Origin: a virus
Virus record (IMG/VR): IMGVR_UViG_3300009152_000096
Location: 1-37,814 of that record
Reading direction: 5' to 3' (one strand)
DNA length: 37,814 nt
This document shows, in pieces, positions 1-37,814 of this stretch (position 1 is the stretch's first letter; every line of letters begins with the position of its first letter). The position numbers and the translations under genes were made by a program. The notes under the pieces were generated by a model. That model was not told the origin of the DNA and did not search any database. It saw only the letters and a program-made list of their open reading frames with translations.

Positions 1-3000
1 CCCATACTGACCTTAAAATCAGTCAGTCCCAAATATCTCAAATATGCATCATTAGAACAATAGATTCTGGTCAATCTGGTTGCAAATCCAGAATCTCCAG
101 AGGTAGTATTAATCCAACCTGCCTGAATATATCCGTTAGCATCAGTTCTTACGACTTGGTTCGCAACATCTGCACGACCGCTAGTATTAAGTGCAAGTCC
201 TCCAAGAAGACCAGAGTTATCAGAATAGGCAACTCTTACTGATGCTGGAGTTCCCGGAGATACTTGCAACAGCCACCTAGATCCATCATAAGTTAGGTAT
301 CCATAGTATGGATTAGCAGAACTATAGGCATAAGCAGCATCAGTAGAATATAGTCTAGATGAACTGGTAGCAACAGTTGCAGTAGCAGCATTAATATTCC
401 AATTACCCGAAGCACCAGTTCCTGTGAGTGTTGGAGAATAAGAATTATAGTTTCCTGCGTGAAGAATAGTATTGGATCCCACAGTTGGAGTAAATCCAAA
501 TCTAAAGACACCAGCTTGTGTAACATCAAAAATACTATCCGCACGAATTCCAGAACCTCCAGTTAATCCATTTCTAAGCAATCCAAAATTATTTGTAGAA
601 CTATCACCAAGATTTCCAATTGCCCAAGTAGTAGTACTATCTGTAAAGGATGTTCTTGTTCTAAAGAATGTGAGAGCATAGCCATTGTCTGCAGAAGGAT
701 GAATCGCCAATCCTTCAGACCAAGAGCTTCCTCCTGATCTAACTCTAATAGCTGGAACTGTAGAAGATCCACCAGTAAAATCAACAGTTGATGAAAAACT
801 ACCACTAGTAGCAGAAACTGTACCGCCAGATTGGTTGGTTGCAGTTGTTGCAGTTGCTGAGTTTCCTGTACAGGAGGCAGATGAGCCAGTAACATTTCTT
901 CCTGAGGTTATGTTAGTTCCTGCAACTGAACCCGTTGCACTAATTGAACCAGTAACAGTAATAGTAGTACCAGAGGATGGCAATAAAATATTTGTGGATG
1001 CTCCAGCAAGGTTGAAATTGCCATAAGTACCAGCGTCTCGGTTATAACAAAGAGTATATCCACTACCAGCACTTACTCCCATTTCAACTGCAAGACCAGT
1101 ATAAGAACTTCCAGTAGGAGTTCCATACCAACCAGTTGCACGAACTTGTTCTAGTGTTCTTACATAATTACTAAAAGTAGAACTGGAAGCAGTAAGAGCA
1201 CCCATACTAAATTCACCAGAGGCACCACGCTGAACAACATAGCTTGCAGTATTTGCACTTGTTGCATTGATTCCAAGTGTAACTGCCCCGGAGTTATTGT
1301 AGGAGGTTCCAGTTAGTGGAGAACTAAATGTGAGAGTATTATTGAGAGTACCAATTAAGCTACTAGCACTAATTGTACCAGCATTAAGTTGACCAGTAAA
1401 GGTAGAAATGCCAGCAACTGTGAGTCTTTGTAGAGCTGAGGTTTCATTTGAAGACTGTTCAAGTCTTGCAACAGTTGAAACCCCAGCAACAGTAAGACGA
1501 TTTAGTGCAGCAGTACCAGCAGTTTGATTAATATTGTTTCTAGAACCACTAAAGGTAGAAACTCCAGAAACTGTTCCATTCAGTTGTGAGAGTGTTCCGG
1601 TAACATCAACTGTTCCAAAATTAGCAATACCAAAATTTACAATACTTACAAAGGTAGAAACACCAGATACTGATAAATTATTAAGTACTGCAGTACCAGC
1701 AGTCTGTTGAATGTTATTTGCCGAAGAACTAAAGGTTACGATGCCAGTATGAACTGTATTTACATTCTGAATATAAGGAATTGTAGCACCAGCAGTGCCA
1801 CCAAGAGATTCAAAAAACAGTGTGCTTACTGTAGTAACTCCAGTAACAGTAAGACGATTTAGTGCAGCAGTACCAGCAGTTTGATTGATATTGTTTCCAG
1901 AACCACTAAAGGTAGAAACTCCAGAAATTACTTCGTTTGTAACTTTAAAGTTTTGGAAAGTTGCAATTCCTGTCACACCTTCAACTGAAATGTTTGTAGC
2001 AGCAATACCAATAGCAAAGAGTCTACCATTATTTGTAATTGTGACATTTCCACCAAAGGTGGGGGTAGTTACAAGATCATAGGTTAATCCATTACCCTGA
2101 AGAATTGCCCCAAGAGATGGAGCAGCACCTAGTCCAGTTCCACCCTTAGATATAGGAATACTTCCAGTTAAATTTACAGGATCTAGATAGTATGTACCAG
2201 CTTGACCACCCAAAGTTGATGCGTCAACATCACCACTTGCTGAAGGTTTAATCGAGACTGCTCCATCAGCATCCACTGAGAACGTAGAAGTTTTAAATTT
2301 AGCAACACCAAGAGTCGAATAAAGGTCTCCAGTTCCAGCAGCACGATTTATGCTAATATTTACCTTACCATAGTAGGTGTTAATGCCAATTCCACCCGGA
2401 GCAGAATCAAAGGAGGATGCAGTAGCCTGAATGGGTTGAGTTGTTCCAATTCCCACAGAAGTTACTACCTTCTTAAAGGAAGAATCTCCTGCCAAAAATG
2501 TGTCATTAGTAGCAGATCCGGTTCCAAGTCTACTTGGAGAAACTGTTCCGCTAGTAATATTTGATGCATCAATTGTTCCAGAAGCAAGAACTGTCCAGTT
2601 ATCAACAAGCTTTGAAGAGGTATTGACCGTTGCACTATAGATTACATTTTGCTTAGTAAGAGTAAATGTTCCCCCATTAGTATTTGCAAGACCAACTTCG
2701 TTTAAAATTAGACCATTAACTGAGGCCAGGGAATCTGTACGAGTTGCATGTAGTGAGAAGGCATTTGTAACTGCAACTCCAACATAGTAGTAACTATCTG
2801 TAGTAATACCAGTTGGAGTAGATCCGGAAACCTTTACAGGATCTCCAATGCCAAAACCATGACGCTCAAATACGATTAAACTTACACCAGTATTAACGCC
2901 TACACGAGTAATAGTTGCAGTTCCAGTTCCATTGCTCGTCAGGTCAAGTTTACTTGATAGTGCAAAGGTCGTATAGAGTTCTACTGAGCTAATTCCAACT

Positions 3001-6000
3001 CTCTTTGCGTAATAGGTAGCTCCTTGAGTTAATCCCCCAATAACATTTCCGTCATTTGATGAGTAAATTACTGGATCCCCATCAGTAAATGTACTAACAC
3101 CTATAATAATTCTATCATTTGCAAAGTCAATATTCCCACCAATTGAAATATCTGTCGGAATAAATGTTTTACCATATCCAACACTAGTATTTGTACTGAT
3201 TGCAACGGCATCATTATCAGATATATAATCTGATAGAACTGCTGAACCCGTGAATTTTTGATTATTTGTGAGTTTTAAGTAGAGACGAGTTTCAATTGAA
3301 TTTACCGAAGCCTGGAATCTCGCTCCACCAGTTCTTCCACCAATAAAGGAATCATTATTTACTGTTAGAGTGTTACCGGAGGCATAGTATCTACCGCCAA
3401 AGTTAACATTGACAGCAGTAACTGTTCCACCACCACCAACAGTAATTGTAGCCCTTGCACTTGTACCAATACCGGTAGAAGTGTCTAAGAAGCACGTATA
3501 GATCCCAGGAGACGTGTAACCAGATCCACCATTAGATATACTGACATTTAGCAGAACACCCTTCACGAGGCCTGTAGTACCGTATCCGACAGCATTTACT
3601 GGTGGAGAGGTAACAATACCAATTGCGCCACCATTTGATACCGCACTGATTACGGTATCAGCGTTGTTGAAGTTATAATTTCTGGTTGTGCTGGATAAAA
3701 TTAAGTATTGGCTATAGACATCAGAAATTAAAACATAACCATTACCGGGTTCAATAACAGTATCGCCATTTTGAAGATTGATTGCGGGAATCTGATTAAC
3801 GAGATCTGTTCTTCCTCCAGATACATTTGCTCGATAGTAGTTAACAACCTTTGGAGGAATCAGATCAGCATTAATTTGCCCAATTGCATTTAACTGTACA
3901 ATTGAGCTTGGAATTGCATTTGTAGATACGTCCTTATCAATAAAATTGCCAAGTCTATTATTTAAGAAGCTCTTTACTGCTAATTGAGTCGAAACTCTTG
4001 AATTTTTTGCCCCCCCAACCTCATTATCGCCAAGGCCAATATCTGTAGAGAATTCATCTACAGCAATGCCGCCAGAAAGGCTAAGTCTTAAGCTTTCGAG
4101 AAGGCCAATACTAACTTTATTGTTGAAGACAATATTACCAGTTCTATTAAATGCAGTAATGAATGAACCAATCTTAAAGTCTCCAAGTTCATTCGTTCCA
4201 GAAGAGTACACTCTTCCACCAAGTTCAAATATCTGTTCAGTTGCCGTATCTGACTTTCCACCATTTTGTGGTAGAGCATTATAGTCAATACCTGAACCAG
4301 AATATTCCCAAGTATGACTAGAAGAGTTAATAATTGAGGGTCTATGAAATTGTAGATTATAAGTTTCAGGAAGATTTGCAATATTTGTTACTGTAATTCC
4401 TGAGGGAGTAGAGTCAACTTTAAAATCTAGAGTATAATACGTAGTAATGCCAACAACAGAAGTTACTGCAACAGATACTGGACTTCCGCTATGATCTCGA
4501 ATTGCATAGGTTAGTGAAGTTGATCCCGTTGGAGCAAAGAATCTTCGCACACCACCAGAGGATTCAACAGAAACTAGTAGTTGACCATTTTGACCAACAT
4601 TTGGCATATAGGTCACTGCATAACCTACAGCGGTTCCTCCAGTAACTGGCTGAGTGATTTGTCTGCCTGAAACAAAGTTTAAGGGATTTGCAGTTGATCC
4701 AATACCCAAGACTTGATAGGAGTTATGAGTATCCAACATCTCCTTAGCAAAGAATTCAAGATTACCCTTCTGAATTGTATGAATTCCAACAACCCCAGAG
4801 GTTAAATCGACAATCTTAGTGAGGGAACTATCTTCGTAGAGCTTAAATGAGTTTGTGTCAATATATGAAAGGTAGTACTGGTTGTTACTAACTAACCCAC
4901 CAATAACTTTAGGTGGAAGTGCCCCCTCATCTCCAATATAGAGAACACTATCACCATTTACAAATGGATGTGATGCAATTGTAAATGTATCTGATGAGGT
5001 ATCGATTCCTGAAGTTGCATTGAATGTTTGCTGAGTAACAACTGGCTTAAAGTTTGCAGTCTGATCCGATCCAGCATTATTATAGAATCTAAGAACATAA
5101 AGATCCTGATCAGTTCTACCAACACCAATTACCTTAAGAGTTTGTAGTCCTCCGCTAATACCAGTAGCAGCAACTCTACCCCTATCAAAGACAAAAGAAT
5201 TTGGAGACCATCCAGAAGATCTTAGTGCATAGAATCCAAAGTTAGTGGCCGAGTTTGTGATTGATAGATATCCACCAGATTGTGTTAGTGAACCATACTT
5301 ACAGAAAATTTGGAAGCAGGACACAACCTGAGCATAGCCCTCATTGATACAACGCCAGCCAATTCCTCCAAAGGATACCATAGTAAATGCCGCAGCAACC
5401 ATGGATTTGCCGAATTCAGGCTGAGCACCGATAACTGGATTTTCAGCTTCTTGAGGAATAATTGGGGTATTAGGTGTAGTAACCTTATTACCATCCACAA
5501 AAATACCATTTGCTCCAAGAAATGATAGAATTGAGCAGTTTTGAATATATGGAGATCTAGATATTATAGGTTTAGTGGTCTTAATAGCATATCCAGCTCT
5601 GCTAGTTCCAGAATCTGTAGGATCGTCAAAGGCAACGGCATTATTGAAGGCGAATTGTGGAACTCCTGCAGGATCCACATAATCCTTCATTGCAAATCCA
5701 GTTACATAACAGCCATTACGAACTCGGAAAAGATCCTTACCGGCATTTAATGGTCGAATAACTGTATTACGAATATTGTCTCCAACTATAGCAATATCTT
5801 CATAGAGAATAATTGGGTTATCTTCAACATATTCCCCCGCCTCAACAAAAATTGCTACAGGTCTAGATTTTAATGATGCTAACTGTGCAGCCTTCTTGAT
5901 TGTACGAACAGGCTTTGCTCTACCATCATTTGCATCATCACCATTTGCAGAAGATACATAAAATCTGGCCTCATAGAGTCCAGCAGTTGTAAAGCCTAAT

Positions 6001-6332
6001 TGACCATTTTGACCAATAGTTAGAGTTTGGCCATCAGTTCCCAGCCTTGGCGGAAGAATAAGTTCATATGAATTAGTATATCCTGCTTCAGTGCTTGGAG
6101 AACTAATAACAACTTGCTTACCATTGGAATGAATACCAATTTTAGCCTGAAAGGTTACAATGCCCTGGGCACCATTATTATCTATAGCAGAAATAATTCC
6201 TACAGTAGTAATTCCAGTAACCCTTAAATGACCAAGAGTAGTTACTCCGGCATTTACATTTCTATTAATATCTACAAAGGAATATGTTCCAATGCCAATC
6301 CCGTTCTTAACTCTAAAATTCTGATCCGCCAA
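1..6332 (-). CDS. Giant tail fibre protein, 3' end beyond window
   Basis: Open frame from a TTG at 6332 to the left edge (2110 codons, no stop at the points I translated). It begins LADQNFRVKNGIGIG. An in-frame TGA lies two codons upstream, so TTG is the only possible start, and GGGGGA sits at good ribosome-binding distance. Residues around 95-330 read as a right-handed beta-helix (pectin-lyase-like: DGRAKPVRTIKKAAQ, then IFVEAGEYVEDNP). Next come short V-S-G-I-S-T-F type repeats. Near the left edge are NVTGSSASCTGNSATAT and an NTILHAGNYNSY motif typical of phage fibre shafts. The last visible residues (DAYLRYLGLTDFKVSMG) suggest the C-terminal tip is close. It is probably a trimeric host-recognition fibre. 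It is the last gene of the fibre block and has its own late promoter. Fibre identity is secure; the exact T4 counterpart is not. Confidence 0.85.
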   Translation of the reverse strand, partial: MADQNFRVKNGIGIGTYSFVDINRNVNAGVTTLGHLRVTGITTVGIISAIDNNGAQGIVTFQAKIGIHSNGKQVVISSPSTEAGYTNSYELILPPRLGTDGQTLTIGQNGQLGFTTAGLYEARFYVSSANGDDANDGRAKPVRTIKKAAQLASLKSRPVAIFVEAGEYVEDNPIILYEDIAIVGDNIRNTVIRPLNAGKDLFRVRNGCYVTGFAMKDYVDPAGVPQFAFNNAVAFDDPTDSGTSRAGYAIKTTKPIISRSPYIQNCSILSFLGANGIFVDGNKVTTPNTPIIPQEAENPVIGAQPEFGKSMVAAAFTMVSFGGIGWRCINEGYAQVVSCFQIFCKYGSLTQSGGYLSITNSATNFGFYALRSSGWSPNSFVFDRGRVAATGISGGLQTLKVIGVGRTDQDLYVLRFYNNAGSDQTANFKPVVTQQTFNATSGIDTSSDTFTIASHPFVNGDSVLYIGDEGALPPKVIGGLVSNNQYYLSYIDTNSFKLYEDSSLTKIVDLTSGVVGIHTIQKGNLEFFAKEMLDTHNSYQVLGIGSTANPLNFVSGRQITQPVTGGTAVGYAVTYMPNVGQNGQLLVSVESSGGVRRFFAPTGSTSLTYAIRDHSGSPVSVAVTSVVGITTYYTLDFKVDSTPSGITVTNIANLPETYNLQFHRPSIINSSSHTWEYSGSGIDYNALPQNGGKSDTATEQIFELGGRVYSSGTNELGDFKIGSFITAFNRTGNIVFNNKVSIGLLESLRLSLSGGIAVDEFSTDIGLGDNEVGGAKNSRVSTQLAVKSFLNNRLGNFIDKDVSTNAIPSSIVQLNAIGQINADLIPPKVVNYYRANVSGGRTDLVNQIPAINLQNGDTVIEPGNGYVLISDVYSQYLILSSTTRNYNFNNADTVISAVSNGGAIGIVTSPPVNAVGYGTTGLVKGVLLNVSISNGGSGYTSPGIYTCFLDTSTGIGTSARATITVGGGGTVTAVNVNFGGRYYASGNTLTVNNDSFIGGRTGGARFQASVNSIETRLYLKLTNNQKFTGSAVLSDYISDNDAVAISTNTSVGYGKTFIPTDISIGGNIDFANDRIIIGVSTFTDGDPVIYSSNDGNVIGGLTQGATYYAKRVGISSVELYTTFALSSKLDLTSNGTGTATITRVGVNTGVSLIVFERHGFGIGDPVKVSGSTPTGITTDSYYYVGVAVTNAFSLHATRTDSLASVNGLILNEVGLANTNGGTFTLTKQNVIYSATVNTSSKLVDNWTVLASGTIDASNITSGTVSPSRLGTGSATNDTFLAGDSSFKKVVTSVGIGTTQPIQATASSFDSAPGGIGINTYYGKVNISINRAAGTGDLYSTLGVAKFKTSTFSVDADGAVSIKPSASGDVDASTLGGQAGTYYLDPVNLTGSIPISKGGTGLGAAPSLGAILQGNGLTYDLVTTPTFGGNVTITNNGRLFAIGIAATNISVEGVTGIATFQNFKVTNEVISGVSTFSGSGNNINQTAGTAALNRLTVTGVTTVSTLFFESLGGTAGATIPYIQNVNTVHTGIVTFSSSANNIQQTAGTAVLNNLSVSGVSTFVSIVNFGIANFGTVDVTGTLSQLNGTVSGVSTFSGSRNNINQTAGTAALNRLTVAGVSTVARLEQSSNETSALQRLTVAGISTFTGQLNAGTISASSLIGTLNNTLTFSSPLTGTSYNNSGAVTLGINATSANTASYVVQRGASGEFSMGALTASSSTFSNYVRTLEQVRATGWYGTPTGSSYTGLAVEMGVSAGSGYTLCYNRDAGTYGNFNLAGASTNILLPSSGTTITVTGSISATGSVAGTNITSGRNVTGSSASCTGNSATATTATNQSGGTVSATSGSFSSTVDFTGGSSTVPAIRVRSGGSSWSEGLAIHPSADNGYALTFFRTRTSFTDSTTTWAIGNLGDSSTNNFGLLRNGLTGGSGIRADSIFDVTQAGVFRFGFTPTVGSNTILHAGNYNSYSPTLTGTGASGNWNINAATATVATSSSRLYSTDAAYAYSSANPYYGYLTYDGSRWLLQVSPGTPASVRVAYSDNSGLLGGLALNTSGRADVANQVVRTDANGYIQAGWINTTSGDSGFATRLTRIYCSNDAYLRYLGLTDFKVSM
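1488..1927 (-). repeat. 83-bp direct repeat pair in the partial fibre gene
   Basis: An 83-bp stretch at 1488-1570 recurs at 1845-1927 with only about two base differences. The offset is 357 bp (119 codons). It encodes SGVSTFSGSRNNINQTAGTA and the residues after it. It looks like a recent internal duplication of a shaft module. Confidence 0.7.
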
Positions 6333-6373
6333 GGTTCAATATCCCCCTGTCTTGATATTTTATTACTTAAGGT

Positions 6374-6381
6374 TATTTATA
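6374..6381 (-). promoter_or_regulatory. T4-type late promoter TATAAATA for the partial fibre gene
   Basis: The minus strand reads TATAAATA, the exact T4 late-promoter core recognised by gp55-RNA polymerase with gp33 and the sliding clamp. It overlaps the TAA stop of the 2222-residue fibre gene and lies about 42 bp upstream of the TTG start of the next fibre. Exact match and position support it; transcription is inferred. Confidence 0.75.
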
Positions 6382-9300
6382 ACTTATACGCAACGTAGTT
6401 TATAACGTAGGTTGTGATTCCAGTCTGTGCTGGAGTTGCCTGTAGTCGAATATATCCAGCATCTAATCCCTGATCCACATCTACAACATAGGTAGACACA
6501 TCAGTTCCAGTTCCAACTGTTGCGTATTCAACATTATATGCAGTAGTTCCGTCATGAACTGATAAAATCTTCGTAAATTGATACCTTCCAGTATTTCCAG
6601 CTCCAGAACAGGATGCCTGAATTAGATATTCTACTGATCTATATTCAAGTCTAGAGAAGGACTCATGAATTGTCGTTGCTAGTGAAGTTGTAATTGCAAC
6701 TCTAGCGGTTCCAGTGTTTACATTATCACTATAGAGAATGTTTCCATAAACCTGAAGTTTTTCCTTTGCTGCTGTAGTACCGATCCCGACAGAACCAATT
6801 CCACTAGTAACACTGAATACCGAACCACCAGTTCCAACATGAAAATCAGTAGTAGTGGTAATACCAGAAGTCCGAACATTTACGCTCAACACCTGAGCAA
6901 TAGTCCCAACTCCAGAATAATTTAAATTAGTTCCACTGATAAATGTAATAACTCCAACATTTGCATAAAGATTCTGAATACTACTAATTCCAGAATAATT
7001 TAAGTTGGTTCCACTTAACGTTGTTACAAAACCAATATTCGAGTATAGTGTTCCAATTGTTCCAACACCAGAGTATGCAATATCACTTCCATAGAGAGAA
7101 GTAATTGTACCAACTCCACTATAGGAAAGATTTGTACCAGAGACAAATGTAACAAGACCGACATTAGTCTTTAGAGTTGATATACTTCCAACCCCAGAGG
7201 TGTATAAGTTTGTATTATCAATATTTTGGTAAGTGGATCTAGTACCAGAAAGTGTAGTTACAACACCAACATTACTGTACAGTGTATCAATAGTACCAAT
7301 TCCTGTTGCCCTTAGGTTTTGGCTTCTGAGGTGAGTTAAATCTGCAGAGGTATATGCAATTCCAGTTCCCGATAGTTGAGCTATAGTACCAATTCCACTA
7401 ATGGAAAGGTTTGACCCAGAAATGAAAGTTACTACTCCAACATTTGCATACAATGTGGTTGCAGAAGTAACTCCAGAAAGAATTGCGTTAGTATAGCTTA
7501 CCTGAGTTCCGGAAAGTGTAGTTACAACACCAACATTAGAGTATAAAGTTTGAATGTTTCCGGTATCACTTACATTTAAACTAAAACTCCTAAGATTTGT
7601 AAGATCTGCCGAGGAATATGTAATTCCAGTTCCAATCAAAACACTAATAGTTCCTACACCAGTATAATTTAAATTAGTTCCAGAAATGAAGGTTACAAGT
7701 CCTACATTACTGTATAGAGTATTGACAGTTCCCAATCCACTATAACTTAAATTAGTTCCAGAAATAAAGGTTACAAGTCCTACATTACTGTATAGTGTAT
7801 CAATAGTACCAATTCCTGTTGCCCTTAGGTTTTGGCTTCTGACATAAGTTACATCTGCTGAAGTATATGCAATTCCAGTTCCTGACAGTTGATCTATAGT
7901 ACCAATTCCACTATAGGAGATATTGGTTCCACTTAGGGTTGTGACAATGCCCGAAAGGGAATATAGATTATTCAGATAAAGATTGGAAATTGTTCCAATA
8001 CCAGTATAGTTTAAATTAGTTCCAGAAATTGAAGTTACAACTCCAGAATTTGCATACAGAATATTTGTTGTTGTAATTCCAGAAACAAGTACTCCGCTAG
8101 AAACCAATTGCGTAATATTAGATTGGGTTATATTAAACTGAGTTGCTATCCCACTATTCACATATAGCGTAGATATGCTAGCAATACCAACATTGGCACT
8201 TCTACTAATAGTTACAACTGAAGTTTGTGGGGAAATATTTGAAGATACTGGAGAAAATATAACAGTTCCTGTCTGCACTACAATAACAGAAGTTCCTGGA
8301 ATAAAATCTCCACCAGCAGAATTTAATAGATCTCCTACTTGAACATTCGCAGTTGAAATACCAATACGATCAGTTCCAACACCAATAGTTGATGATGCAC
8401 TTACAATTGTAGTAGAAGTATTTGTATAGGTCAGATACTTTCCACGAATATCTGTAACAATTCCGGTATTAATTCTTATATCGCTTACTGTAGAGATACC
8501 AACAATTTCTACGTTAGTTGCTCGTAGATTTGCTGCAGTAATAATGCCAGTAGAGTTTGTGTTAGTAACCTGTAGACTAGTAGCAGTTAAACCAGTTATA
8601 CTTCCAGAATTGGAGTATAGTGTACTAATCGACCCAATACCAGAAACATAAGTATCAGTACTAATAAAGGAATTTATGGTTCCAACTCCCACAAAAATAT
8701 TACTCGAATCTAATCGAGTAATTGTTGCAGCTCCAGAGACTCTTGCATCAAGTGCAGTAATAATTCCCGAAACATTGATGTGTGTTGCAAGTCCACTATT
8801 AACTATTAGAGTACTGATTGAACCAATGCCACTATTATATAAGTACTCTGAATTAAAGTAGGTAACGATTCCAATATTAGATCTTAAGGTTCTTACACTA
8901 GCAATCCCACTAACTTGTAGATTGACGATTTCGGTGTCATTTAGTGTGGCATAGGTTATTACTGCAGAGCTTATTCCCGCAGATGTTATAATACCGCTAT
9001 TAACTCTTAGAGTACTAATTGAGCCAATACCAGCATTATTGCTTCTAGAAATTTGAATATTTTCAGTACTTATTCCAGTATTTGTAGTGTACTTAGATAT
9101 AGTTACTGAATTTGAATTTGTAGAAATGGCAACAACTGTAGTTTGTCCGGGTATAGATAGTGCAGAAATAATGTCTCCAACTAAAATACTTACGGTATTA
9201 ATTCCAACTACATTGGTAGCTATTCCTAGAATTGATGTGCCGGTTTTGATACCAACAGAAGTTGAATCTGTATATAAGTAATCCGAATTGAAGTAGGTAA

Positions 9301-12300
9301 CAATTCCAATATTAGATCTTAAGGTTCTTACACTAGCAATTCCTGATACCTGCAAATCTGTAATAACTACATTAGGAAAAGTGCTTACTCCACTTACATT
9401 TAATTCGTAGAGAGTTCCAAGTCTTTGTAGTGATGAATTTGTAATTCCTGCACCAAGACTTGTTGAAGATAAAACTTCTTGGCTTGAAATTTTATAAACC
9501 TTTCCAGTTAAAAGATCTAGGTTTTCGCTGGAAGTCCAAGATCCACTAGCATCTAGCCAATTAAATGTCTTATCAGTAGTACCAAAAAGCGTGATGCCTC
9601 CACCATCAGCAGTTATATTAGTTGCAGAAGCTACAGATCCAATGCCAATATTCTTATCTTCAATAAGTAGATTTTGAGTATCAATTGTTGTAGTAGTTCC
9701 CTCTACAGACAAATCGCCCTGAATTCTAACGTTGCTGACGAAAGTAGCAATTCCGGTAGCAAATAGAGTATTTAAGATTCGAACATTACTATTAAATGTA
9801 GAAATTCCACTTACTCTCAAAGTGGTTAGAGTTGTAATTCCAGATACTCGAACATTATTAGTAAACTCGGTATCGCCGGTAAGTGTAGAGATACCGGTAA
9901 CTCTAAAGTTTCCGACAGTGGCAATTCCAGATACTTGAACATTATTAGTAAACTCGGTATCTCCAGTCAAGGTTGAGATACCAGTAACTCTTAGTGTAGT
10001 GAGTGTGGTAATACCGGATACCCGAACATTATTAGTAAACTCAGTATCCCCAGTAAGTGTAGAGATTCCAGTAACTCTGAAATTACCAACAGTAGCAATG
10101 CCCGAGACATTTAAGTGATTGCTAAGCAGAACATTTCCTGTAAAGGTAGAGACACCAGCAGTTCTTAAATTATTACTAAGTTCCACATCTCCGCTAAGTG
10201 TAGAGATTCCAGTAATCCTTAGTGTAGTGAGTGTGGTAATACCGGATACCCGAACATTATTAGTAAACTCAGTATCTCCAGTAAGTGTTGAGATACCGGT
10301 GACTCTTAGTGTAGTAAGGGTTGTAATTCCAGATACTCTAACATTATTTGTGAATTCTGTGTCCCCGCTAAGTGTTGAGATACCAGTAACTCTAAGGTTT
10401 CCAGTAGTAGTAATTCCAGATACATTTAAGTGATTACTAAGCAGAACATTTCCAGTAAGGGTAGATACCCCAGCAGTTCTTAGGTTGTTGCTAAGTTCTA
10501 CATCCCCGCTAAGTGTTGAAATCCCAGTGACTCTTAGTGTAGTGAGTGTGGTAATACCGGATACCCGAACATTATTAGTAAACTCAGTATCGCCGGTAAG
10601 TGTAGAGATTCCAGTGACTCGTAATGTCGTGAGAGTTGTAATTCCAGATACTCTTACGTTGTTAGTAAATTCGGTATCGCCGGTAAGTGTTGAGATTCCG
10701 GTGACTCTTAATGTAGTGAGTGTGGTAATACCAGAAACATTTAAGTGATTACTAAGTAGAACATTCCCAGTAAATGTAGAAACCCCAGAGGTTCTTAAAT
10801 TGTTACCAAGTTCTACATCTCCGCTAAGTGTAGAGATTCCAGTAACCCTCAAGGTAGTAAGAGTTGTAATGCCGGACACCCGAACATTATTAGTAAACTC
10901 GGTATTGCCCGTGAGTGTTGAAATACCAGTAACTCTTAGAGTAGTTAGAGTTGTGATTCCAAGAACATTTAAGTGACTTGAAAGATTTACCGTTCCTGTA
11001 AAAGTTGATAGCCCACTAACCCTAAAATTAGCAGTTGTAGTAATTCCTGAAACATTTACATTATTTGAAAATCTAGAATCTCCAACAAATGTAGAGACAC
11101 CAGAAGTTCTCAAATTATTACTAAGTTCTACATCTCCAGTGAGTGTTGAAATACCAGTAACTCTAAAGTTTCCGACAGTCGCAATACCAGAAACTAGAGT
11201 ATTGGTATTAAAAATTGTATCGCTTGCAAAAGTTGAAACCCCAGCAACCCTGAAAGAAGAATCTAATCTTACTGGAGATACAAAGGTAGATACTCCAGCT
11301 ACTCTAAAATCCTTTCCAATATTAACATTACTACTAATGCCAACTCCACCGGTTACAACAAGTGTTCCACTAGTAGTGGTATATGAGTCTGTGTCACCAG
11401 TAAGTTTAACCGAAGCATTTCGAATTGTTGCAATACCAGTTGCAGATCCAATAGTAATATCAGTGCCAGCTCCTGCAAAATTTACTCGTGTTGCAGTATC
11501 ATTTATTAAGTTATAGGTTGCCTGATTTGTGGTAAAGTTACTATTATAATGATAGATTTGTCCACTAAATGTAGATAGTCCAGTAATATCCAGATTGGTA
11601 ATTGATGCTGTACCAAGAATCTGAATATTGCTTGTGCTTGCAAGAGAAACTGCTCCAGTCTCTTGACTAATCTCAAAAATACTACCAACTCTAAAGTTTC
11701 CTGCCTGATCTACAGACTGGAAGTATACTCTACCGCCATTTAACTGAACTGCCTCATTACCTTTAACAGTAAGAGTAGGATCTTGAGTAAAGGTCTTACC
11801 AGATCCAACACAATCAAAAGCATATCCAAAGAGTCTGAGTTGTACTCCAACTCCATCAGCCGTCACACCATACTGACCAAAGTTATCAGCAGATGCAATA
11901 GATCTTAAGTCTGCACCAAACTTCTGATAATCTGCCCAGAGAATGGTACTTGCAGATCCTACCTGAGTGATTCCATTTGACTGAAAGATTCTAATATCCT
12001 GAGTCGAACCAATACCAACAGAGTTAAAAGTTCCAGAACCCTTTCCAAGAATTGTGACATAAGGTCTTGCAGTTGCTATACCACTAGTTGATACAATGGT
12101 TCCAATAGCAACTGGAGATCCTGATTGATAGTACTTAATAACATAATTTGCTGCCAGAGTTGCAGTAGTAATTCCAGAAAGTCTAAGTGTTACATTTGCA
12201 GTTGAACCAACACCAACAGATCCAGAAACTCCCTCAATACCCTTACTAGAAAAGTAGGTAAAGCAGTTTATCCAGTCAGCTTTGGCACCATTAATCATTC

Positions 12301-13045
12301 TCAAACCTACTTGGTTTGGAGTTGTAAAGGTACACTCATTGAACAGAATTGCTGGCTCTAGAGTTGTAGATTGCACAACACTACCATCAACTAAAGCACC
12401 ACGACCAGAAACTAGTGACGTAGGATAGTTATCTGGAGTATCATATCCGTAGGGATCAGATGCTGAAGTTACTGATCCACGATTCAGTATATTAACTTTG
12501 TGAATATATGGACTACGAGTAGTCGTAATCGCATTTGAAGCAAATCTAAATCCGTATCCAGTATCTGCTGAAGAGTTATAGTAAAAATTGCATATAGAAA
12601 GATCTAGAATACCAGTCTCACCATTCAGAAGAAATGCATCAAGTCTCTGTGTTCCAGATGTTGGCTGAATGATGGTAGATGATAGACCATTACCCTGTAC
12701 GATAACTCCCTGAGGAACTGTGAGTGGAAAAACTTCAGTATAGGTGCCAGCAGAAATCTGAATTGTGTCTCCAGATACTGCTACAGTTAGTGCCTTCTGT
12801 AGTGTAGCATATGCACTCGAAAGACTCTTACCATCATTAGTATCTAACCCCGCCTTTGAGATATACCAAGTTTGTCCAGGATACCCACCACCAAGAGATA
12901 CTACGCTTTCAGTACCACTTTGATCCTTCTTAGTAAATGCCTTACCATCATAAGTATTAAGAGCAATTTCACCAAGCTGCAATTGCTCCACTGTAGGAAC
13001 TTTGCCGGGTACGGCGGATCTTCTAATTCTTATAGGCGTTGACAT
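6377..13045 (-). CDS. Giant repeat-rich tail fibre protein (2222 aa)
   Basis: Structural fibre protein. Residues 1-60 form an N-terminal attachment-like segment (MSTPIRIRRSAVPGKVPTVE, then LQLGEIALNTYDGKAF), often seen in marine myovirus fibres. Residues about 60-330 look like a right-handed beta-helix (GDTIQISAGTYTEVFPLTVP). Residues about 580-1110 are an array of roughly 30-residue units built on RVTGISTLTGDTEFTNNVRV and SGITTLTTL. Residues about 1230-2055 carry a second repeat type (TLYSNVGVVTFISGTNLNYS). The last 130 residues are a non-repeat domain ending INYVAYKL. ATG at 13045 follows an AGAGAGAA ribosome-binding site. A late promoter variant lies upstream. No S74 chaperone is visible. 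Probably a long beta-structured trimeric shaft; which fibre of T4 it replaces is unclear. Confidence 0.85.
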   Translation of the reverse strand: MSTPIRIRRSAVPGKVPTVEQLQLGEIALNTYDGKAFTKKDQSGTESVVSLGGGYPGQTWYISKAGLDTNDGKSLSSAYATLQKALTVAVSGDTIQISAGTYTEVFPLTVPQGVIVQGNGLSSTIIQPTSGTQRLDAFLLNGETGILDLSICNFYYNSSADTGYGFRFASNAITTTRSPYIHKVNILNRGSVTSASDPYGYDTPDNYPTSLVSGRGALVDGSVVQSTTLEPAILFNECTFTTPNQVGLRMINGAKADWINCFTYFSSKGIEGVSGSVGVGSTANVTLRLSGITTATLAANYVIKYYQSGSPVAIGTIVSTSGIATARPYVTILGKGSGTFNSVGIGSTQDIRIFQSNGITQVGSASTILWADYQKFGADLRSIASADNFGQYGVTADGVGVQLRLFGYAFDCVGSGKTFTQDPTLTVKGNEAVQLNGGRVYFQSVDQAGNFRVGSIFEISQETGAVSLASTSNIQILGTASITNLDITGLSTFSGQIYHYNSNFTTNQATYNLINDTATRVNFAGAGTDITIGSATGIATIRNASVKLTGDTDSYTTTSGTLVVTGGVGISSNVNIGKDFRVAGVSTFVSPVRLDSSFRVAGVSTFASDTIFNTNTLVSGIATVGNFRVTGISTLTGDVELSNNLRTSGVSTFVGDSRFSNNVNVSGITTTANFRVSGLSTFTGTVNLSSHLNVLGITTLTTLRVTGISTLTGNTEFTNNVRVSGITTLTTLRVTGISTLSGDVELGNNLRTSGVSTFTGNVLLSNHLNVSGITTLTTLRVTGISTLTGDTEFTNNVRVSGITTLTTLRVTGISTLTGDTEFTNNVRVSGITTLTTLRVTGISTLSGDVELSNNLRTAGVSTLTGNVLLSNHLNVSGITTTGNLRVTGISTLSGDTEFTNNVRVSGITTLTTLRVTGISTLTGDTEFTNNVRVSGITTLTTLRITGISTLSGDVELSNNLRTAGVSTFTGNVLLSNHLNVSGIATVGNFRVTGISTLTGDTEFTNNVRVSGITTLTTLRVTGISTLTGDTEFTNNVQVSGIATVGNFRVTGISTLTGDTEFTNNVRVSGITTLTTLRVSGISTFNSNVRILNTLFATGIATFVSNVRIQGDLSVEGTTTTIDTQNLLIEDKNIGIGSVASATNITADGGGITLFGTTDKTFNWLDASGSWTSSENLDLLTGKVYKISSQEVLSSTSLGAGITNSSLQRLGTLYELNVSGVSTFPNVVITDLQVSGIASVRTLRSNIGIVTYFNSDYLYTDSTSVGIKTGTSILGIATNVVGINTVSILVGDIISALSIPGQTTVVAISTNSNSVTISKYTTNTGISTENIQISRSNNAGIGSISTLRVNSGIITSAGISSAVITYATLNDTEIVNLQVSGIASVRTLRSNIGIVTYFNSEYLYNSGIGSISTLIVNSGLATHINVSGIITALDARVSGAATITRLDSSNIFVGVGTINSFISTDTYVSGIGSISTLYSNSGSITGLTATSLQVTNTNSTGIITAANLRATNVEIVGISTVSDIRINTGIVTDIRGKYLTYTNTSTTIVSASSTIGVGTDRIGISTANVQVGDLLNSAGGDFIPGTSVIVVQTGTVIFSPVSSNISPQTSVVTISRSANVGIASISTLYVNSGIATQFNITQSNITQLVSSGVLVSGITTTNILYANSGVVTSISGTNLNYTGIGTISNLYLNNLYSLSGIVTTLSGTNISYSGIGTIDQLSGTGIAYTSADVTYVRSQNLRATGIGTIDTLYSNVGLVTFISGTNLSYSGLGTVNTLYSNVGLVTFISGTNLNYTGVGTISVLIGTGITYSSADLTNLRSFSLNVSDTGNIQTLYSNVGVVTTLSGTQVSYTNAILSGVTSATTLYANVGVVTFISGSNLSISGIGTIAQLSGTGIAYTSADLTHLRSQNLRATGIGTIDTLYSNVGVVTTLSGTRSTYQNIDNTNLYTSGVGSISTLKTNVGLVTFVSGTNLSYSGVGTITSLYGSDIAYSGVGTIGTLYSNIGFVTTLSGTNLNYSGISSIQNLYANVGVITFISGTNLNYSGVGTIAQVLSVNVRTSGITTTTDFHVGTGGSVFSVTSGIGSVGIGTTAAKEKLQVYGNILYSDNVNTGTARVAITTSLATTIHESFSRLEYRSVEYLIQASCSGAGNTGRYQFTKILSVHDGTTAYNVEYATVGTGTDVSTYVVDVDQGLDAGYIRLQATPAQTGITTYVINYVAYKL
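9720..11330 (-). repeat. In-frame tandem repeat array in the 2222-aa fibre
   Basis: About 30-codon units (roughly 87-90 bp) encode variations of GISTLTGDTEFTNNVRVSGI and TTLTTLRVT. Similarity is also strong at DNA level: the same 57-bp stretch occurs exactly three times, at 9991-10047, 10219-10275 and 10534-10590 (plus-strand coordinates). Spacings of 228 and 315 bp are multiples of three, so unequal exchange would keep the frame. Confidence 0.85.
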
Positions 13046-13056
13046 TTAAATTCTCT

Positions 13057-13094
13057 CTGTGGTATATACCCGCCACAGCAATATATATTGCTGT
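13057..13094. promoter_or_regulatory. Overlapping inverted repeats between fibre genes
   Basis: Two inverted repeats share the bases ACAG. One is a perfect 20-bp palindrome ACAGCAATATATATTGCTGT at 13075-13094. The other is CTGTGG (13057-13062) with CCACAG (13073-13078) around a 10-base loop. They cannot form at the same time on one RNA. They lie in the leader of the 2222-residue fibre gene and downstream of the 633-residue gene. No T-tract follows, so a simple terminator is not supported; function unknown. Confidence 0.45.
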
Positions 13095-13104
13095 TAATTT
13101 AAAT

Positions 13105-13112
13105 TATTTATT
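13105..13112 (-). promoter_or_regulatory. Late-promoter-like AATAAATA upstream of the 2222-aa fibre
   Basis: The minus strand reads AATAAATA, one base from the T4 late core TATAAATA, about 60 bp upstream of the fibre start. Two neighbouring fibre genes have exact TATAAATA boxes, which supports this call, but AT-rich intergenic DNA makes chance matches likely. Confidence 0.45.
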
Positions 13113-13132
13113 CCCGCACCAATCCCCTAATT

Positions 13133-15034
13133 TTAATCATACGATGAGGTCATTGTATATTTGTAAACTAAGTCACCTCCAATAAGCTTAGATACACTTA
13201 CATAAGCTATTCCAGGATTACCCCTATAAGTATTATGTACAAATAAATTAGCTTGAAAATAGAAAACATCTCCAGAATTATAGGAAGCTTCATAAAAAGT
13301 ATATGTTCCCTGACTTCTCGTAAATGTAAAAATTTGTGAGCCGTTTTTATAAAGACTAATAGCACTATCAGTACCTATAATAGAAGGAGCGAATAGGTTA
13401 GGTTCAACAAAAATAAAGGATAAGATTTCGCTTCCTGTTGGTGATGCCACAAGGTTTTCACTTGTAAACGTTCCGGCAGAAAGAAACTCAGAGCTTGAAC
13501 TAATAGCACTCCCAGAATCCTCCTCTCCAAGTGCCCAAAAATTAGGATTAACATTATTATACACAACACCAAGAAGCCCTCCCGCTGTCAGACCACCATA
13601 GTTATCCAATATTACAGAAGTTTCAGTAGCATACCCACGGGACACAGCATAACCACCAGCTGCGCCATTGCCGCCAGCTCCACCAGCTGCGCCGCCAGCT
13701 CCTGATCCAACATTTCCTGAGTTTCCAGAATTCCCAGAGTAGCCAGTACCTCCGGTGCTTCCACTCGCACCTGGGCCGCCGCCAGTTCCGCCGAAGCCAC
13801 CTTCCCCACCACGGCCGCCAGCTCCACCAAAGTAAGTCAGGCCACTAGCAGGACTAATACTATAATATATTGATACACCAGTATTAGAAAAACTTCCTCC
13901 CGTTCCATAAACTATAAGATCATTATAATCTGCACCACTACCAACGTCATCTATGTAAAGATCACCAGCAATTATCTGAAAAGATGGAGCCCCGTAACCG
14001 TAGGTGCCTATAGTAACTGGATAATATAAACCAGAAGTAAGAATAAGTGGAGAAGTTCCTGAGCCATTATACCCAAGCGTAATATTACCGACACCAGAAA
14101 TATTTGCATAACTCTGATAGTTTGCATCTCTAAAGACAGAAAACGGAACATATACTTGACCACCAGTGCCTTGAGCACCTGTAGAGCCGCTTTGACCAGA
14201 GGTGTAGCCCGGATAACCATAGCCGCCTATCCCACCAGCACCGCCGCCACCACCAGCACCACCCGCAAGATTAACTGTAGTATTCCGATAACACATTTCT
14301 GCACTATAGTAAGTGTAACCAGTATCAGGATCATAAGACGAATTACAAGCTCCTCCGGAATAAGAACCACCTCCATATGTCATTCCGCAAGCAAGATCAC
14401 AATCAGCAGCGCCAGTTATTATAAAAGTTTCTGTTCCTCCTAAGGGGGCGGCATAAGTATAAGATCCAGTACCACCAACACCACCAGTTCCTCCAGAGCC
14501 ACCCCGTCCTCCTCCTCCTCCGCCGCCATAGATCTTACCACCAGTATAATTTTCGATGCGAACACTTCCATGAGATACGGTTATTGCATTTCCACCGGCA
14601 GTGGGGATAAAGTTTGGGGCATAGCCAGGGGTGCCAGCAAGTCCACGTATCAATCCATAATTTCTTACAGTTAAGGTCCCCTGTAATGAGGCCCCATAGG
14701 AATTAGAAGCAGAATTTACTATAAATCCCCCATTGATTGTCACGCCAGAACTTACAATTAAAGTCTTTGGAATATTCTGACCCCAAGCTGCTCCAAAAGA
14801 ATTTCCAGGGTTAAAATTAGAATATGTACCGTTCTCAAGAGTAACAACAATTCCCCGAGTAGTTCCATAAAAGTTACTCATGGAGATTGTACCACTTTGA
14901 GGAACTGTGGTATTATTTTCAGTCACAAGACCATAGGGCTCCTCATAGTACTCGCTCAAGGCAATTGGATTAGATCCAGTGAATTCAGTTTGAATCTCGG
15001 AAAAGTTTATTGGTCCAGAGGATTGAAGAGTCAT
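13133..15034 (-). CDS. Glycine-rich virion protein, possible tip adhesin (633 aa)
   Basis: Starts MTLQSSGPINFSEIQTEF, an N-terminal sequence seen in many marine T4-like structural proteins. Two long glycine-rich tracts (about residues 175-290 and 405-470; for example GGGGGGGRGGSGGTGG and GGAGGRGGEGGFGGTGG) alternate with beta-rich segments and aromatic loops. Such tracts resemble the polyglycine-II sandwich of gp38-type adhesins of T-even phages. The start overlaps the stop of the 2361-residue fibre by 4 bp (ATGA), so the two are probably translated together and this protein could bind that fibre's tip. A cysteine-containing loop (CDLACGMTYGGG, near residue 215) is present. A structural role is well supported; an adhesin role is inference. 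Confidence 0.65.
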   Translation of the reverse strand: MTLQSSGPINFSEIQTEFTGSNPIALSEYYEEPYGLVTENNTTVPQSGTISMSNFYGTTRGIVVTLENGTYSNFNPGNSFGAAWGQNIPKTLIVSSGVTINGGFIVNSASNSYGASLQGTLTVRNYGLIRGLAGTPGYAPNFIPTAGGNAITVSHGSVRIENYTGGKIYGGGGGGGRGGSGGTGGVGGTGSYTYAAPLGGTETFIITGAADCDLACGMTYGGGSYSGGACNSSYDPDTGYTYYSAEMCYRNTTVNLAGGAGGGGGAGGIGGYGYPGYTSGQSGSTGAQGTGGQVYVPFSVFRDANYQSYANISGVGNITLGYNGSGTSPLILTSGLYYPVTIGTYGYGAPSFQIIAGDLYIDDVGSGADYNDLIVYGTGGSFSNTGVSIYYSISPASGLTYFGGAGGRGGEGGFGGTGGGPGASGSTGGTGYSGNSGNSGNVGSGAGGAAGGAGGNGAAGGYAVSRGYATETSVILDNYGGLTAGGLLGVVYNNVNPNFWALGEEDSGSAISSSSEFLSAGTFTSENLVASPTGSEILSFIFVEPNLFAPSIIGTDSAISLYKNGSQIFTFTRSQGTYTFYEASYNSGDVFYFQANLFVHNTYRGNPGIAYVSVSKLIGGDLVYKYTMTSSYD

Positions 15035-18000
15035 TGTGCTTTTGATTCTAGCGTTTTAACTTTTTCCTGAAGTTCCTTAATAGCCTCAATAAGAAGTGGA
15101 ACAAGCTTCTCATACTGAACTGTCAGATACTCAGAATTTACTGGAGCTGGCTTAACCGCTTCTGGAAGAACCTTAAGAACTTCCTGAGCAGAAACACCAG
15201 CAATTCTATCCTCAGAAAGTAGACCAAGATTTGCTGCAATTCCGTTAAAGTTGTAGGTAAATCCACTCAAGGAGCAAACTTTACTTAGTGCATTTTCAAT
15301 TGGTCTGATGTTTGTCTTCAGACGAATATCCGAAGCAAATGCTGTAATATCTCCAGTAACTGATAGTGCATTTGTCGATGCATTATATGTGAGTCCACTA
15401 TCCAAGGTTACCGTAGAGTTTCCAGTACTTGAAACTAGTGCAACATACCAAGAACCAGTATCACCACTACCATTAACATAAGTGGCACTTGAAGTAGCTG
15501 CATTTCCAGTACATGATCCGGAAGAACCGGTTACATTCCCAGTCACGTTTCCAGTGAGATTACCGGTTACATTACCAGTAAGATTACCAGTTACATTACC
15601 AGTTACATTACCGCCAAGATTACCACTAAAGGTTGCAGTAATTGTACCAGCACTAAAGTTACCTGATCCATCACGAAGAACAATTTTATCTCCAGTATTT
15701 GCAGAAGTAGCGTCAACTGCCCAGGTTACCGCAGAGGATCCATCATAGTTTGATCCAGTTAGGTATGAACCACGAACTAATGAGAATGGATTTGATGCAG
15801 TAATGGTAATAGCAGCACTTCCATTAAATCCAACTCCATTAATATTTCTAGTGGTCTGAAGAACTGTTGCACTACCCGCATTTCCACTTACAGTACCAGT
15901 TACATTACCAGTTAAGCTTGCAGTAATTGTACCAGCACTAAAGTTACCAGAACTATCACGAGCAACAACCTTACTTGCGGTATTGTTTGGAGTAGCATCG
16001 ACAGCCCAGGTTACTGCAGTAGATCCATCGTATGCAGTGCCAGTTAAGTATGAACCAGCAGATAGACTGTTGGGACTTGCTGAAGTTATAGTAATATTCG
16101 ATCCACCATTAAAGGAAACTCCATTAATAGTTCTAGCAGTCTGAAGAGTAGTTGCAGTGGCTGCATTTCCAGTACATGATCCTGAAGAGCCGGTTACATT
16201 TCCAGTTACATTTCCAGTTAAGCTTGCAGTAATTGTACCAGCACTAAAGTTGCCTGATCCATCACGAAGAACAATTGTGCTAGCAGTATTTGCACTATCC
16301 GAGGTATAGCCATCCAAATAATCTGCGTTTAAATTTGTTACCTTAGTCGTAGAAGAAACTGTAAGAGGTGCAGTTCCAGTCGCAACAGAAGACGTGAATG
16401 ATGTTCCAGAAACCGATCCAGTAACAAGTAAGTTACTAGAAGCATCTAGAGTCATTCCAAGAGTTCCACCAGATCCTGGAGTATTTTCAAGATCACTATG
16501 AATACCTCCCTGATACCACGAGAATCTTGATCCACTTCTAAAGTATAGAGTACTTGACTGAACTCCCAATCCATAAGATGTGGAATAAAGATTAAGCATT
16601 TGGCGAGTAGTGCTGCCAAAAAGTAGTGTGCCAGGATTTGAAATTGTAACATTTCCACTAAAGGCACCAGTAGCAGAATTTAAAGAGGTTCCTGCAGTAA
16701 TACTTCCAGAAGATCCAAAATTAAAGGTACTTGGATTGTAGTAAATTCCGGTATTAGTATAAAGATCCTGAGCACCATCTCCGGTGGTTACAGTTCCACC
16801 ATTACTTACAAAGGTTAAGTAGTGATTATTGTTCGTACTGATTCCCACCGTCGCAATTTTTTTGCTCTGAGGTGCAGTACCAGTAAATCCATTTGGAGTT
16901 AGTACATTTATAGATTGAACTGAAATATTTCCAAAACTTGTATCGCCACGGAACACTGAGGTTGAATCTACACTGAGAGTTGTATTCGTAGAAATTGAAA
17001 CATTATTTGAAAATGTAGTTATTCCCGAGAATGATGCAGCAGCCTTAAATGTAGTAATTCCAGCAAAGGATGCTCCACAGGCAACTTGAATACCACCAGT
17101 AGATGCAAATGTAGTAAATCCAATTACATTTACATCACCAAGAGTAATACGATTGACACTACCACCATTATCAAAGGTAACAATACCAGTTACTCGCAGT
17201 TGATCAAGAATTGCTCCACCATTTCGAATATCTAAAAGATCTCTTGGAGCGGTAGAATTAATACCAATTTTATCTGGAGTAATTACTGTAGAATTTGCCT
17301 GCTGACTAACTAATCCAAATCTCTTCCAACCATCATTAACTCCAGAGCCAGTATAGACCCAACCAAGATAACCACCAACTGAAGGAGTTGTAGTGTAGAT
17401 TACGTCTCCCTGAGTTACCGCATTTACTGGAGTAGCAATACCAACACTATAGGATCTGACTTGAGTTGCAGTACCCTTCAGCTCAAGTTTAATAGCTTGT
17501 ATACCATCACTTGAAGTTGAAGTTAATTTTCTATAGAGCGAAACTGGTCCTCGGAATTCCGAAGATTGGAAGTTTCCAATACCACCAGTAACCTTAAGGC
17601 TATTGTTGATGGTTACATCGTCATAAGTTACCGAAAGACTTGAATCATTAACTCCTAAGAAAGTTTCTCTTGGTAGATTAATTGAAACTTCTGATCCATT
17701 AATTGGGCTAATGATCTTGTTACCAATATAAAAATCTCCGCTATCATTTGTTCCAGTATATGAAACCGTTCCACCATTTTCCTGAACAGACTGAGTAAGT
17801 AACTGCTGTTCTCTGGTTAGTATTCGGTTTTGTCTAGATGGAAGTGCTGCTGCATAATTACCATGACCAAATCCAACATATTCGAAGGTTTGACCAGAGG
17901 CTCTAAGAATACTATGTCTTCTAAGTTCTGTGGGAATTACTCGGATCTTTCTTACAACAGAACCGCTATCGTGCAGTGCAGCTCTTGTTCCGAGAGTACC

Positions 18001-21000
18001 ACGAAGAACATTTGCAGTGTTTGCTGAAAGATTAACAGAACCAGATATTCTAAGAACCTCATTATCAATTTGGAGATAATCCCCAGTACTAAATCCTAGA
18101 ATACTATTAAGAGTAATAGAGGTTGCAGTGGTTGTAATGCCAGCCGCTGCAGTTGTACTAATTCCAGCATAGAGTGGAATCATACGACTTCCAACTCGTT
18201 CATCGACAAGTGAAGTATCTCCACCCCTAGAAGTTAATCCATTCGGAATGATGAAGCAGCTACCAGTGAATACTGCAGAATTGAACCCAGGACCAATATA
18301 GAAGTCAAAATTTGTAGTATTGATTCTATTCTTTACAATAAATGTTCCGTTATAGACTGTTTGTGCTGCCCCAGCAATTGTAAACTTATTACCAATAATT
18401 AGACCGTGAGGTTGAGAGGTTGTGACAGTTACAATTCCGGTGCTTTCATTAGTATATGATATGGCACTTGCAGTAACAACTTCATCGACCAACCTAAAGA
18501 ATCCATTAGATCCAGTAGTTCCCGTATAGATGCCAGGATTTGATCCATTATCATAACTCAGTGATCTGCTGCTAGAAATTCCTAAAATCCGATAGAGACC
18601 ATTATAGTTGCTATTGGTTCGATTACCAGTAGTTCCAACACCAACAACTTCAATTGCATCCCCAACATTATTGATAATTGAAGTTACAGATACAACTGCA
18701 GGACTCCAAGATGCTTGAGTTTTCACTCCAACAACTGTCATAGTCATGCCTATACCATAGGCAGAACCACCATCTACTAGTGTAATACCTGTGACTGTAC
18801 CAGCAGCACTTACCGCAATGTTTGCGGTAGCACCATCTCCAGTAATTCCAACACCAACTAGTCTAGCATTATAGAGAACTGTAGAAATGCCAGTGTATCC
18901 ATAATTAGTACCAAAACTAACTAGCGATAGAGACTTAGCTGCATTTAAATTATGCTCAACATTAGTATAGATTGTTGTAGTTCCACTAGAATTTGTTGCA
19001 TTAGTAATCGCAATACCAACACAATTATTTTTTAGGAAGGTTTCAACTGTCTGTTTTGTAATACTATTTCTTCTATCATTAACATTTACCTTACCTAGAA
19101 TTTCATTTTGAGCATAGGAGAGTGTTGAATTAGGATCAGAATTATAGTTATCCTTATCAATTGTTGGATAAAGATTTGAAGGACTCTGTGAATATTTTTG
19201 TCCAGAGAAGAATGAATCACTAGGAGAAATATTTGATGAGAGGCAAGTTAAGTGATAGATGCCATCAGATTTATTATAGGAATGTTCCTGGAGCTTTTCA
19301 ATATTATAGATGTATAGGGTATTTTTATATTCCTGCCTGGAGATAGTTGGAAGAGTTTGATCTCTATTGGATGAGGTATCAACATAACTTCCGATGCTTC
19401 CAGTAATTGCAAATTCAAAGTTCTTAGAATCATTCAATTTAGTAATCTTATGAATGCCATTGTAGCCAGAATATGCATATCCAACCGGATTATCAGAACT
19501 CCGAACATTACTTAATTTAATAACATCCCCAAGAATGAAATTGTGAGGTTTTTCTGTGGTTACTGTACAAATACCAACACTAGAGTTATAGACAATGTTT
19601 GATAAAATTCTAACTGCCCTGGACTGAATTTGATTGGTCAGTACCGAAAATTCACTTGAGTTATTAACCCCCGAGGTTTTAGTTTCTTGAATAATATAAT
19701 TAAGAGATGGCTCCCTTGCAACAGAGAACTCCTTAGGAATTACATAACGTAATCTATAAATTCTATCATTCGTTGTTCTTGTATCAATTTTCCTCTTAAT
19801 ATAAGATTTTGAGCTTTCATTTGTAATCAAAAATTGTCTATAAGAATTAAATCCACTTACTACAGTATTTTTACTGGCAGAGGTTGAAGTGTTTATATAC
19901 CAGTTTAAATTAGTAGTATCAAACTGTATTGGGTGTCCAATGTCGTTTGGTCTCTTATCATTTACTCTACTTACAATTTTCAGTAGGCCACCAGTTCCAT
20001 TGAAGATATCGATAGGAATAGGAGTTCCTGAAATTGCATCGTTCAGACTTCTAGAAATCTGAAGTTGACTTGATGAAAGTGATCCTCCAGTAATTGCATA
20101 GTAGATATTATCTGGAAGTACACCATCTGGCATATTACCATTATCACTCAAAATTCTTACACTTTCTCCAGTGAAGAATGAGTGTGGCACTTCAAGATTG
20201 AAGGTATTGTTTGAAGTGATACTATTTGCTGCGCCAACACGAATAACCTTAAATGATTTTTCAGAGGTTGGTCCATCAGTTCCTGCTGGAATCGGCATCA
20301 AGACTGGTGCTGATAGAGTCACCTCTGAAGTTGCCGTAGAGACATTTACATACAATACTTCATCGACCTTCGATCCAATTGCAAAGGAATCTATAATGTG
20401 TGGAGGAGGATTATCAATACTACTAGAGCCATACAAATAAATTCTATTAGAAAATGGACCACCAGAAGCACTTGTGGTCAAACCTACGTTTAAGGAAACC
20501 CAAGTTTTTGTATCTGGATCTGTAGCATCATCCTTTGGGGGAATGATGTGGGTAATACATCCAACATCATCTCGATCAAATGAATTTTCCTGGAATCCCT
20601 TTGCAACCAGAGATCTTCCACCAAAGTTTGAGTTTGAGTTGGTGATAGACATATCACCACCGCTTTCTGCCAAGAAGTGCTGAGAAAAACCAATGGAGAA
20701 AATAGAAACTGCCTGAATAAAGCCACCATTAGAAGCTCTAACGTGATAGCTTTCATATTCTGGCCTATAGATTGCTTGAGAATTTAGATGTAGTGGTACA
20801 GAAGAAATACCAGCAGAAATCGAAGTTTCATTAGTCTGGTAGGTTCCAGTATTTTTGTTATAAATTACAAACGCATTATCATCTCTCTGTAAACTAATAC
20901 CAGTAAACTGGGCAACAATGATTGACTTAAATCCAGAAGATTTTGATCCGTTTGCATACAGACCATTCATTCCGTAGGTGGATCTTAAAGTACAGTTAAA

Positions 21001-22116
21001 GATATATGGTGATGCACCATTTACATTATCTGGTTCAATAACAAGTTTTTCCAGTCCAGTTAACAGAACTCCAGCAGTTGCTGGTATTGCTCCGATATTA
21101 ACATCAAATTGACGTTCGCTAGTAACTCCAATAACTGCCCAAGATCCATTATATACTGTAGAAGTAAAGCCAGAAATTCTTACAGTATCATCCTTCGAAA
21201 GACCATGTGCTCCTTGAGTGATAACTGTAGCAGTTAGTGGATTTGCAGATATTGCTGAAGCACTTGTAATACCAATATCATTTGCGCTTACAGCACCAAC
21301 AATTTTAAATTCTGGTGGAAGTGGTTCAATATCCGTATTTGGTGGGAAATCATCAATTTGTCTACCAGAACTATTACCATAAGCCTTTGAGATCTTATAG
21401 TAGTACATCTGAAGATCAGTTAGACCCGAAGAAGTACCAATGCCCACACCATTTATACCATCAGCATACTCAAAGCATGTTAATTTGTGGTGAGAGAAGT
21501 TTGGTGTGCGTACATCAGGAGTATTATTATAGTATACGGTATTATTGAGATCTCCATCAAAAAATGAGAATTGCCAGAAGTAGCATCCACCAGTTACTCG
21601 GAATATTGCCGTGCTTGTAATACCAGCATTTGTTGGATCAGGAACATACTTTGGACGAATCTTTGTCTTACGAAGATCTAAACCAACAATAGATGTACCC
21701 CTAGGTACAATAACGCCGCCCTCTGTAGAATTGAACTTGTAGAGATCGTTCTCAGGATCTTCAATATCATAATTGTTTAAATTTGTCAGTTCTGGAAGAG
21801 TTACAACTTCCCCGTTGATATTTCGATAACTTGGACTTCCCCCAGAATTAATTACTGAATAACCAGGTCGGTTATCAATATTATAAGTTCCTGGCATCAA
21901 CATGATAGAGGTCTTATCAAACCTATCATTTCCAGGACCAATATTATATGAAAATCTAGCAGATTCTAGTAAAGCCCTTTGAATCGTTTTAAATGGTCTA
22001 GTTTGTGAGTTACCCTGGTTTTCAATCGCATCAGTCGAATCCAGATCTGATGGATTAACGTAGAGTATATTGCCGTCTACATTCTTGAGAAAATTCTCTA
22101 ACCTAGAAAGGGGCAT
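15031..22116 (-). CDS. Giant tail fibre with C-terminal S74 intramolecular chaperone (2361 aa)
   Basis: Residues 1-180 hold an attachment segment and the start of a right-handed beta-helix (NVDGNILYVNPSDLD, RPFKTIQRALLESARF). A long beta-rich body follows, with many V-G-I and T-G-I turns. Near the C-terminus are shaft repeats (SAGTITASLTGNVTGN; a run of NVTG/NLTG tetrads). The last 100 residues are a peptidase S74 (endosialidase-type) chaperone, SDIRLKTNIRPIENALSKV. Ser2262 opens this motif and is the expected self-cleavage site; after trimer folding the chaperone is released. A helix IEAIKELQEKVKTLE ends the protein, as usual for this domain. ATG at 22116 lies about 30 bp after a TATAAATA late promoter. 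Frame and domain calls are strong; the receptor is unknown. Confidence 0.9.
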   Translation of the reverse strand: MPLSRLENFLKNVDGNILYVNPSDLDSTDAIENQGNSQTRPFKTIQRALLESARFSYNIGPGNDRFDKTSIMLMPGTYNIDNRPGYSVINSGGSPSYRNINGEVVTLPELTNLNNYDIEDPENDLYKFNSTEGGVIVPRGTSIVGLDLRKTKIRPKYVPDPTNAGITSTAIFRVTGGCYFWQFSFFDGDLNNTVYYNNTPDVRTPNFSHHKLTCFEYADGINGVGIGTSSGLTDLQMYYYKISKAYGNSSGRQIDDFPPNTDIEPLPPEFKIVGAVSANDIGITSASAISANPLTATVITQGAHGLSKDDTVRISGFTSTVYNGSWAVIGVTSERQFDVNIGAIPATAGVLLTGLEKLVIEPDNVNGASPYIFNCTLRSTYGMNGLYANGSKSSGFKSIIVAQFTGISLQRDDNAFVIYNKNTGTYQTNETSISAGISSVPLHLNSQAIYRPEYESYHVRASNGGFIQAVSIFSIGFSQHFLAESGGDMSITNSNSNFGGRSLVAKGFQENSFDRDDVGCITHIIPPKDDATDPDTKTWVSLNVGLTTSASGGPFSNRIYLYGSSSIDNPPPHIIDSFAIGSKVDEVLYVNVSTATSEVTLSAPVLMPIPAGTDGPTSEKSFKVIRVGAANSITSNNTFNLEVPHSFFTGESVRILSDNGNMPDGVLPDNIYYAITGGSLSSSQLQISRSLNDAISGTPIPIDIFNGTGGLLKIVSRVNDKRPNDIGHPIQFDTTNLNWYINTSTSASKNTVVSGFNSYRQFLITNESSKSYIKRKIDTRTTNDRIYRLRYVIPKEFSVAREPSLNYIIQETKTSGVNNSSEFSVLTNQIQSRAVRILSNIVYNSSVGICTVTTEKPHNFILGDVIKLSNVRSSDNPVGYAYSGYNGIHKITKLNDSKNFEFAITGSIGSYVDTSSNRDQTLPTISRQEYKNTLYIYNIEKLQEHSYNKSDGIYHLTCLSSNISPSDSFFSGQKYSQSPSNLYPTIDKDNYNSDPNSTLSYAQNEILGKVNVNDRRNSITKQTVETFLKNNCVGIAITNATNSSGTTTIYTNVEHNLNAAKSLSLVSFGTNYGYTGISTVLYNARLVGVGITGDGATANIAVSAAGTVTGITLVDGGSAYGIGMTMTVVGVKTQASWSPAVVSVTSIINNVGDAIEVVGVGTTGNRTNSNYNGLYRILGISSSRSLSYDNGSNPGIYTGTTGSNGFFRLVDEVVTASAISYTNESTGIVTVTTSQPHGLIIGNKFTIAGAAQTVYNGTFIVKNRINTTNFDFYIGPGFNSAVFTGSCFIIPNGLTSRGGDTSLVDERVGSRMIPLYAGISTTAAAGITTTATSITLNSILGFSTGDYLQIDNEVLRISGSVNLSANTANVLRGTLGTRAALHDSGSVVRKIRVIPTELRRHSILRASGQTFEYVGFGHGNYAAALPSRQNRILTREQQLLTQSVQENGGTVSYTGTNDSGDFYIGNKIISPINGSEVSINLPRETFLGVNDSSLSVTYDDVTINNSLKVTGGIGNFQSSEFRGPVSLYRKLTSTSSDGIQAIKLELKGTATQVRSYSVGIATPVNAVTQGDVIYTTTPSVGGYLGWVYTGSGVNDGWKRFGLVSQQANSTVITPDKIGINSTAPRDLLDIRNGGAILDQLRVTGIVTFDNGGSVNRITLGDVNVIGFTTFASTGGIQVACGASFAGITTFKAAASFSGITTFSNNVSISTNTTLSVDSTSVFRGDTSFGNISVQSINVLTPNGFTGTAPQSKKIATVGISTNNNHYLTFVSNGGTVTTGDGAQDLYTNTGIYYNPSTFNFGSSGSITAGTSLNSATGAFSGNVTISNPGTLLFGSTTRQMLNLYSTSYGLGVQSSTLYFRSGSRFSWYQGGIHSDLENTPGSGGTLGMTLDASSNLLVTGSVSGTSFTSSVATGTAPLTVSSTTKVTNLNADYLDGYTSDSANTASTIVLRDGSGNFSAGTITASLTGNVTGNVTGSSGSCTGNAATATTLQTARTINGVSFNGGSNITITSASPNSLSAGSYLTGTAYDGSTAVTWAVDATPNNTASKVVARDSSGNFSAGTITASLTGNVTGTVSGNAGSATVLQTTRNINGVGFNGSAAITITASNPFSLVRGSYLTGSNYDGSSAVTWAVDATSANTGDKIVLRDGSGNFSAGTITATFSGNLGGNVTGNVTGNLTGNVTGNLTGNVTGNVTGSSGSCTGNAATSSATYVNGSGDTGSWYVALVSSTGNSTVTLDSGLTYNASTNALSVTGDITAFASDIRLKTNIRPIENALSKVCSLSGFTYNFNGIAANLGLLSEDRIAGVSAQEVLKVLPEAVKPAPVNSEYLTVQYEKLVPLLIEAIKELQEKVKTLESKAQ
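15528..15625 (-). repeat. 12-bp tandem repeats encoding (N-V/L-T-G)n
   Basis: Inside the 2361-residue fibre gene, 12-bp units (plus strand TTACCAGTTACA and close variants) repeat about seven to eight times and encode alternating NVTG and NLTG. Similar NVTG units recur singly near 15890 and 16195, and in the partial fibre gene near 890. The array keeps frame whatever its copy number. Confidence 0.75.
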
Positions 22117-22145
22117 CGTATATTACGCAAGTATCTATTATGCTT

Positions 22146-22153
22146 TATTTATA
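22146..22153 (-). promoter_or_regulatory. T4-type late promoter TATAAATA for the 2361-aa fibre
   Basis: Exact TATAAATA on the minus strand, about 30 bp upstream of the fibre ATG and 5 bp downstream of the tRNA-Ala 3' end. It allows late expression of the fibre independently of the tRNA transcript. Confidence 0.75.
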
Positions 22154-22157
22154 CGGA

Positions 22158-22230
22158 TGGAGAATAGGGGATTTGAACCCCTGACCTTCGCCTTGCAAAG
22201 GCGCTGCTCTACCAATTGAGCTAATTCCCC
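22158..22230 (-). tRNA. tRNA-Ala (anticodon UGC)
   Basis: A complete 73-nt class I cloverleaf folds by eye: acceptor GGGGAAT with ATTCTCC, D stem GCTC/GAGC, anticodon loop TTTGCAA, T loop TTCAAAT with stem AGGGG/CCCCT, discriminator A. The acceptor carries the G3-U70 pair, the main identity element for alanyl-tRNA synthetase. The first pair of the anticodon stem is a G-A mismatch. CCA is not encoded. It would read GCA and wobble codons. Confidence 0.93.
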
Positions 22231-22232
22231 GG

Positions 22233-22275
22233 AGCCCCAGACAAGACTTGAACTTGCGACCTGAGCTACTGAGGC
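22233..22275 (-). pseudogene. tRNA remnant lacking D loop and anticodon arm
   Basis: 43 nt between two intact tRNAs. GCCTCAG at the 5' end pairs over all 7 bases with CTGGGGC at the 3' end (one G-U). TA and GCTCAG follow as in a normal D arm. Then the sequence jumps straight to a complete T arm (GCAAG, TTCAAGT, CTTGT) and a discriminator T. About 30 nt covering the D loop, second half of the D stem and whole anticodon arm are missing. The parent looks like a class I tRNA; a Thr type would fit the U discriminator, but the lost anticodon makes this a guess. Confidence 0.75.
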
Positions 22276-22277
22276 AA

Positions 22278-22350
22278 TAGGCGTGGTCGGATTCGAACCG
22301 ACCCTGGAAGCATTTTAAGTGCTCTGTCTCTGCCGCTGGACTACACGCCC
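22278..22350 (-). tRNA. tRNA with UAA anticodon (Leu by anticodon), class I shape
   Basis: 73 nt: acceptor GGGCGTG with CACGCCT (first pair G-U), TA, a 3-bp D stem (GTC/GAC) with GG in the loop, anticodon stem GAGCA/TGCTT, loop CTTAAAA giving anticodon TAA, variable region CCAGG, T arm GTCGG TTCGAAT CCGAC, discriminator A. It would decode UUA. The variable region is only 5 nt, whereas leucine tRNAs normally have a long variable arm. The gene is clear; its charging identity is less certain. Confidence 0.8.
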
Positions 22351-22354
22351 CAAA

Positions 22355-22374
22355 GGAAGAGCCTAGGCTCTTCC
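22355..22374. terminator. Perfect 20-bp palindrome, likely terminator or processing hairpin
   Basis: GGAAGAGCCTAGGCTCTTCC is a perfect palindrome that can form a 7-bp stem with a six-base loop, in RNA from either strand. It sits just after the stop of the 252-residue gene and just before the tRNA-Leu-like gene. On the minus strand only a short TTT follows, so it may terminate the hub operon weakly or mark the 5' processing end of the tRNA transcript. Confidence 0.55.
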
Positions 22375-22395
22375 AACACTCCCTTCACACGGTCC

Positions 22396-23154
22396 CTATA
22401 CTATAGCATCATATGCCGGGCTTGTCAAGGTGGTTATGGATATTCCAACTCTAGTGTTTTCGTCTTGAAGATTTTTGATTGAAGTATTATAACCATATCG
22501 TTTAATTTCATATTCAAGTCTTTCATTCTTTAGAGAATTTGCAGTGTTTGTTGGACCAGCTACTGTAGCTCTAAGATTTGAAATCTGAACATTCAAAGCT
22601 GCTATGGCTGCCTTACATGCATTACAATTTGCAACATCTGTTGGAGTTTCAACTATTGGAGTGGGAAGCATATCAATATAGGCTATACCACCAGGACTAG
22701 TTTCATAGCCAGGACCGGTTAGTGAGTAGTATGAACCAATATTTGCTCCGCCATCAGGAGAAAGTTGATTAAAGGTTCCAACACCAATATTTGATGAGGA
22801 TAGACTTTGACTGGTTATGGATCCATAGGGATCAGATCCCTGGTAATTACTTGTAGATGCATTCCACGAATATAAGTATTCAGCGTCATGGTAAACTGAA
22901 CTAATAGTCGTAGTTCCACAACCCACAATATTTTGAGCTGTGGATCCTATTGATAGGATTTGAGCTTTTAATGCATTTATACTGGCAATAATTGGTATGA
23001 TTGTTGAATCCACCCCAGCACATGCAGGACCAAAGTTTTCAATCTTAGTTTGAATGCCAGGTAAAAGCGAATTCAGTATAGTAATATTTTCAGTATTGTC
23101 TGCAACCTTTTGGCTCAGATCAACTACTAATCGTTTTGTTTGTTCAGATGACAT
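22396..23154 (-). CDS. Putative virion structural protein (252 aa)
   Basis: Not assigned to a named family. An N-terminal helical part (residues 5-40, DLSQKVADNTENITILNSLL) looks coiled-coil. The middle is rich in Ser, Gly and Tyr (YLYSWNASTSNYQGSDPYGS), and residues from about 175 on are helical again (CNACKAAIAALNVQISNLRA). Five cysteines occur (ACAG, GCG, CNAC). The start lies 11 bp inside the previous gene, so it is part of the hub operon, as its last gene before the tRNA cluster. Position and composition suggest a baseplate or fibre-attachment component; no enzymatic motif is visible. Confidence 0.6.
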   Translation of the reverse strand: MSSEQTKRLVVDLSQKVADNTENITILNSLLPGIQTKIENFGPACAGVDSTIIPIIASINALKAQILSIGSTAQNIVGCGTTTISSVYHDAEYLYSWNASTSNYQGSDPYGSITSQSLSSSNIGVGTFNQLSPDGGANIGSYYSLTGPGYETSPGGIAYIDMLPTPIVETPTDVANCNACKAAIAALNVQISNLRATVAGPTNTANSLKNERLEYEIKRYGYNTSIKNLQDENTRVGISITTLTSPAYDAIV

Positions 23155-24190
23155 CTTTTACTCCAATAAAGTCTTGTCCAGGATAATCCTTCACATTCCA
23201 GCCAGGATATTCTACTATAAGCTTATCCAAATCCTTTCTTTCAGCAACAACATAATAATAATATTGAGGATCAAACGAATCCGATACAATATATATTTGA
23301 TTATTTTCAATAAGATCTACATAAAGAGAATCGGACTTATTGATTGACGTTAGATGAACTGTAATCGTAGATTCGTCAACAAGATCCTTCCAATATTCTG
23401 GAAGAAAAATGATATTCCCAGATTGCTTTCCACGATAAAACACACATATTTCTGGACCCTCTAGAGAAACATGACGTAATCTATGACCACGTTTAGATGG
23501 GTGTGGAATATCAAAGGGTTTTGCTGGCAGAGCCTTTGCTTGAATAATATTTGTTGCAACATCACCAATTCCACTTAAAGACAGTGCGCCATTAACTGTA
23601 CAACTTCCGTTTGCAGTATAGCCCCGATTAAAAATCACATTTGAATTAAATGTTGCAACCTTATTAAACAATGATGGTCCATCCACATTTAAAATTTTAT
23701 TGATAAATGTGGAGGAATTGACAGTAAGAATTCCCCCCAAAATAGTAGTGGCGGGACTTTTTATTGAAATTGTAGCAGTTGCATCAAGATTAATGAGAGT
23801 TGAACTTAAGAAGTTGAGGCCAGTTATTGTAGAGGGAACTGGTATACCTGCACTAATAGTATGTCCTAGGGCGTTTGCAACAATTCCTGGACCAGGATAC
23901 GGAATAACACCATCTCCAAGAGCACTAATTTTCAGTGCAGAGGTAGTTGCTGGAGTAAACCCCGTTGGAGTTGGAGGAATATCCGCAGTAACTGTAGCTG
24001 GAGTTATAATATGAAGTAGAGAAAGTTTTGCTAGTGGAGCCGGTAACTGACCATCAATCACTCCACCAACAACAAGGGGGCCATTAATTGTAGCCAGACC
24101 TGGAATATTAAGTGGATTTTTTGGAAAGTATGTTGGATCTGAATGGCCAACATGAAGAGTTTTATTTACTCCTAGTACAGAAACATCCAT
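23144..24190 (-). CDS. Putative baseplate/fibre structural protein (348 aa)
   Basis: Residues 1-215 are a low-complexity beta-rich part with fibre-like repeats (LNVDGPSLFNKVATFNSNVI). Residues 229-255 hold a strongly patterned motif, HPSKRGHRLRHVSLEGPEIC followed by VFYRG, which I know from structural proteins of marine T4-like phages and from fibre-like proteins. After it comes a compact beta domain ending FIGVKDVI. The gene starts 1 bp past the end of the previous gene and overlaps the next by 11 bp, so it is co-translated with hub genes. It probably sits at the baseplate periphery or joins fibres to it. Function beyond virion structure is unknown. Confidence 0.65.
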   Translation of the reverse strand: MDVSVLGVNKTLHVGHSDPTYFPKNPLNIPGLATINGPLVVGGVIDGQLPAPLAKLSLLHIITPATVTADIPPTPTGFTPATTSALKISALGDGVIPYPGPGIVANALGHTISAGIPVPSTITGLNFLSSTLINLDATATISIKSPATTILGGILTVNSSTFINKILNVDGPSLFNKVATFNSNVIFNRGYTANGSCTVNGALSLSGIGDVATNIIQAKALPAKPFDIPHPSKRGHRLRHVSLEGPEICVFYRGKQSGNIIFLPEYWKDLVDESTITVHLTSINKSDSLYVDLIENNQIYIVSDSFDPQYYYYVVAERKDLDKLIVEYPGWNVKDYPGQDFIGVKDVI

Positions 24191-24191
24191 A

Positions 24192-24773
24192 TCATACTAA
24201 CCCAAGAGCAGTGATTAATTTCATAACTCTAGTATCAAGTATAGAAAGAGCATTAAAAGTATCTACTGAGGATGCACTATTAACCATTCCACCAGTCATG
24301 TTCAAAAAACATTTTCCAACAATTGTTGCTGTCTTGCTTGCGTTAATTAAAACATCAGTAGCAGCAATTGTTACCTTATCGCTTGATTTAATATAGACTT
24401 CATTAGATGCCTGCAAAAACACATTTCCATTTTTTTGCGTTGAAGATTCACTCCCAACGGCATCTAAAATAATATTTCTAGCCTCTAAGTATATCGTTCC
24501 ATTTGGCGCCTGAATTACAATGTCTCCATTTTTTGCATGAATCCACTTTGCAGGTTGATGTGGTTGATTGGCATTACTATTTTGTGGAAGATTATTGCCA
24601 ACAGACTCATATGAAATGTTTTCAGTTACCAGAAAATGCTTTCCACTCTCACAAAAGCCATAACCAGCTCCAGTCTTGGTGGTCATAGCATAATCAACTG
24701 TTCCCAATTTTGGCATTCTATTGCCAGAATCAATCCTATATCTTTCGTATACTTCTATGTGTGGTTTTGTCAT
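24192..24773 (-). CDS. Standalone gp5-C-like beta-helical spike protein (193 aa)
   Basis: I chose ATG at 24773 (MTKPHIEVYERYRIDSGNRM) because it forms an ATGA overlap with the stop of the gp5-like gene; an ATG four codons upstream is also in frame. Residues about 75-150 show the repeating G-x-I-x-I-x-A pattern of the triple-stranded beta-helix at the end of T4 gp5 and of VgrG needles (NGDIVIQAPNGTIYLEARNI, then GNVFLQASNEVYIKSSDKVT). The C-terminus is helical. It probably forms the needle beneath the hub as a separate polypeptide. Family resemblance is by pattern, so the specific role is inferred. Confidence 0.65.
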   Translation of the reverse strand: MTKPHIEVYERYRIDSGNRMPKLGTVDYAMTTKTGAGYGFCESGKHFLVTENISYESVGNNLPQNSNANQPHQPAKWIHAKNGDIVIQAPNGTIYLEARNIILDAVGSESSTQKNGNVFLQASNEVYIKSSDKVTIAATDVLINASKTATIVGKCFLNMTGGMVNSASSVDTFNALSILDTRVMKLITALGLV

Positions 24774-26857
24774 TTTTGAACACAATCAACAACGGTAATA
24801 ACTGTAGCAGAATCAATGATTTCCCTATCGGCAGAATCTGTCCGAATAAACTTCAGTATGGGCATTAACTTAGCACCTATACCATTAGTTGTATTATTTA
24901 TTTCAACTTCTGGAAGGCTTTCTGTATACAAACTAGTTCCACTAACATCTACCCCTAGGATACTACCACCAGGACCAATTGTCACTGGATATTCATTTCC
25001 ACCAACACTAACTGTCGTGGTATTGTCATAACCATATCCCGGAGAATCGATGTAAATATCATCTAATTTTGGTATATAACCGACTCCTCCAGTATCGTTA
25101 GACCCAGCAGGAACTTGTTCAATATCACCAATACCATACTCAACTTTAACTATGTTATTTAAATAATCTTCCCCAGCATCATCAATTACAATTGCAACTA
25201 TCTGCTGATTCTCTAGTATTGCTCTTCCTCTACCATACTGACCCTTATTGCAATCATCAATGAAGCTAATGACGGGAGGCTCTACATAACCAAATCCAAA
25301 ATTTGACATATTTACACCAATTATTCGTCCAAGCGTATTTACAATTACATTTCCAGAAGCTCCAAAACCACCACCACCTAAGATTTCAACTCTTGGTGGA
25401 CCACAGAATTTTGTTGCAAGATCACATCCACCAGAAGTTAAATCAATATCCCCAACACCTAAGGCTTCACCAATACTTCCAATCAACTCAGCAGCTCCAC
25501 CGGCACCAAGAGTATCCATAACTCTATTAAAATTATCAACATTTCCCTGACTTACTCCCTCAGCCATTGAATAAGTTTCCGGTGGCTTACAAAGTTTGCT
25601 GGAATCTGAACAATTTAAAAGACCCTTGATAATTCCAAGAATGCCCATTGCTTGACTTAGAATATTTCCAACTGAACCAAGAGCCCCCCCAATGACTTGG
25701 TTAATTTGCTGAAGTAGTGGTTGAAGTGCCGCATCTAAAGAATTTAATATCTTATTTAAGAGCTGACCAACAAAGTTTTCAATTGCACAAAGAGCTGCAC
25801 CTACAGCCTGATTTACAAAATTGAATAGAGAATCTAGCACCAAATCAAATAGAGATTCTAGAAGTTTTTTGAATAGGCAATAGATTTCATTAAGTATAAC
25901 ATCTAAAAGACTTGCAGCCTTTGCATGTTTTGGTTTTGGAATTAAATTACTCAGAGCCTCATTAATTGCCTTACTTATTTTCTCAAAGAGAATATTCATT
26001 CCCTTCTTAATCAATCCAGTAATAAAACCAGTCACCAAAGATGCAACTGCTCGAATTTCTCCAGTAATATTGGAGACCTTATTCATTACAGTATTGTAAT
26101 AAAACCCAGCAAACTGATAATAATTCTGAAGTTTTTTTAGAAGCTTTTCAACTGCCAAGAGAATTTTATTGATAGCATTATTTTCACAAATTGATACAGT
26201 CTGATGCTTATCATCAATTCTTTCTGATATTATTTTATGTGCCGCAGGAATAGTTTCCTTACTCGTGGCGGAAACGTCATCAATTCCAGATTTATTGGTA
26301 GCTTTGGTTTCTCCAGGATCATTAACATTTCCAACACCAGTTCCTACATTCTTTCCTCCAGGGTTAGTGGCTCCCAAAGAATTATGTGCCGATGGAGATT
26401 CTGGATCAAATGCCTTAAATTCTGAGCACAACTTGGAAGCTATGCTCTGTGGAGTTATTTCTGGTCTAACAAAGGATGGCTTATAGAGTGATCCAAAGAT
26501 TACTGGTTGCTGAGCATCATCCCCATCTAGGAAAAACCCTATAACCATCTCACCACCCTTATAGTCGTGAGATATTCCCTGCTTCACCACACCATTACTT
26601 TGACCTGGAGGTATTAGAATATGTGCCCAGGGGAGTTTATCATCAGGCAATTCACTACAATTTCCAGTATGATAGCCAAATATCCTAACCTTTACTCGAC
26701 TGTAGTATAAATTCTCATCAGCAATCTTTGCAGCAAGATCAGACTTCTCCCACTTACTAGTTTTTGGTAAAGCAATTTGACCTATCCACCAGATAAATCC
26801 GTCTCTACCCAAAAAATTGGTCTTAAGTAATTGATTTGATGACTGATCTAATAGCAT
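24770..26857 (-). CDS. 5: gp5-like baseplate hub protein with OB fold, no lysozyme (695 aa)
   Basis: Residues 15-128 match the OB-fold domain of T4 gp5 (GRDGFIWWIGQIALP, VKVRIFGYH, LPWAHILIPPG, GGEMVIGFFLDGDDAQQPVI, FGSLYKP). Residues about 225-430 are a long series of amphipathic and hydrophobic helices (AIENFVGQLLNKILNSLDAA) ending in a short cysteine pair. Residues about 470-680 form a beta-rich part with repeated aromatic-glycine motifs (FGFGYVEPPVISFIDD, GVGYIPKLDDIYIDSPGYGY). The T4 lysozyme domain is absent; murein hydrolases are encoded just upstream instead. Length 695 against 575 in T4. Expected to trimerise on the gp27-like ring at the tail tip. OB-fold call firm; the rest descriptive. 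Confidence 0.8.
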   Translation of the reverse strand: MLLDQSSNQLLKTNFLGRDGFIWWIGQIALPKTSKWEKSDLAAKIADENLYYSRVKVRIFGYHTGNCSELPDDKLPWAHILIPPGQSNGVVKQGISHDYKGGEMVIGFFLDGDDAQQPVIFGSLYKPSFVRPEITPQSIASKLCSEFKAFDPESPSAHNSLGATNPGGKNVGTGVGNVNDPGETKATNKSGIDDVSATSKETIPAAHKIISERIDDKHQTVSICENNAINKILLAVEKLLKKLQNYYQFAGFYYNTVMNKVSNITGEIRAVASLVTGFITGLIKKGMNILFEKISKAINEALSNLIPKPKHAKAASLLDVILNEIYCLFKKLLESLFDLVLDSLFNFVNQAVGAALCAIENFVGQLLNKILNSLDAALQPLLQQINQVIGGALGSVGNILSQAMGILGIIKGLLNCSDSSKLCKPPETYSMAEGVSQGNVDNFNRVMDTLGAGGAAELIGSIGEALGVGDIDLTSGGCDLATKFCGPPRVEILGGGGFGASGNVIVNTLGRIIGVNMSNFGFGYVEPPVISFIDDCNKGQYGRGRAILENQQIVAIVIDDAGEDYLNNIVKVEYGIGDIEQVPAGSNDTGGVGYIPKLDDIYIDSPGYGYDNTTTVSVGGNEYPVTIGPGGSILGVDVSGTSLYTESLPEVEINNTTNGIGAKLMPILKFIRTDSADREIIDSATVITVVDCVQK

Positions 26858-26896
26858 TAGTTTCGGTAAATTTTATAATGAGGATCGTCTGTATAC

Positions 26897-28162
26897 TTAG
26901 TTAATATTGGTTTTAATTTCATAGGAATCTCTAACTAAACTTAGGTAAGTAAAGCATTGATTTCCCTCAAAGGTATGACATAGATTAGAAATCATATAGT
27001 TTCCAGTGTGCTGAGATTCATAACTCTTCTTTAAAGGATTTGCAGTTGACTCAGGAATTTGGCAAGTTATTACTTGACCAGCTCTTAAATCTAAATTGCA
27101 GGGAATAGTTATATTCAATATCTGAGAAAATAGTAAGTTGTATCTTACAACCGCCTCTGCCTGATATTTAGGCAAATTTGAGGTCTCCTCAATCTTTCCC
27201 GCATCAGTAAGATTTCCTACATCCAAAGTTCTGAGTAGGTATCTTGATGGGAAATTTTCAATACCAGATGGAAGTTTAGGATACTGACTGGTGCCTGCAG
27301 AAGTTTTTAAATTCTTGCTATACTTTTCACTCAACTTATATTCAACCTTAGTTGCTTCATTTTTATACAAATTATAGAACAAGCTAGTATTTGCATACAT
27401 CCCAAGTCTTAATGAATTTAAGATATCATTATTTTTACTTATATTAGATGAAAGTATTCTAAACCTATTATTCTCATCATAAGATTCAGCAGCTTCTGTT
27501 TGAGTGTAGGTGAACACACTTTCCCCAGTAATAAGAGTATTTACACTCTTATAGAAGTATCCATCCAATGTCTCATAGAAAAAATACCCAGCAGTACCAA
27601 ATCCTCCATCCCCAGGGGGAACTGATTTTGGGCATAGCCAAGTAATAATATCAAATGGCCGCTTAGTGTTTCCAATAAAGGAATACTTATTTACAGTTTT
27701 TTCAACATTAATTGTCTTACTAGACTTTAGTGTGGAGAATATTCGATTAACGCTATCACTTATAGTTGTATCAAATCTATTACTAACTCGAACAGTTTCG
27801 TTTGCAAAGGTTTCCTTACTTACAAGTTCAGTAGAAAATATTGCACTTGTGGAACTTTTATCTGCACTTACTCGTCTAACAAATAGTCCCTTTCCCGTTG
27901 TACTAAAATTTAACTTACTTGTGCAGCCAGGAACATTTACTTGAAAATTAACTTCCTCTCCACCAAAAATATCAAATCCCCCTGGAGCATTACTCACATC
28001 AACAACTGCAAAGTCTAATTTTGCAGTAACCGTTGGGGATAAAATATCCTCATAGTATGAGAGTGATGCAATAGAATTATTTGATAAATCAATAGAATTA
28101 GCTCCACCGGACAGTGGAGTTATCTTAAATTCATCATAGATGTAATTATTTTCTGCTGACAT
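26897..28162 (-). CDS. 27: gp27-like baseplate hub protein (421 aa)
   Basis: Starts MSAENNYIYDEFKITPLSGG and shows the layout of gp27 / gpD-type hub proteins: an N-terminal barrel (IDLSNNSIASLSYYEDILSP), a middle section (KRPFDIITWLCPKSVPPGDG, FFYETLDGYFYKSVNTL), and a C-terminal barrel (LRAGQVITCQIPES, then LCHTFEGNQCFTYLSLVRDS). The pattern Y-x-I-x-x-L-x-H-x-F near the C-terminus is usual in this fold. Length is close to T4 gp27 (391). It lies directly upstream of the gp5-like gene, as expected for partners. A trimer should form the pseudo-hexameric ring joining tube to spike. Identified from pattern and position. Confidence 0.65.
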   Translation of the reverse strand: MSAENNYIYDEFKITPLSGGANSIDLSNNSIASLSYYEDILSPTVTAKLDFAVVDVSNAPGGFDIFGGEEVNFQVNVPGCTSKLNFSTTGKGLFVRRVSADKSSTSAIFSTELVSKETFANETVRVSNRFDTTISDSVNRIFSTLKSSKTINVEKTVNKYSFIGNTKRPFDIITWLCPKSVPPGDGGFGTAGYFFYETLDGYFYKSVNTLITGESVFTYTQTEAAESYDENNRFRILSSNISKNNDILNSLRLGMYANTSLFYNLYKNEATKVEYKLSEKYSKNLKTSAGTSQYPKLPSGIENFPSRYLLRTLDVGNLTDAGKIEETSNLPKYQAEAVVRYNLLFSQILNITIPCNLDLRAGQVITCQIPESTANPLKKSYESQHTGNYMISNLCHTFEGNQCFTYLSLVRDSYEIKTNIN

Positions 28163-29121
28163 TATCCAACACCATAGGTAGTATGCATATACAAGTTAGT
28201 GAGGGGATTTCTAATATTGTTATTTAGACTCATACCCGAAGGCTTCCCTGAAACGATATTCCCCGAAGGTACAGCTCTTTCACCAGAATTCACAAGTATG
28301 ATTGGCTGATAGTTTGTATTTGTAGATATCTTTTCCACAATGGACTTTTTAGATTGCCGCTTAGGCTCAACCTTCGTCGATCCTCCACCACCAATATACT
28401 CAAAATGCCAAGGCTCATATGAAAAACTTGCCCAACTTGGACGAATCCACCCATATCTTCTTCCATTTTTAACAATCCATTCCTGTGCTCCTGGAGATGA
28501 TATGTCAATAGCTCTACCCCACCCATGCACAGAAGTTCCAGGTTCTGCGGCATCCTTACCATAGCGTTGTTTCATAATAACTTGCCCGGCAAAATCTCGA
28601 TAACCTTCATTTAATATAAAATTTACACCATCCTTCCTAGCGGCTTCTTTCATTGCAAGATATGCATCTGCTGCCGGAGTCCACAATCTAGCCCCATCAC
28701 CCACAGCTTTAAGCTGATTATCCTTTAGTCTACCATTAGACCCATCAGGATTTTGTTCTCCGCCTGGAGGAAAATAAGGTACTATAGGTGGAATAATTGG
28801 GGGAACCCTAGTTGGTTCTTCTTCCTGAGGCATGAGGTTGGTAGCCTTGGGGGCAGCTATGACACCACCAGCCTCATTAGATATAGGTTGAGTTTGGAAA
28901 CTTTTAATCTTCTGAGGAATTGCTTCCGTTGTTTCAGAAGTCCTAATGGAGGAAAGATTAGTATATTTGGTTATTATACTATCTTCCTTTCGTCTTAAAG
29001 TATTGGAATCTTTTCTAAAATTTATTGTAAAGGATTCAATTGCCTGTATAAGATCTTTAGCATCGGACTCAATAATTTTTATACTTCTCTCAGTATAATC
29101 GTTTATAATGTTTTTAGCCAT
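28162..29121 (-). CDS. M15/VanY-type D,D-carboxypeptidase-like virion protein (319 aa)
   Basis: Residues 135-245 form an M15 zinc-peptidase domain: SVHGWGRAID gives ligands His199 and Asp206, and EPWHFEY gives catalytic Glu236 and ligand His239. GYRDFAGQ (residues 173-180) is the usual preceding motif. All expected residues are present, so activity on peptidoglycan stem peptides is likely. Residues 1-75 are helical and probably anchor it; residues 100-130 are a Pro-rich linker (PTRVPPIIPPIVPYFPPGG). The gene lies between a lysozyme-like gene and the gp27-like hub, with overlapping ends, so the enzyme probably rides on the baseplate and helps the tail cross the wall. Its exact place in the particle is inferred. 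Confidence 0.85.
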   Translation of the reverse strand: MAKNIINDYTERSIKIIESDAKDLIQAIESFTINFRKDSNTLRRKEDSIITKYTNLSSIRTSETTEAIPQKIKSFQTQPISNEAGGVIAAPKATNLMPQEEEPTRVPPIIPPIVPYFPPGGEQNPDGSNGRLKDNQLKAVGDGARLWTPAADAYLAMKEAARKDGVNFILNEGYRDFAGQVIMKQRYGKDAAEPGTSVHGWGRAIDISSPGAQEWIVKNGRRYGWIRPSWASFSYEPWHFEYIGGGGSTKVEPKRQSKKSIVEKISTNTNYQPIILVNSGERAVPSGNIVSGKPSGMSLNNNIRNPLTNLYMHTTYGVG

Positions 29122-30458
29122 TATACTAAGATATTAAATTGTGCCTGAACTACATCTGGATATGGATTGTTGAAATTTTTGGAGTAGCCCGGAGGAATTG
29201 CAGATCCTGCGGATATTTGTTCTCCTGAGGATGATTTTGCGGCAGATGCCCCCATTGGAAGTAATATTGGTTGAGTTGTGCCTGAACCACCATCTGAAGG
29301 TACATATGAACTTACAATCTTATTATCAGCCGATGGGGCTGGAGATCCCACCTGAGAGGTTGCAACTTGCCCTGGTGGAGCAGATTCTTTTTCTGGAGAT
29401 GAAGAAATTTCTGTAGATTTTTTAGACTTTGCTTTATTAGATTCCGCATTAGATTGATTTCCCCTAATTTGCCTAAGTACAGTCTTTAGCTTTTCATAGT
29501 CAATACTTCCAATGTTTCCTGGAAGAACATTTCCACTTGCACTCTTAAGTGCTCCCCACTCATTCGAAAGCCCTTCACTAAATTGTTCATCTGTCAGCTT
29601 TCCGGCTAACCACGCATTTCCCTGTCGTTTATTTTCTATGATTGATACTGCCATCTTATCCTGATTTTCAGGACTAAAAAGATCTTTATTTGGATCCAAT
29701 CCCGCAGCTGTTGCCTGTTCTTTGGGAGTCATAAACTGGTATCTTCCTACTGCCCCAGTTGCCTTTTTATCAACCTCAGCAATAGTCATTTTGGTTGCTC
29801 CTGGGAGATAGGTACTAGGATTCATTGATTCGTAGCTATCCTCCGTAGCTTCTCCAGAGGCAATTAAATCTAATAGGGGTTTCCACTGACCAGCAGAAGC
29901 ACCACCACTACCACCACTAGTTCCCAAGCTCTCCATAGCCATAGCCGCTGCACCTAAGCCAAGTGCTCCCAGAATAGAAGTATTAGCAGAACCATAAGAA
30001 TCTTCACTATCATTAGTGTCACTAAGAACTTCTAGTGCCTTAGTTTTTTTAACTGTGCCAGTAGTATTTTGGGTAGGTGGTGTCTTACTACTCTCACTAT
30101 ACTGTGCCAGAAGTAGACGTTCCTGCCTATCAACTTCCCGTTTTCTAGACTGTAGTTCTAATTGAAATTGACTTGACAGATTTGCAAATCCCCTCTGTAG
30201 GAAAATAAAGCGTTGTTGCAATGCACCAACCATTCCCTGAAGGATTTGATCATCTCTATTTTCCTGTATTATCCGTACTTCCTGAACCTTTGTAAGTTCT
30301 GTTTGCTGTTTTACTACCTGCAGAATTTGTGATAGATCTGAACCAGATACAATAACTGGTTCTGCAGGCACATTAGTTCGATTTACCCTAACATTAGAAG
30401 ATGAGGACAGTGAGCCCGAAAAAAATTTATTGATATTAATTTTTTTGAGTTCATCCAT
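29121..30458 (-). CDS. Baseplate-associated lysozyme / transglycosylase-like protein (445 aa)
   Basis: Residues 40-120 are predicted coiled coil (QQTELTKVQEVRIIQENRDD; RKREVDRQERLLLAQY). Residues 160-180 are Ala/Gly-rich. Residues 188-335 form a lysozyme-fold domain: PLLDLIASGEATEDSYES with likely catalytic Glu203, then GAVGRYQFMTPKEQATAAGL, the usual core of phage muramidases and SLT enzymes. The C-terminal 110 residues are low-complexity Ser/Pro/Gly. It starts inside the end of the gp51-like frame and is followed by the M15 peptidase gene. Two cell-wall enzymes side by side, ahead of a gp5-like protein with no lysozyme, suggest the wall-cutting function moved into separate hub proteins. Substrate not shown. 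Confidence 0.78.
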   Translation of the reverse strand: MDELKKININKFFSGSLSSSSNVRVNRTNVPAEPVIVSGSDLSQILQVVKQQTELTKVQEVRIIQENRDDQILQGMVGALQQRFIFLQRGFANLSSQFQLELQSRKREVDRQERLLLAQYSESSKTPPTQNTTGTVKKTKALEVLSDTNDSEDSYGSANTSILGALGLGAAAMAMESLGTSGGSGGASAGQWKPLLDLIASGEATEDSYESMNPSTYLPGATKMTIAEVDKKATGAVGRYQFMTPKEQATAAGLDPNKDLFSPENQDKMAVSIIENKRQGNAWLAGKLTDEQFSEGLSNEWGALKSASGNVLPGNIGSIDYEKLKTVLRQIRGNQSNAESNKAKSKKSTEISSSPEKESAPPGQVATSQVGSPAPSADNKIVSSYVPSDGGSGTTQPILLPMGASAAKSSSGEQISAGSAIPPGYSKNFNNPYPDVVQAQFNILV

Positions 30459-30630
30459 TGTTAGCCTTTTCTTCTTTATCTTGTATGTGTTGTCTTAACA
30501 ATTCTAAGTAAATTTCACGTTCCCATGGAATCATATTTTCAATTTCAGTCAAAGAATATTTATGAATGGTCATGAGTGAGAAATTTATTCTATAGTATGT
30601 TTCAAGATCTTCCTTTGCTAGGGCTAGGCG
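30451..30630 (-). CDS. Small gp51-like / chaperone-extension frame, no own start for the conserved part
   Basis: The frame reads RLALAKEDLETYYRINFSLM, then TIHKYSLTEIENMIPWEREI and YLELLRQHIQDKEEKANNG, 59 codons to TGA at 30451. This Y-x-x-N-F-x-L-M ... WERxIYxxLL pattern is familiar from small proteins next to the gp26 gene in T4-like marine phages. The only ATG (30573) lies after the start of the patterned part, and no GTG or TTG precedes it. The frame is -1 relative to gp26 and connects through a TTTTTTC heptamer. It is probably made as a gp26 fusion; independent translation from 30573 would give a 40-residue product. It ends 8 bp inside the lysozyme-like gene. Whether it equals T4 gp51 is uncertain. 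Confidence 0.7.
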   Translation of the reverse strand, partial: RLALAKEDLETYYRINFSLMTIHKYSLTEIENMIPWEREIYLELLRQHIQDKEEKANNG

Positions 30631-31349
30631 AAAAAATCGTTCAGTCCCTCAAGAACAACATCATTAACAATCTCAGTATTTGGATTCTTAACCTGAAGCT
30701 TGAGTGATAATTTTGGCATTGTTTCAAAAAACTGCTCAAGCTTTTTATATTGATGTGGGGTTAGTTTTTCAATATAAGATAGCAACTCATCTTCAGTACA
30801 GTCTGAGGCTGACCAGCACTCTTCGGTATTATATACAGTATCAATACACGAGGAAACTAACTTAAGATTTTTCTCAACATTAGCTACAGAGGTTCTATCA
30901 AGTTCAAAGGTATTCTCAATAAATTGTAGCAGAGAAGGATACTTCATTTGAATATTATATCCATTTTCCAAATCAATTGTAGAACTATGATTGTCTGGAA
31001 CTACAACTTTAATTTGATCCACAAATATAGTTACTGGAACTTCAGTCTTACCATCGTCTCCACAGGTTATAATAAGTTCTATAGATTCTCCAATAGACTT
31101 AGATCTAATTTGTAGAAACAAATATTCAATATCAAATGCTGGCAGTTCTTCTACCTTAATCCCTCTAGTAATGATGCAGTTATCGAGGACTTGCTTGATT
31201 GCTCTTGAAATTTGACTCAGCTCCCTAGTTTCCAGGGCTAAAATTAATATCTTCTCTTCTCCTACAAAAAATGGACGAAACTTTACCTTCTTTTTATTGG
31301 AAGGAAGAATCAATTCATATTGTGGAGCAGTTTGTGTCGGTAATGGCAT
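30624..31349 (-). CDS. 26: gp26-family baseplate hub / tail assembly protein (241 aa)
   Basis: The N-terminus YELILPSNKKKVKFRPFFVG and the helical remainder (ALETRELSQISRAIKQVLDN; DIEYLFLQIRSKSIGESIEL) match the T4 baseplate protein family PF12322 (gp26/gp51 type). A C-terminal part includes CTEDELLSYIEKLTPHQYKK and ends DVVLEGLNDFFA. The stop TAG is immediately preceded by GAT TTT TTC GCC, containing a slippery heptamer, so a share of ribosomes may continue into the small frame at 30451-30630. The role would be catalysing hub assembly or acting as a tail chaperone. It starts the hub operon; no clear promoter or strong ribosome-binding site is visible upstream. Length 241 against 208 for T4 gp26. 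Confidence 0.75.
   Translation of the reverse strand: MPLPTQTAPQYELILPSNKKKVKFRPFFVGEEKILILALETRELSQISRAIKQVLDNCIITRGIKVEELPAFDIEYLFLQIRSKSIGESIELIITCGDDGKTEVPVTIFVDQIKVVVPDNHSSTIDLENGYNIQMKYPSLLQFIENTFELDRTSVANVEKNLKLVSSCIDTVYNTEECWSASDCTEDELLSYIEKLTPHQYKKLEQFFETMPKLSLKLQVKNPNTEIVNDVVLEGLNDFFA
30630..30636 (-). promoter_or_regulatory. Candidate -1 ribosomal frameshift site TTTTTTC
   Basis: In the gp26 frame the codons are GAT TTT TTC GCC TAG, so T TTT TTC sits in the exact X-XXY-YYZ phase needed for -1 slippage. Slipping yields CGC CTA GCC, the frame of the downstream small ORF. A GAGGGA sequence 8 nt upstream could act as an internal Shine-Dalgarno stimulator, as in dnaX. No strong hairpin is visible downstream. 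Confidence 0.65.
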
Positions 31350-31377
31350 AGTTGTTCAATTTGATAAAGGTCTAGTC

Positions 31378-32196
31378 TTAGGCAAATGTGCTGGATATGG
31401 GGGTTTCGAAATAGTCTCCCCAGGAGCTTTGAGTTGTCGCATCATTTATGGTTAGTGATGGACCAAATGCTGGAGAAGATTGGAGAACAATATACCTACT
31501 ATAGTTAAAGGTCACCGTATATGTCAATATATCAGACCCATTATAACTTACTGGAGAAGCTATAATATTGTTTGGATATGCCTTTATGAATTTATAGGTT
31601 AAGTAACTACTATTCTTAAACCTTGTCTGGTTTCCATCAGCTTCAATACTGTTCAGATCTCGTTCAAATTTAGTAACCAAGATATTTTGGGTATACTGAT
31701 CTGGATAACGAAGTCTATAGTAACTATTCTCCGCAGAAGCATCTTGAGATGTTTGTCCATTGGATAAACTTGGGGCCTCTCTTCCAGAATTTCCGTAGAG
31801 TGGATTTATATAGTTTGTCCATTCTTCAAAAAATCGAATAATTTTATGATTAGAGTCCACAAAGAATGTCATTGCAAGTTCAGGGTATTGTTTATAGAGT
31901 GGGTACTTTTCAACAATTCCTTGACGATTTCCAATTACCTCGGAAGCCTTAAATGCTGGTCCAGGTAAAATTGTATTGGAGCATAACAACTCAATATGTT
32001 CAAGTGGATCCAATCCTTCAGAAACATTATAATCCAAAACACCAGCCTTAGCCAGTCTGTTAAGAAGACCTCCACCAAGACCATTATCATTATTTGATAG
32101 TGGAAATGCGACTTTAAAAAACGAAGTTACAGATACTTTACTAAAAGTTCTCCGTATTTTTTCTATTGGATAATGTAATGTCTGGTTAGAAGACAT
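31378..32196 (-). CDS. 54: Probable gp54 baseplate tail-tube initiator (272 aa)
   Basis: The N-terminus (IRRTFSKVSVTSFFKVAFPL) and the central pattern (YPELAMTFFVDSNHKIIRFF, then EEWTNYINPLY) resemble tail-tube-fold proteins of the gp19/gp54 family: a strand of the form x-x-M-T-F-x-V-D-x-x, then a helix with R-F-F-x-x-W. The C-terminus has tube-like strands (SDILTYTVTFNYSRYIVLQS). Length 272 fits a cyanophage gp54 (T4: 320) better than the major tube protein gp19 (T4: 163). It sits beside gp48 and gp4 genes on the opposite strand. gp54 sits on the baseplate and nucleates the tube. A second tube-family protein is the main alternative. Confidence 0.6.
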   Translation of the reverse strand: MSSNQTLHYPIEKIRRTFSKVSVTSFFKVAFPLSNNDNGLGGGLLNRLAKAGVLDYNVSEGLDPLEHIELLCSNTILPGPAFKASEVIGNRQGIVEKYPLYKQYPELAMTFFVDSNHKIIRFFEEWTNYINPLYGNSGREAPSLSNGQTSQDASAENSYYRLRYPDQYTQNILVTKFERDLNSIEADGNQTRFKNSSYLTYKFIKAYPNNIIASPVSYNGSDILTYTVTFNYSRYIVLQSSPAFGPSLTINDATTQSSWGDYFETPISSTFA

Positions 32197-32198
32197 TT

Positions 32199-32205
32199 CT
32201 AAATA
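32199..32205 (+). promoter_or_regulatory. Late-promoter-like CTAAATA upstream of gp4
   Basis: CTAAATA on the plus strand lies 24 bp before ATG 32223 and 30 bp before ATG 32229. It resembles the T4-like late core. The divergent starts of gp54 and gp4 are only about 30 bp apart, so promoter elements must be packed here. The motif is short and the DNA AT-rich, so chance is possible. Confidence 0.4.
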
Positions 32206-32228
32206 GTACTGGGTTGTATACTATGTAT

Positions 32229-32666
32229 ATGTATTATAGCGGAAAATTTTCCCCAAAAAATTACTCAAAGTATAAGGGGAATCCAACCAAAATTGAATAT
32301 AGATCTTCATGGGAACTTAAGTTCATGAATTACTGCGATATGAATTCTTCCATTTTGGAATGGAGTAGTGAGGAAATTATAATTCCATATTTCTGTCCAG
32401 TTCAAAACAAATATCGCAGATATTTTGTAGACTTTTATATAAAAGTTGTTGAAAAAACTGGAGATATTAAGAAATACCTAATAGAAATAAAACCAAAATA
32501 TCAACTATCAGTTCCAAATCAAAATCCTAAAAAGAAGACTAAACGATGGATTACTGAAAACACGACCTATGCGACAAATCAAGCAAAGTGGAAAGCAGCT
32601 AAAGAATACTGCGAGGATAGGTTAATGGAATTTAAAATTTTAACGGAGGATGATCTTAACGTATGA
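32229..32666 (+). CDS. 4: gp4 head completion protein, TnsA-like nuclease fold (145 aa)
   Basis: Close in pattern to T4 gp4 (150 aa): YKGNPTKIEYRSSWELKFMN, then CDMNSSILEWSSEEIIIPYF, then YFVDFYIKV and YLIEIKPKYQL. Glu29, Asp68 and Glu86-x-Lys88 fit a PD-(D/E)XK nuclease core like TnsA, which this family is thought to share. gp4 acts late in head maturation, after packaging, before tail joining. I prefer ATG 32229 (MYYSGKFSPKN), since T4-type gp4 starts just before this segment; ATG 32223 is also in frame. It overlaps the next gene by 4 bp (ATGA). First gene of a plus-strand operon divergent from gp54. Confidence 0.88.
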   Translation: MYYSGKFSPKNYSKYKGNPTKIEYRSSWELKFMNYCDMNSSILEWSSEEIIIPYFCPVQNKYRRYFVDFYIKVVEKTGDIKKYLIEIKPKYQLSVPNQNPKKKTKRWITENTTYATNQAKWKAAKEYCEDRLMEFKILTEDDLNV

Positions 32667-33364
32667 TAGACAAACTAGGCAAATTACTTAGAGATATACA
32701 AGATCCAAATAGTCAGTATAATCGCCGCCTAAGATTTGAAAAGAATCTAAAGCGCAATCAAAAGGCATTTGATAAGTATAAGAAATCTCAAAGTTCAAGC
32801 GAAGATGTAGATGAGACTGAAGAAGTTTCGGAAGAAATTCTCAAACCTTCGGAACGAATACTACTGAGAAAGAATAGAGAATTTGGTGGAAAATTTGCAT
32901 CGACTGAGTGGTATAGGGGTGCAGTGGTTTCAGAATTGGAACAGATTCGGGGAAATTACGATACGACAGATCTAGGAGACACCTTTGGATTTGAAATTGG
33001 AAAATTTTATAGCTTCAATTATGATGCGCTATATCCAGACAGATACCCCTTCTGGGACCAGTTTCCTCTTTCAAAAATTTTAACCATGGACATTGATAAT
33101 GAAAAGGGCACTATCTACTTCTTAGGAGCAAATATACACTATCTAACTCCGGATGGTGGATACCGGGGAAAGGTGGCCATTAACATGCTAAATAGTATGA
33201 ATTATGTTCCAGATGTCTGCCTACATACATATGTACTTAGTGGTATTAGTAATCCATTAAGAGTTCCTGATGATGATGTAGACGGTCTATCAGATTTCAT
33301 AACTGAATCTTTTGTAGACAATAAAGGTAAACGAGTCAGTCCAAACAAAGTTTGGAGAACCTAA
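32663..33364 (+). CDS. Conserved T4-like phage protein of unknown function (233 aa)
   Basis: The first 85 residues are highly charged and probably helical or disordered (KNLKRNQKAFDKYKKSQ; then an acidic Ser/Glu tract). From residue about 100 a compact domain begins with GKFYSFNYDALYPDRYPFWD, then FPLSKILTMDI and IYFLGANIHYLTP (about residues 152-162). I know this F-Y-x-F-x-Y-D ... F-L-G-x-N-x-H-Y-L pattern from proteins in structural clusters of T4-like phages, without a named function. It is translated with gp4 (4-bp overlap) and followed after 6 bp by gp48, so a role in virion assembly is likely. No catalytic motif recognised. Confidence 0.7.
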   Translation: MIDKLGKLLRDIQDPNSQYNRRLRFEKNLKRNQKAFDKYKKSQSSSEDVDETEEVSEEILKPSERILLRKNREFGGKFASTEWYRGAVVSELEQIRGNYDTTDLGDTFGFEIGKFYSFNYDALYPDRYPFWDQFPLSKILTMDIDNEKGTIYFLGANIHYLTPDGGYRGKVAINMLNSMNYVPDVCLHTYVLSGISNPLRVPDDDVDGLSDFITESFVDNKGKRVSPNKVWRT

Positions 33365-33370
33365 CCCATA

Positions 33371-34765
33371 ATGGCAACTCCCGCTGCAGCAAAAAACACT
33401 ATAATTACTGTCCCACTAACAGATTCGGTAGGTGACCAGTACTATGCTGACGTATCATCAGCCGGAGCAGATGTAGGAAAAATTATAATACTAAGAGATA
33501 CTAACAGATATCCAGTAACATATTCTGCAGCCCAAACATTAATAACAAATTCAGAAAATTCCAATTGGACTAGTGATATTAATAAGTCACTAAGAGCTGC
33601 AAATTTATTTACTCCTGGTTCTCCTCCAAAATTTAACAGTGCTAATGCAACTATAGCAGAAGGAAATTATACTCAGCAGTATGATCAAAATTTAAATTCA
33701 ATTTTAAATAATGAGTTAAATTTACAGAATACAAATAGATTATCAAAGGCAATTGCAGCTCAAGCAATGTCCCCAGAAGCTCCAATCACGACTGGGGTTC
33801 ACATATTTCCAATCGATCTAATTGCAAACAAATCAGATGCATCTAGATCAAGAGGAAATTCTCAAGATTGTATAAGAATAAAGGCTCTAAAGTATACTCC
33901 GCCTCAGGAGGGATTTCTTGAGAGTGTTCCAAAATCAAAGCCATCTGTAGGTGCCATTGCAAAATTTGGAATGGCATCACTAAATCAAGCAGTTCCTAAG
34001 GGAATGAACTATCAGGGAGAAGTAATTCTACCAATGCCAAGTGAAGTTAGAGATACCCTAAAGACTGAGTGGGGCATTTCCGATATTTCAGCTCTTGGAT
34101 TTGCAATGGTTGGAAATATTGCAGGAATGCAAGAATTACCTGGAGCATTCGGATCAATCAAGGCATTTGGAGATATACTTGGTATTGGAGCAAATGCAAC
34201 TGCAATTGGATCACTCATCAAGTCATATGCATCTGGGGGTCCAGATCTGCAACGAATTATCAAAAATGATGCTATTTCTTCTATCATTTCTAGAATTAAT
34301 CAACAGGTAAATCCATTAGATCTTCTCACAAGATCTACCGGAAAGACCGTAAATGCAAATGCTGAACTACTCTTCAGAGCACCATCACTTAGAGTTTTTG
34401 AATTAAACTGGAAACTATCTCCAAGATCTGCAGCAGAAGCACAAGAATTAAGAAAGATTATTAGATTCTTGAAGGTAAATATGCTTCCTAGAATTACTGA
34501 TGGGAGTGCGGTTTTACTTCAAACTCCCAACGTATTTGTGATGACATATGAAAGAATGGATGGTTCCCCAAATAAGAGTCTTCCTAAACCAAAGATTTGT
34601 GCTCTAACTGGGTTTTCTGCAGATCATACTCCAGATGGAGTTGGGTGGGCATCCTATGAAGATTCTCATCCAGTTTCAACTGTAATTACTACCAGATTTG
34701 CAGAATTAACTCCCATTTTTGCTAATGAGTATAGCTCATCAACCGGAGACGACGTAGGAATCTAA
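33371..34765 (+). CDS. 48: gp48 baseplate tail-tube cap protein (464 aa)
   Basis: Residues about 333-352 (LFRAPSLRVFELNWKLSPRS) followed by EAQELRKIIRFLKVNMLP match the tube-like domain of gp48. VFVMTYERMDG and a C-terminal ICALTGFSADHTPDG complete it. Residues 1-110 are an extended N-terminal part; residues about 235-300 are small-residue helices (GFAMVGNIAGMQELPGAFGS). It is longer than T4 gp48 (364), mostly by the N-terminal and central insertions. gp48 sits on the hub and, with gp54, starts tube polymerisation. It overlaps gp53 by one base (TAATG). Identity is good from the conserved C-terminal third. Confidence 0.8.
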   Translation: MATPAAAKNTIITVPLTDSVGDQYYADVSSAGADVGKIIILRDTNRYPVTYSAAQTLITNSENSNWTSDINKSLRAANLFTPGSPPKFNSANATIAEGNYTQQYDQNLNSILNNELNLQNTNRLSKAIAAQAMSPEAPITTGVHIFPIDLIANKSDASRSRGNSQDCIRIKALKYTPPQEGFLESVPKSKPSVGAIAKFGMASLNQAVPKGMNYQGEVILPMPSEVRDTLKTEWGISDISALGFAMVGNIAGMQELPGAFGSIKAFGDILGIGANATAIGSLIKSYASGGPDLQRIIKNDAISSIISRINQQVNPLDLLTRSTGKTVNANAELLFRAPSLRVFELNWKLSPRSAAEAQELRKIIRFLKVNMLPRITDGSAVLLQTPNVFVMTYERMDGSPNKSLPKPKICALTGFSADHTPDGVGWASYEDSHPVSTVITTRFAELTPIFANEYSSSTGDDVGI

Positions 34766-35412
34766 TGGCATACTTTAAAAATTTACCGAACATACTATAT
34801 CCATCACTGAGAAATGGTAAGAAGTCTTCGCATGATTATACTCTGATTAAAAATTTATTCAAGTACGCAAAGATATCTGATGGCCTACTTGACATTTATG
34901 TAGCATTTGAAGACTACCAAATCATTGGAGATGATCGTCCAGATAATGTTGCAGAAAAGTACTACAACAATTCAGGATTAGACTGGATAATCTTAGTCAC
35001 CAACAACATTCAAAATGTACGTGAAGATTGGCCAATGCCGCAGAAGATCTTATACAATCATCTCTATGAGAAATATACGGAGGCTGAGCTTGAGCAGGTA
35101 AAATACTATGAGACTATTGAAGTTAAAAATTCAAAGAATCACATTATACTTAAGAGTGGAATAAAGGTTCCGCAAAATTTTACTATTAGATATGTTGATG
35201 ATAATGTTGTCGAAGAAACAAATCCAGTTAATGCAATCACCAACTTAGAATATGAAATTCAAAAGAATGATGAAAAAAGGTCAATACTTCTACTGAGACG
35301 TGAGTACGTTCCAATTTTAGAGAAGGATTTACGAAGCATATTCCAGTATACTAGGTCTTCCGAATTTGTAGACGAAAAAACAATACGAGTTGAAAGTCCC
35401 TGCATACTATAA
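34765..35412 (+). CDS. 53: gp53 baseplate wedge protein (215 aa)
   Basis: Starts MAYFKNLPNILYPSL; the body has DYQIIGDDRPDNVAEKYYNN, then SGLDWIILVTNNIQNVREDW and PMPQKILYNHLYEKYTE. This D-x-P-x-x-V-A ... D-W-x-I-x-x-x-N motif defines the gp53 family. gp53 joins wedges into the hexagonal baseplate. Its length matches T4 gp53 (196). Last gene of the plus-strand operon, ending 1 bp before the hairpin region shared with gp32. Confidence 0.9.
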   Translation: MAYFKNLPNILYPSLRNGKKSSHDYTLIKNLFKYAKISDGLLDIYVAFEDYQIIGDDRPDNVAEKYYNNSGLDWIILVTNNIQNVREDWPMPQKILYNHLYEKYTEAELEQVKYYETIEVKNSKNHIILKSGIKVPQNFTIRYVDDNVVEETNPVNAITNLEYEIQKNDEKRSILLLRREYVPILEKDLRSIFQYTRSSEFVDEKTIRVESPCIL

Positions 35413-35413
35413 A

Positions 35414-35432
35414 GCCTCCCCAGAGGGGAGGC
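35414..35432. terminator. Bidirectional hairpin terminator between gp53 and gp32
   Basis: GCCTCCCC AGA GGGGAGGC: a perfect 8-bp GC-rich stem with a 3-base loop, placed exactly between two convergent genes (stops at 35412 and 35445). On the minus strand TTTATA follows, on the plus strand CTATTAA, so the U-tracts are weak, but stem strength and position make it a good terminator for both. Confidence 0.8.
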
Positions 35433-35444
35433 CTATTAACTCAA

Positions 35445-36323
35445 TCAGTCGTCTACCAACTTTTGAAAGTAGCTAAGTGCATCGTCTTCATCATCAGTTG
35501 AAGCGATGGAGGAAACAGATCCTCGCCCATCTTCTTCATCATCAAAGGATTCATCAACCGGAGCAGATTTAGTTGCTGCAGCCTTACCAAGAACAACTTC
35601 TAAACGAGCATTAAGTTGCTCATGAGTCTTAAACTTGTCCTCAGAAATAATCTCCTTCAAAGAGAATTCCTTCTTCCAGATTTCTTCCAGAAGATCATCA
35701 TCACCACCAAGAAGAGGTGCTGCAGCTGAGAATTCGCTTGAGTCATAATTCCAATAACCAGCAACCTTCTTAATCTTCAGCTTAAAATCTGCACCCTTCC
35801 ACAGATCAAAGGGATCTACAATTGCCTCATCCTCAAATTCTGGCTTCATTGCCGCTTGAATTTTATCAAAAATCTTCTTACCATACTTAAAGAGGAATAC
35901 CTTCCCCTCGTTTTCGGGGTTTTTTGGATCCTTAATTACATAGATGTTCGAGAAGTAGGAAAGCTTACGCTTACGTGCTCTAGCGATTTCCTTGTTTGCA
36001 TCGGAACCGCTGTTCCAAAGAATGCTGTTAGATTCACATACTGGGCACTTTCCGCCAACAGTTGTGAGACAGTTATCGATTAACCAGCCGCCAGTTGCCT
36101 GAAAGGCGTGATTATAAAGCTTTGCCCACGGAAGTTCTTCACCATCAGGTGCTGGAAGAAACCGAATAACGGAATACCCATTACCAGTTCCATCAACTTC
36201 GGGCTTCCAGAGTCTATCGTCTGAAGCTCCACTAGAATTACTATTCAGTTTTTCAACTTCCTTAACAAGCTTTGCAGTAAGGCTGCCGAGATTAGATTGT
36301 TTTTTGAGATTTGAAAATGACAT
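35445..36323 (-). CDS. 32: gp32 single-stranded DNA-binding protein (292 aa)
   Basis: T4 gp32 layout. The N-terminal basic part (MSFSNLKKQSNLGSLTAKLV) supports cooperative binding. Next come IRFLPAPDGEELPWAKLYNH and a zinc site His72-x12-Cys85-x7-Cys93-x2-Cys96 (CPVC), the same H-C-C-C order as T4. The OB core continues with RARKRKLSYFSNIYVIKDPK and KVFLFKYGKKIFDKI. The acidic C-terminal tail from about residue 255 (DEEDGRG, DDEDDALSYF) recruits replication partners. It coats ssDNA during phage replication, recombination and repair. It has its own sigma70-type promoter inside the upstream gene's end. The leader lacks a Shine-Dalgarno sequence and holds a tandem repeat, a possible autoregulatory site. 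Confidence 0.95.
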   Translation of the reverse strand: MSFSNLKKQSNLGSLTAKLVKEVEKLNSNSSGASDDRLWKPEVDGTGNGYSVIRFLPAPDGEELPWAKLYNHAFQATGGWLIDNCLTTVGGKCPVCESNSILWNSGSDANKEIARARKRKLSYFSNIYVIKDPKNPENEGKVFLFKYGKKIFDKIQAAMKPEFEDEAIVDPFDLWKGADFKLKIKKVAGYWNYDSSEFSAAAPLLGGDDDLLEEIWKKEFSLKEIISEDKFKTHEQLNARLEVVLGKAAATKSAPVDESFDDEEDGRGSVSSIASTDDEDDALSYFQKLVDD

Positions 36324-36346
36324 TGGATGTGTTGGATGTGTTGGAT
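36324..36346 (-). promoter_or_regulatory. Tandem-repeat leader just before gp32, candidate autoregulatory site
   Basis: On the minus strand the bases ending at the gp32 ATG are two and a half copies of ACACATCCA, with no G in 23 nt and no Shine-Dalgarno sequence. Such RNA cannot fold on itself easily. T4 gp32 represses its own translation by binding an unstructured leader, so a gp32-binding role is a reasonable inference. Confidence 0.45.
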
Positions 36347-36361
36347 CGTTTGTACTTGTTC

Positions 36362-36390
36362 ATCATAGCAGGGTCAATCAAGATTGTCAA
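36362..36390 (-). promoter_or_regulatory. Sigma70-type promoter for gp32
   Basis: On the minus strand TTGACA (36390-36385) and TATGAT (36367-36362) are separated by 17 bp, with TG one base before the -10 box (extended -10). The -35 box and spacer overlap the last codons of the DUF1825-like gene. Predicted start near 36355, giving a leader of about 30 nt. Suggests early or middle expression by the host polymerase. Confidence 0.75.
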
Positions 36391-36736
36391 GGGCATCCCG
36401 GACATCAGTAAAACCTTGCAGCATACGATCTATTCGCTTCTCCATTTGAGCAAAATACTCATAGAGTGAAGTATCTGGGGGCATATCGTTAAGTCCCCGT
36501 GCAGTGGCTATCATTCTTTTCAGAACATCCTTAGCCTCTGGATCCTCCATTAACGAAAATCGTGTGTATATAAGTTTTTGTCTTTCTACTAGTTCTTTGA
36601 GTAATTCAATTTGTTCAAATTTGTGATCAATATCAAATGCATCCCGAGAAGAACTTCTCTCCAGAATTTTTTTCTGGAGAGCACTTATCTCAGAGACTTC
36701 TTTTCTAATTAATTCAGAATTGAATAAATCACTCAT
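36374..36736 (-). CDS. DUF1825-like small helical protein (120 aa)
   Basis: Helical protein: LIRKEVSEISALQKKILERS, then FEQIELLKELVERQKLIYTR and FSLMEDPEAKDVLKRMIATA, with MPPDTSLYEYFAQMEKRIDR near the end. This K-x-x-F-E-x-I-E-x-L ... Q-K-L-I-Y-T-R-x-S-L-x-x-D-P-E-A-K pattern matches DUF1825, shared by marine cyanobacteria and their T4-like phages; function unknown. It lies between the coiled-coil gene (8-bp overlap) and gp32, in a replication/late-transcription group, so a regulatory or replication-associated role is possible. Its last codons carry the gp32 promoter. Confidence 0.7.
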   Translation of the reverse strand: MSDLFNSELIRKEVSEISALQKKILERSSSRDAFDIDHKFEQIELLKELVERQKLIYTRFSLMEDPEAKDVLKRMIATARGLNDMPPDTSLYEYFAQMEKRIDRMLQGFTDVRDALDNLD

Positions 36737-36962
36737 CAGCTTTGGTCACCTTTCCTCCAGTGCTATCACCAGGACCTTCAGTTTGTGCTTCATCATCAGT
36801 AGGTAGTTCCACCCCCTGGCCAGTAAGATATTCAATAATACCCTGAAGCTTCAATGCGATCTCCCGCTTTTCTGTTAATTGATTATTAAGATTTTGAATG
36901 TCGCCAACGAGTTGCCTTTGCTGTTCGACACAGCTTTTAAGATGAGTTTGCTGTTCAGTCAT
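36729..36962 (-). CDS. Small coiled-coil protein (77 aa)
   Basis: Residues 5-50 form a coiled coil (VEQQRQLVGDIQNLNNQLTE, then REIALKLQGIIEYLTGQGVE), followed by an acidic Gly/Asp/Glu tail. A similar small protein with LALKLQG-x-IEYL is familiar from the gp33-gp59-gp32 region of cyanophages; no function is known to me. It overlaps both neighbours by 8 bp, so it is translationally coupled to gp59 and the DUF1825-like gene. Confidence 0.7.
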   Translation of the reverse strand: MTEQQTHLKSCVEQQRQLVGDIQNLNNQLTEKREIALKLQGIIEYLTGQGVELPTDDEAQTEGPGDSTGGKVTKADE

Positions 36963-37554
36963 TTGTAACTTTCTCCTTTAAAATTATTTTATAGGTATCC
37001 GATTCAATTTGCATAAATGGTCGATATTTCCTAATCCTCATACTATAAAACTTCCAAATTGGATCATTCAATATTCTATCATAATTTTTGACATAATGCA
37101 AGATGTGATCAAGGATGACCATAGTTTCTATGGACACCTTATTTATGCTATGCAATTTAATCAATTTTGAGTGTTTTCCACATTCACAAAACATTACATC
37201 ATCTAAATTACAATTTTCATCCAATAGAGTATTGATATTTTCCTTAAAGGTATACGTTAAACTATCAGTTCTAGATTTCCAAGTATTGTAGTAGGTGTTT
37301 CCACAATTTATGATTTCTCGAATCCATAATTTTTGAGAATCTGTACATTCAATAAAGCTTGCAAGAAAAAATTCTTTAATTTCCCCATCATTTTTTTGCC
37401 TTGAAAGTTTTTCAAAAAAATAACGATCATTTCTCTTATTGAATGCACTCACACTTGCATTTGTCTTTCCATGATACTTAAAGTAATCAAAATTTTCTCT
37501 ATTGAAATGATTCTTAAATGCTAAGTAAGTTTTATAGCATTCATGTGGTGTCAT
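36955..37554 (-). CDS. 59: gp59 helicase loader (199 aa)
   Basis: The pattern matches T4 gp59 (217 aa): MTPHECYKTYLAFKNHFNRE, then FDYFKYHGKTNASVSAFNKR and NDRYFFEKLSRQ, with FFLASFIE and a C-terminal helical domain ending MQIESDTYKIILKEKV. DYFKYHGK and RYFFEKL are the family signature. gp59 binds fork DNA and gp32 and loads the gp41 helicase on the lagging strand. Its partner gp32 is encoded three genes on. The start overlaps the gp33 stop by 4 bp (ATGA). Confidence 0.92.
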   Translation of the reverse strand: MTPHECYKTYLAFKNHFNRENFDYFKYHGKTNASVSAFNKRNDRYFFEKLSRQKNDGEIKEFFLASFIECTDSQKLWIREIINCGNTYYNTWKSRTDSLTYTFKENINTLLDENCNLDDVMFCECGKHSKLIKLHSINKVSIETMVILDHILHYVKNYDRILNDPIWKFYSMRIRKYRPFMQIESDTYKIILKEKVTND

Positions 37555-37811
37555 ATTGCAAGTTTTGCCTTAGAAGATTTACGAAGATAGTTTAACTGCA
37601 TGGCTTCACATCTCAAACGCTCCTTCAGTGGTTTTGAAAGAAGCTTTGGAACATTTTCAATATCAATACTATTGGTTTCGCAGTATTGAACTATAGCTTC
37701 AATATAATTGATATTGCCAGTTTTAACAAAATTTTCAATCTCAGTAGAAAATTTAGATTGACTTAAAAATTTATTCTTAAGTTCACGTTGTAGATCAGTG
37801 AGAATTTCCAT
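37551..37811 (-). CDS. 33: gp33 late transcription co-activator (86 aa)
   Basis: LKNKFLSQSKFSTEIENFVK, then YIEAIVQYCETNSIDIENVP and KLLSKPLKERLRCEAMQLNY: a small helical protein with the gp33 pattern (E-A-x-x-x-Y-C-E-x-x-x-I-x-I-E ... K-E-x-L-x-x-E-A-x-x-L-N-x-L). In T4 gp33 bridges RNA polymerase and the gp45 clamp so that gp55-directed late promoters fire. Length 86 against 112 in T4, usual for cyanophages. ATG at 37811 lies 3 bp from the window edge, so the ribosome-binding site is not visible. It heads the gp33-gp59 run, same order as in T4. Confidence 0.82.
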   Translation of the reverse strand: MEILTDLQRELKNKFLSQSKFSTEIENFVKTGNINYIEAIVQYCETNSIDIENVPKLLSKPLKERLRCEAMQLNYLRKSSKAKLAI

Positions 37812-37814
37812 AAG

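Follow-up and report, generated by a model that had tools for sequence, protein, structure and literature searches.

A probable programmed -1 frameshift joining gp26 to a gp51-family extension in a T4-like cyanophage-type virus

The gp26 junction and its surroundings

The window analysed here, a stretch of 37,814 nucleotides (IMG/VR record IMGVR_UViG_3300009152_000096), comes from an uncultured virus of T4-like cyanophage type that belongs to a freshwater lineage. Its minus strand carries a gp26-family gene and, directly behind it in the -1 frame, a short coding stretch related to gp51 (Table 1). On that strand, gp26 ends in GAG GGA CTG AAC GAT TTT TTC GCC TAG. After the heptamer the -1 frame continues as CGC CTA GCC and closes with AAC AAT GGA TGA, the stop of which ends at 30451. 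No ATG, GTG or TTG stands in this frame ahead of the conserved part in the window, the first possible start being the ATG at 30573, within the conserved region. The extension is accessible only via a shift, and the predicted fusion of gp26 with it comprises 299 aa. In all these local features an earlier, sequence-only reading of the locus proved accurate: it had described the TTTTTTC in exact slippage phase one codon before the gp26 stop, the 59 codons with no start before their conserved part, and the GAGGGA located 8 nt upstream of the heptamer (30650-30645). The long ORFs of the window, 9893 codons in all, contain only five in-phase T TTT TTN sites, one of them the junction site, 4 codons from the end of its gene.

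Table 1. Features at and around the gp26 junction (window positions).
Feature	Coordinates	Strand	Basis
gp26-family gene, short tail assembly chaperone (TAC-N, G-like), 241 aa	30624..31349	-	PF12322, phrog_150, AlphaFold model
GAGGGA, Shine-Dalgarno-like element upstream of the heptamer by 8 nt; probable stimulator of frameshifting	30645..30650	-	GAGG enrichment
Slippery heptamer T TTT TTC, exact -1 phase	30630..30636	-	Sequence; conservation across lineages
gp26 stop TAG, one sense codon past the heptamer	30624..30626	-	Sequence
-1 frame extension (gp51 family, TAC-C / T-like), 59 codons + stop	30451..30630	-	phrog_634, phrog_150
Upstream neighbour, tail tube family protein	31378..32196	-	phrog_45 tail tube, E 8e-25
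Next gene, lysozyme-like domain, 445 aa; its ATG (30458) is overlapped by the extension by 8 nt	29121..30458	-	phrog_90, E 1.5e-16

Both parts of the predicted fusion are related to known families. The gp26 product matches PF12322 (E 3.9e-64; 216.8 bits vs a cut-off of 24.5) and the first 232 profile positions of phrog_150 (E 2.1e-68). The extension alone matches phrog_634, described as 'baseplate hub assembly catalyst' (E 7.4e-26), and also the C-terminus of phrog_150, at positions 231-280, i.e., the last 50 (E 5e-9). A sequence search of solved structures gave no useful match. The AlphaFold model of gp26 (pLDDT 85.6) has as its first PDB match in Foldseek the HK97 tail assembly chaperone 2ob9, at an E of 0.52 that is weak alone; a second structure aligner placed the N-domain (residues 1-86) on 2ob9 with a Z of 8.0 (rmsd 3.8, 84 residues aligned). 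Further Z values were 8.1 for 3fgx and 5.2 for 5ir0 (ORF19 of a Vibrio cholerae PICI-like element), with the next row at 3.5. With moderate confidence, the model suggests that the N-domain of gp26 adopts an HK97-type chaperone fold.

The gene that follows the extension lies at the place of the tape measure gene of lambda, though no tape-measure match was found for it. The region 28162-30458 holds this lysozyme-like ORF and a separate VanY carboxypeptidase ORF (319 aa), which also matches a tape-measure PHROG, and several cyanophages have a single long ORF where the window has these two. Other ORFs of the window include a 2222-aa ORF at 6377-13045 in which VSGITTLTTLRVTGISTLTGDTEFTNN-type repeats form a long run and which is probably tail fibre-like, and a 2361-aa ORF at 15031-22116 with a Peptidase_S74 intramolecular chaperone domain at its end (E 7e-14). 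A 150-aa ORF at 32214-32666 (listed start TTG) carries a TnsA-like endonuclease N-terminal domain (E 7e-23) and is possibly the counterpart of the cyanophage gp4 head completion gene.

Conservation of the heptamer and its upstream element

By tblastn, 864 phage records contain gp26 and 1014 contain the extension. In a first scan of 80 IMG/VR relatives, the 0 frame read GAT or AGT, TTT TTC GNN and stop in every one, and the extension began at Phe-Phe in the -1 frame in 77, the remaining three contigs ending too early to judge. Cultured phages carry the same site: T TTT TTC is found in isolates from Synechococcus, Prochlorococcus, Pelagibacter (Mosig), Aeromonas, Cronobacter, Stenotrophomonas and Vibrio (VH7D) hosts, and T TTT TTT in Caulobacter Cr30 and Sinorhizobium phiM7. 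Once sequences of at least 85% nucleotide identity had been removed, 174 lineages were left, and T TTT TTN stands in exact phase in 170 of them, the four exceptions being Ackermannviridae and Vibrio K357. The window itself is a single uncultured contig, so that a sequencing error or a degenerating gene might be suspected at the junction; IMG/VR contigs whose gp26 is identical have this junction too, as do 170 divergent lineages, sequenced isolates among them, and these relatives rule out such an artefact, the probability of which we regard as negligible.

The earlier reading had proposed to test whether heptamer and phase are conserved across T4-like cyanophages, and the site proves to be kept well above synonymous expectation. 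Resampling of synonymous codons gave T TTT TT in 81±6 of the 170 lineages (200 trials, none above 95), and the observed count for TTTTTTC itself was 153 vs 22 expected (maximum 35); the lineages were counted because a T6 run or another X XXY YYZ site had been found, and they are mutually related, so that these figures are not to be read as probabilities. The first Phe codon is TTT in all 170 (73% elsewhere), the second is TTC in 153 and TTT in 15 (TTC making up 27% of Phe codons elsewhere), and the codon before Phe-Phe has T as its last base in all 170, whether it encodes Ser, Asp, Asn, Ala, Gly or Arg. Pairwise synonymous conservation is likewise raised at the two Phe columns (1.39 and 1.27) and the preceding D/S column (1.33), and is not raised at the E and G columns (1.07 and 0.75), the gene-wide unevenness having an sd of 0.20. 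Since the offset from heptamer to stop varies across lineages (-7, -10, -13, -16 and -31), it is the heptamer that is kept, and not its distance from the stop.

Upstream of the heptamer, at 6-16 nt, 95 of the 170 lineages have GAGG, whereas resampling of synonymous codons gave 36±5, with 54 as the highest count of 500 trials. Loose Shine-Dalgarno tetramers are not enriched there (154 vs 151), and the enrichment is confined to GAGG/GAGGG, Shine-Dalgarno 5-mers and duplex energy; the stimulator claim is therefore restricted to these. Within this scope, GAGGGA is probably a stimulator of frameshifting, a role suggested by this enrichment. Downstream of the heptamer, no convincing stem-loop was found (mean z -1.6 vs -0.8 and -0.9 in controls).

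A fusion product might also arise during transcription, if polymerase slippage on the T6 run altered the number of U residues and the fusion were then read without a ribosomal shift, and slippage on homopolymers is a known route to such products (PMC5009743). A run of six is short, however, and the preference for TTC over TTT at the second Phe codon (153 vs 15) is the opposite of what polymerase slippage leads one to expect, while the enriched Shine-Dalgarno-like element suits a ribosome. We consider transcriptional slippage very improbable as the source of the fusion.

Probable reading of the extension from the heptamer onward

Depositors commonly treat the gp51-family stretch as a gene of its own, for example in P-SSM2, and it could be a separate small protein with an independent start, made by termination and reinitiation after the gp26 stop. 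This would fit the 85 of the 170 lineages that have an ATG after the heptamer and before the conserved Tyr; in the commonest case (60 lineages) the ATG stands 5 nt past the initial base of the stop codon. Against such a start stand the window and 78 of the 170 lineages, which have no ATG, GTG or TTG in this interval, as well as the heptamer, which is invariant even where an ATG is present. The sequence-only reading had proposed to check whether the small frame always lacks a start. In the upstream part of the -1 frame none of the 170 lineages has one, and about half have an ATG soon after the stop. A normal ATG with a ribosome-binding site, which that reading had named as refuting, was sought in the relatives and not found: at the main position, extension codon 5, an ATG occurs in 62 lineages, and 61 of these lack a Shine-Dalgarno-like triplet at 4-14 nt. 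On the tree, the presence of the ATG requires at least 13 changes.

The residues ahead of any such ATG are also conserved. In the -1 frame, the residue directly after Phe-Phe is Arg in 146 of the 170 lineages, whereas its 0-frame counterpart is A, G, V, E or a stop, and the second -1 codon encodes I, L or V in 168. This contrast between the frames means that the -1 frame is under constraint ahead of any possible start, and as judged from this pattern it is very probably translated from the heptamer onward. An independently started protein is thus highly unlikely in our estimation, though slightly less so than slippage of the polymerase.

The frameshift reading is preferred because the sequence and its phase, the conservation across lineages, the selection at synonymous sites, the missing starts, the homology and the similarity of fold point to it together. 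On these grounds, gp26 and gp26-51 very likely form a G/GT-like (TAC-N/TAC-NC) pair made by programmed -1 ribosomal frameshifting. A ribosome at the end of gp26 would decode GAU UUU UUC with tRNA-Phe in the P and A sites, and in a minority of passages both tRNAs would move back by one base to UUU UUU, a slip that pairing of GAGGGA with the 16S anti-Shine-Dalgarno sequence would probably aid. The ribosome that has slipped would add the 59 codons and complete the 299-aa long form (TAC-NC), and the one that has not would release the 241-aa TAC-N. The two forms, made in a presumed ratio, would correspond to gpG and gpGT of lambda. If the putative chaperone pair acts as in the lambda system, the part shared by both forms would coat the tape measure protein and the extension would recruit tail tube subunits.

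The arrangement among T4-like phages

In T4, gp26 and gp51 both belong to PF12322. T4 gp51 spans positions 13-280 of the 282 in phrog_150 in one frame, i.e., the gp26-like domain and the extension, and T4 gp26 spans positions 14-235 and ends in GLKEFFELL, at the Phe-Phe of the frameshift point. This coverage indicates that T4 encodes the short and the long form separately, in two genes of opposite orientation, unlike the window with its one gene and a probable frameshift; the two-gene layout is also found in Klebsiella KP1 and Acinetobacter Acj9. Compared by hhalign with the A2 profile, T4 gp51 reached a probability of 67% only, below its PHROG match, and the extension alignment A1 offered no conserved stretch for a usable search of viral contigs. 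The earlier proposal of a G/GT-like chaperone pair gains support from the separate T4 genes 26 and 51 and from the match to the HK97 chaperone fold.

The claim to novelty, in turn, was set too high, as both the tail chaperones of T4-like phages and their poly-T slippery sites have been published. Vladimirov, Gautam and Davidson (Virology 2022, 566:9-15) reportedly identified tail assembly chaperone genes of T4-like phages, and their abstract is said to name T4 genes 26 and 51 and to describe frameshifting as conserved in several T4-like groups. The probable frameshift chaperone pair of the window is a further member of this known arrangement. Hub assembly chaperones is the class under which T4 gp26 and gp51 are known (PMC3004832). 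Of the two lambda forms, the short one binds the tape measure protein, and the extension of the other binds the tube protein (PMC5009743). Two further sources report from the work of Vladimirov and colleagues that some T4-like phages carry a short copy and a fused long copy in place of frameshifting (PMC10885494) and that poly-T slippery sequences occur in the TAC-N genes of T4-like phages (PMC12846349). The latter source also treats the Pakpunavirus Adele and Vandenendeviridae, which resemble the window in a conserved -1 shift at a poly-T stretch and in a region routinely annotated as a separate hypothetical protein, but use a GTTTTT motif and represent another phage group (PMC12846349).

The window shares with lambda G/GT a short protein with a -1 extension near its 3' end, a tail tube gene directly upstream and, for the short form, the match to the HK97 chaperone fold. 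The sites differ, being G GGA AAG in lambda and T TTT TTC in the window, as does the short form, which has 241 aa in the window. In Escherichia coli dnaX, the heptamer A AAA AAG is stimulated by a Shine-Dalgarno sequence about 10 nt upstream, and the window likewise combines a tandem-slippage heptamer with an upstream element of this kind, but it has Phe in place of Lys codons and lacks a clear downstream stem-loop.

The exceptional lineages keep the open -1 frame. In Ackermannviridae, the extension, which matches the extension profile weakly (E about 5e-4), follows GAR ATT TTC ATT TAA, and this junction has neither a canonical heptamer nor an ATG, GTG or TTG ahead of the conserved part. Vibrio K357 has the junction CTT TTC AAG TAATG, again with no canonical heptamer, where reinitiation is possible. 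Tentatively, and with somewhat less than even confidence, one homologous junction may have found three decoding solutions, namely Shine-Dalgarno-stimulated tandem slippage at T TTT TTC (the window and most relatives), an imperfect slip at N ATT TTC resembling that of T7 gene 10 (Ackermannviridae) and, in place of recoding, the two genes of T4. On the same tentative reading, those marine lineages in which an ATG follows the stop might make a third product as well, a stand-alone extension.

In deposited genomes the extension is omitted, begun at an internal ATG or entered as a separate gene, and none of the frameshift-type isolates inspected has the fusion annotated; in the closest isolate, DSL-LC03, the extension is unannotated. 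Database annotation thus misses, truncates or splits off this part of the protein. With the junction read as a frameshift, a large group of aquatic phages falls into the G/GT scheme, and the likely role of gp51, the 'baseplate hub assembly catalyst' of the databases, is that of the long form of a tape-measure chaperone.
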